Positions 1-54,180 of a DNA stretch of 54,180 nucleotides are shown here, piece after piece. The stretch spans positions 1 through 54,180 of the forward strand of contig JAFUGM010000009.1 of the NCBI GenBank assembly GCA_017469355.1. The letters run 5' to 3'. The translations under genes were made by a program, and so were the position numbers. The notes under the pieces are model-generated. The model had not been told where the DNA came from and searched no databases. It saw only the letters and a program-made list of their open reading frames with translations. Position 1 is the stretch's first letter. Each line of letters begins with the position of its first letter. Source of the stretch: Solobacterium sp. (lineage in GTDB: Bacteria; Bacillota_I; Bacilli_A; Erysipelotrichales; Erysipelotrichaceae).

Positions 1-79
1 AATGGGAATAATCGTATTCCTACCTGATCTGCAAATACTGTCCTAAGCTACGGCAAATAGTTTGACCACTGTAGTGGAA

Positions 80-1042
80 TCAGAAGCTGTGACAGGCAAA
101 TAATCTGATTTTACGACTGCAAATAATTCGCCGAACCACAATTATGGATGTGACAGGATCAGCGCCAGTATATGGCTTATAACGTTCGACGGAATAGACC
201 TTCGCATTCTGAATCAATATCAGGGTTGGACTATCTGTTTCTTGAAAGGAATCATAATCAAATTCTGTAACACTGTCTTTGAGCAGTTGATCCTCTTTAT
301 TGGTTCCTTCAAATAATGAAGTATGTTCTGAAAGGAATGACCATTGATCATCATTGAGACAATAGGATTGAACCCGCATACCTTCAAGGTAAGCGATCAT
401 CGAAGCGGCAGATTCCTGCTGAACTCCGTTTTGATAAACGACCGGATAGGACTTCTCTGTATCGTGATATTGGATCGTACGAATCAGAGTTCCATCGAAC
501 CTGTTGTTGTTAAATGTGCCTGTCATCGTGATTTCATGTCCATCACTTTGATAGATGAAGGTTCCCTTTCCCTGGGCAGGCCCTGCGGACAGTTCACCAT
601 CATAGCGTCCCTCAAGGGATTCTGAAGGAGTGTTAATGATGAATGATTCTGCCGAGACAACTCCTGGGCCTTGTGGGGCACCATTGATCCAGGTTCCCTG
701 AAACAAGAACCCATCTGATATGAATTCTCCTTCGCCAGAAGGAAACTGATCTGCGACCTCACCGGTATAAATACCGGAAATGGATTGATCGAAAAAGGAT
801 ATGGAATAGGGAACCTGTTCCACATTGCCGGAAAGGAATACTCCTTCCTCGAAGGTACCTTCGACCAGTTCATCGCCTTGCAGTATTGCGCTGCCTTCCC
901 CGTTTGGGAGTTTTTGTTTTACTTCGCCGGTATAAACAGAAGGCGTGGGATTGCCAAAAACAGTAATCTCAGTTTCCTGATCACTTACCGTACATCCTGC
1001 TAGAAGCAGGAATGAGAGAACTAGAAGAATTCGTTGTTTCAT
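80..1042 (-). CDS. MORN-repeat-like lipoprotein
   Basis: Secreted lipoprotein of 320 aa. The N-terminus is a lipoprotein signal with lipobox LLAGC (Cys at about residue 17). Three repeats of the form Y-[TD]-G-E-[VL] ... G-[EK]-G-x-[FI] follow at about residues 37-55, 91-108 and 148-166. This is the MORN-type beta-hairpin signature, known in membrane-associated and scaffold proteins. The last 20 or so residues are basic and hydrophobic and unlike the rest, so a late frameshift is possible. Divergent from the next gene with only 75 bp between the starts. Function unknown. Confidence 0.7.
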   Translation of the reverse strand: MKQRILLVLSFLLLAGCTVSDQETEITVFGNPTPSVYTGEVKQKLPNGEGSAILQGDELVEGTFEEGVFLSGNVEQVPYSISFFDQSISGIYTGEVADQFPSGEGEFISDGFLFQGTWINGAPQGPGVVSAESFIINTPSESLEGRYDGELSAGPAQGKGTFIYQSDGHEITMTGTFNNNRFDGTLIRTIQYHDTEKSYPVVYQNGVQQESAASMIAYLEGMRVQSYCLNDDQWSFLSEHTSLFEGTNKEDQLLKDSVTEFDYDSFQETDSPTLILIQNAKVYSVERYKPYTGADPVTSIIVVRRIICSRKIRLFACHSF

Positions 1043-1117
1043 GGGTACTATTCTAACTCAGGAAACAGGTTGTTTTCAGACTGTCTTTTCAGTGGGGAAT
1101 CGCTTACCATAAAGACT

Positions 1118-1993
1118 ATGAGACAGTTAATGAAATGCTTGACAGCAGTTTGTATGGGAATCGCAGTGATGTCTTTTCATCTGCGTACGGTAGAAGCGGA
1201 ACTGGTGGAAAAAGCCTGGGGGCAGGGCAGTTCCAATACATTTATTCTTGGATTGAATAATGCGGTTGGATCAGCGGTGAATATCTATACGCTGAAAGGA
1301 ACGGAATCCACGATTCTTCATCATACCGGTAACTACAACGGGGTCAATTATGACATGTTGGAAGTTGTGCCATCGGAAACTACATTTATCAAGGTAGACT
1401 ACATGGGTTACGCGGAGTGGCTCAATGATATCTATGACTGGGGACTGATCAGTGAGGGATATGTACGTGCCGGAGGAATCAATGCGAATTATTATTCCTG
1501 GATTACCAATCCTAACCATGGACAGCCTGTAGGTGGTGTGCGCATGGCAGGGAAGTGGACAGATTTTCGCGGAGAACCAAATCTTCCGGATTATGGCAGT
1601 GGGTATGTTACAGCATATTGGGATCGGACTGGCTTAATGCGCTTAGTGTACAGTGGGGAAAATGTCGTGGAAGGAACCACCGAATGGATTGGTGAAAAAG
1701 TAGAATCAGAATGTGCTGTTTCCGGCTCCTATACATATCTTGTGGATGGGGAGAGAAATGACCTTACCGATGGTTATGGATGGTATGAATATCATCATAA
1801 TGATTATGCGTTCTGTTGCCTGGCTCAAAAAGAAGATGGCACGTATTATCTGATCAGTTTCTGGAATGGAATGCGGGATGAAAATGTACAGGATTTCCTG
1901 TTGAGTCTTGGTGTGGCCAATGCGCTCCGTTTGGATGGCGGTACAAGTACATCCATGGTTTATGAAGACAGTGTAGTTAAAGAAGCAGAATAA
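1118..1993 (+). CDS. Phosphodiester glycosidase (NAGPA-domain) family protein, secreted
   Basis: About 291 aa from the ATG at 1118. An in-frame upstream start at 1034 would overlap the divergent gene and puts no signal peptide first. Residues 1-28 form a signal peptide. The C-terminal part has the hallmark of the NAGPA (DUF2233) family, an LDGG-[TS]-S-[TS]-[ST]-M-V segment near the end, which is part of the active-site region in bacterial members and in the human uncovering enzyme. Predicted to cleave GlcNAc- or similar phosphodiesters on exported polymers; the substrate cannot be read from sequence. The family call is firm, the role is inferred. Confidence 0.75.
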   Translation: MRQLMKCLTAVCMGIAVMSFHLRTVEAELVEKAWGQGSSNTFILGLNNAVGSAVNIYTLKGTESTILHHTGNYNGVNYDMLEVVPSETTFIKVDYMGYAEWLNDIYDWGLISEGYVRAGGINANYYSWITNPNHGQPVGGVRMAGKWTDFRGEPNLPDYGSGYVTAYWDRTGLMRLVYSGENVVEGTTEWIGEKVESECAVSGSYTYLVDGERNDLTDGYGWYEYHHNDYAFCCLAQKEDGTYYLISFWNGMRDENVQDFLLSLGVANALRLDGGTSTSMVYEDSVVKEAE

Positions 1994-2015
1994 GCACATC
2001 TGGTGATCATAAAAA

Positions 2016-2059
2016 GAAAAGCTCGCCTCTTACGGGAAACCCATGGGGACGAGTTTTTT
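2016..2059. terminator. Bidirectional terminator between convergent genes
   Basis: CTCG at 2022-2025 pairs with CGAG at 2050-2053, with weaker inner pairs. An A-run lies on the left and six T's on the right, so it can end both the NAGPA-family gene and the convergent racemase operon. Confidence 0.6.
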
Positions 2060-2064
2060 GAATG

Positions 2065-2844
2065 TTACAGTTCTACTTCTTTTTGATATACCAGAGAAAC
2101 CTTTCCACTCATGAGGATGGTTCCTTCTGGTGTTGCGGATACCTCGAGAATTCCACCCGGCTGTGTTAATGAAACAGACACGGGTTGACCAGTCTTTTTG
2201 GCAAGATAGGCACCGACGGCAGAACTTCCGCTCCCACAGGCATTTTCCCAACACATGGTATCTGCCTGCTTCACATAAACAAGGGGAGTCAGGGAGGAAT
2301 GCGTGTGGTCATAATACATAAGCCCAATCGCTTCCTGGTCTAACGCTTGACACCACTGCCGCGCGAGAACTTCCGCATTGGCTTTGGTGGAAGTGTCTTC
2401 CAGAATTACATGCGCAATTCCCTCAAAGAACACCACTGGATAAACAGCGGTTTCAGACAGTTGACGAAGCTCGATCGAAACTGGTTTCATCATCTTCAGA
2501 GTTCCCCGGGCGGAGTGCTTACACATAGAAGAAAGCGTGACGGTAACAGGTGCGTCACTGCCGGAGACTTCAACTGTGATACGGTCACTTTCTCTGGGTG
2601 AACCAAGCGCATGAATTAAGGCTGCACTCATTGCCGCATTCCCACAGAATTCACCACCTGCCATACGCAGCGCAATATCACAATGATCAGAAGTACTCAG
2701 GAACCCGACCTGTTCCGCTTCTGGCTCCAGTGCCATCAGCTTTCGGGCTGTTTCAGGCTGTGATTCTATCGGAACTGGTGTTTCCACAAGAATAGTCATA
2801 TTCCGTGTTGGATCCATGAGGAAGTAAGAGAGCTTCTGACTCAT
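2065..2844 (-). CDS. DapF-fold amino acid racemase/epimerase (histidine-racemase/CntK-like)
   Basis: Protein of 259 aa with the two-cysteine, PLP-independent racemase plan of the diaminopimelate epimerase superfamily. The first catalytic Cys is C67 in GGEFCGNA and the second is C203 in ENACGSGSS. The first motif differs from the MCGNGxR motif of true DapF and is closer to the histidine racemase/CntK branch (family knowledge from memory). The start ATG overlaps the stop of the upstream ABC ATPase by 4 bp, so it is translationally coupled and is the last gene of an amino-acid transporter operon. It is therefore likely to act on the imported amino acid, or on a related precursor, rather than in cell-wall lysine synthesis. 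Substrate not known. Confidence 0.75.
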
Positions 2845-3623
2845 TGCTGGTAATTCCTCAGGAATTGTTTTGTGCGTTCCTGCTGGGGATTGCCGAAGAC
2901 ATCTTCCGGATCTCCCTCTTCGACAATAACGCCGCCGTCCATGAATACAACACGGTTACTTACCATGCGGGCAAATGGCATCTCATGGGTGACAATAACC
3001 ATGGTCATTTTCTCTTCCGCAAGCAGACGAATGACCTTCAATACTTCTCCCGTCAGCTCTGGATCCAGGGCGCTGGTCGGTTCGTCAAAGAAGAGAATTT
3101 CCGGTTCCATTGCCAGAGCACGCGCAATCGCAACACGCTGCTGCTGGCCACCGGATAACTGACCCGGATAAGCATCTGCCTTATCTTCCAGTCCCATTTT
3201 CCTTAACAGCTCCATGGCTTTTGCCTGAGCGGCTTCCTTGGATTGTTTCTTAACCGATACCGGAGCGTCCATGACGTTCTTCAATACGGAAAAGTGAGGA
3301 AAGAGATTAAACTGCTGGAATACCAGGCCAAATCGCCGTTGCGCTTTCTGCAGGTCTGCAGAAGAACGGTAGACTGCTTTTCCATCAGTGGTTGTGACGG
3401 CGGTGATATCACGATAACGGATTTCACCAGCGTCAATGGTTTCAAGAAAGGTGGCACACCGCAACAGTGTACTCTTACCGGACCCGGAGGGACCGATAAT
3501 ACTGACCACTTCACCTTTATTGACGGAAACACTGATATCTTTTAATACATTGTTTTCCCCGAAACTCTTCCGGATGTTATCCATCTGGAATACAGTTTCA
3601 CTCAGATTACTTTCCTTACCCAT
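2841..3623 (-). CDS. Amino acid ABC transporter ATP-binding protein (GlnQ-like)
   Basis: Cytoplasmic ATPase of a polar amino acid importer, 260 aa. Walker A is GPSGSGKST (about residues 42-50), the signature is LSGGQQQR, and Walker B is ILFFDEP followed by the H-loop THEM. The start at 3623 is preceded by AGGAGG with about 6 bp spacing. Second of three transporter genes read leftwards; it overlaps the racemase start by 4 bp. Confidence 0.93.
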
Positions 3624-3634
3624 ATCGCACCTCC

Positions 3635-4282
3635 TCAGTCATAGTATTTGAATGCCTGTTCCAGGCGTTCCATCGCATACGCGACGAGGTAATTCGCCAC
3701 AAAGTAGAAGACACCCGCAATCAGGAAGGGTGTAAAGCTTGTCTGAGAGGAGGAGATCTGCTTAGCGATGGAGAAGACTTCACTGTAGGCAAGAGAGAAC
3801 GCAAGTGATGTGTCCTTGACCAGTGTGATGACTTCATTAGTGATCGCTGGAAGAATGGTCTTAATCACCTGAGGAAGAATGATCTTGAAGAAGGTCTGAA
3901 ACTTACTGTAGCCAAGTACCTGCGCAGCTTCATACTGTCCCACAGGAATCGCTTCGATACCAGCCCGATAGATTTCCGCAAAGTACGCCGCGTAATTCAA
4001 AGAGAACCCAAGCAGAATTGCGGTAAACCGATATCCACTGATAGACAGACGGAACAGATAATACGGAGAAAAATACCACACCAGCAGCTGTAGCATCAGC
4101 GGGGTTCCCCGCATAATGGCGATAAACACTTTGGTGATACCGCTGATGACTGGGAATCTGCTTTTCCGCAACAACATCACCACAAGTCCTAATGGCAATG
4201 CGAACAGCAGGGTGAGAAAGAAGATCGCGCATGTTCGAAACATGCCCGGTATCATTGTCGATAACATGGTAGAAAAGCTCAT
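3635..4282 (-). CDS. Amino acid ABC transporter permease
   Basis: Inner-membrane subunit of the HisM/GlnP type, 215 aa, with about five hydrophobic segments. It has the cytoplasmic EAA loop ([21 protein letters not shown]) that docks to the ATPase. An AAGGAGT site lies 7 bp before the ATG. It follows the binding-protein gene after a short gap with a stem-loop and precedes the ATPase by 11 bp. Confidence 0.92.
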
Positions 4283-4302
4283 AACAGGTACTCCTTATGG
4301 AA

Positions 4303-4323
4303 ATCCCGCCGTAAGGGCGGGAT
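4303..4323 (-). terminator. Intercistronic stem-loop after the binding-protein gene
   Basis: ATCCCGCC and GGCGGGAT form an 8-bp perfect stem with a 5-nt loop, and no T-run follows. Position between the binding protein and the permease suggests mRNA stabilisation or partial termination, giving an excess of binding protein. Confidence 0.6.
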
Positions 4324-4330
4324 CAAGTGA

Positions 4331-5173
4331 TTACTGATCGTTGGCGATTAAGTAGGAACCGGCGGTAACGTCGATCGCTACAGCGTCGATCGCGCCTGCC
4401 TTCAGATCGTTGTACGCAACGGTGTAGGTCTCATAGATCTTAAGATCACCAAACGTCGCCGCAAGGTCTGCCCGATCTCCTTCCAGCATTTCTGCCGCAG
4501 AGGTGGAGATCTGTACTCCTACGGTCTTTCCCGCAAGGTCATCCAGTGTTTTGATTCCGGAGTTGCTGGAAACCATGATCATCTGCGTATTGCTGGAATA
4601 AGTGATACCCCAGGTATACATATCTTCCCGGCCTTCTTTGGTGAAACCGGACCAGATGCAGTCACAGGAACCAGCATTCAGCTCCGCATCCTTGAAATCC
4701 CAGTTAAACGGTACTGCTTCATATCCCCATCCGAGGTATTCACATACTGCCTGTGCCAATTCGACATCGAATCCTCCGACCGAGCCATCATCCTGAAGGT
4801 AGGAGTAAGGCGGATAGTCGAGATCAAAGCCGTGCTTGAAGGTGAAGTTGGGATCGCCAGAACCCTGTTCTGCGATTTCATCATCACTGATATCCTCTGC
4901 CTTGAGACTCAGATAATCCTTGATATCAGGATACTTCTCTGCGATTTCCTGATAGGTGCCATTTTTCACGAGTGCTTTCACTGCTGCGGTAACGGTTTCT
5001 GCCAGTTCATCATCCCCGATACGGAAGCCGATCGCATAGCTTTCGGTGCCAAGTGTTTCATCGAGGAATCCATACGTTACCGCATCGGAACTGCCGGAGG
5101 AACTTCCGGATCCACACGCGGCAAGTGTCACTGCGCAGGCAAGTGAAACAAGTGTGCTGAGTAATTTCTTCAT
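4331..5173 (-). CDS. Amino acid ABC transporter binding lipoprotein with circularly permuted SBP_bac_3 domain
   Basis: Lipoprotein of 280 aa from the ATG at 5173, which has an AAGGGGG site; a longer frame to 5224 has none. Lipobox LAAC at residue 20. Residues 32-86 (FLDETLGTESYAIGF...EIAEKYPDI) are the segment that normally closes a family-3 binding protein. A linker at about 87-108 follows. From residue 110 comes the usual N-terminal start (FKHGFDLDYPPYSYL, then GGFDVELAQAV), the hinge and ligand residues, and the chain ends at DAVAIDVTAGSYLIANDQ, exactly where the missing segment would begin. All parts are present once, so this reads as a circular permutation rather than a truncation. It should deliver an amino acid to the permease and ATPase genes that follow. 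Confidence 0.88.
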   Translation of the reverse strand: MKKLLSTLVSLACAVTLAACGSGSSSGSSDAVTYGFLDETLGTESYAIGFRIGDDELAETVTAAVKALVKNGTYQEIAEKYPDIKDYLSLKAEDISDDEIAEQGSGDPNFTFKHGFDLDYPPYSYLQDDGSVGGFDVELAQAVCEYLGWGYEAVPFNWDFKDAELNAGSCDCIWSGFTKEGREDMYTWGITYSSNTQMIMVSSNSGIKTLDDLAGKTVGVQISTSAAEMLEGDRADLAATFGDLKIYETYTVAYNDLKAGAIDAVAIDVTAGSYLIANDQ

Positions 5174-5242
5174 ATAACCCCCTTGGTACAGAATTTCTTT
5201 GAAACTTCTGTACACGAGATTCATTTTAACTTACATTTATAC

Positions 5243-5266
5243 GAAACTGAAAGCCCTTAGTTTCAG
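5243..5266. promoter_or_regulatory. Inverted repeats in the divergent promoter region
   Basis: Two overlapping inverted repeats lie between the binding protein and the methyltransferase: CTGAAA 5247-5252 with TTTCAG 5261-5266, and GAAACT 5243-5248 with AGTTTC 5259-5264. Possible operator for the amino acid transporter operon; no regulator gene is adjacent. Confidence 0.35.
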
Positions 5267-5335
5267 AAAATTCTTTCATTTTCAGGGAGAAGAGTGTTTT
5301 CTGTTATGATGGCGTACAACAGAAAGGCATTATAT

Positions 5336-6112
5336 ATGGGAAATCAGATTGACCATGGAAGAGACTATGACTGGGGTAAAGTATCCCGGGAATATGCCCG
5401 TTATCGGGATATCTATCCGACAGAGTTTTATGCACGGATTTTAAATAAAGGGCTCTGCCTCAGAGGACAGAAGGCACTCGATGTCGGTACTGGTACAGGG
5501 GTACTTCCAAGAAATCTTTATGAATATGGGGCAGAATGGACGGGAATTGATCCTTCTGAACCCCAGATCCAGCAGGCGATCCGACTTTCTGAAGGAAAGA
5601 AGATCCGTTATGAGGTAATGTCGGCGGAAGATATGTCATTTGCGGACCACAGCTTTGATGTGATCACGGCGTGCCAGTGTTACTGGTACTTTGACCATGA
5701 GAAAACTTCTCGTACGTTCTATCGCGTTCTGAAACCGGGAGGGCACCTTGTACTATTGGTCATGTCCTGGCTTTCCTATGAAGATCCGATTGCGGCGGAG
5801 AGTGAACGTATCGTTCAGCGCTATAATCCAGAATGGACTGGCGGAGGGGAGAGAGAACATCCGATTCAACTTCCATCCTGCTATGAAGATCAGTTTGAAG
5901 TTTCTGGCAGTGAGACCTTTCGATTAATGGTTCCTTTTACAAGAGATACCTGGAATGGCCGTATGAAAGCTTGCCGGGGTGTTGGGGCCAGCCTGTCAGA
6001 ACCGTTATTAAAGGAATGGGAAGCAGAACATATGAATTTCCTGAAGGAATCCGCTCCTGAGTCCTTTGACGTATTGCACTATGGTGCCATACTTGATCTG
6101 AAACGGAAATGA
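5336..6112 (+). CDS. Class I SAM-dependent methyltransferase
   Basis: 258 aa from the ATG at 5336, chosen because AGAAAGG lies about 8 bp upstream; an upstream ATG at 5294 lacks a site. The Rossmann-fold motif I is ALDVGTGTGVLP (about residues 44-55), the acidic residue at the end of strand 2 is in GIDPSE, and motif II/III is FDVITACQCYWYF followed by LKPGG. This is the Methyltransf_11/25 type of small-molecule or lipid methyltransferase. The acceptor substrate cannot be told. Its stop overlaps a minor upstream start of the next gene. Confidence 0.85.
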   Translation: MGNQIDHGRDYDWGKVSREYARYRDIYPTEFYARILNKGLCLRGQKALDVGTGTGVLPRNLYEYGAEWTGIDPSEPQIQQAIRLSEGKKIRYEVMSAEDMSFADHSFDVITACQCYWYFDHEKTSRTFYRVLKPGGHLVLLVMSWLSYEDPIAAESERIVQRYNPEWTGGGEREHPIQLPSCYEDQFEVSGSETFRLMVPFTRDTWNGRMKACRGVGASLSEPLLKEWEAEHMNFLKESAPESFDVLHYGAILDLKRK

Positions 6113-6132
6113 ATATAAACGGAGTAACAGCG

Positions 6133-6732
6133 ATGAGTGAGAACAGTGGAATTGACCGGGAGTTTGATGATGCATTTCTGAAACGCATCACAGAAGAAGC
6201 TGCTTTGATTACAGAAGAAATTATCTCTATGGCATCCTTAACCGAAGGGGATCTCTTTGTGGTGGGATGTTCAAGCAGTGAGATTGCCGGAGAACGGATT
6301 GGTACCTGTTCCAGTCTTGCGACCGCAAACGCCGCCTGGGCGGGAATCCACCCGATACTTCAGGCGAACGGTATCTTCTTAGCGGCACAATGCTGCGAAC
6401 ACCTGAACCGTGCACTGATTGTGGAACGGGAAGTGATGAAGCAGTATGGATTGGAAGAGGTGAATGTCATCCCACAGCCAAAAGCAGGCGGTTCCTTTGC
6501 GGTACAGGCGTGGGAGAATATGCGTTCGCCAGTGGCAGTTGAACATCTGAATGCCCATGCAAAGGCGGGACTTGATATTGGAGGAGTTCTGATTGGAATG
6601 CATATACATCCGGTTGTGGTTCCCTTAAAACTGCATACAACGATGATCGGTAATGCGCGGGTGATTGCGGCGAGAAGTCGTCCGAAGTTTGTCGGAGGAA
6701 GCCGGGCAGTCTATAACAACGATCTTTTATAG
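6133..6732 (+). CDS. UPF0340/TIGR01440 family protein (YwlG-like)
   Basis: 199 aa from the ATG at 6133, with GGAG 8 bp upstream. Family markers seen are VVGCSSSEIAGERIG, AAQCCEHLNRALIVE, a GG-rich middle and a GMHIHPVVVPL segment. This small cytoplasmic family is conserved in Bacillota and has no established function. The paired Cys and His residues suggest metal or thiol chemistry, which is inference only. Tightly downstream of the methyltransferase. Confidence 0.85.
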   Translation: MSENSGIDREFDDAFLKRITEEAALITEEIISMASLTEGDLFVVGCSSSEIAGERIGTCSSLATANAAWAGIHPILQANGIFLAAQCCEHLNRALIVEREVMKQYGLEEVNVIPQPKAGGSFAVQAWENMRSPVAVEHLNAHAKAGLDIGGVLIGMHIHPVVVPLKLHTTMIGNARVIAARSRPKFVGGSRAVYNNDLL

Positions 6733-6788
6733 GAATGAGTCGTAATGCATTTGTATTGAACCAACTGCGTTCTGGAGGGATATCGCCA

Positions 6789-7694
6789 ATGATATATACA
6801 GTGACATTGAATCCATCGTTGGATTATGTGATTGAAGTAGACCGGTTTCAAACAGGTCAGATTAATCGTGCCAGCCGTGAACATCTTTATTATGGCGGGA
6901 AGGGAATTAATGTTTCCTGTATTCTTCATGAACTGGGTGAAGAAAGCACCGCACTTGGCTTTATCGCCGGCTATTCTGGACGGATGATACAGGATGGGCT
7001 GCGTGAGAATGGAATATGTACGGACTTTGTGGAAGTGAAGCAGGGGTTTACCCGAATCAATGTCAAATTGAACTCGGAAGAAGAAACAGAGATTAACGGT
7101 GTCGGGCCATTGATCAAAGAGGCAGAATTCGAGGAATTGAAACGGAAATTGGAACGCCTGAAACAAGGGGATACCCTGATTCTTTCCGGAAGTGTTCCTT
7201 CCTGTCTGCGGGTGGATGCGTATGAAGAATTGATTTCCTCTTTGAAAGAGGAAGTGACACTTGTGATAGATATCCAGAAGAATCTGTTTCAATTGTTAAA
7301 ATACCGTCCGTTTTTGATTAAACCAAACCATCATGAACTGGCAGAACTGTTTCATACAGAACTCAGCAGTGAAGAAAAAATCATTCAAAACGCCAAGCGG
7401 CTTCAGGATATGGGTGCACGTAATGTATTGGTATCTTTAGCAGAGCAGGGTGCTATCCTGCTTGATGAAACAGGGACGATTCACCATGCTCCAGCTGCTT
7501 CTGGAACGGTTGTCAATTCCGTAGGTGCCGGCGACTCCATGGTCGCAGGGTTTCTTGCGGGGTATCGAAAGACAAATGATTACGCGTATGCATTAACACT
7601 TGGGACCGCATGCGGCGGCGCTACGGTATTTCAATCGGGTCTAGCGTCAAACGTGGATATTGAAACTGTGCTTGCGCAGCTCCACTGGCAATGA
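6789..7694 (+). CDS. pfkB: PfkB-family sugar kinase, 1-phosphofructokinase type
   Basis: 301 aa from the ATG at 6789, preceded by GGAGGG; the frame upstream is untranslated leader. N-terminal MIYTVTLNPSLDY and GGKGINVS (about residues 36-43) are typical of 1-phosphofructokinase, LacC and FruK. The C-terminal GAGDSMVAGF holds the catalytic Asp. Predicted to phosphorylate fructose-1-P or tagatose-6-P in the cytoplasm. There is no fructose PTS gene next to it, so the exact substrate is open. Confidence 0.85.
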   Translation: MIYTVTLNPSLDYVIEVDRFQTGQINRASREHLYYGGKGINVSCILHELGEESTALGFIAGYSGRMIQDGLRENGICTDFVEVKQGFTRINVKLNSEEETEINGVGPLIKEAEFEELKRKLERLKQGDTLILSGSVPSCLRVDAYEELISSLKEEVTLVIDIQKNLFQLLKYRPFLIKPNHHELAELFHTELSSEEKIIQNAKRLQDMGARNVLVSLAEQGAILLDETGTIHHAPAASGTVVNSVGAGDSMVAGFLAGYRKTNDYAYALTLGTACGGATVFQSGLASNVDIETVLAQLHWQ

Positions 7695-7720
7695 ATTGAT
7701 CGATTTAACGCAATTCCATA

Positions 7721-7768
7721 GAAGCCCCCACCTCTTAGCGTAAGCGAAGGTGGTGGGAGTATGTCACC
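7721..7768 (+). terminator. Hairpin after the kinase gene, resembling an IS200/IS605 right end
   Basis: The segment pairs CCCCACC around 7726 with GGTGGTGGG at 7749-7757 around a short inner stem, ending near GTCAC. It may serve as a terminator between convergent genes although it has no T-run. Its order of elements (GAAGCCC, hairpin, GGTGGG, GTxxGTCAC) resembles the conserved right end of IS605-type elements and of TnpB guide RNAs; no transposase gene is attached. Confidence 0.45.
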
Positions 7769-8837
7769 GTGTCATGACAGACTGCTCGTCCCGCTTCTGA
7801 CGGCGGTAAGACGCAGGGCTGGAACCGATATGTTCTTCGAATTTTCGATAGAAGAATCCTTTATTACTGTAACCAATCAGATACATGATCTCCTCTACAG
7901 AAAGAGAAGTTGTCTCCAATAACAGCCTTGCACGCTCCATGCGCAGATAGATCAGATAAGCGGAGTAGGTAAGACCAGAGAATTCTTTGATCAGCAGATT
8001 GATGTAATTCATATGGTAGTGAAACTCCATGGAAAGGTCTTCCATGGATACAGAATTAATATGTTCACTGATATATACCGAAATAGATTGAAAGAGTTTC
8101 TGCCGATAGGTTTTCATATCATGGGTAATCATGGAAGAGCGGTATCCGGAGGCGAGTTCATCCATGAGCCGTACCAGATACCCTTTTGCGATTTCCAGAT
8201 ATCCGGGCCGCTCATCCTTGGCTTCCCGGAAGATGTTCCGCAGGTAATGATTGATATCTTCATCCGCGATGCGTGTTTCGGGAACGAAGCGAAGACAGGC
8301 ACGTTCCTGTTGGCGATTCATTAACTCAGATCGAAGAAAACTCTGCAAGGGATTCAAGGAAATTTCAGAAAGAAGGGATTCGTTAAAGAACATCGGATCG
8401 ATACTGATATTCATAAACAGACAGTCACTGTTCAACGATTCCTGACGCTGATGACCTGAACTGAACACGCAGATATCATTTTCCTTTAATACCAGGGGTT
8501 CCTGTTCCAGCAGGATAGATTGTTCTCCGGAAAAGATATAGCGGATTTCCACATAATCCGTAATAAACGGGTGAAATGTTGGATCACTCAATTCCAGACG
8601 AATGGGTTCTCCATTTGAAAACAACAGATTGGTATAATGCCCGTTATCGACTTTTTGAACCGATATGGTAATGGTGCGTGTTACCTGGTGGATTTCCTTC
8701 CCATCACGGCGGTCTACGCGGTATCCAAGATCAAAGCTCCCTTGAGATAATTGGGAAAAACTGGAACGAAGGGTTAAGGACGGCTCTTTGTAATAGGTGG
8801 AAATCTGTTCGTATAACCTGGATGATTTAGTTGCCAT
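7764..8837 (-). CDS. AraC-family transcriptional regulator
   Basis: 357 aa. The N-terminal 200 residues form a sensing domain with cupin-like beta segments. The C-terminal ~100 residues are the AraC double helix-turn-helix (SMEDLSMEFHYHMNYINLLIKEFSG, then SVEEIMYLIGYSNKGFFYRKFEEHIGSSPASYRR). Divergent from the PTS and 6-phospho-beta-glucosidase genes, so it probably activates them in response to the sugar or its phosphate. The ribosome site is weak. Confidence 0.88.
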   Translation of the reverse strand: MATKSSRLYEQISTYYKEPSLTLRSSFSQLSQGSFDLGYRVDRRDGKEIHQVTRTITISVQKVDNGHYTNLLFSNGEPIRLELSDPTFHPFITDYVEIRYIFSGEQSILLEQEPLVLKENDICVFSSGHQRQESLNSDCLFMNISIDPMFFNESLLSEISLNPLQSFLRSELMNRQQERACLRFVPETRIADEDINHYLRNIFREAKDERPGYLEIAKGYLVRLMDELASGYRSSMITHDMKTYRQKLFQSISVYISEHINSVSMEDLSMEFHYHMNYINLLIKEFSGLTYSAYLIYLRMERARLLLETTSLSVEEIMYLIGYSNKGFFYRKFEEHIGSSPASYRRQKRDEQSVMTR

Positions 8838-8917
8838 AATGTGAAATCCGTTACTGTAATATGGCTGAATTATAGCAAATAAACGTGAGTTTAATAAATT
8901 AACGTGAAATAGGTAAC
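8838..8917. promoter_or_regulatory. Spaced direct repeats between araC-type gene and PTS gene
   Basis: Two 17-bp direct repeats, AATGTGAAATCCGTTAC at 8838-8854 and AACGTGAAATAGGTAAC at 8901-8917, match at 13 of 17 positions and are exactly 63 bp apart, close to six helical turns. Related half-sites lie at 8882 (AACGTGAG) and about 8948 (ATCGTGAGAT). This pattern fits AraC-type binding to direct repeats on one face of the helix, one copy sitting at the regulator's own start. Confidence 0.5.
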
Positions 8918-9002
8918 GAATTTTAGAGAGAGTGAATGAATCCGGTAATCGTGAGATTTTAATGTAAAACTTATCTTGATATCGTAAACAAGGAGATGCG
9001 AT

Positions 9003-11818
<2,816 letters not shown>

Positions 11819-11825
11819 ATACAAG

Positions 11826-11856
11826 CGGGCAGATGACACTTATCTGTCCGTTTTTT
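11826..11856 (+). terminator. Rho-independent terminator of the beta-glucoside operon
   Basis: CGGGCAGAT (11826-11834) pairs with ATCTGTCCG (11842-11850), with one G-U pair and a 7-nt loop, followed by six T's. Confidence 0.85.
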
Positions 11857-11933
11857 GACTGTAACCATTGGTGTGCGTTGGTGCGTAAATTGGTGCGTTT
11901 AAAAGCTGACCGATTTCGTGACAGGCAGCCAAA

Positions 11934-11982
11934 CAAAAACGAGTGGGCAGGAGGAAGAGAACATCTGCCACACTCGTTTTTT
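11934..11982. terminator. Bidirectional terminator after the SDR gene
   Basis: ACGAGTG (11939-11945) pairs with CACTCGT (11971-11977), with further GGCAG/CTGCC pairs inside. T-runs flank the stem on both strands. It mainly ends the leftward SDR gene. Confidence 0.8.
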
Positions 11983-12001
11983 ATGAGATACAGTTGGAGA
12001 A

Positions 12002-12766
12002 TTAAGCAGCTCCCCAACCACCATCAACTGCCAATTCTGCACCATTGATGTAATCTGCTTCATCACTGGCCAGGAACAGTACCGCATTTGCGATTTCCTT
12101 AGGATCTCCGACCTTTGCGGGCATGGTAGCCATGGAAAGCTTCAGCTTTTCATAACCTTCCATATTTGGCATACCCATAGAGTTGGAAATCTCCGTCGCA
12201 AATCCACCAGCAATAATTGTATTGGAACGAATACCTTCATTCTTATACATATATGCGGTGTTTCTGCTCAGTGTTACAACCGCAGACTTGGATGCGCTGT
12301 ATACGACACCTGCACAGGATTTATACGCTCCTTCAGAAGCGATATGAACAATCGAACCCTTGGAACCCTGCGCCTTGAAGGTGTTAACTGCTTTCCGAGT
12401 TGCGTAGAATGGTCCATATACATTGACATTAAATACACTCTGCAGTTTCTCATCGCTGAACTCACCGATCGGCTCCATACCATCCATGATTCCCGCATTA
12501 TTGACAAGAATGTCGAGAGCTCCGAACTTCTCTACCGCAAAATCAATCATCGCTTCGTTGACTTCCTTGGAAGAAATATCTCCAGGATAGGGAAGAACCG
12601 TTCCTTCTTCCTCTTTCAGGGATTCTGCCAGTTCTTCCAGACGTTCTTTTCTTCTGGCTACTGCGACGACATTTGCGCCTTCCTTTGCGAACAGGGTAAC
12701 AATCTCCTTGCCCATTCCACTGCTGGCACCGGTAACAACGGCGGTCTTTCCACTTAATCTGCCCAT
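12002..12766 (-). CDS. Short-chain dehydrogenase/reductase
   Basis: 254 aa from the ATG at 12766, which has a strong AAAGGAGGT site 5 bp away. Classical SDR: NAD(P)-binding TGASSGMG (about 12-19), NNAG, and the catalytic YSASK with the preceding Ser in HIASEGAYKS. Closest in style to glucose-1-dehydrogenase-like and 3-oxoacyl reductase-like enzymes; the substrate cannot be assigned. Single-gene unit divergent from the GNAT gene. Confidence 0.88.
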   Translation of the reverse strand: MGRLSGKTAVVTGASSGMGKEIVTLFAKEGANVVAVARRKERLEELAESLKEEEGTVLPYPGDISSKEVNEAMIDFAVEKFGALDILVNNAGIMDGMEPIGEFSDEKLQSVFNVNVYGPFYATRKAVNTFKAQGSKGSIVHIASEGAYKSCAGVVYSASKSAVVTLSRNTAYMYKNEGIRSNTIIAGGFATEISNSMGMPNMEGYEKLKLSMATMPAKVGDPKEIANAVLFLASDEADYINGAELAVDGGWGAA

Positions 12767-12892
12767 ATCGGACCTCCTTTTCTGAGTTGTGAAAAATAAG
12801 TATATTCTCACAATAACACATAGTTTAGAGATTCACTACCGCATTCAAACAATTTTCGAGTTTTGTAAAAACAGGGTAAGATACCCTTGTAT

Positions 12893-13414
12893 ATGTTATT
12901 GACAACGCACATTACTCCGGATTTTTCCGGAGTGGAAGAAGTAAAACAACTTTATGAAGGTTCCTTCCCGGAAACGGAACGGATTCCATGGAAGCGGTTA
13001 TGGAATCTGATGCCGGAAGGGACAATGGATGGATACTATTTAAATGGAAAGCTCACAGGCATGTCCTATGTTTACCGGTTTCAGGATATCGCTTATCTTG
13101 CATATCTTGCGGTAGTGAAGGAAGCACAGGGAAATGGCTATGGCACAGAAATCCTGCATCTTGTGAAAGAAACCTGTACAGACCGCAGGATTGTAGTGGA
13201 TATCGAGGAAGTGGCGGCTCCAGAACTGGAACAGAAACAGCGCCGGAAAGACTTCTATCTGAATAATGGATACGAAAGCTGTCAGGTGTTCTATCGCTTC
13301 TTTTCCGTTGATTATGAATTGCTTTCAATCAATGGTATCGTGACTGCTTCGGATTGGCATGCTTTAGTTCGAACCATGTGGGGACCCTGGGGAAGACTTG
13401 CGAAGTTCCGTTAA
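12893..13414 (+). CDS. GNAT-family N-acetyltransferase
   Basis: 173 aa from ATG 12893 (a TTG two codons earlier is possible). The acetyl-CoA binding segment is YLAYLAVVKEAQGNGYGTEILHLV, the GNAT motif A with Q-G-x-G-Y-G. The C-terminal region gives DFYLNNGYESC. The acceptor is unknown. The ribosome site is weak. Confidence 0.8.
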   Translation: MLLTTHITPDFSGVEEVKQLYEGSFPETERIPWKRLWNLMPEGTMDGYYLNGKLTGMSYVYRFQDIAYLAYLAVVKEAQGNGYGTEILHLVKETCTDRRIVVDIEEVAAPELEQKQRRKDFYLNNGYESCQVFYRFFSVDYELLSINGIVTASDWHALVRTMWGPWGRLAKFR

Positions 13415-13451
13415 CCATGGATGAACAGCGTGGTTTTAAGGGCTCAATTTA

Positions 13452-13475
13452 AAAGGAAGGGCGTGCCCTTCCTTT
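13452..13475. terminator. Bidirectional terminator between convergent genes
   Basis: AAAGGAAGGGC pairs perfectly with GCCCTTCCTTT around a 2-base centre (GT), flanked by A and T tracts. It separates the GNAT gene from the convergent hydrolase-like gene. Confidence 0.7.
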
Positions 13476-14106
13476 ACTGAGGGTCTTCCATCTGATCGCC
13501 AACCGACCAGTAATCACACATGGATCCGCCAGAGGCAATGGTTTCATTGCGGATCAGCCTGCCATGTTGGTAAGCAAACATAACCTTATCAGTTTCGCAC
13601 AACGGGGTCATGATTTCCCCAAGACCTTTTCCCTTGAGATAACTGCAGATCGGGCAGACTGAGAAATAATAGTAGCTGCCGTCCCGATGCAGGGATTCAT
13701 CGAAATGGACTTTCCAGGTGGTTGGATAGTTTTCTCCATTTCCTTTGTTATACCAGGCCTCATACTTCTTCATATCCCGGTACCATTTCTCCGGGGTTTT
13801 GTTCAGGTCCGTCATTGCGAAAAACGGTTTGACGGTGGTCAGAACATCGGTCATGACAACCGCCATATCGTCCGGAGTCAGTTTTCTGTCTGTGCCAAGC
13901 CAGGCACCGACAAACACATAGGCGAAATAGGCATTGCTTGCCATGGGGTTTCCTGACCCAAGATCGGGAGCTTCCTTTACCAGCTTCCGGTATTCCTTCT
14001 TTCCGTTTCGTATGGCAGAATCTGCCAGCTGCTGACCGTAACGTTTTCTGATACTGCGGCGGATCATCGGCGCAAACAGCATCCAGTAAAATCCATTCTG
14101 TTTCAT
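13474..14106 (-). CDS. L-2-amino-thiazoline-4-carboxylic acid hydrolase-family protein
   Basis: 210 aa from the ATG at 14106, with AGGAAG about 8 bp upstream; the frame extends to 14139 without a better site. The C-terminal pattern C-P-I-C-x-Y-x-K-x-x-G-L-x-E-I-x-x-P-L-C-x-x-D is diagnostic of the PF14196-type ATC hydrolase family, whose named member converts L-2-amino-thiazoline-4-carboxylate toward cysteine. Most Bacillota homologues have no proven role. The Cys cluster may be catalytic or metal binding. Confidence 0.7.
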   Translation of the reverse strand: MKQNGFYWMLFAPMIRRSIRKRYGQQLADSAIRNGKKEYRKLVKEAPDLGSGNPMASNAYFAYVFVGAWLGTDRKLTPDDMAVVMTDVLTTVKPFFAMTDLNKTPEKWYRDMKKYEAWYNKGNGENYPTTWKVHFDESLHRDGSYYYFSVCPICSYLKGKGLGEIMTPLCETDKVMFAYQHGRLIRNETIASGGSMCDYWSVGDQMEDPQ

Positions 14107-14171
14107 CTCGTAACTTCCTGTTGTATGTGCTTCCATCATACATGGATGGAGTTAGTGTTTTCAAACTGTAA

Positions 14172-14996
14172 TTAACGCCTTGACGCAATCATCAATCCTG
14201 GAAGAGCCTCTTCGAAATTGACCCCGTAAGTGTTGTGATTTTCTTCTGTCAAAGTTAGATGAATGGCATTTCGAATAAACTCACAGGCGATCTCTAACGC
14301 ATCTTCCTGCGACTTTCCATTTAACAGTAAGCCAAGGTAGGCAGATGCCCACAGGTCTCCAGTCCCATGGAAACTCTCCGGTTCACGAATGGTTTCATAA
14401 ATGGAAAAGGTGTCAGACGAAGCTTCATAAGCGGCGGCTCCCAGCTTATCCTCGGATAACGATACTCCGGTCAGGATCGCTGTCTTTGTCCCAAGATCAC
14501 AAAGTGACTTCAGGAGATGACGGAGTTCCGGCTCGGTATAGGATTCCTGATAGGGAAGGTCCAGCAGGAGACTGGCTTCGGTAAGATTTGGAACTATGAT
14601 GTCGGCAGAAGCGCACAGCGTTCGCATTTCCTTTACAAAGTCTTCCGTAAATCCGGCATACAGCTTCCCATTATCTGCCATGCATGGATCCACCAGACGA
14701 AGGCCGTCAAACTCAGAAAATAAACGCTTTGCGATATCAATCTGGGCAATCGAGCCAAGATAGCCGGTATACAGCGCGTCGAAATGGAATCGTTCCTGTT
14801 TCCAGTGATCCATGATGTGAAGAAGATCCTCTGTCAGATCACGAAAGGTGAAGCCGGAAAACATGGTATGTGTGGACAGAACAGCGGTTGGCAGCACTGC
14901 GGTTTCGATTCCCATGGAAGATAGCACGGGAAGTGCAACGGTCAGAGAACACTTTCCTACACAACTGATATCCTGCATTGTCACAATCTTTTTCAT
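14172..14996 (-). CDS. Pyridoxamine/pyridoxal kinase (PdxY/PdxK-like)
   Basis: 274 aa from the ATG at 14996, preceded by AAAGGAG with 8 bp spacing. N-terminal VTMQDISCVGKCSLTVALPVLSSMG and the following PTAVLSTHT segment are typical of the PdxY-type ribokinase-fold pyridoxal kinases; IIVPNLTEASLLL and the C-terminal FHGTGDLWASAYLG with its catalytic GTGD Asp complete the fold. It phosphorylates vitamin B6 vitamers in the salvage path to PLP. Transcribed leftwards toward the ATC-hydrolase-like gene, with 66 bp between. Confidence 0.85.
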   Translation of the reverse strand: MKKIVTMQDISCVGKCSLTVALPVLSSMGIETAVLPTAVLSTHTMFSGFTFRDLTEDLLHIMDHWKQERFHFDALYTGYLGSIAQIDIAKRLFSEFDGLRLVDPCMADNGKLYAGFTEDFVKEMRTLCASADIIVPNLTEASLLLDLPYQESYTEPELRHLLKSLCDLGTKTAILTGVSLSEDKLGAAAYEASSDTFSIYETIREPESFHGTGDLWASAYLGLLLNGKSQEDALEIACEFIRNAIHLTLTEENHNTYGVNFEEALPGLMIASRR

Positions 14997-15305
14997 AACT
15001 GACGCTCCTTTGGCCCCATACATTATAATCGCTGTTTACTGTGGCTGATCCGTCGATAGCTGAGTATAGGAAAAAGCAATTACCTGTACCTTTTGAATAA
15101 AACTAATATAATAACGAAGAAGGCAAAAAACATGATCGTTACGCATGGAACTGTAAAAACCGGAATGTGCTGTTGTATGAAGTTGCTTTCGATATGCATT
15201 CGCGGTTGAACCAGACGTAACACCAAAGACGGATATCACGGATGCATGTACAAACAGCGTCCGTTTTATTTTGAGGGAAAGAAATACCAGTAGGGAGGAC
15301 ATCTT
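14997..15305. other. Divergent promoter region upstream of the peptide transporter
   Basis: About 300 bp without a convincing gene. A perfect TATAAT lies at 15107-15112 on the plus strand with a poor -35. The remaining leader of about 190 nt has only a weak ACGGA/TCCGT hairpin near 15230-15275 before a T-rich stretch. An 88-codon minus-strand open frame here has no ribosome site and no family features. No riboswitch recognised. Confidence 0.4.
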
Positions 15306-16976
15306 ATGAAACGAGTATTCACTCTGATCACAACTGCCGCACTGACATTATCACTTGTCGGATGCGCCTCGGACTCGGGCAGCACACCTGCCGCCTCGGA
15401 AAATACCACACCTGCACAGGCTGAACCAACTCAGTCTGCAGAACCCACTGCAGCGGCTGCGAAAAACATTGTGAATGTCGGGGTTACCGATACACTCGGC
15501 AATGCGCTGAATCCGCTGAACATGGACTGGACATTCATCAATTACTATGCGACATCTCTGGAGTTCCTGCCGCTGGTACAGCTGGATAAGGATTATGAAG
15601 TGAATTACTCCATTGCCGAGTCCATCACCACCGATGATAACCAGACCTTCTATGTAAAACTGCGTGAGGATGCGGTATGGTCGGATGGTGTACCGATCAC
15701 TTCCTCGGATGTCAACTTCACATTCATCAAGATGGCTGCTCCTGCGATTGCCAATCCTAACTTTGACTTCAGTGTCTTTGCGGGATATGGCGATGATGGT
15801 CTCACACCAGAGGGTGCGACAGAAGTAGAAGGCATTGAGATTCTGGATGATAAAGCACTGAACTTTGTCGTTAAGGATCACATCAGCTACAACACCTTCA
15901 TCAACAACATCCTGAACTGGATTCTCATCATTCCGGAACATCGTCTTGGATCGCTCAGTGATGAAGAACTTCTGACTACCGATTTCTTCTCACATCCGGA
16001 TGTCGTTTCCGGCCCGTATGCGGCAACTGACTTCGATGCGAACCACTACATTTCCTATACAAGAAATGAAAACTACTTCGGCGGAACACCGAATATTGAG
16101 AAACTGAACTTCCGTATCGTCGATGGAACGGAAATTCTGACTGGTCTGCAGTCTGGTGAAATTGACATCACACTTCCTACCAGTGCCAACATTCCGGCGG
16201 AAGACCGTGCCGCTGTTGAAGCACTTGCAGGATTTACCGCAACCTATACCGATCCGATTACTGATCAGATGACATTCATCAATACCTCGAAGATTACGGA
16301 TGCGCGTGTACGCCGTGCAATCGTTGAGGGAATTGACAGAGAACAGCTCGTTGCGGGTCTCCTCAATGGCAAGGGTGAAGTCACTGATGGTTTTATCCCA
16401 AGCGGATCTCCGTTCTATGATTCCTCCAAGGAAAAGATTCCTTACGATCCAGAAGATGCCAAGGCGCTTCTGGAAGAAGCAGGATGGGACAGCTCCACGG
16501 TTGTGACATACTATGTCAGCTCCAGTGACGGCGATGTCGTTAAGGCGGCACAGATCATCAAGGAAGAGCTTGCGGTGATCGGCGTCAACATCGATATTCA
16601 TACCGTAGACTTTGCGACATTGATGGAAGTCGGCGGATCGGATGAAGTGGATATCTTCTCCGTTCAGTACACGGTAACCCCGAATGATTACTACTCAGAT
16701 GAAGCAGGTCTCATTGATATCCCTGAAGCCAGCTGGACTGGTGGATATACCAGAGATGAAATTCATGATCTGTTAATTCAGTCGCAGAATACTCCGGATC
16801 AGGAAGAAGTTGGAAAGATCTATGATCAGATTGATGACTATGTGATCGAAGATGTTCCGATGTTCTCACTGTACTTCCTTGGAAACCTCGGTGTTACCTC
16901 GAACCGTCTCAAGGGTGCAGAACCTTCCATCTACGGTGTTCTCAACAACGTTCAGAACTGGGAACTTACAGATTAA
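15306..16976 (+). CDS. Peptide ABC transporter substrate-binding lipoprotein (family 5, OppA/DppA)
   Basis: 556 aa with lipobox LVGC at residue 19-20, then a low-complexity Ala/Pro/Glu/Thr linker to about residue 55. The mature protein has SBP_bac_5 features: YEVNYSIAESITTDDNQTFYVKLREDAVWSDGVPITSSDVNFTF near residues 95-145, then the usual DPEDAKALLEEAGW. Binds peptides (or another family-5 ligand) outside the cell. A GGGAGG site precedes the ATG. First gene of a five-gene operon. Confidence 0.92.
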   Translation: MKRVFTLITTAALTLSLVGCASDSGSTPAASENTTPAQAEPTQSAEPTAAAAKNIVNVGVTDTLGNALNPLNMDWTFINYYATSLEFLPLVQLDKDYEVNYSIAESITTDDNQTFYVKLREDAVWSDGVPITSSDVNFTFIKMAAPAIANPNFDFSVFAGYGDDGLTPEGATEVEGIEILDDKALNFVVKDHISYNTFINNILNWILIIPEHRLGSLSDEELLTTDFFSHPDVVSGPYAATDFDANHYISYTRNENYFGGTPNIEKLNFRIVDGTEILTGLQSGEIDITLPTSANIPAEDRAAVEALAGFTATYTDPITDQMTFINTSKITDARVRRAIVEGIDREQLVAGLLNGKGEVTDGFIPSGSPFYDSSKEKIPYDPEDAKALLEEAGWDSSTVVTYYVSSSDGDVVKAAQIIKEELAVIGVNIDIHTVDFATLMEVGGSDEVDIFSVQYTVTPNDYYSDEAGLIDIPEASWTGGYTRDEIHDLLIQSQNTPDQEEVGKIYDQIDDYVIEDVPMFSLYFLGNLGVTSNRLKGAEPSIYGVLNNVQNWELTD

Positions 16977-16983
16977 CAACTCC

Positions 16984-17012
16984 ATAAGTGCCATGGATCT
17001 CATGGCACTTAT
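16984..17012 (+). terminator. Stem-loop between binding protein and transporter genes
   Basis: ATAAGTGCCATG pairs perfectly with CATGGCACTTAT (12 bp, loop of 5), with no T-run. A strong intercistronic hairpin likely to protect the binding-protein message or partly stop transcription. Confidence 0.7.
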
Positions 17013-17032
17013 TCGGTATATTGGTATAACTT

Positions 17033-18013
17033 ATGGAAAAACTGCTGGAAGTAAAAGATCTGCGAATCCGGTTCCGCAGTGACTTCGGCGTCAAGGAAGT
17101 CACGGATGGAATCAGTTTTTCCCTTGCGGAAAATGAGGCGCTGGGCCTTGTCGGTGAGTCAGGATGCGGAAAGAGCGTCACCGCCATGTCATTAATGGGC
17201 TTACTTTCAAAAAATGGCTCAGTAGGGGAAAACAGCAGTGCAATATTTGATGGGAAGGATCTGTTTCAACTGAGTGAAGCAGAACTGGATGAACTTCGGG
17301 GAAGCTCCATCTGTATGATTTATCAGGATTCCCTGTCTTCACTTAATCCCGTGCTGACCATCGGATCCCAGATGATCGAGGCAATCTGTCGACATCGGGA
17401 GCCAGATAAGGAACAGGCAAAGGAACTCGCGATTACCTATATGAAACAGGCTGGCCTGTCTGATCCGGAGAAACTGTTGAAAAAATATCCTCATCAGTTA
17501 TCCGGCGGAATGCGGCAGAGAGTCATGATCGCGATGGCATTATCCTGTTCACCGAAACTGCTGTTAGCGGATGAGCCGACAACCGCACTTGATGTGACGA
17601 TTCAGGCACAGATCATGGATACAATTCGCGAGATCCGAAGGAACCGGGAAATGGCGATGATACTCATCACCCATGATATTGGCTTGATTGCGGAGATGGT
17701 GGACCGTGTCATTGTGATGTATGCGGGACAGATTGTGGAAGAGACGGATGTGTATGAACTGTTCGCCAATCCCCTTCATCCTTATACAAAAGCACTGCTT
17801 GCGGCGACACCGGGTATCTATGATGATCCCGAACATCGTCTGGCTTCGATTCCCGGCGCGGTGCCGGAAAACTATACGGATATTCATACCTGTCGTTTCT
17901 ATGAACGATGCTCTTTCGCGTGTGAGGCATGCAAGGTACATCAGGAATTGCGGGAAGTACGCCCTTCACACGTTGTACGTTGTATGCGGAGCCAGGAGGT
18001 AGCACATGGCTGA
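17033..18013 (+). CDS. oppD: Peptide ABC transporter ATP-binding protein (OppD/DppD)
   Basis: 326 aa. Walker A GESGCGKS (about 39-46), signature LSGGMRQR, Walker B LLLADEPTTALD, H-loop THD. The C-terminal oligopeptide-transporter extension carries spaced Cys (CRFYERCSFACEAC), which in this family can bind an Fe-S cluster. Overlaps the next ATPase by 8 bp. Confidence 0.93.
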   Translation: MEKLLEVKDLRIRFRSDFGVKEVTDGISFSLAENEALGLVGESGCGKSVTAMSLMGLLSKNGSVGENSSAIFDGKDLFQLSEAELDELRGSSICMIYQDSLSSLNPVLTIGSQMIEAICRHREPDKEQAKELAITYMKQAGLSDPEKLLKKYPHQLSGGMRQRVMIAMALSCSPKLLLADEPTTALDVTIQAQIMDTIREIRRNREMAMILITHDIGLIAEMVDRVIVMYAGQIVEETDVYELFANPLHPYTKALLAATPGIYDDPEHRLASIPGAVPENYTDIHTCRFYERCSFACEACKVHQELREVRPSHVVRCMRSQEVAHG

Positions 18014-18995
18014 ACAGGAAATTCTGTCGGTACAGGAACTGGTAAAAACCTATCCCGGGGCTGCCTCAGGGCTGTTTCAAAAGGAAGACAACCGGATTCA
18101 TGCGGTTCGCTCGGTCAGCTTTACGCTGAAAAAGGGAGAGACGCTTGGATTAGTTGGCGAGTCGGGATGTGGGAAATCTACCCTCGGCAAACAGATTGCG
18201 ATGATCGAGATTCCTGACAGCGGCTCGATCCGCTATGAAGGTCATGAGCTGGTTGGAATCAAACCGGAACAGAAACAGAAGATTCGTACGGATATTCAGA
18301 TGATCTTTCAGGATGCCTACGCCTCTTTGAATCCAAGAAAACGAATCTACGACATTCTCAGTGAACCGTTGTTGTATCACCATATCTGTTCGAAAGAAGA
18401 AGTTTCTGGAAGGATTGTGGAGCTGTTAGGAGAAGTCGGCCTTCCCGAACACGCAGCGCAGCGTTACCCGCATGAGTTTTCAGGTGGTCAGCGCCAGCGT
18501 ATCTGTATCGCAAAGGCACTTTCTCTGAATCCCAAACTCATCGTCTGTGATGAGCCGGTATCTGCACTGGATGTGTCAATTCAGGCACAGATTCTGAATC
18601 TGTTGAAGGACCTTCAGAAAAAATATGAGGTTTCCTATCTCTTTATTGCCCATGGGCTTGGGGCAGTTCGCTATATCAGTGACCGAATCGCTGTGATGTA
18701 TCTTGGGAAGATCGTGGAGACAGCAGACAGCCAGGAACTGTTTGAACATCCTCGTCACCCCTATACCAAGGCATTGATCAACGCTTCTCCAATCGCTGAT
18801 CCCACTCGCAGAGATGAAGAGAAGGCGCATCTGGAAGGGGAGATTCCTTCGGCAGTTCATATTGCGAAGGGGTGTTCGTTTGCGACGAGATGTCCTTTTG
18901 CAAGTGTCGCATGCAGGGACCAGGATCCATCCATGACTGAGGAAGGAAATGGACATTCCTATGCCTGTATTCATCCTCTTGGAGGTGAAGTATGA
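18006..18995 (+). CDS. oppF: Peptide ABC transporter ATP-binding protein (OppF/DppF)
   Basis: 329 aa. Walker A GESGCGKST (about 53-61), signature FSGGQRQR, Walker B LIVCDEPVSALD, and C-terminal CSFATRCPFASVAC. Second ATPase of the heteromeric pair. It overlaps the permease start by 4 bp (ATGA). Confidence 0.93.
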   Translation: MAEQEILSVQELVKTYPGAASGLFQKEDNRIHAVRSVSFTLKKGETLGLVGESGCGKSTLGKQIAMIEIPDSGSIRYEGHELVGIKPEQKQKIRTDIQMIFQDAYASLNPRKRIYDILSEPLLYHHICSKEEVSGRIVELLGEVGLPEHAAQRYPHEFSGGQRQRICIAKALSLNPKLIVCDEPVSALDVSIQAQILNLLKDLQKKYEVSYLFIAHGLGAVRYISDRIAVMYLGKIVETADSQELFEHPRHPYTKALINASPIADPTRRDEEKAHLEGEIPSAVHIAKGCSFATRCPFASVACRDQDPSMTEEGNGHSYACIHPLGGEV

Positions 18996-19939
18996 CACGT
19001 TATATTCTCAAACGGACAGGCATCGCTCTGGTCACACTGCTTGGCATCACCGTCATTGACTTCCTGTTAATGTCTCTGATCGGGAATCCGATTGAAATCA
19101 TGGCAGGGGGACCGAAGGTCAGTCTTACCGTACTGGCCCAGAAAGCAGAGAACCTCGGCCTGGATAAACCGATCTATATTCAGTATTTCAATTGGCTGAA
19201 GGCAACGCTTCATGGGGATTTTGGGAACTCCTATAAGACGTATGAGCCGGTCGCAAATATGATTCTTTCCCATCTGAAGCCAACTCTGATTCTCAATGGA
19301 ACAGCGTTGTTGTTATCGCTTCTGATTGCGGCGTTCGGTGGGATTTACAGTGCAGTTCACCAACATTACCGCCGGGATTACCTGATTGTCTCGGGTGCCT
19401 TTCTTGGTCAGAGTATTCCGGGCTTCTTCCTTGCGATGATTCTGATCTATTTCTTCTGTATCCGCCTTGGCTGGCTTCCCTCTTCCGGAATGCGGGAGTT
19501 GGGCTCACCAGGCAGCGGGCCGCAGCTGAGATACATGATTCTTCCAGTCATTGTATTAGCCGTCAGTATGGCCGGATCCAATCTTCGCTATATCCGCTCG
19601 GCAGTGCTGGAGATTCTGAACCAGGATTATATCCGTGCTGCCAAGGGAAAAGGACTTGGCAGATTCCTTGTGATTTATAAACATGCCTTACGGGCATCCT
19701 TGATTCCGATTGTGACAGTGATCGGTATGGAAATACCGGCACTATTTGGCGGTTCGATTATCATCGAACAGCTGTTCTCGTTCCCAGGACTGGGTTTAAT
19801 GACCATGAATGCGATTCTGGCCAGAGATTATCCGGTTGTGATGGCAATGTGTCTGTTGTCGGCGGTGATTGTGCTTGCGGCGAATCTGTTGACCGATATT
19901 GTTTATGCGCTCGTGGATCCACGAGTGCAGTACAGGTAG
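18992..19939 (+). CDS. oppB: Peptide ABC transporter permease (OppB/DppB)
   Basis: 315 aa with six membrane helices, N-terminal MTRYILKRTGIALVTLLGIT typical of DppB, and the EAA-loop near DYIRAAKGKGLGRFLVIYKHALR. It forms the channel with the next permease. GGAGGTG lies before the ATG. Confidence 0.93.
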   Translation: MTRYILKRTGIALVTLLGITVIDFLLMSLIGNPIEIMAGGPKVSLTVLAQKAENLGLDKPIYIQYFNWLKATLHGDFGNSYKTYEPVANMILSHLKPTLILNGTALLLSLLIAAFGGIYSAVHQHYRRDYLIVSGAFLGQSIPGFFLAMILIYFFCIRLGWLPSSGMRELGSPGSGPQLRYMILPVIVLAVSMAGSNLRYIRSAVLEILNQDYIRAAKGKGLGRFLVIYKHALRASLIPIVTVIGMEIPALFGGSIIIEQLFSFPGLGLMTMNAILARDYPVVMAMCLLSAVIVLAANLLTDIVYALVDPRVQYR

Positions 19940-19947
19940 GTGGTCGT

Positions 19948-20796
19948 ATGAATGAATCCTATGTACAATCGGTAATCCGAAGATTCAAATATCATAAGCT
20001 TGGCGTCATCAGTTTCTGGATTGTGCTGCTGATCGTAACCGCAGCGCTTCTTGCGCCAATCATTGCGCCATATGAGCCAACGGCGATTTCCTTCTCCTTT
20101 AATGCGGCTCCTAGTGCAGAACATCTGCTTGGGACGGACTCCATTGGAAGAGATGTGCTGAGCCGTCTGCTCTATGGGACGCGGGTATCTCTTCTGGTTG
20201 GCTTTCTTGCGACACTGTTATCTACGGGAATCGGTGTTCTGTTAGGGTTAACTGCAGGTTATTTTGGCGGCGTGATCGATATGATCATCATGCGTATTAC
20301 AGACATGATCATGTCATTTCCCTATATCATGTTAATACTCGTGGCGAGCGTGATCTTTAAACCGGGAATGTGGTCGATCATCTGGATTCTTGGGCTTGTG
20401 GACTGGCCAGGAGCTGCACGTCTGGTGCGGGGGAATGTGCTTTCTCTTAAAGAGAAGGAGTTCATCAAGAGTTCTGAGATCGCCGGGATGTCCAAAACCC
20501 ATATTCTGTTTTCTGAATTACTGCCAAATGTGGTGGCACCGGTGCTGATCTTTGCGTCCAGCGTCATGGCATTATCCATTCTTGATGAAGCGGCACTGAG
20601 TTTTATCGGTATGGGTGTTCAGCCTCCACAGGCATCCCTTGGGAATATGTTGAATGGGGCGCAATCCATCACCGTACTGCAGAAACAGCCATGGCTATGG
20701 CTTCCTCCGGGTCTTGTGATTGTGATTCTTGTGGTATGCGTTAACTTCATTGGCGATGCGCTGCGTGATGCGCTCGACCCGACAACGATTCGATGA
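19948..20796 (+). CDS. oppC: Peptide ABC transporter permease (OppC/DppC)
   Basis: 282 aa from the ATG at 19948 (AGGTGG site); the longer open frame from 19849 lies inside the oppB coding region. It has the N-terminal FKYHKLGVISFWIVLL helix, the LLGTDSIGRDVLSRLLYGTR motif and a C-terminal EAA loop. Last gene of the operon, followed directly by a terminator. Confidence 0.93.
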   Translation: MNESYVQSVIRRFKYHKLGVISFWIVLLIVTAALLAPIIAPYEPTAISFSFNAAPSAEHLLGTDSIGRDVLSRLLYGTRVSLLVGFLATLLSTGIGVLLGLTAGYFGGVIDMIIMRITDMIMSFPYIMLILVASVIFKPGMWSIIWILGLVDWPGAARLVRGNVLSLKEKEFIKSSEIAGMSKTHILFSELLPNVVAPVLIFASSVMALSILDEAALSFIGMGVQPPQASLGNMLNGAQSITVLQKQPWLWLPPGLVIVILVVCVNFIGDALRDALDPTTIR

Positions 20797-20797
20797 A

Positions 20798-20823
20798 AAA
20801 TGATCCCGCCGTGGGATCATTTT
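20798..20823. terminator. Bidirectional terminator after the peptide operon
   Basis: AAATGATCCC pairs with GGGATCATTT around a 6-nt loop. The stop codon of the convergent C39-like gene lies inside the stem. Confidence 0.75.
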
Positions 20824-21404
20824 GATAGGGAATACAGAATACAAAGCCGCTGTTTCTTCTTACCGAAGGAATAGTAGATATCCGATTCGGTATTGAAGTA
20901 GTGGTAAGGAATCACGCAGTTATAGGAAAAGGGATGGTCGAAGGTCCATGTGAGATCACTTCGGGAAAACTGCCTGGTACGATGATACGGGTCAAATACA
21001 TAGGCCTGTTTCCGCTTCCGATTCACGCCGGTAATCAGTACATAGTGCGGATCGGCGATCATTACCTTCGCCACAACGGCTCCGCCATTGTACAGAAAGG
21101 TTTCCATATGCGAACCGGGTTCCAGTGACACTTCTGCGCCAGCCAGCACTTCCGCTTCGATCGGATAGGAAGAAAAGGTCATAAAACTCAGCCAGTCTGC
21201 GAATTGAATCATCGCTTCATCGCTGGTGCCGTATTGTCCTTTCTCAATTCCATTGGTCTCATAGCCATCGAGCGTAAACTCATAGATCTTACGGATGACA
21301 TCCTGAGGAATCTCCTTGCGCTGGAACAAGAAGGATAACATATTGGTAAGTGTAGTAGGACCGCAGTCAAACTCACTGATCTGATAGTGTAACGGTATTT
21401 TCAT
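20817..21404 (-). CDS. C39-like cysteine peptidase domain protein
   Basis: 195 aa, no signal peptide. N-terminal LHYQISEFDCGPTTLTNML puts the nucleophile at Cys14. HYVLITGVNRKRKQAYVFDPY (about 119-140) supplies the His and Asp of the papain-like triad, as in peptidase C39 and C39_2 domains. No ABC exporter or leader peptide gene is adjacent, so a role in bacteriocin processing is not supported. Ends beside the peptide transporter operon in convergent orientation. Ribosome site weak. Confidence 0.65.
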   Translation of the reverse strand: MKIPLHYQISEFDCGPTTLTNMLSFLFQRKEIPQDVIRKIYEFTLDGYETNGIEKGQYGTSDEAMIQFADWLSFMTFSSYPIEAEVLAGAEVSLEPGSHMETFLYNGGAVVAKVMIADPHYVLITGVNRKRKQAYVFDPYHRTRQFSRSDLTWTFDHPFSYNCVIPYHYFNTESDIYYSFGKKKQRLCILYSLSK

Positions 21405-21519
21405 TTCGGTTTACCTTCGGACGTGATGGTTCGGCAGAAGTCCTGCAGCGAACACCATAATATTTTACAATAACAACAGAAATCGTAAATGACAGTTTGT
21501 GCGGTTGTGTGAGGTAAGT

Positions 21520-22692
21520 ATGAAAGATATCAAAGAGCGTTGCGAAGCATATTATGAAGAAATTGTGGCGATCCGCAGAACCATTCATTCCCATCCGGAA
21601 CTCGGAATGGAATGCGGGAAGACTACTGACCTTATCTGTTCCTGTCTTGACAGGATTGGTATTCCATACCGCCGCACAGGAGAGTCTGGCGTCATTGCGG
21701 ATCTCAAAGGGACAAAGGCAGAGGCGGATGCGATGGTGCTGTTAAGAAGTGATATGGATGCGTTGGCGATGAATGAGGCGACTGGCCTGCCATTTGCCTC
21801 AGAGATTCCCGGTCGTATGCATGCATGCGGGCATGATCTTCATACCGCAATCATGTTGGGGAGCGCTTCAATTCTCAAAGAAATGCAGGGAGAATTTGCC
21901 GGAACGGTACGGTTTCTCTTTCAGCCGGCAGAAGAGCTGTCTGATGGCGCAAGATACATGATTGAGCAGGGTGCACTGGATGGTGTAAACATCTGTTATG
22001 GACTTCATATGGATCCCTTTGCGCCAACCGGGACAATTCGAATGAAAGCAGGGCCGGATTGGGCAGCGGTGGATCGCTTCACAATTACAGTTCACGGAAC
22101 CAGTGCCCATGGTGCTATGCCGCATAAGGGAGCCGACGCAACCGTAGCCGCGAGCGCACTGGTCCTGGATCTGCAGTCGATGGTCTCCCGCTATTGCGAT
22201 CCGATGTCTTCACTTGTGGTGACGATCGGAAGTCTTCATTCCGGGACGGCTTGGAACATCATTTCTAACGAGGCAGTGCTCGAAGGAACATGTCGGTCAT
22301 TTGACCGGGAAATTTATGAACGGATTCCTGAACTGCTTGAACGGGTGGTAACCCATACCCCGCAAAGCTATGGGTGTACGGGAGAGCTGGATTTACGAAG
22401 AACCTGTCCGCCGGTGATGAATGATGAAACAATTTATGCCCTTGCGAAGCAGTCTGCCTCAAAGATCCTTGGGGAAGAACAGGTTCTTGAGGCGGTACAG
22501 GAGATGATCGGTGAGGATTTCGCCTGTTACGCAGAACAGGTGCCGTCCTGTTTTGTTCATCTTGGGTCTGGTGCTGGAGTTCCTCTGCACAGCACAACGA
22601 TTCAGTTTGATGAGGCATCGATGAAAACCGGTATGGCGGCGGAAGTTCAGTTTGCGCTGGACGCGCTGGAATACCTTGAGAATCAGAATTGA
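21520..22692 (+). CDS. M20-family amidohydrolase (N-acyl-amino acid/hippurate hydrolase type)
   Basis: 390 aa from the ATG at 21520, with GAGGT 4-5 bp upstream. Family features: IRRTIHSHPELGMEC, the metal-binding HACGHDLHTAIMLG, FQPAEELSDGARYMIEQG, and the dimerisation-domain segment GTSAHGAMPHKGADA. Metal-dependent cytoplasmic enzyme that removes acyl or similar groups from amino acids or peptides. It may work on peptides imported by the adjacent operon. Confidence 0.9.
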   Translation: MKDIKERCEAYYEEIVAIRRTIHSHPELGMECGKTTDLICSCLDRIGIPYRRTGESGVIADLKGTKAEADAMVLLRSDMDALAMNEATGLPFASEIPGRMHACGHDLHTAIMLGSASILKEMQGEFAGTVRFLFQPAEELSDGARYMIEQGALDGVNICYGLHMDPFAPTGTIRMKAGPDWAAVDRFTITVHGTSAHGAMPHKGADATVAASALVLDLQSMVSRYCDPMSSLVVTIGSLHSGTAWNIISNEAVLEGTCRSFDREIYERIPELLERVVTHTPQSYGCTGELDLRRTCPPVMNDETIYALAKQSASKILGEEQVLEAVQEMIGEDFACYAEQVPSCFVHLGSGAGVPLHSTTIQFDEASMKTGMAAEVQFALDALEYLENQN

Positions 22693-22828
22693 CAGAATCT
22701 GAAAAGTGTAAGTGATTTCCTGTTTTTACATGCCTTTGAATCATTGATCAGGGGATTTTGGTTTCCCCAAGAAACCATAAATATGGTACATTCAGTTTGC
22801 GTGCATTATGATGCCGGAAAGGGAAGGA

Positions 22829-23689
22829 ATGAAGACCGCAATTGTCACGGACTCCAACAGCGGAATCTTTCGAAGCGACGCCGAACAACTCGGTGTTTAT
22901 GTTATTCCGATGCCGATTGTCATCGACGGAACAATTCGTTTTGAAAATGAAGATATTACGCCGCGTGAGTTCTATCAGGCCATGGAGAACGACCGTGAAA
23001 TTTCGACCTCCCAGCCTGCGCCAGGATCGATTACTGCGGTATGGAATCAGGTACTTTCTTCAGCTGATGAGCTGGTATATATTCCCATGTCCTCCGGTCT
23101 CTCCGGTTCTTATGAAGCAGCGCTTTATCTGGCGGATGGATATGATGGAAAAGTCAAAGTAGCGGATAACCATCGAATTTCCGTGACGCAGTATCAGTCG
23201 GTACTTCGGGCTGCCCACCTTGCGGAAGAAGGGCGTGGGGCAGAAGAAATCTGTGCGATTCTCGAACATGAAGCAAGAGAGTCTTCGGTTTATCTCACAG
23301 TAGATACCCTGAAGTATTTTCGTCGAAGCGGTCGGGTAACGCCTGCCGCAGCAGCTTTGGGTGACTTTCTGAATATCAAACCGGTTCTCTTTACAAGAGG
23401 TGACACCTTCGATGTGGTTGGAAACTTCCATGGACATCTCAAGGCAGAGACCTGTCTGATTGATTCAATCCGCAGAGATCGGAACACGCTGTTTCCTGGC
23501 GTACCGAATGAGGAGTTGTATATCGCGGCGGCCGACAGCTTCAGCCAGGAGAATGATTCGCTTCGCTGGCGGAAGAAAATGGCTGACGCATTCCCGGAGT
23601 ATGATCTCTTCTGGGCACCGCTGTCCCTGAATATTACCTGTCATACCGGGCCAAATGCCTTTGGCTCCGGGGTATTTCGAAAACCATGA
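22829..23689 (+). CDS. DegV-family fatty-acid-binding protein
   Basis: 286 aa from the ATG at 22829. The N-terminus KTAIVTDSNSGI is the DegV signature. SSGLSGSYEAA contacts the lipid head group, and ITCHTGPNAFG near the end completes the fold. DegV/FakB proteins hold a fatty acid for phosphorylation by FakA; no FakA is nearby. Monocistronic with its own terminator. Confidence 0.9.
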   Translation: MKTAIVTDSNSGIFRSDAEQLGVYVIPMPIVIDGTIRFENEDITPREFYQAMENDREISTSQPAPGSITAVWNQVLSSADELVYIPMSSGLSGSYEAALYLADGYDGKVKVADNHRISVTQYQSVLRAAHLAEEGRGAEEICAILEHEARESSVYLTVDTLKYFRRSGRVTPAAAALGDFLNIKPVLFTRGDTFDVVGNFHGHLKAETCLIDSIRRDRNTLFPGVPNEELYIAAADSFSQENDSLRWRKKMADAFPEYDLFWAPLSLNITCHTGPNAFGSGVFRKP

Positions 23690-23691
23690 GT

Positions 23692-23719
23692 ACGGTCCGC
23701 TCTTAATCGGGCCGTTTTT
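23692..23719 (+). terminator. Rho-independent terminator after the DegV gene
   Basis: ACGGTCCG (23692-23699) pairs with CGGGCCGT (23708-23715) with one G-U-type mismatch, followed by T's. Confidence 0.7.
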
Positions 23720-23736
23720 ATACGGAGGCACTCCCG

Positions 23737-23803
23737 TTGACAATCCATGTGCACTTGTTAAAATTGAGAACAGTTCTCATTTTTATTTTGAGAACAATTC
23801 TCA
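23737..23803 (+). promoter_or_regulatory. Zinc-operon promoter with two tandem Fur-family (Zur-like) boxes
   Basis: -35 TTGACA at 23737-23742, a 16-bp spacer, and -10 TAAAAT at 23759-23764. Two 15-bp 7-1-7 palindromes follow at once: TGAGAACAGTTCTCA at 23765-23779 and TGAGAACAATTCTCA at 23789-23803, 24 bp apart. Both would cover the transcription start and the leader. The pattern matches Fur/Zur/PerR operators (TGAnAAT-n-ATTnTCA type), so the first gene of the operon probably represses its own promoter when metal is plentiful. Confidence 0.85.
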
Positions 23804-23819
23804 TATTTGAGGTGAATTC

Positions 23820-24251
23820 ATGAGCGAGCGACAGAGTTATAAGACAAAGCACAGAGAAGAACTTCTGGAATATATGAAGTCCTTACGGGGTACACATATC
23901 ACTGCCAGTGAAGTCTATGATCATATGGCGTCGGGAAATGCGAAGATCGGAAAGGCGACAGTCTACCGTCAGCTGGAACAGATGGTAGAACGTGGTCAGG
24001 TACTGAAATACGTGACCGATCCTAACACACCGGCCTGTTATGAATATGTGCCGGAGGGGGATCATTGTCAGGAAGCAGTCTGTTTTCACTGTAAATGTGA
24101 AGTCTGCGGGAAATTGATTCATATGCATTGTGAGGAACTGGATGAGTTTCAGGCACATCTCTACAATCATCACCAGTTTTCCATGGATCCCCGACGGACG
24201 GTATTTTATGGAATCTGCGGCGCATGCGCGGAGAAGGGGAGCGGACGATGA
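23820..24251 (+). CDS. Fur-family transcriptional regulator (Zur-type)
   Basis: 143 aa. N-terminal winged helix with HITASEVYDHMASGNAKIGKATVYRQLEQMVERG, then a dimerisation domain with two CxxC pairs for structural zinc (CEVC near residue 95 and CGAC near 137) and several His and acidic residues (IHMHCEELDEFQAHLYNHH) for the sensing site. GAGGTG precedes the ATG. Its last codon overlaps the ATG of the metal-binding lipoprotein. Zinc specificity is inferred from the operon. Confidence 0.88.
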   Translation: MSERQSYKTKHREELLEYMKSLRGTHITASEVYDHMASGNAKIGKATVYRQLEQMVERGQVLKYVTDPNTPACYEYVPEGDHCQEAVCFHCKCEVCGKLIHMHCEELDEFQAHLYNHHQFSMDPRRTVFYGICGACAEKGSGR

Positions 24252-25207
24252 AACGGATCATTCGAGCAGTCTTGTCTGCGCTTCTGGCATTGGGGTGTGT
24301 TTCCTGTGGCTCGGCAGATACGAGTTCATCGGACAATACGATTCATATTGTGACTACCATCTTTCCAGAGTATGACTGGGTGAAGCAGATTCTTGGAGAG
24401 AACCCCGCTGACATGGAAGTTACCCTGTTAATGAGCAATGGCGTGGATCTGCATAGCTTTCAGCCCAGCGCGAAGGATATCATGACCGTTTCTTCCTGCG
24501 ATCTCTTTATTTATGTTGGCGGCGAATCAGACGACTGGGTAAGGGATGCGCTGGAAGAAGCGGTGAACAAAGAGATGATCGTTATCAATCTTCTGGATGT
24601 ACTGGATGGCTATGTAAGGGAAGAGGAAACCCTTGATGGCATGGAGGAAAGTGAAGAGGAAGAAGAAGGCGCCTATGATGAGCATGTATGGCTTTCGATC
24701 CGCAATGCGGAGCGCTGTCTTGTTTCGATAGAAGCAGCGATCGAAGCCCTTGATACAGCACATGCGGAGACATATCGGGCAAATCTAAGTGCCTATATCG
24801 ATTCACTGAAAGATCTGGACCAGGCGTATGAAGAAACGGTATCTGAAGCACAGAATGACATTTTGTTATTCGCAGATCGCTATCCGTTCCGCTATCTTGC
24901 GGAAGATTATGGTCTGACGTGCTTTGCGGCATTTCAGGGATGTTCGGCTGAAACGGAAGCGAGTTTTTCTACTGTGACTTTCCTTGCGGAGAAGGTAGAA
25001 GAGTATGAATTGCCCTGTGTGTTGATTCTTGAGACGGGCGACACACGTCTTGCGACAACCATTCTTTCCAATACGGAAACACCGGATCTTCCGGTACTGA
25101 CATTGAATTCCATGCAGGGGGTGGGGATGCTTGATGTGGAAGATGGCGCTACGTATGAGTCCCTGATGGAAGCGAACCTTGAGGTTCTGAAACAGGCATT
25201 GCGTTAA
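24248..25207 (+). CDS. Metal ABC transporter substrate-binding lipoprotein (ZnuA/AdcA-like)
   Basis: 319 aa from the ATG at 24248, overlapping the regulator's stop. The lipobox is VSCG (Cys near residue 19). First ligand His in SNGVDLHSFQPS and second in DEHVWLS. The loop between them is acidic (EESEEEEEGAYDE) instead of His-rich. Where classical ZnuA has FHDAYGYF the sequence is FADRYPFRYLAEDYGL, so the third His is replaced, and the later CSAETEASF segment is conserved in Firmicutes relatives (from memory). Probably captures Zn, possibly Mn, for the two following genes. Confidence 0.88.
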   Translation: MKRIIRAVLSALLALGCVSCGSADTSSSDNTIHIVTTIFPEYDWVKQILGENPADMEVTLLMSNGVDLHSFQPSAKDIMTVSSCDLFIYVGGESDDWVRDALEEAVNKEMIVINLLDVLDGYVREEETLDGMEESEEEEEGAYDEHVWLSIRNAERCLVSIEAAIEALDTAHAETYRANLSAYIDSLKDLDQAYEETVSEAQNDILLFADRYPFRYLAEDYGLTCFAAFQGCSAETEASFSTVTFLAEKVEEYELPCVLILETGDTRLATTILSNTETPDLPVLTLNSMQGVGMLDVEDGATYESLMEANLEVLKQALR

Positions 25208-25218
25208 GAGGCAGCGAT

Positions 25219-25938
25219 ATGGAATTGATTCGTGTAAAAGATCTCAGCCTGGGCTATGAGAACCGTCCCATCGTTACGCATCTGAACTTTACCGTAAAAG
25301 AAGGGGAGTATCTCTGCATTCTTGGGGAAAATGGCTCTGGAAAGACAACCCTGATGCGAACCTTGTTGGGATTACAGAAACCGCTTGGCGGAACAATTAC
25401 AATCGGGGAAGGCCTGCGATCCAATGATATCGGTTATCTTCCTCAGCAGACCCAGGCACAGAAGGACTTTCCAGCCTCCGTATATGAAGTGGTGCTTTCC
25501 GGCTGTCAGGCCAGTGCCTCTGGCCACTTCTTCTATACAGCCGCAGACCGTAGGCTTGTGGAAGAAAACCTTCGGAAGATGGATATTCTGGAATTGAAGG
25601 ATCGCTGTTATCGGGAACTCTCCGGAGGTCAACAGCAGCGCGTGCTTCTTGCGCGGGCATTATGTGCCGCAAAGAAAGTGCTTCTGCTGGATGAACCGGT
25701 ATCCGGTCTTGATCAGAAGGTGACAGCTGAAATGTATGAGGTGATTCGAAAACTGAATCGGGAAGGAATTACTATCCTGATGATTTCTCATGATGTGGAA
25801 ACCGCAGTTCGGGATGCCAGTCATGTGCTTCATATTGGAACCCCATTGTTCTTTGGGACAAAGCAGGAGTTCCTTGCGGACCGGGTGTGCCGCTTATATC
25901 TCATGAGTGAACAGGGGGAACAGGAATGGAACAGCTGA
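25219..25938 (+). CDS. znuC: Metal ABC transporter ATP-binding protein (ZnuC-like)
   Basis: 239 aa. Walker A GENGSGKTT (about 36-44), Q-loop LPQQTQ, signature LSGGQQQR, Walker B VLLLDEPVSGLD, and ISHD. Overlaps the permease start by 13 bp. Energises zinc uptake. Confidence 0.92.
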   Translation: MELIRVKDLSLGYENRPIVTHLNFTVKEGEYLCILGENGSGKTTLMRTLLGLQKPLGGTITIGEGLRSNDIGYLPQQTQAQKDFPASVYEVVLSGCQASASGHFFYTAADRRLVEENLRKMDILELKDRCYRELSGGQQQRVLLARALCAAKKVLLLDEPVSGLDQKVTAEMYEVIRKLNREGITILMISHDVETAVRDASHVLHIGTPLFFGTKQEFLADRVCRLYLMSEQGEQEWNS

Positions 25939-26759
25939 TTTTATATCTTCGTTATCCCTTTGTCCGCTATGCGATGATTGTCGGTGTGCTGATTGCGCTA
26001 TGTTCGTCTTTGTTGGGAGTGACATTAGTGCTTCGCCGTTTCTCCTTTATCGGTGATGGGCTTTCTCATGTGGCGTTTGGCGCAACTGCCATCGCTTCGG
26101 TGATGAACCTGATGGAAAAAACCATTCTGGTGTTACCGGTCACGGTAATCAGTGCCGTGCTGTTATTGCGGAGCGGAGAACACCGCAAGGTGAAAGGGGA
26201 CGCGCTGATCGCGATGATATCCGTTGGGGCGTTAGCCTTCGGGTATCTGCTTATGAATTTGTTTTCTACCTCATCCAATCTATCCGGAGATGTATGTTCG
26301 ACCTTATTTGGCTCAACATCCATTTTGACTCTAACAACCTCAGAGGTCTGGCTCTGCGTAGTGCTTTCCGCCATTGTCCTTTGTGCGGAAGTGTTGTTAT
26401 ATAACAAGATCTTTGCGGTGACCTTTGACGAAGAGTTCGCCAAGGCGGTCGGGACGGACACTGGGAAATATAATCTCATCATCGCGGTGATGATTGCGGT
26501 GATTATCGTTCTCGCCATGAATCTTGTCGGGTCACTTCTGATTTCCGCGCTTGTGATCTTCCCAGCGCTTTCTGCCATGCGGATCTTCAAGAGTTACCGT
26601 AAGGTCATGATTTTCTCTTCGGTGTTTTCGGTATGCGTTGCGGTTATTGGAATGGTGATTTCCATTCTTGCGGGAACCCCGGTCGGTTCTACCATCGTAG
26701 CCGCGGATGTGATTGGTTATGGGTGTTGTTGGCTATATGCGGAGGTGCGTTCAAGATGA
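25926..26759 (+). CDS. znuB: Metal ABC transporter permease (ZnuB-like)
   Basis: 277 aa with about eight membrane helices. SFIGDGLSHVAFGATAIA and the SALVIFPALSAMRIFKSYRK region are characteristic of the ABC-3 metal permease family. Its stop overlaps the ATG of the following lipoprotein. Confidence 0.92.
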   Translation: MEQLILYLRYPFVRYAMIVGVLIALCSSLLGVTLVLRRFSFIGDGLSHVAFGATAIASVMNLMEKTILVLPVTVISAVLLLRSGEHRKVKGDALIAMISVGALAFGYLLMNLFSTSSNLSGDVCSTLFGSTSILTLTTSEVWLCVVLSAIVLCAEVLLYNKIFAVTFDEEFAKAVGTDTGKYNLIIAVMIAVIIVLAMNLVGSLLISALVIFPALSAMRIFKSYRKVMIFSSVFSVCVAVIGMVISILAGTPVGSTIVAADVIGYGCCWLYAEVRSR

Positions 26760-27310
26760 GATTGAAACCATTAATTTATACAGCTGTATTATCGTTATTG
26801 TTCGCTGGATGCGCACCACGCTATGGGGCGAATATTCAGGTAGATACATCTGGCTCAGGCATTGGGCAAGTATTGGAAGAGCGGATGGAAGAAGAGACGA
26901 AAGTCAAGGAAGTGAGCGAGGCTGAAGTTCATAGCACCGCACTTGCGTCAACCTCGTATGATTTGGTAGATGTCGATCTGACTGGGTTATCTTCCACCAT
27001 GGTTTATGCGGAAGTTTATAATATTGTGATGAACCCGGATGAATATATGGGAAAAGTAATATGCATGGATGGAATGTATACGGAATTCTATAACGAGGCA
27101 CTTGATGTGTGGTATTTCTCCTGTATCATTCAGGATGCGTTGGCCTGTTGTGCACAGGGAATTGAATTTGTGCTGACAGAGGATTATATCTATCCTGAGA
27201 ATTATCCGACGGAAGGTGACTATATTATCGTGACGGGAATCTTTGACCGCTATGAAGAAAATGGCTTTCCATACTATACACTGCGGGAAGCAGTGCTGAG
27301 TGAAGCTTGA
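26756..27310 (+). CDS. Zinc-operon lipoprotein with CC motif, OB-fold-like (DUF1980/YcgQ C-terminus-like)
   Basis: 184 aa, GGAGGTG site, start overlapping znuB by ATGA. Lipobox LFAGC at residue 18-19. Residues about 20-80 are a linker. The C-terminal half reads EYMGKVICMDGMYTEF ... WYFSCIIQDALACCAQGIEFVL ... GDYIIVTGIFDRYEE, in the order of the C-terminal domain of YcgQ/TIGR03943 proteins, where a CC-A-x-[DG] motif follows a beta strand. Unlike YcgQ it lacks membrane helices and is a lipoprotein. In Bacillus the ycgR-ycgQ pair is under Zur control (family knowledge), consistent with this site. Likely a surface metal-handling accessory protein; the resemblance is from memory and needs a profile search. 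Confidence 0.7.
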   Translation: MRLKPLIYTAVLSLLFAGCAPRYGANIQVDTSGSGIGQVLEERMEEETKVKEVSEAEVHSTALASTSYDLVDVDLTGLSSTMVYAEVYNIVMNPDEYMGKVICMDGMYTEFYNEALDVWYFSCIIQDALACCAQGIEFVLTEDYIYPENYPTEGDYIIVTGIFDRYEENGFPYYTLREAVLSEA

Positions 27311-27323
27311 AAGGAACTATGAT

Positions 27324-28358
27324 ATGCGAACATTTGAAGGATTTCAGAAGGGTGTGAACTTTGGCGGATGGCTGTCTCAGGCAGATGAGACTACCGAAGA
27401 ACATTACCAGAGGTTTATTACGGAGAGCGATATCAAGGAAGCTGCCTCTCTTGGGATTGATCACCTGCGTTTACCGGTAGACTATACCTTAATTGAATCG
27501 GAAGATGGGCAGCCGCTGGAACAGGGGTATGTTCATGTGGATCGGGCAGTCGACTGGGCAGAGAAGTATGGTCTGAATCTTCTGCTTGATATGCATAATA
27601 CCTATGGATATACCTTTGATCCATTAGCGGTCGGGGCCGATCGCGAGATCTTCTTTCGTGACGCTTCTCTGCAGAAACGCTTCTTTCAGATGTGGGATCG
27701 GATTTCCTCCCGTTATGGAACCCGGAGACATGTGGCATTTGAACTGTTGAATGAAGTCATTTCTCCCTCAATTGCGGAGGAATGGAATATCATTGCGGAT
27801 CAGACTGTAGATGTGATTCGTAAGAATGCGTCGAAGTCATGGATTGTGATCGGGGGCGTTCGATACAATAACGTCACCAGTGTTCCTCTTCTGCATCAAC
27901 CAAAGGATGACCATATCGTTTATAACTTCCATTGTTATGAACCGATGATTTTCACGCATCAGCGTGCCTATTGGGTAGAACATATGCCTAACGACATTAC
28001 GGTTCACTACCCGGATACGGCAGAACATTACATCGCTCAGGCTTCTGGTATCTCCGATGATCTTGCGGGGGCATTAACCCGAGTGGATTCTTCTTCCTCT
28101 GGAACCGAGCTCTTTGAACTGTTGTTTGCGCCGGCAATCGAAACGGCAGCTCAGCGCAACGTGCCGTTATATTGCGGGGAATATGGTGTGATTGATCAGG
28201 CACCGGTGGAGGATACCCTGCGTTGGTTACAGGATATTCATGAAGTCTTTGAACGCCACGGGATTGGCCGCTCCTTATGGAACTATAAGGAGAAGGACTT
28301 TGGCCTGACCGAAGAACATTACGCTTCCATTCGAACAGCGATGGCAGAACTGCTTTAA
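27324..28358 (+). CDS. Glycoside hydrolase family 5 enzyme
   Basis: 344 aa from the ATG at 27324, 13 bp after the lipoprotein gene. N-terminal GVNFGGWLSQ and HLRLPVDYTLIE are typical of GH5. Acid/base Glu in FELLNEV (about residue 143) and nucleophile Glu in YCGEYGV (about 281). There is no signal peptide, so it acts on short or phosphorylated beta-glucosides inside the cell. It may be co-transcribed with the zinc genes, but no link in function is evident. Confidence 0.88.
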   Translation: MRTFEGFQKGVNFGGWLSQADETTEEHYQRFITESDIKEAASLGIDHLRLPVDYTLIESEDGQPLEQGYVHVDRAVDWAEKYGLNLLLDMHNTYGYTFDPLAVGADREIFFRDASLQKRFFQMWDRISSRYGTRRHVAFELLNEVISPSIAEEWNIIADQTVDVIRKNASKSWIVIGGVRYNNVTSVPLLHQPKDDHIVYNFHCYEPMIFTHQRAYWVEHMPNDITVHYPDTAEHYIAQASGISDDLAGALTRVDSSSSGTELFELLFAPAIETAAQRNVPLYCGEYGVIDQAPVEDTLRWLQDIHEVFERHGIGRSLWNYKEKDFGLTEEHYASIRTAMAELL

Positions 28359-28377
28359 GCTTATAAGAACCGATAAA

Positions 28378-28422
28378 CGCTCGGAATCCTTCTCATATAA
28401 GAGATCGGCTCCGAGCGCTTTT
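28378..28422. terminator. Bidirectional terminator
   Basis: CGCTCGGA (28378-28385) pairs with TCCGAGCG (28410-28417), followed by T's. Ends the zinc/GH5 unit and faces the convergent TetR gene. Confidence 0.8.
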
Positions 28423-28448
28423 TATGTTTGCGATGAAAGCACATGGAC

Positions 28449-28988
28449 TTACAGGAATGGCTTGAGTGAATCCGGCATACATCGCTCATATATAGGGATG
28501 ATCTGTTCCGGACGTTGGATATTTGGGGTGGAAAAGTTCATTTCCGAACTTCCGATACAACCATACAGGAAGAATGAGATATCTTCAGAGAGGTGTTCAT
28601 CCGGTTCAATATGAAACGTAGTGCGGATGACCTCGAGGTATTTTTCCTTCAGTGGCTTATGGATGAAATGGCGGAAGTTGTTCTGCCCGACATATTGAAT
28701 GAGATTGCGGAAAAAAGGTCGATTGTCATACATGCATTGTGCGTTCAACATAAGCAGATCATGCAGGGTGAGAGGCTGGTTCTGCGTTACATAGTATTGT
28801 TCAATCAGGTAGAGGTATACGGAGTTTGCCAGCTCGTATTTATCGGAAAAATAGTTGTAGAACGTACGCGGACTGATATTGCAGTTGGAAGTAATGTCAT
28901 GGACGGTAATCAATTCAATATCATCCTTGGATAGCAGCTCCAGGGCAGATTCCAGCAGATACTCTTTTGATGTTCGTTTCTTTATCAT
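28449..28988 (-). CDS. TetR-family transcriptional regulator
   Basis: 179 aa from the ATG at 28988 (AGGA site). N-terminal helix-turn-helix LITVHDITSNCNISPRTFYNYFSDKYELANSVY at about residues 25-57; the rest is an all-helical ligand domain. Divergent from the dehydrogenase-like gene and probably its regulator. Confidence 0.85.
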   Translation of the reverse strand: MIKKRTSKEYLLESALELLSKDDIELITVHDITSNCNISPRTFYNYFSDKYELANSVYLYLIEQYYVTQNQPLTLHDLLMLNAQCMYDNRPFFRNLIQYVGQNNFRHFIHKPLKEKYLEVIRTTFHIEPDEHLSEDISFFLYGCIGSSEMNFSTPNIQRPEQIIPIYERCMPDSLKPFL

Positions 28989-29024
28989 TTGCACAATTCC
29001 TAATATATGTGCAATTATACACAT
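28989..29024. promoter_or_regulatory. Inverted half-sites in front of the TetR gene
   Basis: TTGCACA at 28989-28995 and TGTGCAA at 29008-29014 form a 7-bp perfect inverted repeat. A third related half-site (ATACACA) ends at 29023, giving an ATGTG...CACAT dyad at 29007-29024. A likely operator for the TetR protein on its own and the divergent promoter. Confidence 0.5.
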
Positions 29025-29115
29025 TTATGAAATTCCGGCAATTGTCTGTGATATAGCTCATTACTATTCTGACAACAGAGATGAAACTGATATCCGGAAA
29101 GGAATGGAGGAAACA

Positions 29116-30177
29116 ATGAAACAGTATAACGTCATCATCTGGGGTCTTGGCAATGTCGGCAGATCTGCACTGGACCACGTGCTTACCAAAAAAGAATTGG
29201 TACTTGTAGGGGCATATGATGTGGATCCCGCAAAGGTTGGAAAAGATGCCGGTGAGATTTTCGGTTTTGAAACAACAGGCGTAATCGTATCCAATGACCG
29301 CGAAGCAGTCATGAATACAGAAGCGGATGTGGTTCTGTATTATGCCCCACAGCAGTATGACAGTATGATCATGACCCAGGAACATATGACTGGCACCTGT
29401 GATGAAATCTGCGAGCTCTTAAGCCACGGTAAAAACCTGATTACAACCTGCTGTATGTATCATTCTGATAAGCTTGCGCCGGCTATTTACAAGAAGATCG
29501 ACGATACCGCAAAGGCAGCGGGTGTTACATATGTACAGCAGGGAATCTTCCCGGGACTATTTAATCCGTATCTGCCGGTGGTACTTGGCATGGGCGCAAG
29601 AAGAATTGAATCGGTAACGGTATCCGGAGGTGAACCGGATGAGTTGAATACCGCCCCATGGGCCGCAATGCTTTACTTTGGAAAAACATTGGAAGAAGCT
29701 GATGCCAATCTGATGAATGGAATCAACACCAGATTCTTATGCGATTACGGAGGAACCGTTCAGGAGATCGCAGACCGTCTGGGTCTGGACTATGATGACT
29801 ATCAACAGAGTCATGACATCATCCTGTCTGATCGTGACTACGATACGAAGAATCCCTTGTTTGGTGTTGTGAAAAAGGGCACGATTGGAGCACATCGGCT
29901 GAATATGGCAGTGACAAAGGATGGAAAGGAAGTCGTCAGCTTTCATTTCACTCATAAGGCTTCCCGGAATATTCTTCCGGAACTGGATCTCGACTTCAAG
30001 ATTGACATCAAGGCTGAAAACCATGTGGTTGCGAATATTGAAGGATTCCTTCCTGAATACTGTGATGTATTCCTGACAAGCGCAGCACCCAGCGTCAATC
30101 TGATTCCTGCGGTTGTGGCGGCAGAACCCGGATACAAGGGAGCTCTTGATGTGGCTCCGGGTTATCTTTCAAGATAA
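29116..30177 (+). CDS. DapB-like NAD(P)-binding oxidoreductase (2,4-diaminopentanoate dehydrogenase type)
   Basis: 353 aa from the ATG at 29116, preceded by GGAGG with 6-7 bp spacing; the open frame continues upstream without a site. N-terminal Rossmann motif VIIWGLGNVGRSAL. The middle region (VQQGIFPGLFNPYLPVVLGMGARRIESVTV) matches the dihydrodipicolinate-reductase-like amino acid dehydrogenases such as 2,4-diaminopentanoate dehydrogenase of ornithine breakdown. No other ornithine genes are present here, so the substrate is tentative. Likely regulated by the divergent TetR. Confidence 0.72.
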   Translation: MKQYNVIIWGLGNVGRSALDHVLTKKELVLVGAYDVDPAKVGKDAGEIFGFETTGVIVSNDREAVMNTEADVVLYYAPQQYDSMIMTQEHMTGTCDEICELLSHGKNLITTCCMYHSDKLAPAIYKKIDDTAKAAGVTYVQQGIFPGLFNPYLPVVLGMGARRIESVTVSGGEPDELNTAPWAAMLYFGKTLEEADANLMNGINTRFLCDYGGTVQEIADRLGLDYDDYQQSHDIILSDRDYDTKNPLFGVVKKGTIGAHRLNMAVTKDGKEVVSFHFTHKASRNILPELDLDFKIDIKAENHVVANIEGFLPEYCDVFLTSAAPSVNLIPAVVAAEPGYKGALDVAPGYLSR

Positions 30178-30206
30178 GAAATTGGGACAGAATTTCATTA
30201 ATCATT

Positions 30207-30235
30207 CCACCGGCTCAGTCGGTGGTTTTGTCTTT
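30207..30235 (+). terminator. Rho-independent terminator
   Basis: CCACCG (30207-30212) pairs with CGGTGG (30220-30225), loop of 7, followed by TTTTGTCTTTT. Confidence 0.8.
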
Positions 30236-30287
30236 TATGTCGAACAAGATGATGTCAGAAAACTCGTAAAGCCAGCATAAAAATGTG

Positions 30288-30345
30288 AAAAAGATGAAAT
30301 GATTCAATAAATTAACGTAAAAAAGATGAAATGATTCAACAAATT
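30288..30345 (+). repeat. Direct repeats upstream of the ATPase gene
   Basis: Two nearly identical 26-bp copies built on AAAAAGATGAAATGATTCAA, starting at 30288 and 30320 (period 32 bp) with one difference. They sit 40-100 bp before the ATP-binding protein gene. Possible binding sites. Confidence 0.6.
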
Positions 30346-30388
30346 CGCAAAACTCGTGGTAATCTGTCATTGAAAGCGGAGGAAGGGA

Positions 30389-31699
30389 ATGGATCGTAAG
30401 TTTCTTCAGACAATTGGAGACTGGCAGCGGAAAAAGATCAAAGAGCCTTTGATGATCATAGGCGCAAGACAAGTCGGAAAAACCTGGTGTATCAGGGAAT
30501 TCTGCCGGAAAAACATGCCGGATTATGTATATATAAATCTGGAAGAGCGCCCTGATATAGCATCTGTATTTGAAGGGAATCTGGAACCAGAGGGTTTATT
30601 GCGGCAGATCAGCCAGATTCTAGGAAAACGTATTACTGAAGATATCCCATTGATTCTGGATGAAATTCAGGTCAGTGAGCGGGCAATCACCTCATTGAAA
30701 TATTTCTGCGAATCCGAAAGAAACTATCGGATTATCTGTGCGGGAAGTCTTCTTGGCGTGAAATTGAAACGCTTTAGCAGCTCCTTCCCGGTCGGTAAAG
30801 TACGAATTGAACACATGTATCCGATGGACTTTGAAGAGTTTCTTTATGCATGCGGTGAAGAACTTCTGGCTGAGGGGATCAGAGATGCATATAATCAAAA
30901 ATCTCCGCTTGCGGAAGGGATACATGAAAAAGCGCTGCAGCTGTATCATGACTATCTGTTGGTTGGTGGGATGCCTGCGGCAGTTCAATCCTATCTAGAC
31001 AGCGGAAAAATGATTTCCGGAATGGATTCATTGTTTTACAAGAATCTGACACTGGCATATCTGGCGGACATGACCAAATATGTAACAAGCCCGGCAGAGG
31101 GGGTAAAAATAACGGAAGTATATAACTCGATACCTCGCCAGCTATCCAGAGAAAACCCCAAGTTCAAATATAAGGAGGTTCGTCCCCGTGCGAACAAACG
31201 GGATTTCAGTGGCCCGTTGGACTGGCTGAATGCGTCCGGAATGATTCATTCCGTACACAAGCTGGATGCGGTAATGTCACCGATGAAAAGTTATGAAGAC
31301 GTGGACAGTTTCAAAGTTTATTTATCTGACGTTGGACTGCTTTCGAATATGAGTGGGCTTCAATACAAGGATCTGCTTTCTTCCAGTGACAATGTGTTCA
31401 AAGGTGCTGTAATAGAAAACTATGTTGTTCAGCAGCTGATCGCAGCAGGGATGAATCTGTATTATTTCAAACCGTCTGACAGTATGGAAATTGACCTTGT
31501 ATTTAATCTGGGCGGTCAGATCGTACCCGCAGAGATTAAATCAGGACGTCATAAGCGCTCAAGAAGTCTATTGAACTATATCGATGAATATCATCCCGAA
31601 CGAACAATTCGTTTCTCTGAGCGTAACTTCGGATTAACTGGTGGTATTGAGTCGGTTCCTCTGTACGCTGTTTGGTGTCTTGGGGAAAGGAGATTTTGA
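30389..31699 (+). CDS. AAA_14/DUF4143 ATP-binding protein (COG1373-like)
   Basis: 436 aa, GGAGG 8 bp before the ATG. N-terminal Walker A GARQVGKT (25-32) and Walker B PLILDEIQ (about 88-95), with arginine-finger-like segments near GSLLGVKLKRFSSSFPVGKVR. The C-terminal DUF4143 domain ends with a nuclease-fold-like segment (MEIDLVFNLGGQIVPAEIKSG), similar to the E-x-K core of PD-(D/E)XK nucleases. Cellular role unknown; such genes are often accessory and mobile. Monocistronic. Confidence 0.85.
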   Translation: MDRKFLQTIGDWQRKKIKEPLMIIGARQVGKTWCIREFCRKNMPDYVYINLEERPDIASVFEGNLEPEGLLRQISQILGKRITEDIPLILDEIQVSERAITSLKYFCESERNYRIICAGSLLGVKLKRFSSSFPVGKVRIEHMYPMDFEEFLYACGEELLAEGIRDAYNQKSPLAEGIHEKALQLYHDYLLVGGMPAAVQSYLDSGKMISGMDSLFYKNLTLAYLADMTKYVTSPAEGVKITEVYNSIPRQLSRENPKFKYKEVRPRANKRDFSGPLDWLNASGMIHSVHKLDAVMSPMKSYEDVDSFKVYLSDVGLLSNMSGLQYKDLLSSSDNVFKGAVIENYVVQQLIAAGMNLYYFKPSDSMEIDLVFNLGGQIVPAEIKSGRHKRSRSLLNYIDEYHPERTIRFSERNFGLTGGIESVPLYAVWCLGERRF

Positions 31700-31956
31700 A
31701 AAAAGAATAATACTCAACTCCTTGTATCTGTTTAAGGGAACGGATGTTCATGGCAGGATTTCACCTGTTGATTTCCTATGTGCTCTACCTCTGCACCATA
31801 AAAGGTATGGGTTGTAGAAAGAAATATGTTGTGAGAAAACTTGATAATTTTGTCGCGATTATCTAAATTTGCATTCCAACAATCGCAATAAAACAAAAAA
31901 TATGTTTAAAAATGATTTACGTGGTATCATGATATTGGAATGGAGGTACATGCGTG
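31700..31956 (+). other. Intergenic region before the second ATPase
   Basis: AT-rich leader with no gene. An imperfect inverted repeat (GCGATTAT about 31855, AATCGCAAT about 31880) lies upstream of the ribosome site. No terminator for the previous gene was recognised. Confidence 0.3.
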
Positions 31957-33105
31957 ATGAAGTTGCTGAGAGTAAAAGCAAATCACTTCAAAAACTGTGC
32001 TTATGGATTCACGATTGATCTCGTTGCGAAATCGCGTAAGACGGCAGAAGATAAGGAATATGAGCTTCAGGAAATCGCTCCGGATCTTTTTGTTTACAAT
32101 ACAATGGCATTTATCGGTAAAAATGCTTCCGGTAAGACAACCGCAATGGAACTTCTGGATATGGCATATTCTATCCTCGGAGGGTTCCGCCTGGAAGAAA
32201 AGCGTTATTCCTATGATGGAATTGAGCTTGAGATTGTTTTTTATCATGCGGGTATGATCTTCCTTTATGAAACCAGGCTTGAGACAGATCAACTGGGGAA
32301 CCGGGCATTATTTAAGGATGAAAGACTCCATCAGAAGAAATACTATAAGACAAATGTGAAGGAAATCTACAGAAGAGACGGATTTGAACAAGTGCCGGAA
32401 TTGCAGTTTTCCATACCTTCACACAAGGAGTTGAATTCATTACTTCCAGATGATACATCAAAGCTGTTTTATGTACTTCGTAATAAGGCGACTAGAGCGA
32501 TATACTTTGACAGTTATGAAGCAGGTACAGATACGTATCGCTTGATGTTTAATGCGTTAAAGAACTATGACATTGATTCCGATATCCTTACAGGAGTTCT
32601 TAAGATATTTGACGAAAACATTGAGTCTCTGGAAATGCTGGATGAGAAGAATTATAAGCTTACTTTCCGGGGAGAAGAAAAAACAATTTCAGATACTCAA
32701 TTGATCTACTTACTTTCCAGTGGCACAACCAAGGGACTTTTACTCTATGTGCTTATGGTTGCGTCCTTGAAGGAAGGATTCGATCTTCTGATCGATGAGG
32801 TTGAAAATCATTTCCATAAGACGCTTGTGGAGAACATGATCAGTTTGTATAAAGACAAAGGAGTAAATAAGCATAATGCCACATTGATCTTTACAACGCA
32901 TTATTGTGAAGTGCTGGATCAGATGGGCAGGCAGGATAATATATGGATTTGTAAATCCGGGAAACAGGTTACCCTCTCCAACATGTACGAAGATTATCAG
33001 ATCAGACCGGAGCTGCTTAAGAGCAGGCAGTACTATAACAATGCATTTCAGACTGCAGTTGACTATGAAGCTCTTTTGATTCTCAAACAGAAACTGAGGG
33101 ATTAA
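31957..33105 (+). CDS. AAA-family ATPase (AAA_15/RecF-like)
   Basis: 382 aa from ATG 31957; a GTG just before at 31954 is spaced better (7 bp) from GGAGG, so either start is possible. Walker A GKNASGKT (about 54-61), a DTQLIYLLSSGTTKG signature-like stretch, and Walker B LLIDEVENHFHK with His-switch TTHYCEVLDQMG. This is the ABC-type ATPase of OLD/RloA/AAA_15 proteins, often part of two-gene defence systems. No RloB or nuclease partner is adjacent. Confidence 0.82.
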   Translation: MKLLRVKANHFKNCAYGFTIDLVAKSRKTAEDKEYELQEIAPDLFVYNTMAFIGKNASGKTTAMELLDMAYSILGGFRLEEKRYSYDGIELEIVFYHAGMIFLYETRLETDQLGNRALFKDERLHQKKYYKTNVKEIYRRDGFEQVPELQFSIPSHKELNSLLPDDTSKLFYVLRNKATRAIYFDSYEAGTDTYRLMFNALKNYDIDSDILTGVLKIFDENIESLEMLDEKNYKLTFRGEEKTISDTQLIYLLSSGTTKGLLLYVLMVASLKEGFDLLIDEVENHFHKTLVENMISLYKDKGVNKHNATLIFTTHYCEVLDQMGRQDNIWICKSGKQVTLSNMYEDYQIRPELLKSRQYYNNAFQTAVDYEALLILKQKLRD

Positions 33106-33232
33106 ATTAACTCATCATAAGCAAGTCCCTTCCAGAAGAATGACAGGTTCGCGGAGATGCTTGGGAGCGAAAGGTATCCCCGATGATCAAAGTGGTCGCT
33201 GTGATGGATAGTCAACTGTACCCCATTAAATG

Positions 33233-33248
33233 ATGTAAACGTTTACGA
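33233..33248. promoter_or_regulatory. cre-like palindrome upstream of mglB
   Basis: ATGTAAACGTTTACGA contains the perfect palindrome GTAAACGTTTAC (33235-33246) and fits the CcpA cre consensus at all but one constrained position. A LacI-family operator (CcpA or a sugar-specific repressor) is likely. It lies about 170 bp before the mglB start in a 313-bp gene-free region that also holds a GAAAAAC/GTTTTTC hairpin at 33247-33264 and no other coding frame I can support. Confidence 0.65.
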
Positions 33249-33297
33249 AAAACAGCGGTTTTTCTGAGAAATGCAGGAAAATTCAACGTTTGAAGGT

Positions 33298-33330
33298 TCA
33301 AAGAATTTTAAAGAGAAGTCAAAGAATTTT
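33298..33330 (+). repeat. Direct repeats in the mglB leader
   Basis: TCAAAGAATTTT occurs at 33298-33309 and 33319-33330, 21 bp apart (two helical turns). This spacing fits sites for an AraC/YesN-type activator, such as the response regulator encoded downstream. Confidence 0.45.
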
Positions 33331-33418
33331 CTATTTTTTTTGATTTTGGGAAGTGATTTAATGCCATTGTCGACAGGTGAAATTCCTGCGATGGTTAATT
33401 TAGGAGGGAAGAAATTCC

Positions 33419-34498
33419 ATGAAAAAGTTATTGAGCATTTTGGCTTCCACTCTGATGGCGGTTTCGCTGATCGGATGTGGATCAAGCACTCAGGACAGCG
33501 CTCCGGCAGCTGCAGCTGACAACAGCAGCGCAGCTGAACCTGCAGCAGCAGTTGAGGCAGGCGGAGATCTTTCTGACAAGAAGGTCGGTGTATGTATCTA
33601 CCAGTTCTCCGACAACTTCATGACTCTGTTCCGTACAGAGCTTGAGAACTACCTGGTTTCCCTGGGCTTCTCCAAGGACAACATCACAATCGCTGATGGC
33701 GCAAACGACCAGGCTACACAGACCAACCAGATCCAGAACTTCATCACTGATGGTGTTGACGTTCTGATCATCAACCCGGTTAACTCCTCTTCCGCAGCTA
33801 CCATTACTGATATGGTTGTTGACGCAAACATCCCGCTGGTTTACATCAACCGTGAACCGGATGCAGATGAAGAAGCTCGCTGGGAAGCTCAGGGCTGGGA
33901 TGTCACCTATGTTGGATGCGACGCTCGTCAGTCCGGAACAATGCAGGGTGAAATCATCGTTGACCTCGGCCTCGATGCAATCGACTTCAATGGCAACGGC
34001 GCTGTTGACTACATCATGATCGAAGGCGATCCTGAAAACGTTGATGCACAGTATCGTACAGAATTCTCCGTTAAGGCTCTGACAGATGCAGGACTCGATG
34101 TAAACTGCCTCTCCGATCAGGTCGGTAACTGGGATCAGACACAGGGCCAGCAGCTCGTAGCGAATGCGCTCGGACAGTTCGGCAATGATGTTGAAGTTGT
34201 CTTCTGTAACAACGATGCTATGGCACTTGGTGCTCTCCAGGCTATCACAGATGCTGGCCGTACAGTTGGCACAGACATCTACCTGGTTGGTGTTGACGCT
34301 CTGACAGAAGTCTGCGAAGACGTTCTTGCTGGAACAATCACCGGTACTGTATTCAATGATCACATTGCACAGTCCCACGGTGCTGCTGATGCTGCTGTCA
34401 ACTTCCTGACAGGCGCAGGCAACGATTACTACATCGGCTGCGACTACGTCAAGGTTACTTCTGACAACGCTCAGTCCATCCTCGATTCTCTGGGATAA
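33419..34498 (+). CDS. mglB: Galactose/methyl-galactoside ABC transporter binding lipoprotein
   Basis: 359 aa. AGGAGG precedes the ATG. Lipobox LIGCG, then an Ala/Ser-rich linker. The mature part has the Peripla_BP_4 fold with MglB traits: VGVCIYQFSDNFMTLFRTELENYL, NPVNSSSAATITDMVV, YINREPDAD, and a calcium-loop segment DFNGNGAVD followed by VEVVFCNNDAMALGA. Codon use is strongly biased, which suggests high expression. First gene of mglBAC. Confidence 0.92.
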   Translation: MKKLLSILASTLMAVSLIGCGSSTQDSAPAAAADNSSAAEPAAAVEAGGDLSDKKVGVCIYQFSDNFMTLFRTELENYLVSLGFSKDNITIADGANDQATQTNQIQNFITDGVDVLIINPVNSSSAATITDMVVDANIPLVYINREPDADEEARWEAQGWDVTYVGCDARQSGTMQGEIIVDLGLDAIDFNGNGAVDYIMIEGDPENVDAQYRTEFSVKALTDAGLDVNCLSDQVGNWDQTQGQQLVANALGQFGNDVEVVFCNNDAMALGALQAITDAGRTVGTDIYLVGVDALTEVCEDVLAGTITGTVFNDHIAQSHGAADAAVNFLTGAGNDYYIGCDYVKVTSDNAQSILDSLG

Positions 34499-34521
34499 TT
34501 ACAGGTATCAGGCAGTAACGG

Positions 34522-34552
34522 ATGCGGGTGCGACAGTCTGTAGCACCCGCAT
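34522..34552 (+). terminator. Stem-loop between mglB and mglA
   Basis: ATGCGGGTGC pairs perfectly with GCACCCGCAT (10 bp, 11-nt loop). Followed by a mildly T-rich stretch; a stabiliser or partial terminator that favours mglB over mglAC. Confidence 0.7.
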
Positions 34553-34597
34553 TCTTCTATTTGGATTTACAAATTCACATTTACGACGGAGGATGAA

Positions 34598-36106
34598 ATG
34601 GCGGAGTACAAACTTGAACTGAAAAATGTTAGTAAGTCCTTCCCCGGTGTTAAAGCCCTGGATCATGTGCAGCTCTCGATCCGCCCCGGATCAGTACATG
34701 CGCTGATGGGGGAGAACGGTGCAGGAAAATCTACATTAATGAAATGCCTCTTCGGAATCTATTCCATGGATGAAGGAGAGATTTACCTTGACGGCGTAAA
34801 AACCGAGATCAAGGACCCTGATGATGCGATGAAAAAGGGAGTCGCCATGGTACACCAGGAACTTCAGCCGGTACCGGCCAGAAGTATCGCGGAAAACATG
34901 TACCTGGGAAGATTCCCTGTAAAGAAATATGGACCGCTTCAGGTCATTGACCATGATGCGATGAATGAGGAATCCAGTAGGTGGCTGGGAGAGCTCGGAC
35001 TGGATTTCGACCCCAAGGCATTGCTTGGAACCCTGTCTATCGGACAGATGCAGTGCGTAGAAATTGCCAAGGCAGTTTCCCATGATGCGAAGGTGATCAT
35101 CTTCGATGAGCCGACCTCATCACTTTCCGACAAGGAAGTAGACTTCCTCTTCAAGATCATGAATGATCTGAGAGACAAGGGAGTCGCCATGATTTACATC
35201 TCTCATAAGATGGATGAAATCAAGCAGATTGCGGATGACATTACGGTCATGCGTGATGGAACCTATATCGGAACCTGGGCGGCGGATGAGTTAACCACAG
35301 ATGAGATCATCACCAAGATGGTCGGCCGTGAGCTTACCAATGTCTATCCGGAACATCATCATGAAATTGGTGATGTTGTACTGGAATGCGAACATATCTC
35401 TTCCATTCATGAGCGTTCCTTCCAGGATGTCTCCTTCAATCTGAAGAAGGGTGAAATTCTTGGATTCGGCGGACTCGTCGGTGCGCAGAGAACAGAACTG
35501 ATGGAAGGAATCTTCGGAATCCGTAACCTGTCAGAAGGAACCATCAAGGTTCATGGCAAGGAAGTCAAAATCAAAAAGCCGAAGGATGCGATGGACGCCG
35601 GAATCGGTATGATTACCGAAGACCGCCGCGGAACCGGTATTCTTGGCTGCCTGTCCATCAAGGACAATGTCGGCGTCAGTGTTTACAACAAGTTCCTGAA
35701 AGCCGGCTTCGTACTGGATCACCCGGCAATCAATAAAGTCGTGGATGACAGTATTGAGAAGCTTCGCATTAAGACTCCTTCCAAGGATCAGCTGATTGCG
35801 AACCTCTCCGGTGGTAACCAGCAGAAGGTTATCGTTTCCAGATGGCTGGCAAACGATCCGGATATTCTGATCATGGATGAACCGACCCGTGGTATCGACG
35901 TCGGTGCGAAACATGAGATCTATGAAATTATGGAAGACCTTGCGCAGCAGGGTAAGGCAATCATTATGATTTCTTCAGAAATGCCTGAACTGCTCGGTAT
36001 GTCTGACCGTGTCTATGTAATGTGCGACGGACATCTCCGTGGTGAAATTACCGATGCGGCAGATATGACGCAGGAAAAGGTTATGAGCTACGCAACGCAG
36101 TTCTGA
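34598..36106 (+). CDS. mglA: Sugar ABC transporter ATP-binding protein, double ATPase
   Basis: 502 aa with two ABC domains. The first has Walker A GENGAGKST (about 37-45), signature LSIGQMQC and VIIFDEPTSSL. The second has a degenerate Walker A (GGLVGAQRTELM), signature LSGGNQQK and LIMDEPTRGID. This arrangement is standard for the MglA/RbsA type. GGAGG before the ATG. Confidence 0.94.
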   Translation: MAEYKLELKNVSKSFPGVKALDHVQLSIRPGSVHALMGENGAGKSTLMKCLFGIYSMDEGEIYLDGVKTEIKDPDDAMKKGVAMVHQELQPVPARSIAENMYLGRFPVKKYGPLQVIDHDAMNEESSRWLGELGLDFDPKALLGTLSIGQMQCVEIAKAVSHDAKVIIFDEPTSSLSDKEVDFLFKIMNDLRDKGVAMIYISHKMDEIKQIADDITVMRDGTYIGTWAADELTTDEIITKMVGRELTNVYPEHHHEIGDVVLECEHISSIHERSFQDVSFNLKKGEILGFGGLVGAQRTELMEGIFGIRNLSEGTIKVHGKEVKIKKPKDAMDAGIGMITEDRRGTGILGCLSIKDNVGVSVYNKFLKAGFVLDHPAINKVVDDSIEKLRIKTPSKDQLIANLSGGNQQKVIVSRWLANDPDILIMDEPTRGIDVGAKHEIYEIMEDLAQQGKAIIMISSEMPELLGMSDRVYVMCDGHLRGEITDAADMTQEKVMSYATQF

Positions 36107-36121
36107 TGAGAGGATAGAAAA

Positions 36122-37108
36122 ATGGAAAAGACAAAGAAATTAAGTTTCAAGGATTTCATGATCAACTACGGCGTTATCGTCGTAATGTTCATCCTTGTAA
36201 TCTACACCGGATTAACATCCAAAAACTTCTTCACGTTAAATAACTTCACCAACATTCTGGCGAACATGAGCTACCGTATTGTCATCGCGCTTGGTATTGC
36301 GGGATGCGTTATCACCGGCGGCTGTGATCTCTCCGCAGGTCGTATGATCGGTTTCTCCGCATGTCTTGCGGGTACACTGCTTCAGAAACTGGACTACTCC
36401 GGTAAATTCTTCCCTGGCATGAATCCGCTGAATCCGTGGGTCGTTCTTCTGATCGTCATGTTAGTTGCGGCTGCGTTTGGATCCATCACCGGATTCTTCA
36501 TTGCTTACCTGAGTGTTCCTCCGTTTATTGCGACTCTGGCGATGATGGAAATCATCTATGGTCTTGGCCTCATCTATACCGGCGCAACTCCGCTTGGTGG
36601 ATATACACCGGAATATACCGGTATCTCCTCAAAGATACTAGGGGTATCAGGACTGGTATGGATCGCTCTGATCATGGCAGGAATTACCTGGTTCATCTTC
36701 AACATGACACGTCATGGAAAATACATGTATGCGATCGGTGGAAACAAGCAGGCTGCGGAAGTCGCTGGCGTTCCTGTAAACAAGACCATGGTTATCATCT
36801 ACTCCAAGGCTGCGGCGTTCTATGCGCTGGCAGGATTCATGATCGGTGCGAAAGCCGGTGGTGCTTCGGTTAATACAGGTCTTGGTTATGAGATGGAAGC
36901 TATTGCCGCATGTGCGCTTGGCGGTGTCTCCGTTACCGGCGGCCGTGGTAAGGTCAGTTCCGCTCTGATCGGTGTCGCTGTCCTTGAGCTCCTCAAGGTT
37001 GCGCTCCAGTATCTCGGCGTCGATGCCAACGCGCAGTACATTGCGATCGGTATCGTTATCTTCATTGCGATTACACTGGATATCCAGAAGTACGTTCAGA
37101 AGAAGTAA
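36122..37108 (+). CDS. mglC: Galactoside ABC transporter permease
   Basis: 328 aa with eight to ten membrane helices. N-terminal MINYGVIVVMF style and the LSAGRMIGFSACLAGTLLQ, IATLAMMEIIYGLGLIYTG and CALGGVSVTGGRGKVS motifs match MglC/BPD_transp_2. Ends the transporter unit. Confidence 0.93.
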   Translation: MEKTKKLSFKDFMINYGVIVVMFILVIYTGLTSKNFFTLNNFTNILANMSYRIVIALGIAGCVITGGCDLSAGRMIGFSACLAGTLLQKLDYSGKFFPGMNPLNPWVVLLIVMLVAAAFGSITGFFIAYLSVPPFIATLAMMEIIYGLGLIYTGATPLGGYTPEYTGISSKILGVSGLVWIALIMAGITWFIFNMTRHGKYMYAIGGNKQAAEVAGVPVNKTMVIIYSKAAAFYALAGFMIGAKAGGASVNTGLGYEMEAIAACALGGVSVTGGRGKVSSALIGVAVLELLKVALQYLGVDANAQYIAIGIVIFIAITLDIQKYVQKK

Positions 37109-37142
37109 TCGGTTCCTTCGCGGTACGAATCATAGTAAAATT

Positions 37143-37166
37143 AGGGCTGAAGATTCAGCCCTTTTT
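37143..37166 (+). terminator. Rho-independent terminator of mglBAC
   Basis: AGGGCTGA pairs with TCAGCCCT around AGAT, followed by five T's. Confidence 0.9.
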
Positions 37167-37194
37167 CATTGTTCGGGCAGGAGGCATTTGCGGT

Positions 37195-37509
37195 ATGAAT
37201 GTCGATACCTTTATGGCGCAGGCGGGAATTCCGGTATTGTTGTCAGTGGTGGGATTTTATTATGCCTGGAGACTTCTCTATATGAAGGATCTGGATTGTA
37301 TCCGAGGGAAGGATAAACCTCCAGTGCGGCGGAAGATTCATGATGCCTACGCAAAGGAAGCCGGCACCTTAATTCTTCTGTTTTCCTGTGCAGTGGTTGT
37401 AAACGCAATCTTGTTATTTGTGAATATCTATGTGGCATTTGCGGAGATTGTTCTTGCGGTGATCGTGTTATTTGCCAGATGGCGGAAAATGGTGGCGAAG
37501 TATGAGTAG
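37195..37509 (+). CDS. Small membrane protein before the two-component genes
   Basis: 104 aa with three hydrophobic stretches (about 10-28, 57-76, 80-97) and a cytoplasmic-looking loop rich in Lys/Arg between the first two. AGGAGG lies about 9 bp before the ATG. It overlaps the response regulator start by 8 bp, so it belongs to the same operon. No family recognised. Confidence 0.7.
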   Translation: MNVDTFMAQAGIPVLLSVVGFYYAWRLLYMKDLDCIRGKDKPPVRRKIHDAYAKEAGTLILLFSCAVVVNAILLFVNIYVAFAEIVLAVIVLFARWRKMVAKYE

Positions 37510-39112
37510 ACGTTACTCCGTCATGTTGGTGGATGATGAAGAAGAAGTCGTAAAGACCATTGTGCGTACGATTGACTGGGATGCGCTTGGGTTTTCCATG
37601 CCGGTGCTTGCGGGAAATGGGCTGGAAGCGCTGGAGCTTGCGGAAACTACACCTCCTGATGTGGTGATGACCGATATCCAGATGCCATACATGGATGGCC
37701 TTACTCTCAGCCGCAGGCTGAAGGAAACCTGGCCTAACACTAAGGTCATTATCTTTTCCGGGTTTGATGAGTTTGAATATGCCAAGGAAGCGATTCGTCT
37801 TCAGGCAGAGGAATATATTCTCAAGCCCGTAAACAGTGAAGAGTTATCCCGGGTCTTTGCCCGGATTCATGAAGCGCTGGAAAAGGAAGAAGACGAACAG
37901 CGCAATATCAAGAAACTCGAACATTATTACCAGGACAGCCTGCCGCTCATGCAGGAAGGGTTTTACACGTCACTGATTGAAGGCAGAGGGATGGTTTCGG
38001 AAAAGGAATATGAGCGGATTCTTTCCGATCTTGAGATTTCTCTTGATGGACCGCTGTATGTGGTTTGTGTCATGCATACAAGTACAACACATGTCCCCGA
38101 GGGTATGAGCCCAAGACTGCTTGCGCTTTCCGTGCGCCGGCTTGCGGAAGAACGCTTACGGGAAGAATGGCGCGTGCGCTTTTTCTCTTATCTTTCCAAT
38201 ACCGTCATGATTGTGGAAATGGATCGGGAAGAAGAGTTAACCGCATTGGTTGACTCCTGCGACAAGTTCTGCCGGCTTGCGGGATCCTTAACCAAAGCGG
38301 TCGTAACCATTGGCGTTGGGGCCATCACAAAAGATCCCAGAGATCTGAGTTATTCCTACAGTGGTGCCCGTTCCGCTATCAGTTATCGTGTGATATACGG
38401 CACTGCCAAGGCAATCAGTATTCAGGAAATCGCTCCGGGAGAGCTTTCCTTCTCCCGAACCGATGATGAAGAACAGCTGAAGGAAGTCTTCAAACGGGTG
38501 CGGTTGGAAGATGCGGATCAGCTACGGGAAGCGGTGGATGCGTATATGGCCCGCACGGAAGAGTTCAGCAGTGTGCAGGAATATCAGTTCTTTGCGATGG
38601 AGCTGGTATCAGAGATCTACCGGTTTGCCCGAAACAACAAACTGGATCTGGCTCAGGTCTTTCAGGACAGTGAAGATGTGTATTCACTGGTGGTGCGTCT
38701 TGAGAAAGAGGACCTGCGCCAATGGATGTGTGATACGTGTCTGGTGATGCAGGCGATACTGGCAGAGCAGCGCTTAAGCAACAGCCAGTCCTTTGTGTCA
38801 AAAGCGATGGACTATGTGAATGAGAACTTTGCGGATAAGGAACTCAGTGTGGAAAAAGTCTGTTCTCACCTTGGCGTAAGCGCAGCTTATTTCTCCACGG
38901 TATTCCGCAAGGAGACCGGGAAGCCGTTTACCGCCTTTTTAACCGATGTACGCATGAACCGGGCGGTAGAACTTCTGCTTGGGCAGAATGAGAAGACCTA
39001 TATCATTGCGGAGGCAGTGGGTTACAGTGATCCAAACTACTTCTCCTATGTATTCAAGAAGCAGTTTGGTGTTTCACCTTCGAAGTATCGTCAGGGGATC
39101 CGTGCCGGATGA
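37502..39112 (+). CDS. YesN-type response regulator with AraC DNA-binding domain
   Basis: 536 aa from the ATG at 37502. Receiver domain residues 1-125: acidic pocket DDEEE at 11-15, phospho-acceptor Asp58 in TDIQMPYMDG, and a Lys in LKPVNS. The middle region is a linker with a degenerate GGDEF-like or helical portion. The C-terminal double helix-turn-helix (YSDPNYFSYVFKKQFGVSPSKYR) binds DNA. Pairs with the kinase whose start overlaps its stop, and probably controls mglBAC or these genes. Confidence 0.92.
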   Translation: MSRRYSVMLVDDEEEVVKTIVRTIDWDALGFSMPVLAGNGLEALELAETTPPDVVMTDIQMPYMDGLTLSRRLKETWPNTKVIIFSGFDEFEYAKEAIRLQAEEYILKPVNSEELSRVFARIHEALEKEEDEQRNIKKLEHYYQDSLPLMQEGFYTSLIEGRGMVSEKEYERILSDLEISLDGPLYVVCVMHTSTTHVPEGMSPRLLALSVRRLAEERLREEWRVRFFSYLSNTVMIVEMDREEELTALVDSCDKFCRLAGSLTKAVVTIGVGAITKDPRDLSYSYSGARSAISYRVIYGTAKAISIQEIAPGELSFSRTDDEEQLKEVFKRVRLEDADQLREAVDAYMARTEEFSSVQEYQFFAMELVSEIYRFARNNKLDLAQVFQDSEDVYSLVVRLEKEDLRQWMCDTCLVMQAILAEQRLSNSQSFVSKAMDYVNENFADKELSVEKVCSHLGVSAAYFSTVFRKETGKPFTAFLTDVRMNRAVELLLGQNEKTYIIAEAVGYSDPNYFSYVFKKQFGVSPSKYRQGIRAG

Positions 39113-40935
39113 ACACAACATCATCAATTAAGCGTGATAAACGCAGACCTTTGACGATCAATATGATCATTCTTACGAGCTTTACGCTGATAGCGGTAAC
39201 CGCGATTTTTATCGTGGGTGCAGCGCTGTACCGGCAGTTTGCGGAGCGCTCAAGACAGATGACCATCGAATCGGCAGAGACGCTGACAGAGCGTGCCGCT
39301 GCCTCATTGGAAGACCGGCTGTACAGTATGCGTCGGATGTCGGACGCGATGTATTATGCGGTAATCAAGGATCGCAACTTTGCGGAAGACAATGTCGATG
39401 AGGAAATGAATCTCTTCTATGAAGCAAATCAGGATGTATTGATTTCTTTTTCACTGTTTACGCCAGGTGGAAATCTTGTGGCGGCGTCTCCGAGCGCGAT
39501 CATGAAGCCAAACCGTGATGTCACAAGAGAGCCGTGGTTCACGCGGGCGCAGGAACAGGTGGAAAACCTGCATTTCTCTCTGCCTCATATTCAGAATCTC
39601 TTCTATGACCGCAACTACCGGTATTACTGGGTAATCTCCCTCTCCCGGGTAGTGGAGCTTACCTATAATGGGGTGCCGAGAAATGGCGTGCTGCTTGTCG
39701 ATATGAACTACAGCACGATTACCCAGATGCTGGATGAAGTTAATTCCACAAATTCTACTGGCCAGTATATGTATCTTACGGACAGTGATGGAACGATTAT
39801 TTACCATCCCAGACAGATGCAGATTAACGCGGGGCTGTTTAATGAGAATAATGACGCGGTCGGTCATTATGATGACGGGATTTTTGAAGAAGTATTTGAA
39901 GGAGAAAACCGGGTTGTCATTGCGGATACAATTGCCTATACCGGATGGAAGCTTGTGACGGTGATTCCTTCTTCTTCCTTTTCCATTGGCCTGAATCAGA
40001 TGCGTTACTTTGTGATCTTCATGATCATGGTGATGTTTCTTGCGGTATTGATCATCAACCGGATTGTGGCGGATCGTATCTCCCGCCCAGTGATGAAGCT
40101 CGATGACGCAATCCGTGAATCGGAAGAGCAGGGAGCCATACCCGATGCGGCATATCAGGATGGATCCATGGAAGTCGTCCATCTTGGCAAGACATTGCAG
40201 GACTATCAGGTGCGCAATGCGCAGTTGATGAGCGACGTCGTGCGTCAACAGGAAGAAAAGCGCAAGAGTGAGCTGGATGCCCTGCAGTCACAGATCAACC
40301 CACACTTTCTATACAACACATTGGATTCCATTGTCTGGATGATTGAAGGCGGCCACAACAAGGAAGCGACACAGATGATTTCTCAGTTAGCGAATGTGTT
40401 CCGGATTGCCTTGTCAAAAGGACATACCATCATTCCTCTGGAAGATGAAATCCGCCATGCGGAAAACTATATGAATATCCAACATGTCCGCTTCAAGAAT
40501 TCCTTCTCTGTCCGCTTTGATATCAATCCGGAACTGAATCGTTATTGTACGGTAAAACTGATCATTCAGCCGATCCTGGAGAATGCGATTTACTATGGTG
40601 TGAAAAACATGGATGAAGACGGGGCGATTGTGGTCCGCAACTGGCTGGATGAAGGCGACCTGTATATTTCGATTGAAGATAATGGCTTTGGAATGCCGAA
40701 GGAAGTCGTGGAACATCTGCTGGATGAAGATCGCTCCCATGTGCCATCCAAGGGGAGCGGGGTTGGACTGTATAATGTGCACCAGCGGATCCGTCTGCGA
40801 TTTGGGGAAGACTATGGACTTCGTATTGAAAGTGAACCAGATACCGGAACGGTGGTCATCATTCGCATTCCTGCGATCCCTTATAACGAAGAGAACCGGA
40901 AGCTTCTCGAGGAAGGAAAGGAGAACGGCATATGA
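39109..40935 (+). CDS. YesM-type sensor histidine kinase
   Basis: 608 aa. N-terminal helix at about 18-40, an extracellular dCache-like domain to about 300, a second helix (FVIFMIMVMFLAVLIIN), HAMP, then the His_kinase domain with NPHFLYNTLDS (phospho-His) and a HATPase with EDNGFGMP and GSGVGLYNVHQRIRLRFG. Overlaps the regulator by ATGA. The extracellular domain likely contacts the sugar-binding partner encoded next. Confidence 0.92.
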   Translation: MNTTSSIKRDKRRPLTINMIILTSFTLIAVTAIFIVGAALYRQFAERSRQMTIESAETLTERAAASLEDRLYSMRRMSDAMYYAVIKDRNFAEDNVDEEMNLFYEANQDVLISFSLFTPGGNLVAASPSAIMKPNRDVTREPWFTRAQEQVENLHFSLPHIQNLFYDRNYRYYWVISLSRVVELTYNGVPRNGVLLVDMNYSTITQMLDEVNSTNSTGQYMYLTDSDGTIIYHPRQMQINAGLFNENNDAVGHYDDGIFEEVFEGENRVVIADTIAYTGWKLVTVIPSSSFSIGLNQMRYFVIFMIMVMFLAVLIINRIVADRISRPVMKLDDAIRESEEQGAIPDAAYQDGSMEVVHLGKTLQDYQVRNAQLMSDVVRQQEEKRKSELDALQSQINPHFLYNTLDSIVWMIEGGHNKEATQMISQLANVFRIALSKGHTIIPLEDEIRHAENYMNIQHVRFKNSFSVRFDINPELNRYCTVKLIIQPILENAIYYGVKNMDEDGAIVVRNWLDEGDLYISIEDNGFGMPKEVVEHLLDEDRSHVPSKGSGVGLYNVHQRIRLRFGEDYGLRIESEPDTGTVVIIRIPAIPYNEENRKLLEEGKENGI

Positions 40936-41882
40936 AACGATATCGCTGGACATTCTGGACTTCCATCCTGTTGCTCGTCGCAAGTCTATTTGTAGCTTAT
41001 TTTGGGTTCCGTACACCTTCCACAACTACCGTGCAGCGCAACCGGGTATCCGTGATTGTAAATAACTCCACAAGTGGCCGTTGGGCCAGGTTTCAGGCCG
41101 GGTTGGAACAGGCTGCGGATGATTATGACATCAGCCTGAACTATGTTTTCACTTCAGAATTTGCGAGTCTTTCGGAAGAGGAAAAGGTAATTCGAAACGA
41201 AGCACAGAGTGCGGATGCGATTCTTCTGGAATTGGTGGATTCCACCAATGCGTCTGAGCTGATTGGAGAACTGTGCCGGACAACTGTTCTGGGACTTGTC
41301 GAAACAGACGCAACTGCCGAAGTGGGAGATAACTTTGCCAGTATTACCGCGGATAACAGCGGAATCGGTATTGCCTTAGCAGAAGTGATTGCGGAAGAGT
41401 ATGATCTACCTTCCGGTACGGTAACGATTGGAATACTCTCCGGAAATCAGAAGATGGATTCCATGCGGGAGAGAACCAGTGCGTTTACCGAGCGAATCAA
41501 AGAACTGGGTGGTGATGTGCAGTGGATTGTGCAGGGAAGTTCGGACTGGACGCGTCAGAGAACTACAGATGTTGTTGTGGCGATGGACAATGACGCATTG
41601 GAAAATGCGGTAGATCTTCTGGAAACTTCTGAAGAAACACCAGCCCTCTATGGGGTAGGCTGCTCGGATAAGACCATCTTCAATATGGACCGTGGGCTGA
41701 TCCGTGCCATGGTCGTTCCCAATGATTTCCAGATGGGATATCTTGCGCTCATGGATGTGAACAGTCGAATCGACGCGCCGGGTATTCCGATGATTCATCG
41801 GGAAATCAGTTACGATGTCGTCAAGGCATCCAATATGTTTGATTCTTATAATCAGACGATCCTGTTTCCGATTATCAATTAA
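40932..41882 (+). CDS. Membrane-anchored sugar-binding sensor protein (Peripla_BP_4)
   Basis: 316 aa. One uncleaved N-terminal helix (about 5-27) and no lipobox Cys, then a periplasmic-binding-protein fold (VSVIVNNSTSGRWARFQAGLEQAADDYDISLNYVF ... FASITADNSGIGIALAEVI ... AMDNDALENAVDLLE). The start overlaps the kinase stop by ATGA. The layout matches three-component sugar sensors such as XylFII-LytS-YesN of clostridia, in which an anchored binding protein hands the signal to the kinase; the ligand here is inferred, not proven. Confidence 0.82.
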   Translation: MKRYRWTFWTSILLLVASLFVAYFGFRTPSTTTVQRNRVSVIVNNSTSGRWARFQAGLEQAADDYDISLNYVFTSEFASLSEEEKVIRNEAQSADAILLELVDSTNASELIGELCRTTVLGLVETDATAEVGDNFASITADNSGIGIALAEVIAEEYDLPSGTVTIGILSGNQKMDSMRERTSAFTERIKELGGDVQWIVQGSSDWTRQRTTDVVVAMDNDALENAVDLLETSEETPALYGVGCSDKTIFNMDRGLIRAMVVPNDFQMGYLALMDVNSRIDAPGIPMIHREISYDVVKASNMFDSYNQTILFPIIN

Positions 41883-41893
41883 TGAGGTTTGTG

Positions 41894-42889
41894 ATGAAAA
41901 AGATTGGCTGTGCACTGTTATCGGTATTGCTGTTAAGCTCCTGTGGGAAACCGGCGGACAAGGATGACAAGATTAAAATCGGTGTTTCCGTCTATGACAG
42001 TTATGACACCTTCATCGGAGAAATGATGATTGATTTCAATGCGTCGGTTGCGGGAAACGAAAATATTACGGTGGAGGTATATAACGCCGCAAAGTCCCAG
42101 CAGACGCAGAATAAGCAGATGCAGGAAATGATTGAAAACGGCTGTGATGTTATATGTATCAATCTTGTGGACCGTACCAGTCCAAAGAAGATCATTGACC
42201 TTGCGAAAAAGTACAATGTTCCGGTGGTATTCTTCAATCGTGAACTGGTGGAAGAAGACCTCTTTCAGTGGGAAGAACTCTATTATGTCGGCGCAGATGC
42301 GGCAGAGTCCGGGGTAATTCAGGGAGAGATTGCGGCAAATCTTTTTGAAAGCGGAGAAGCGGATAAAAACGGTGACGGAATCATTCAGTACATCGTACTG
42401 GAAGGAGAAGCAGGCCATCAGGATGCCATAGTACGTACGGAACGCTCTGTGGATACGCTGATTGAAAAAGGCTACAGCGTAGATAAGATTGCGTCTGCGA
42501 TCGCAAACTGGAGCCGGTCCCAGGCGCAGACCCGAATGGCAGGGTTTATTGATTCCTATGGGAACGAGATTGAACTGGTGCTTGGAAATAATGATGATAT
42601 GGCACTTGGGGCGATTGATGCTTATAAAGCAGCCGGAATTGAAAAGGATGCCTGGCCTGTCATCCTTGGGGTAGACGGAACTGGGGCAGGTCTTCAGGCA
42701 ATCTTGAATGAAGAAATGTCCGGTACGGTATTCAATGATCAGAAAGGGCAGGCAACTGCCATGGCAGACCTTGCGATCGCATTAGCGACCGGTGGTTCTC
42801 TTAATGAGCTGAATTTAAAAAACGGCAGGTATATCCGCGTGCCGTATTCCAGAATTACATTGGAAAATGTAAAAGATTATCTGGACTGA
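41894..42889 (+). CDS. Second galactose-type binding lipoprotein (MglB-like)
   Basis: 331 aa from the ATG at 41894 (GAGG site). Lipobox LLSSC near residue 16-20. MglB-like sequence: IGVSVYDSYDTFIGEMMIDF, VFFNRELVEEDLFQWEELYYVGADAAESGVIQGE, calcium-loop DKNGDGIIQY, and NNDDMALGAIDAYKAAGIE. It keeps the classical D-x-N-x-D calcium ligands more exactly than mglB. Lacking its own permease, it is probably part of the sensing cassette or a second binding protein for mglAC. Overlaps the convergent gene by 13 bp. Confidence 0.88.
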   Translation: MKKIGCALLSVLLLSSCGKPADKDDKIKIGVSVYDSYDTFIGEMMIDFNASVAGNENITVEVYNAAKSQQTQNKQMQEMIENGCDVICINLVDRTSPKKIIDLAKKYNVPVVFFNRELVEEDLFQWEELYYVGADAAESGVIQGEIAANLFESGEADKNGDGIIQYIVLEGEAGHQDAIVRTERSVDTLIEKGYSVDKIASAIANWSRSQAQTRMAGFIDSYGNEIELVLGNNDDMALGAIDAYKAAGIEKDAWPVILGVDGTGAGLQAILNEEMSGTVFNDQKGQATAMADLAIALATGGSLNELNLKNGRYIRVPYSRITLENVKDYLD

Positions 42890-43500
42890 ACTTCCGCGAG
42901 ATAGGAAGCTCCATCCGGGACCAGTGCTTCATAGCGCTCCAGAAGAATGGATCGTAAGGGAAGTGCTGCTTCAAGATCGGGGGTGCGCTCCGGCACGGTT
43001 TTTGTGACAGTGAAGATCTCGCTGGCAAGACGAAGACATGCGGTGCGGTCAGACACATGTCCGACCCCAAACGCCGCAGTGCGATAGGAACTGCTGGACA
43101 GGTTGGAAGAGATCAGAGAGTCGGCGAAGTTCTTCCACTCTTCCTTCAACAGATCATCTGTTTCTTCAAAGAGACAGAGCTGTTCCAGCCAGGTATGAAC
43201 ATCCCGTTCATAACGTGCTCGATTCAGGAAATTGACCGGTTGAGAGCCGGCTGCCCATAACATCATCCACGCGTTGAGAAACTGATCATGAAATGACGCA
43301 TCCCAACGTTTATGAAATAACTCCAGACGCCGAAGGTCCTTTCTGGAATCGGGGTGCTGATGCAGTTGTTCCTGCAGGGCAAAAAGACGGGCAGAGGGTT
43401 CCAGGGAATAGTATGACGCTGGCCAGGAGCGAAGCGAATCTTCTTTGAACTCTGAGTTGAGAATCATATAAAGAATTATATCAAACTGAACTTCATTCAT
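42877..43500 (-). CDS. Conserved hypothetical helical protein
   Basis: 207 aa, mainly helical and rich in Leu, Glu and Arg, with no signal or membrane segment. No recognised domain. It converges with and overlaps the lipoprotein gene by 13 bp and starts only 22 bp from the divergent gene at 43523. There is no clear ribosome site for the ATG at 43500 or for the alternative at residue 12. Likely real because of length and lack of a longer opposing frame; function unknown. Confidence 0.55.
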   Translation of the reverse strand: MNEVQFDIILYMILNSEFKEDSLRSWPASYYSLEPSARLFALQEQLHQHPDSRKDLRRLELFHKRWDASFHDQFLNAWMMLWAAGSQPVNFLNRARYERDVHTWLEQLCLFEETDDLLKEEWKNFADSLISSNLSSSSYRTAAFGVGHVSDRTACLRLASEIFTVTKTVPERTPDLEAALPLRSILLERYEALVPDGASYLAEVQSR

Positions 43501-43522
43501 TTAAGAAAGCGAGGCGGTATCG

Positions 43523-44647
43523 ATGGGAACGACATTTCAGGCAATCGTGATGAAAACAACAAACTGCTCCATGGATCCCATGGTTCAGCTGTGTTCCGAA
43601 AAAGGATATGAACCCTGCGCCAAAGAAGAGGCAGAGCTGATGGTATGGACAGAATCACTCGGAAGCGAATTTACGCTGGTTGCGGGAGATACGGCATGGA
43701 TAACACCAGAAGAGCTTTCGGATACCTATCAGGTACCAGTGCTGTTCCTCGATTGTATGGACAGTGATGCGGTGTTGTATCGGCTGGCGATGGACAGTTC
43801 AAATACAACAATCGCCGCAAGCGGGCGGTTCCCAGAAGAGATGGAACTGCCTGAGATTGACTCTGCACTCTGGAAGGCATTTACAGGAGTGGAGATGGAC
43901 TATTCTTCCTTCTTTGCGAAGGAATATCTGTTTGCGGAAGATGGGATCATTGAACTGCTTCATGCGATGGGGATACAAGAAGATAACCTTCTGATTCGTT
44001 TGTATGGAGAAACACCAGGGCCTAATGCCTGTTATGTTCGCTCACAACCGAAAAAGCAGGAACATTCACAGCTTCCTTCACATCCGATTCTGAAACACTA
44101 TTCCTATCAGAGTCGGCCAATCAAAGCAGAGGAACCCTATTACTTTAGTTTTATGAATGAAGGAGCTTCTGGAAGAGGGGTTGAGTTATGGTTAAGCGGA
44201 CCGTTTGTGGAACGTGATGCGATGACATTTACTGAAGTCTATGTCACACAGAATGGAAAACCAATCGAAGGCACTTTTCTTGGAAAGCGAAGTCACCCTT
44301 CCCTTGGGCCGTTATATGCTTATCGGTTTGAATCGGTAGAACTCATGGATGGGACGGACCTGGAACAGCTGCGTAACCACTCTGCGATAGGACGGCGGGC
44401 CATGGAACAACAATATGCGGAGCTCATGAAACATGTGGTGAATGTGTCATTCATTCCCCATGGGGATAACCGGTATGGCCTGGATGTGTATTTTTCAGTA
44501 GTGCCAATCGAACATGGACAGGGGTTCACCTGGTCAAACACTGCCTTTCAAAGTCATGAGGAATTCATCGCGGAATATAACCAGATGTACGCATACAACC
44601 CGGAACTGCAGCTGCATTCTGAGGACTACATACTGCCTGAACATTGA
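43523..44647 (+). CDS. Hypothetical protein, DUF4026-like in layout
   Basis: 374 aa, acidic, no signal peptide. Preceded by GAGGCGG with good spacing. The C-terminal half contains GDNRYGLDVYFSVVPIEHGQGFTWSNTAFQS. No catalytic motif recognised; the resemblance to DUF4026-type proteins is only a guess. Divergent from the 42877-43500 gene. Confidence 0.6.
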   Translation: MGTTFQAIVMKTTNCSMDPMVQLCSEKGYEPCAKEEAELMVWTESLGSEFTLVAGDTAWITPEELSDTYQVPVLFLDCMDSDAVLYRLAMDSSNTTIAASGRFPEEMELPEIDSALWKAFTGVEMDYSSFFAKEYLFAEDGIIELLHAMGIQEDNLLIRLYGETPGPNACYVRSQPKKQEHSQLPSHPILKHYSYQSRPIKAEEPYYFSFMNEGASGRGVELWLSGPFVERDAMTFTEVYVTQNGKPIEGTFLGKRSHPSLGPLYAYRFESVELMDGTDLEQLRNHSAIGRRAMEQQYAELMKHVVNVSFIPHGDNRYGLDVYFSVVPIEHGQGFTWSNTAFQSHEEFIAEYNQMYAYNPELQLHSEDYILPEH

Positions 44648-44708
44648 TTAGTCACGATGACATGATATGTTCAACTTCCAAACTCAGGGGATTTAGCATA
44701 CTGTGGCA

Positions 44709-44736
44709 TTGAAAATCATTAATATTCTGCTATTAT
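44709..44736 (+). promoter_or_regulatory. Promoter for a short RNA antisense to the toxin 3' end
   Basis: TTGAAA at 44709-44714, 16-bp spacer, TATTAT at 44731-44736. Points at the toxin terminator region with no coding frame in between. Confidence 0.6.
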
Positions 44737-44742
44737 AAAAAC

Positions 44743-44825
44743 GTAAAAGGATCACCGATGACGGTTGTCCAGGAATTTTAACGAAAACGATCGCTAATGT
44801 TTGCTCGACAGGCGATCGTTTTTCG
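44743..44825 (+). ncRNA. Candidate type I antitoxin RNA
   Basis: From the promoter above, transcription would start near 44743 and end at the hairpin with T-run at 44784-44824, giving an RNA of about 80 nt. Its last ~30 nt are fully complementary to the end of the toxin coding sequence (44794 onward on the minus strand). The arrangement is like txpA/RatA, where the antisense RNA covers the 3' end of the toxin message. No experimental support. Confidence 0.5.
44784..44822. terminator. Bidirectional terminator shared by toxin and antisense RNA
   Basis: AAAACGATCGC (44784-44794) pairs with GCGATCGTTTT (44812-44822), 11 bp, 17-nt loop. T-runs exist on both strands. The stem includes the toxin stop codon and the codons of its Lys-Asn-Asp-Arg tail. 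Confidence 0.8.
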
Positions 44826-44913
44826 TGTTGATAAATGACGCTAACTGAAGAATGAAGCTAGCAGCAGTAATCGCAAGCATAATTAGTGCAATCACTGTAT
44901 CAATACTAATCAT
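44794..44913 (-). CDS. Small hydrophobic peptide, putative holin-like type I toxin
   Basis: 39 aa. Start ATG at 44913 follows AAGGAGG by 8 bp. One membrane helix spans residues about 5-28 (SIDTVIALIMLAITAASFIL), then a short polar tail (NTKNDRLSSKH), the plan of TxpA/BsrG/holin-like toxins. A longer open frame to 45159 exists, but it has no site and includes 5' leader. It should insert in the membrane and depolarise it if translated. Predicted leader, promoter and antisense RNA are given separately. Confidence 0.7.
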   Translation of the reverse strand: MISIDTVIALIMLAITAASFILQLASFINTKNDRLSSKH

Positions 44914-45054
44914 AGTGACCACCTCCTTGGCGGATTTAAACGTTTCGGAGGGAGCCGCCACCCCCTTAATAAGGAGGACAACCGCCACCGTTATGGTGAT
45001 CCAGTGCAGAATATCTGCACGCAAAATTATAACATAGTTTGACACATCATGTAA
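44914..45054 (-). promoter_or_regulatory. Promoter and structured 5' leader of the toxin gene
   Basis: Minus-strand -10 TATAAT (45026-45031) with an extended TG one base upstream (TGtTATAAT) and a weak -35 TTACAT (45049-45054) at 17 bp. The message would start near 45019 with a perfect hairpin GTGCAGA-ATA-TCTGCAC (45004-45020). CCTCCTT in the leader (44971-44977 on the plus strand as AAGGAGG) is complementary to the Shine-Dalgarno at 44922-44928, and TGGCGG at about 44955 pairs with CCGCCA beside it. The ribosome site is probably hidden until processing. Confidence 0.6.
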
Positions 45055-45196
45055 CTTAATAAGAGCTCTATTCGTAGTGATTGGAGATCTCGTTACGCTA
45101 GTACCGCCATTTTCAGAAACGAGAGGATACATTCTCGACAAATCCCTCAGAAATAACATAATTCATATCACAGCATGCGTGTTATAAGCCGCTATA

Positions 45197-45462
45197 GGGT
45201 TCTTTTTAACTCCCTGCGTTATCTGAGAATGGTTTCAAGACTTCCCTAACCAATTTTGGATCGTCTTTATTCTCTTCAGTTTGAGTACGGCTGATCCTTA
45301 TTCCATTAATCAGTCACAGAAAGATGTCTCTTCCCAGACATTAACTGCTGGTATGAGACCTCATTCACTTAATTCTTGGCCGAGCTCCAAACACCTCTGG
45401 GGTTTTTCTCACCCCGGGTTATCTCGGAATCATTTCCGGCACACCCCGGGTAATTTTGGATC
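45197..45462 (+). repeat. Two diverged copies of a hairpin-bearing intergenic element
   Basis: Copy A 45197-45263 and copy B 45398-45462, offset about 200 bp. Both start with a hairpin (GGGTT/AACTCCC in A, GGGGT/ACCCC in B), share GTTATCT and end with AATTTTGGATCG. The first stem keeps its pairing despite changed bases. The rest of the 45055-45541 region has no gene I can support; open frames here lack ribosome sites. Candidate structured RNA or mobile repeat. Confidence 0.5.
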
Positions 45463-45467
45463 GATGA

Positions 45468-45515
45468 GAAAAGCACATGGCTGCTCCTAGAAAATGGATG
45501 GCTCATGTGCTTTTT
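45468..45515. terminator. Bidirectional terminator at the end of the nanE unit
   Basis: AAAAGCACATG (45468-45478) pairs with CATGTGCTTTT (45504-45514). T-runs on both strands. Ends the leftward proBA-nanE unit. Confidence 0.8.
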
Positions 45516-45541
45516 GGATTAAGAATCGGTGACAGATGTTG

Positions 45542-46240
45542 TCAGTCTTCCAGTGCCTGGACGAATTTCTTTGTGATTTCAAACGGACGGGTAATTGCGG
45601 AACCGACAACGACGGTCCATGCGCCCATATCCATCGCATGTCTCAACATCTCAGGAGTGGAAATATTGCCTTCTGCGACAACCGGCTTTCCACTGTTATG
45701 AATCAGATATTTGATCATGGAATACGGTGGAACCTTCGCCCCCTTGGTGTAGTCGGTATAACCGGCAAGTGTCGTTCCGATCAGATCGAACCCGAGTTCT
45801 GCCGCAGTCATGCCATCATCGATGGAAGCGCAGTCTGCCATAAACAGCTGTTCGGGATACTTTGCGCGCACTTCCTTGAAGAAGTCCGCAAGATCAACCC
45901 CACCTGGACGTTTCCGGCAAGTCGCATCCATGGCGATGATTTCACATCCTGCTTCTGCCAGGGCATCAACCTCTGCCATCGTCGGAGTAATATACACATG
46001 AGGCTCATCTTCATAAACCTTCTTAATGATGCCGATGACGGGAAGGTCAACCGTCTTACGGATTTCCGTAATGTCCTCTACGGTATTGGCGCGGATTCCC
46101 GCTGCGCCACCCAGCTTTGCGGCATAAGCCATACGTCCCATGATGAAACTGCTGTGCAGAGGTTCATCGGGGAGCGCCTGACAGGAGACAATTAATTTCT
46201 CATGTACCTGATCCAGGATTTTCTGATTTCTTTCGTTCAT
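45542..46240 (-). CDS. nanE: N-acetylmannosamine-6-phosphate 2-epimerase
   Basis: 232 aa, TIM-barrel enzyme converting ManNAc-6-P to GlcNAc-6-P in sialic acid catabolism. Signature features: [54 protein letters not shown] and [15 protein letters not shown] precedes the ATG. Lies 15 bp after proA in the same direction with no other nan gene nearby. Confidence 0.93.
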
Positions 46241-46255
46241 AAGTTCCTCCAGTTA

Positions 46256-47497
46256 TTATCTTATCTGACCGTTTCCGGAAATGACATATTTATATGTACA
46301 GAGTTCTTCCAGACCCATGGGGCCTCTTGCGTGGAGTTTCTGGGTGGAAATTCCCATTTCACAGCCTAATCCAAACTCGCCGCCATCGGTAAACCGTGTG
46401 CTGGCATTTACGTAGACACAGGCACTGTCTACCGTATCTGTGAACCGCTTGGCATGAACATCATTGGATGTGATGATCGCATCACTGTGATGGGTGCCGT
46501 GGGCATTGATATGGGCAATTGCCTCATCTACGGAATTGACTGCCTTTACCGCGAGAATATAGTCGAGAAATTCGGTATCGAAATCTGTGGCGGAGGCAGG
46601 GGTCCCTTTAATGACAGCTGCGCATCTTTCATCAAGGCGCAGTTCCACCGGGTGTTCACCTTGACTCAAGCGATCCTTCAACTTTGGCAGAAACTCGGAA
46701 AGCAGACTTTGATGAACTAACAGAACTTCTTCCGCATTACATACGGAAGGGCGGCTGGTCTTTGCGTTTTCCACAATACGCAAGGCCATCTCCTGATCGG
46801 CAGATTCATCGACATACACATGACAGATACCGGTTCCGGTTTCAATACATGGGACGGTCGCTTCTTCCACACAGGCTTTAATCAGACCGGCTCCCCCTCG
46901 GGGAATGAGAAGATCAATATAACCTTTCCCATGCATGAGCTCGATCGAGCTTTCATGACTCTTATCTTCCACAAGAAGAATTCGATCTTCGGAAAGCCCA
47001 GCATTCTTCAGACCTTCCTTCATCGCAAGAACAATCTGATTTGCGCTTTCCCAGGCGTTTCGTCCGCTGCGCAGTACCGCAACACTGCCGGCTTTTAATG
47101 CCAGTGCCGCCGCATCACTTGTGACATTGGGACGGCTTTCATAGATGATCGCTATGACACCCATGGGAGCCTGTACTCTCGAGACAATGAGTCCATTGTC
47201 TAATGTACGGCTGGAAATGGTTTTCCCCACCGGATCGGGAAGAGCCACTAAGGCACGTACGCCATCGGCCATGGCCACAATCCGATCACTGGTAAGAAGG
47301 AGACGGTCCATCATGACCGGGGACAGGGTATCCTTTGAGGCTTCACAGTCGATCTCATTTGCACGAAGGATATCATCCGTATGTTCCAGTAAGGCATCTG
47401 CCATCGCAAGAAGCGCTTCATTCCGCTGTTCTTCTGTAGGAAGCGGATTCAGCGATTCTTTCTTTGCGCGCTTCATCAGTTCATTTGTGGTGATCAT
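46256..47497 (-). CDS. proA: Glutamate-5-semialdehyde dehydrogenase (gamma-glutamyl phosphate reductase)
   Basis: 413 aa, second step of proline synthesis. Typical segments: [64 protein letters not shown], the catalytic Cys in [14 protein letters not shown], and [35 protein letters not shown]. The ATG overlaps the proB stop by 4 bp. Confidence 0.96.
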
Positions 47498-48267
47498 AAC
47501 TGTTTTCCTGTAAACCGGGTTCCAACCGGTTTTCCTTCCATGATGTCATAGATCAGTTCCGGCCGTGCACCGTTGGAAATGACCATATCGATTCCTGCGT
47601 TTACCGCAAGTTCAGCGGCGTTGAGTTTTGTGATCATTCCGCCGGTTCCCTGTTTTCCATGGGACTGTCCGGCCAGAGTTCGGATGGAGTCATCAATGGT
47701 TTCCACAAGTGGGATTACGGTAGCGTCTGGGTTGGTGTGGGGGTCAGCCGTAAGCAGACCATCAATATCGCTTAAAAGAATTAAAAGATCTGCTTTGGAG
47801 TAGATCGCCACAAGCGCTCCCAGTGTGTCATTATCTCCTACTGAAATCTCTGATGTGGCCATCGTATCGTTTTCATTCAGGACTGGTATGGCACCCAGTT
47901 CCAGAAGCCGAAACATCGTATTTTCAAAGTTAATACGACGTTCCTTCTGTTCCAGATCATCTCCGGTTAAGAGAATCTGAGCTACCGTATGATTGTATTC
48001 TCCAAACAGTCGGTCATAGGTATACATCAGTTCACATTGCCCAACCGCAGCAGCGGCCTGCTTTCCCGGCATATCGTCAGGCCGGGCAGAGAGTCCGAGT
48101 TTTCCTGCTCCCATACCGATCGCACCCGAGGACACAAGAATCACTTCATGGCCGGCGTTTTTCAAATCACTTAACACTTTAACCAACTGTTCTACATGTC
48201 GGATATTCATTCGTCCGCCCGCATAGGCAAGCGTACTGGTTCCGACTTTTACTACAATACGAGACAT
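47494..48267 (-). CDS. proB: Glutamate 5-kinase, short form
   Basis: 257 aa. Amino-acid-kinase fold: [68 protein letters not shown]. It lacks the C-terminal PUA domain of E. coli ProB, as is common in Bacillota. GGAGG precedes the ATG. First gene of proBA. Confidence 0.95.
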
Positions 48268-48428
48268 AAGAACCTCCGACTATCACTTTACCATGGGTGA
48301 AGAAGACATGGTATGACGAAAGCAATGTATATATTCAGGGACTTCATGCTTGTGTTTTCATTCTAAACACGCACCAAAAGATGATAAGGGTTTTTGTATC
48401 AATTATTCTCGCAACTATTTATTGCACT

Positions 48429-49529
48429 TCATTTCAGCAGTTTTTTAAGCTTCTTCTCGTGCTGTAACGAAAAATCGCTTAATACATATGATCTGATTCG
48501 TTTTCCCGAAAGATTGGGGACAACAAACCCATTCTTTACCAAACCTGCGAGTCTGTTAATGATCGTTTTGTTTGTGACGCCAAGTTCCTTGCTGATGTCG
48601 ATAGGGGTAAAGTCTCCCTTGTGCTTGCTTATCAGGAATAAAAGCAGTTCTTTCTCTCTGGTCTTAAGATAAGATAAGCTGCCTGCTAATTCATCTTCAT
48701 CTGATGCTTTTGATAACTCACATACTTTATTTGAATATAGAAGTACCATCCTCAGAAAATAGTTAACCCATATTTCTGGATATGGTGGGTTGTTTCTTCC
48801 GTTGTAATAGTGAGGCGAAAGCCCCATCTGAATGGAATCGTAATATTCCTGAATATCGTAGGCGAAGTATTCTTCCAGGGATCCAATTCCGTTAAATCCA
48901 TAACCGTTGATATCGAGAATGTAACCGGAAAGAAGTCTTGCCGTTCTTCCGTTGCCATCTTCAAATGGATGTATAGTCACAAGCTGATAATGAACCACTG
49001 CTGCGACTATCAAAGGATGATCATCTGTCTCATTTACATATGCCACAAGCTCATCCAGAAGCTCAGGGATATCTTTATACTCCGGCGGAATATAATCGGG
49101 ATTTCCTGTTTCAGAATCATATACGGCAAACAGTACTCCTGGCGGAGTCTGCCCTCGAAGTCCAATCTTTTCTTTTGGGGCACCTTTTTCAACATACTTT
49201 TGCACGTCAAGTATCAGTTTTTTGGAGAATGCTTCTTTCTTTTTGGCTTTCTCCTCAAGATAGTTCAGCGCAAGATAATAATTTCTGACTTCCTGCTCAG
49301 GTTTCAAGTAGTGCCGGTGTCCGTCACTTTCAATTACTTCATCTGCCTGCTTTTCCGAGAGGGGATTACCTTCTATTTTTGTGGACGCATAAGAACTCTT
49401 TTTCTTGGAGTTCTTTCTCAATTTATTCGCAACAGACTTTGGCAGCCGAACCGCAGACACCTCAAACCTGTTTTTCTCAATCGCTGTGATGTATTTTAGG
49501 ATTTCGTTGGTCAACGTTACATGAATCAT
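48429..49529 (-). CDS. Fic-domain protein with N-terminal inhibitory helix and C-terminal winged helix
   Basis: 366 aa. Fic core HPFEDGNGRTAR at residues 187-198 (catalytic His187), a beta-hairpin flap near GVLFAVYDSETGN. The N-terminal alpha-inh motif STKIEGN (49-55, with Glu53) marks a class II, self-inhibited enzyme. C-terminal residues about 300-345 read ISKELGVTNKTIINRLAGLVKNGFV, a winged-helix DNA-binding domain. Predicted to transfer AMP to proteins and to act in transcriptional control or stress. Stand-alone gene. Confidence 0.9.
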   Translation of the reverse strand: MIHVTLTNEILKYITAIEKNRFEVSAVRLPKSVANKLRKNSKKKSSYASTKIEGNPLSEKQADEVIESDGHRHYLKPEQEVRNYYLALNYLEEKAKKKEAFSKKLILDVQKYVEKGAPKEKIGLRGQTPPGVLFAVYDSETGNPDYIPPEYKDIPELLDELVAYVNETDDHPLIVAAVVHYQLVTIHPFEDGNGRTARLLSGYILDINGYGFNGIGSLEEYFAYDIQEYYDSIQMGLSPHYYNGRNNPPYPEIWVNYFLRMVLLYSNKVCELSKASDEDELAGSLSYLKTREKELLLFLISKHKGDFTPIDISKELGVTNKTIINRLAGLVKNGFVVPNLSGKRIRSYVLSDFSLQHEKKLKKLLK

Positions 49530-49683
49530 TGAAAAAAACCTCTTCTAACATATTCATTGTATCAAGTTGGGTATTTTTATTCCGCTAAAATTACACTATT
49601 TTTTCACTATTTTTCATTAGATTTGGTCATGGTTTTCCTCATGCGGTATAAATGAAGATTATTTATAATTATTGCAAACATAA

Positions 49684-49736
49684 CGATTAATTCTTTGCGA
49701 AAATACCGATTGATAACTTACAAATATACCGATTAA
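49684..49736 (+). repeat. Three CGATTRA repeats with 23-bp period
   Basis: CGATTAA 49684, CGATTGA 49707 and CGATTAA 49730, each 23 bp apart, the last two inside TACCGATT boxes. They lie just before the ATPase start. AT-rich surroundings (49530-49764) hold no gene. Confidence 0.6.
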
Positions 49737-49764
49737 GATTACAACGGATGTGAGGAACCAAGCT

Positions 49765-51033
49765 ATGAAATATTTACCTAGAATTATAGACCAAACACTT
49801 AAGAACAAATTAGAGGGGAAAGGAGCTGTGCTTATTCAAGGCCCTAAATGGTGTGGGAAAACAACCACAGCTGAGCAAGTGGCAAAAAGCGTTATTTACA
49901 TGGATGAGCCAGAAAGAAAACAACAAAATATACAACTTGCAGACATTTCCCCATCTACAATATTAGAAGGAGATTCACCTCGATTAATTGATGAATGGCA
50001 AATTGCACCGAAACTGTGGGATGCTGTTCGTTTTTCTGTTGATCATAAAGATGGGAAAGGTCATTATATTTTGACTGGTTCTTCTGTTCCTGCTGATTTA
50101 TCAGAAATATCTCATAGCGGAACAGGACGATTTGCCTGGTTAACAATGAGAAACATGAGTCTTTATGAATCTAATGAATCAAGTGGAGAGGTTAGTATCA
50201 AAGATTTGTTTGAAGGAAAACAAGATATTAATGGTACAAACAATTTGAATATTAACAAGTTAGCCTATCTAGTATGTAGAGGTGGATGGCCCGATACCTT
50301 AGATTTGAAAGAAGATATTGCTCTAGAAACTGCTTATGATTACTTAGATGGGGTTGTAAATTCAGATATTTCAAGGGCAGATGATATTACAAGAGATCCT
50401 GAAAGAGCTAGAAGAATAATGAAGTCTTATGCAAGACATCAAGGCACACAAATTGCATATACAGAGATTGCCAATGATATAAGCACGAACGAACTGAATT
50501 TCACAGATGAAACCGTTGCTTCATATTTGAAGGCGCTAAAGAAGATATTTGTTGTTGAGGATATGTTATCTTGGAATCCTAATTTGCGTTCTAAAACATA
50601 TATTCGAACTACAGATACAAGATATTTTAGTGATTCAGCCATAGCGGCTGCCTCTCTAGGTGTTGGGCCAAAAGATTTGATTAATGATTTAAATACTTTT
50701 GGACTATTATTTGAAACGATGTGTATAAGAGATTTAAGAGTATATGCAGAAGGATTAAATGGCACACTTTATCATTATCGAGATCGTACAGGTTTAGAAT
50801 GCGATGCAGTTATTCATTTAAGAAATGGTGAATATGGTCTTATTGAGATTAAGCTTGGTGGAGATAGACTAATCAGCGAAGGTTCTTCTAATTTGCTAAA
50901 ACTTGAATCATTAATTGATGATAAAAAAATGAAGAAACCATCTTTCAAGATGATATTAACCGGAACAGATCGTTATGCTTATAGAAGACCCGATGGAGTT
51001 TTAGTTGTTCCTATTGGTTGTCTTAAGGAGTGA
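49765..51033 (+). CDS. AAA_14/DUF4143 ATP-binding protein (second copy of the type)
   Basis: 422 aa from ATG 49765 (GAGG site); a GTG at 49750 is in frame upstream. Walker A GPKWCGKT (26-33), Walker B PRLIDEWQ (about 78-85), GRFAWLTMRNMSLYE central helix, and the C-terminal DUF4143 nuclease-like core (LECDAVIHLRNGEYGLIEIKLGG). Clearly more AT-rich than the rest of the window, so probably acquired. Not closely similar to the protein at 30389. Function unknown. Confidence 0.85.
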   Translation: MKYLPRIIDQTLKNKLEGKGAVLIQGPKWCGKTTTAEQVAKSVIYMDEPERKQQNIQLADISPSTILEGDSPRLIDEWQIAPKLWDAVRFSVDHKDGKGHYILTGSSVPADLSEISHSGTGRFAWLTMRNMSLYESNESSGEVSIKDLFEGKQDINGTNNLNINKLAYLVCRGGWPDTLDLKEDIALETAYDYLDGVVNSDISRADDITRDPERARRIMKSYARHQGTQIAYTEIANDISTNELNFTDETVASYLKALKKIFVVEDMLSWNPNLRSKTYIRTTDTRYFSDSAIAAASLGVGPKDLINDLNTFGLLFETMCIRDLRVYAEGLNGTLYHYRDRTGLECDAVIHLRNGEYGLIEIKLGGDRLISEGSSNLLKLESLIDDKKMKKPSFKMILTGTDRYAYRRPDGVLVVPIGCLKE

Positions 51034-51177
51034 ACTACCCACCGCTTAGAATCTGACGATTCTTGAAGCGAGGGCTTCCTGCTTCTCAGAGAACAGCGGC
51101 TGTAAGAGTTCGTCTTACACTCTCTCCACAGGCTTATGGGTTTCCGCAGTTCCTGCGGTACCTTTTTATTTCGTGTG
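51031..51177 (-). mobile_element. Remnant of an IS200/IS605-type element: end of tnpB and right end (guide RNA region)
   Basis: Read on the minus strand: a frame-shifted TnpB C-terminal tail (GTAGTAETH, then ACGESVRRTLTAAVL) followed by a hairpin-rich tail GAAGCCCTCGCTTCAAG ... GCGGTGGGTAGTTCAC, the typical right end and omega-RNA scaffold of IS605 elements. The element stops at the border of the neighbouring insertion sequence and lacks tnpA and most of tnpB. It ends in the stop codon region of the ATPase gene. Confidence 0.6.
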
Positions 51178-52537
51178 CTTAGGATCTGTAACGAAATAAT
51201 ATCTGCTATTATTTTATAACATAACAACTTATTTTGTTACATATATGATATAATAACACCGAGAATACCGGTTTATGTCTGTAAGTACTGAAACGAAAAA
51301 TGCAGTAACAGAGTTGATTACCATCATGACTCCTGTTCTTAATGAAAAACAGAAAAGGATTCTTTATGGTGCAGCTGCCAAAGTGCTTGGACATGGAGGT
51401 GTTACAGCAGTACAGAAATCTGTTGGTCCGGCAAAAGAAACAATCATTGCGGGAAAGAAAGAAATCGAAAAAATCCAAGGTTCTGAAAGCAGTGATCTTC
51501 CAGAAGGAAGAATACGCAGGCCTGGAGGAGGCAGAAAAAAAGCAAAGGATAAGAATCCATTACTGTACGATTATATTGAGGAGATTATAGAGGAATCCAC
51601 ATACGGAAGCCCGGTAAACATACTGAAATGGACAACTCTAAGTCTGCGTGACATAGCAGAACAGGTAAAAGAAAAGTTCGATATTGAGATAAGTCACAAT
51701 ATAGTCAGTAGAGCTCTTGAAGAATTAGGCTATAGTAAACAGCAGAATCAGAAGAATCTTCAGGTAGGAGAACCACATCCCGACAGAAATGCACAGTTTT
51801 GTTTTATAAATAACAAAGCTCAGGAATTTATCGAAGCGGGAGATCCGGTTATATCCGTAGATACAAAGAAGAAAGAACTGATCGGAAACTTTAAGAATAA
51901 TGGGTCAGAATATCGAAGAGAGCGAGATCCAAGACAGGTACTGGATCATGATTTTGCGTTACCTGAATTGGGCAAAGTAGCACCATATGGAGTATATGTG
52001 TTAAACGATAATACAGGTTTTGTAAATCTGGGAACGGATCATGATACGAGTGAATTCGCCGCTGAAAGTATCTGCAGGTGGTGGTTTACAGTTGGAAAGA
52101 ATACATTTCCGAACGCAAAGAGAATTTATATCAATTCAGACGGTGGAGGCAGTAACAGACCGAGAGGACTACAGTGGAAATATCAGTTACAGCAGATTGC
52201 GGACATCACCGGGCTAGAGATCCATATGTCACACTTTCCTCCAGGAACAAGTAAGTGGAATAAGGTTGAGCACAGACTGTTCTGCTATATCACAAAGAAC
52301 TGGCAGGGAAAGCCACTGATAGATATAGAGACAGTAGTAAATCTGATATCAAGCACAACCACGAAAAAAGGGCTGAAAGTCAAATGTGTACTAGACACCA
52401 ACAAATACGAACTAAAACAAAAGATCACAGACGAACAAGCTAATACAATCAACCTGGAAGAATGTGATCAATTTGGAAAATGGAATTATATTATTCTTCC
52501 TGCTAAAGGATGAATTTAATTTATGACAATTCCTTAG
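51178..52537 (+). mobile_element. ISAzo13-family insertion sequence
   Basis: Candidate terminal inverted repeats at 51178-51199 (CTTAGGATCTGTAACG...) and 52516-52537 (reverse complement CTAAGGAATTGTCATA...), identical at 15 of 22 positions. The implied length of about 1.36 kb suits an ISAzo13 element with one transposase. A second inverted repeat TGTAAC 51187 / GTTACA 51236 lies inside the left end. Appears to have inserted beside or into the IS605 remnant. Confidence 0.55.
51275..52513 (+). CDS. ISAzo13-family transposase (DDE)
   Basis: 412 aa. N-terminal helix-turn-helix region with SLRDIAEQVKEKFDIEISHNIVSRALEELGY. DDE residues seen in VISVDTKKKE (first Asp), YINSDGGGSN (second Asp) and SKWNKVEHRLFCYI (Glu). 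Pattern DGGGSNRPRG and FPPGTSKWNKVEHRLF are typical of ISAzo13/Rhodopirellula-type transposases. Intact frame, so possibly active. No obvious Shine-Dalgarno. Confidence 0.9.
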   Translation: MSVSTETKNAVTELITIMTPVLNEKQKRILYGAAAKVLGHGGVTAVQKSVGPAKETIIAGKKEIEKIQGSESSDLPEGRIRRPGGGRKKAKDKNPLLYDYIEEIIEESTYGSPVNILKWTTLSLRDIAEQVKEKFDIEISHNIVSRALEELGYSKQQNQKNLQVGEPHPDRNAQFCFINNKAQEFIEAGDPVISVDTKKKELIGNFKNNGSEYRRERDPRQVLDHDFALPELGKVAPYGVYVLNDNTGFVNLGTDHDTSEFAAESICRWWFTVGKNTFPNAKRIYINSDGGGSNRPRGLQWKYQLQQIADITGLEIHMSHFPPGTSKWNKVEHRLFCYITKNWQGKPLIDIETVVNLISSTTTKKGLKVKCVLDTNKYELKQKITDEQANTINLEECDQFGKWNYIILPAKG

Positions 52538-52695
52538 ATGACTGCTCCATCCTGGATATGCAGGGAATAACAGAGGCAGTAAGCCATTATTATTTCTCCA
52601 ACGGAGAAAGTTTTGAAGGGTTTTCTGTAGCACCGGAATATCAGGAAGCATTTGAAAAACTGGCGCAAGACGCCAGGTGCTATCACGACAGTTAA
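52538..52695 (+). pseudogene. Orphan 3' coding fragment after the IS
   Basis: A frame ending at 52695 (first ATG 52510 overlaps the transposase stop and lies in the IS end) encodes about 50 aa ending VAPEYQEAFEKLAQDARCYHDS. It may be the end of a gene cut by the insertion, or chance. No family recognised. Confidence 0.3.
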
Positions 52696-52748
52696 GGGAA
52701 CTCAAATATCCTGAAGATTAAATTCCACTTCAGCCATTTCAACTTTAT

Positions 52749-52770
52749 GAGTGAGTTATTCTAATCACTC
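52749..52770 (+). promoter_or_regulatory. Small inverted repeat before the diguanylate cyclase
   Basis: GAGTGA (52749-52754) and TCACTC (52765-52770), loop of 10, 30 bp before the start. Could be an operator or weak terminator; the rest of 52696-52799 holds nothing I recognise. Confidence 0.25.
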
Positions 52771-52799
52771 GGGGTACTTTGTGATAAACTTTTCTAGGT

Positions 52800-54180
52800 A
52801 TGCGGTCTATACGTACAAAAACGATATTGCTGATTTTACTTGCGATCCTCTGTTCTTCTGGATTAATTGGAGCGGCGAGTATTTTTTACGTACAGAAAGA
52901 AAGCAGACGCACCAGTACTTCCATCATGAATCTTTCCTGTTCCGAGCTGCGTGTCCGTATGGATGATAATCTGCGCAGTGCAGAACAGGCAGTAGAAATG
53001 ATGGGCGCTTATGCCTCAGATCAGTTGATCTCATATGATCGTCTGGCGCGGGATTATGATTACCGGAAGTCTTATACGGATGGACTTGCGAAAGTATTTT
53101 CAGAAGTGGCTCTGGGTGTAGACAGTGCGTTCTCTTATTACATTCGTTATAACGTGGAAATCGGTGAACAGGAAGCAGGGTTCCTTTACAGTCGGCGAAC
53201 CATGAATCAGAACTTCCTGAAACTACGGGTGCCAAACCTGACCGGAGTAGATCCGGATGACCTGGAAAACGGTGGGTGGTACTACCGTCCAGTACAGGCT
53301 GGGAAGTCCGTATGGCTGTCTCCGTACTATGATGCCTCACTGGATCACTATACGATCACCTATGCGGCCCCAATGATGAAAAATGGAAAGCTTGCGGCAG
53401 TGATCGGTATGAGCATCGACTTTTCTTCCATGATGAATGATGTGGCAGACCTTACTGGTGTGCAGTATGGATATGCGGCGTTAACCTCTGGCGATGGAGA
53501 AGTATATTACCATCCGACATTACAGCTGGGAGAGCAGATGAAGGATCATGTTGTGACGAATGGCGGTCTCGATGTGATTCTGGAATCACAGAGCAGTGAA
53601 GGGTCTTTAGTTCAATATCGCTTTGATGGTGTAGATAAGAAGATGGCATTCGCTACGCTTCGAAATGGAATGAAGCTCTGGTTCTGTGCAGATTCCGCAG
53701 ATATTGATGCGGGAATGTATCAGTTAAGCCGGCAGATCTTACTGGCAATGGCGTTTGTTATGGCAGGGTTCACAGCGATTGCGCTGGTTGGTGTATCGCA
53801 TATTGTCAGACCATTACAGCGATTGATTGCGGCGGTTCATGAAGTGGAGAGCGGTAATCTGAATGCGGCGCTCCCGGATGCGGAAACCAATGATGAAGTT
53901 GGGGTGCTTACCGCCGCATACAGTAAGGCAGTTGCCTCCATGCGCGAACATATGAACTTCGTTAATTCTCTGGCATATAAGGATGGACTGACTGGTGTTA
54001 AAAACCGTACTGCTTATGAAGCAATGCTGGAAGAACTTGATAAGAATGGGGAACAGGATTACGCAGTTGTCATGTTCGATGTGAACTGGCTGAAGAATGT
54101 AAATGACTGCTTTGGCCATGAAGAAGGCGATGAACTGTTAATTACAGCAGTGCGCAGGATCTGTAAGCTGTATAAGCATA
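52800..54180 (+). CDS. Membrane-bound diguanylate cyclase (dCache-HAMP-GGDEF), 3' end outside the window
   Basis: Open frame from ATG 52800 to the window end (about 460 codons, no stop). One helix near residues 8-28, then an extracellular Cache-type sensor domain (SMNQNFLKLRVPNLTGVDPDDLENGGWYYRPVQAGKSVWLSPYYD ... GMSIDFSSMM), a second helix (ILLAMAFVMAGFTAIALVGV), a HAMP linker (RPLQRLIAAVHEVESGNL) and the start of a GGDEF domain (YKDGLTGVKNRTAYEAML ... MFDVNWLKNVNDCFGHEEGDELL). The GGDEF signature itself lies beyond the window. It would make c-di-GMP in response to an outside signal. Ribosome site weak. Confidence 0.88.
   Translation, partial: MRSIRTKTILLILLAILCSSGLIGAASIFYVQKESRRTSTSIMNLSCSELRVRMDDNLRSAEQAVEMMGAYASDQLISYDRLARDYDYRKSYTDGLAKVFSEVALGVDSAFSYYIRYNVEIGEQEAGFLYSRRTMNQNFLKLRVPNLTGVDPDDLENGGWYYRPVQAGKSVWLSPYYDASLDHYTITYAAPMMKNGKLAAVIGMSIDFSSMMNDVADLTGVQYGYAALTSGDGEVYYHPTLQLGEQMKDHVVTNGGLDVILESQSSEGSLVQYRFDGVDKKMAFATLRNGMKLWFCADSADIDAGMYQLSRQILLAMAFVMAGFTAIALVGVSHIVRPLQRLIAAVHEVESGNLNAALPDAETNDEVGVLTAAYSKAVASMREHMNFVNSLAYKDGLTGVKNRTAYEAMLEELDKNGEQDYAVVMFDVNWLKNVNDCFGHEEGDELLITAVRRICKLYKH

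Follow-up and report, generated by a model that had tools for sequence, protein, structure and literature searches.

Genes and DNA elements at the locus

The window, that is, the whole 54,180-nucleotide stretch of Solobacterium sp. DNA that was analyzed, carries an mglBAC transporter operon followed by a five-gene cassette. The transporter consists of an mglB-like substrate-binding lipoprotein gene (33419–34498; best NCBIfam match NF011924), an mglA-like ATPase gene (34598–36106; best match NF008215, 635 bits against a cut-off of 828) and an mglC-like permease gene (36122–37108; best match NF007014, 304 bits against a cut-off of 386), all on the + strand. The names MglB and MglB2, the latter for the second such lipoprotein described below, are given by best match only, since both proteins score under the 420-bit cut-off of NF011924, the MglB equivalog (183 bits for the window's MglB and 219 bits for MglB2). 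A search of the window's own genome for a galK-type kinase gave one match, at 109.8 bits and below the 226.65 cut-off.

The cassette was originally predicted to encode a small membrane protein, a response regulator (RR), a histidine kinase (HK), an anchored binding protein (ancPBP) and MglB2, joined by short overlaps. All five were found between 37195 and 42889 on the + strand, with overlaps of 8, 4, 4 and 1 nt in order. The small membrane protein (37195–37509; 104 aa) falls in no family and has no Pfam match. The RR (37502–39112) is YesN-like, with a receiver domain (REC, PF00072) and an AraC-type DNA-binding HTH domain (PF12833); its start was taken as the ATG within a TTG-started ORF that runs from 37472. 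The HK (39109–40935) is a membrane kinase with an extracellular part, and it combines a complete, strongly conserved dCache_1 domain with His_kinase (PF06580) and HATPase_c domains; among solved chains its best sequence match is the kinase domain of GanS (6swk, E 2.9e-23). Two Peripla_BP_4 genes follow, ancPBP (40932–41882), which overlaps the kinase gene by 4 nt, and MglB2 (41882–42889), a second lipoprotein of the glucose/galactose-binding type and the proposed sensing protein. An RR, a membrane His_kinase and an adjoining same-family binding protein (PBP) gene are the parts of a PBP-HK-RR system.

The absence of a lipobox in ancPBP was confirmed and extends to 84 of the 85 scored relatives, and a structure model places an N-terminal helix at residues 2–26. 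The original prediction also spoke of two soluble binders. Two MglB-type binders are indeed present, but they are not soluble in the free sense: each bears a lipobox-like Cys (..SLIGC in MglB and ..LLSSC in MglB2), so both are probably tethered lipoproteins.

Upstream of mglB lies a direct repeat, AAGAATTTT-N12-AAGAATTTT (33299–33340, + strand), with copies at 33301–33309 and 33322–33330 and a spacing of 21 bp. Judged by its association with the cassette, this repeat is a likely RR target and is treated here as the predicted operator. It is kept upstream of mglB where mgl lies elsewhere (4/4) and was found at none of 15 mglB genes in the absence of the cassette, a difference that is partly phylogenetic because those mglB genes are more distant relatives. 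The repeat is weak or missing at loci L032, L033, L034, L035, L088 and L129. In the window's genome, the mglB place alone fits the operator pattern without mismatch. A wide regulon was rejected since, with up to 3 mismatches allowed, the pattern fits 115 places in that genome compared to 102 for a reversed control.

Other elements were also noted. A cre-like palindrome, TGTAAACGTTTACG (33234–33247, + strand), upstream of mglB is a weak CcpA/LacI-type operator candidate that differs from the cre consensus at 1 position; 4 of 46 upstream regions have a match with at most 1 mismatch. A terminator-like hairpin (37143–37162, + strand) separates mglC from the cassette, and hairpins occur in 26 of 46 gaps between mglC and the next gene, compared to 2 of 46 after shuffling. 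No Rfam riboswitch reached its gathering score in the window. Consensus promoters were discarded as informative features (12 found, 13.7 expected).

Recurrence of the cassette in related genomes

The order RR-HK-ancPBP-MglB2 was found at 79 loci in Lachnospiraceae and Erysipelotrichaceae, including the genera Roseburia, Butyrivibrio, Oribacterium and Solobacterium. Wherever the sequence had room, MglB2 followed ancPBP (75/75), and HK (78/78) and RR (74/74) preceded it. A chance neighborhood can be ruled out because the same gene order recurs at the loci of many other genomes. By profile, all 14 genomes with ancPBP among the 272 searched also have an MglB2-like gene. The arrangement had been called unusual, which is too strong for one that recurs so widely. 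Nor is the cassette separate from mgl in every relative: of the 57 loci for which 8.5 kb of upstream sequence was available, 44 have mglBAC ahead of it. Where the neighboring transporter is chvE-gguAB or of another type, the kinase still has MglB2 beside it. Relatives of the small membrane protein occur at 40 of 46 mglBAC-linked loci and at 10 of 33 loci without mglB.

Most ancPBP loci came from a scan of genome contigs with one pattern that demanded Pro or Thr at the position of a pocket Gln, and several belong to the same genomes. Duplicates, defined by identical C-terminal 150 residues, were removed before the pocket counts given below, from which two fragmentary sequences were also excluded, ancPBP of L136 and MglB2 of L120.

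Ligand pockets and kinship of the binding proteins

The three pockets were compared using GGBP and RbsB pocket numbering and a list of GGBP contact and calcium positions. In MglB2 (n = 80), eight of the ten GGBP sugar contacts are kept in at least 79 of 80 sequences, while F16 is Phe or Tyr in all 80 and N256 is kept in 73. The window's MglB2 has all ten contacts identical, and its MglB carries Asn in place of H152. MglB2 also has the more classical calcium loop, as had been claimed: D-N-D-x-Q...E as in GGBP, with all five side-chain calcium positions identical, compared to D-N-N-x-D...E in the window's MglB, which deviates at positions 138 and 142.

The pocket of ancPBP is different. Gly replaces the pocket Asp in 85 of 85 sequences, and the same Asp is kept in GanP, XylFII, 3brs and 4rxt. 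The Gln position holds Pro in 82, Thr in 2 and Glu in 1 of the 85, a count that is biased because the search pattern demanded Pro or Thr there; in an unbiased set of 14 it holds Pro in 11, Thr in 2 and Glu in 1. The stacking Trp (84/85) and the Arg (79/85) are retained. Among 28 control PBPs, including 10 that adjoin HisKA_3 kinases, Asp was kept in all 28 and Gln in 27. The ancPBP is the least conserved protein of the cassette (38% mean identity), and yet its cleft columns have a mean top-residue frequency of 0.84, compared to 0.48 for the protein as a whole, and random columns were as conserved in 0 of 20,000 draws. Thus, of the three pockets, those of MglB and MglB2 share residues and those residues are not shared by ancPBP. 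As far as sequence can tell, MglB and MglB2 keep a glucose/galactose pocket, and the cleft of ancPBP is conserved but rewritten. Since the pocket Asp and Gln are not kept, we did not file ancPBP as a sugar-binding member of the PBP-HK-RR systems.

By profile and fold, ancPBP nevertheless groups with GanP, XylFII and AraP, all of them sensor PBPs. The prediction of a sensor made up of PBP, kinase and regulator and linked to the mgl operon is supported. Against solved chains, the ancPBP-family profile matched GanP best (E 3.6e-28) and XylFII with E 2.6e-17; GanP was also the top Foldseek match, and the Z scores were 29.9 for GanP and 28.8 for XylFII. Related dCache kinases occur with one binding protein. 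An MglB2-like protein is present and ancPBP absent at five of five fully viewed loci (L233–L237), in two other genera the kinase has MglB2 as its only neighboring PBP, and at L206 a dCache kinase has only a pocket-intact, GanP-like lipoprotein. These loci point to one intact sugar pocket per kinase, which we call the one-pocket rule. The kinase tree has long branches. Partial distance correlations with HK over 44 loci were 0.76 for ancPBP, 0.65 for MglB2 and 0.34 for MglB.

Proposed mechanism and comparison with known systems

We favor, with some confidence, a reading of the cassette as a sugar sensor with two PBPs per kinase, in which MglB2 detects, ancPBP couples and the RR switches on mglBAC. 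MglB2, with its intact glucose/galactose pocket, would detect the sugar. The ancPBP, of the GanP/XylFII type and fixed in the membrane by its helix, would no longer be built for the usual hold on a monosaccharide and would act as a subunit dedicated to the kinase, linking MglB2, once loaded with sugar, to the dCache domain. HK would then phosphorylate the AraC-type RR, which would bind the 21-bp-spaced repeat at 33299–33340 and turn on mglBAC. Transcription that continues through the hairpin at 37143 may also increase expression of the sensor. More tentatively, ancPBP could be a pseudo-binding protein: once a sugar sensor itself, it would have had its cleft rewritten following the acquisition of MglB2 by the kinase and would now recognize the closed form of another PBP. 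The locus would then hold a four-component sensor, with one PBP as the ligand receptor and the second as its adaptor to the kinase.

The original prediction had ancPBP sensing sugar as XylFII does with its kinase, and the pocket residues rule this out as the first choice. We consider it unlikely that the locus is a plain three-component system, with ancPBP binding sugar like XylFII and GanP, and MglB2 serving as a second substrate-binding protein that feeds MglAC. Family membership by profile and fold and the retained Trp and Arg would suit such a role for ancPBP, but the Asp is Gly in every sequence, Gln is absent from the unbiased 14, and some related kinases have MglB2 but lack ancPBP. The persistence of MglB2 with the kinase beside other transporters, and as sole PBP in two genera, also speaks against it merely feeding MglAC. 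Another possibility is that the kinase integrates two inputs, glucose/galactose through MglB2 and some other ligand held in the rewritten cleft of ancPBP. The strong conservation of the cleft columns in an otherwise variable protein is what this would predict; however, there is no candidate ligand, and no PBP with the contact set of ancPBP was seen among the solved relatives listed, which makes it improbable. Least likely of all, the dCache domain could bind the signal directly, with both PBPs only modulating it. The domain is complete and strongly conserved, and the kinase of CuaSR is reported to remain cellobiose-responsive on its own (PMC10384115). Such a dispensable MglB2, however, is hard to reconcile with its adjacency to the kinase, which is invariant where visible.

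To our knowledge, each described kinase that senses through a PBP works with a single such protein, and a search of open-licence papers found no two-PBP sensor arrangement. In ChvE-VirA, a periplasmic PBP acts through a sensor kinase. LuxP and TorT do likewise in the excerpted text of PMC6321045; LuxPQ, TorTS and ChvE-VirA differ from the window in having one PBP each and other genes and outputs.

GanP is the binding protein of the GanPST sensor, to which GanS (6swk/6swj) also belongs. GanP is closest to ancPBP by profile and Foldseek, and the GanS kinase domain is closest to HK. However, GanPST has one PBP with Asp and Gln kept, whereas the window has two, of which the GanP-type one is rewritten and helix-anchored. 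PDB titles describe GanP of Geobacillus stearothermophilus as a glucose-galactose binding protein (6gq0/6gt9/6guq). XylFII-LytS(-YesN) of Clostridium beijerinckii (5xsj, 5xss, 5xsd; PMC6321045, excerpts) likewise joins a helix- or membrane-linked PBP of the same family to a two-component kinase and an adjoining sugar transporter. XylFII, in contrast to ancPBP, binds xylose and keeps Asp and Gln, and the excerpts describe no second PBP beside it. In CuaDSR of Ruminiclostridium cellulolyticum, sensing and transport PBPs are separate and the RR is of the AraC type; the sensing lipoprotein CuaD binds with approximately 10-fold higher affinity and makes contact with the kinase (PMC10384115, excerpts). 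MglB2 would resemble CuaD in its proposed role. Going by the same excerpts, CuaDSR lacks a second, anchored PBP, and the extracellular part of CuaS was modeled as seven helices, in contrast to the dCache domain of the window's HK (PMC10384115).

New here are the split between a GGBP-type and a rewritten GanP-type PBP at one kinase, the one-pocket rule and the cassette-linked repeat. A widespread gut lineage seems to have divided sensing between two proteins, one that binds the sugar and a rewritten twin anchored beside the kinase. The predicted operator makes control of these commensals' main glucose/galactose importer directly testable, and the rewritten cleft poses a clean question of what, if anything, is held there. 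Loci L233–L237 and L206 share with the window an RR, a dCache kinase and a pocket-intact lipoprotein PBP next to a sugar ABC transporter, but they have one PBP each (MglB2 alone at L233–L237 and the GanP-like protein alone at L206), compared to both in the window. Because kinases with one or the other PBP alone persist in this bacterial family, extant species allow the evolutionary steps to be compared.

Gene layout and stability of the module

The window represents contig 90 of a genome of 2.69 Mb. Its mglB-, mglA-, and mglC-like genes (33419-37108) are followed after a gap of 86 nt by the five genes of the cassette (37195-42889). The first of these encodes a small membrane protein; next come genes for an AraC-type response regulator (RR), a dCache histidine kinase (HK), a helix-anchored binding protein without a lipobox (ancPBP), and, last, MglB2, the second MglB-like lipoprotein. 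The five genes overlap by 8, 4, 4, and 1 nt. Family searches were consistent with these identities, and near relatives are annotated as Solobacterium/Erysipelotrichaceae. The mgl names follow the best family match only, since all four NCBIfam equivalog scores (MglB 183, MglB2 219, MglA 635, and MglC 304 bits) fell under the cut-offs.

With a single query sequence, ancPBP was detected in 14 of 272 Erysipelotrichaceae genomes. With the ancPBP profile (A1), these matched at E ≤1.4e-94, and a sharp gap separated them from the next match, in genome G011 (E 2.7e-35). An MglB2-like gene was present in all 14 (E ≤4.8e-69). The order RR-HK-ancPBP-MglB2 held in the loci of 13 relatives as far as each contig extended; in L028, MglB2 is truncated. 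A pattern scan of genome contigs gave 79 loci, mostly from Lachnospiraceae. HK lay 5' of ancPBP in 78/78 of these loci with room and RR in 74/74, and MglB2 lay 3' in 75/75 (74 scored automatically and one, L136, read at position 671). mglBAC was upstream of the module in 46/79 loci overall and in 44 of the 57 whose 5' sequence extends for 8.5 kb or more. A chvE-gguAB transporter took its place in 5/79 loci and another ribose-type ABC transporter in 4 more. Since the adjoining transporter varies while gene order holds, the stable unit is the four-gene module, and the transporter is exchangeable.

Some genes around or within these loci were also recorded. A DUF6553 gene (42877-43500, minus strand) points towards the cassette, and its relatives lie 3' of the cassette in most Erysipelotrichaceae loci. 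The window also encodes a 374-aa protein with zero family matches (43523-44647), two AAA_14/DUF4143 ATPases (30389-31699 and 49750-51033), a Fic-domain protein (48429-49529), and, close to the contig end, a DDE_Tnp_ISAZ013-type transposase (51275-52513). In two Butyrivibrio loci (L108:11036-13894 and L084:15935-18793), MglB2 continues into a long extracellular region at its C-terminus that contains DUF3298 and a PdaC-like stretch, for a fusion protein of 952 aa.

Sugar pockets of the binding proteins

Among solved chains, the ancPBP profile matched GanP best (E 3.6e-28), followed by 3brs, 4rxt, XylFII, and the arabinose binding protein 6sw4, which is AraP according to its structure title. An AlphaFold model (mean pLDDT 86.8) also had GanP (6gt9) as its best Foldseek match. 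VIA-align Z scores were 29.9 for GanP and 28.8 for XylFII, with other ribose-type proteins equally high, up to 31.4.

The ancPBP cleft has been rewritten. The Asp common to GanP, 3brs, 4rxt, and XylFII is Gly in 85/85 ancPBPs. Where these four proteins have Gln, 82 ancPBPs carry Pro, 2 Thr, and 1 Glu, a tally biased because the genome-contig scan pattern demanded Pro or Thr there. The 14 ancPBPs found without that pattern had Gly for Asp in 14/14 and Pro (11), Thr (2), or Glu (1) for Gln. Other sugar contacts are retained (Trp in 84/85 and Arg in 79/85). Nine cleft columns had a mean top-residue frequency of 0.84 versus 0.48 over all 321, a value matched by 0 of 20,000 random sets. Because its columns are more conserved than random sets, the cleft is not decaying. 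Controls were 28 other binding proteins found with the protein of L206, the G011 locus, or with the A1 profile; Asp was kept in 28/28 and Gln in 27/28. Ten controls precede a HisKA_3 kinase (10/10 neighbors tested) and all ten keep both residues. Therefore, kinase adjacency, even with a helix anchor, is not by itself tied to Asp/Gln loss. Loci L209, L212, L216, L218, L220, L221, and L226-L229 encode a family of binding proteins, most of them helix-anchored, whose genes overlap that of a ~437-aa HisKA_3 kinase; this is a separate binding protein-kinase sensor in which the pocket residues are intact.

MglB and MglB2 were compared at ten positions that we take to be the sugar contacts of the glucose/galactose-binding protein (GGBP). 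MglB keeps nine of the ten in 50/50 sequences and has Asn for His152 in all 50. MglB2 keeps His152, D14, N91, D154, R158, W183, and N211 in 80/80 sequences each, D236 in 79/80, and N256 in 73/80; position 16 is Phe in 72/80 and Tyr in 8/80. The calcium site is also closer to GGBP in MglB2 (D138 79/80, Q142 77/80) than in MglB (30/50, 25/50).

Related kinases are paired with a single binding protein. In G011, the order is RR, HK, a GanP-type lipoprotein with Asp and Gln kept, then mglB-like, mglA, and mglC, and MglB2 is absent beside the kinase. In two other family genera, the kinase is directly followed by an MglB2-like lipoprotein with a GGBP pocket, with no ancPBP. This arrangement was partly visible in 11 of 16 loci inspected and fully so in 5/5 fetched. 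The MglB2-like proteins of these loci have Tyr at position 16, and W183 is Phe in two. The three kinases tested (L206, L233, and L235) match dCache_1, that of L206 under the curated cut-off. The window-type system combines both binding proteins. Chiefly because only MglB2 keeps the sugar pocket where both occur, we propose it as the sensing protein.

Predicted operator and proposed signaling route

A direct repeat, AAGAATTTT-N12-AAGAATTTT, lies 5' of mglB in the window. For 13-base direct repeats in 46 mglB upstreams, spacing 21 scored best (mean 10.07 versus ≤8.67 at other spacings from 14 to 44). AraC-type dimers use a 21-bp direct repeat. A 42-nt weight matrix placed a site above 20 bits in 44/46 of its own training upstreams. 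With the window and the two relatives closest to it left out of the training, the matrix gave 26.1 bits at 33299-33340 and -7.5 at the next-best place in the window. Applied to loci that had not been used for training, the full matrix placed sites 5' of chvE in three (L131, 26.2; L139, 19.5; L143, 10.5). L071 has a site between the divergent genes chvE and RR (19.0), and L086, L089, L091, and L117 each have one 5' of the binding protein of a third transporter (35-42). None was found in L088; chvE is truncated in L138, and in L100 a 13.7 site precedes a gene of no assigned identity. Shuffled loci had no sites above 0 bits. Among mglB genes that are distant from the cassette or carried on a different contig, 4/4 had the site (36.5-44.0), in one case identical to a training site. 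The site was absent from 15/15 mglB genes of cassette-less family genomes. L032, L034, and L035 have only a weak site, and L033 and L129 lack it. In the window's own genome, the mglB site is the sole exact match to the pattern. This association of predicted operator and cassette suggests that RR acts on the importer, presumably activating rather than repressing it.

The weight-matrix scan found no operator-like site 5' of the cassette in the window; therefore, read-through or an undetected promoter may supply the sensor genes. A hairpin with a T-tract lies between mglC and the cassette (37143-37162), and terminator-like hairpins occur in 26/46 mglC-to-next-gene gaps of mglBAC-linked loci versus 2/46 shuffled. 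A GC-rich strong hairpin with a T-tract was seen in the mglB-mglA gap in 26/45 loci of relatives and 0 shuffled, and is absent from the window. It probably allows excess MglB production.

Most likely, MglB2 would capture glucose or galactose at the membrane, the sugar-loaded protein would dock onto ancPBP and the dCache domain of the kinase, and the HK-RR pair would switch the importer on. ancPBP could serve either as a ligand-free locked adaptor or as a receptor for another ligand. In CuaDSR, the sensing lipoprotein makes contact with the kinase and binds its sugar 10x tighter than the transport protein does (PMC10384115); MglB2 and MglB could divide likewise. By this analogy, His152 in MglB2 versus Asn in MglB could set tighter sensing versus transport binding. 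CbpA, a protein with weakened contacts, binds glucose at 240 uM (PMC9601137), so contact loss lowers affinity and need not abolish binding. A chitin system also has a sensing protein separate from the transport protein (PMC8233162). No paper on two binding proteins for one kinase was found in the open-licence literature searched.

Divergence and possible transfer of the cassette

Across 44 complete loci, mean identity was 0.83 for mglA, 0.82 for mglC, 0.74 for mglB, 0.61 for HK, 0.60 for MglB2, 0.58 for RR, 0.41 for the small membrane protein, and 0.38 for ancPBP. After removal of the mglA/C trend, HK distances in these loci correlated with those of RR (0.77), ancPBP (0.76), MglB2 (0.65), and mglB (0.34). 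In the kinase tree, whose root is unplaced and which has several long branches, 13/14 Erysipelotrichaceae rows cluster together, with a support of 91, among Lachnospiraceae, and this grouping hints at transfer between the two families. The cassette of L091, a locus labelled Akkermansiaceae, is nested among Clostridia in the same tree, and L091 is likely a mis-binned contig.
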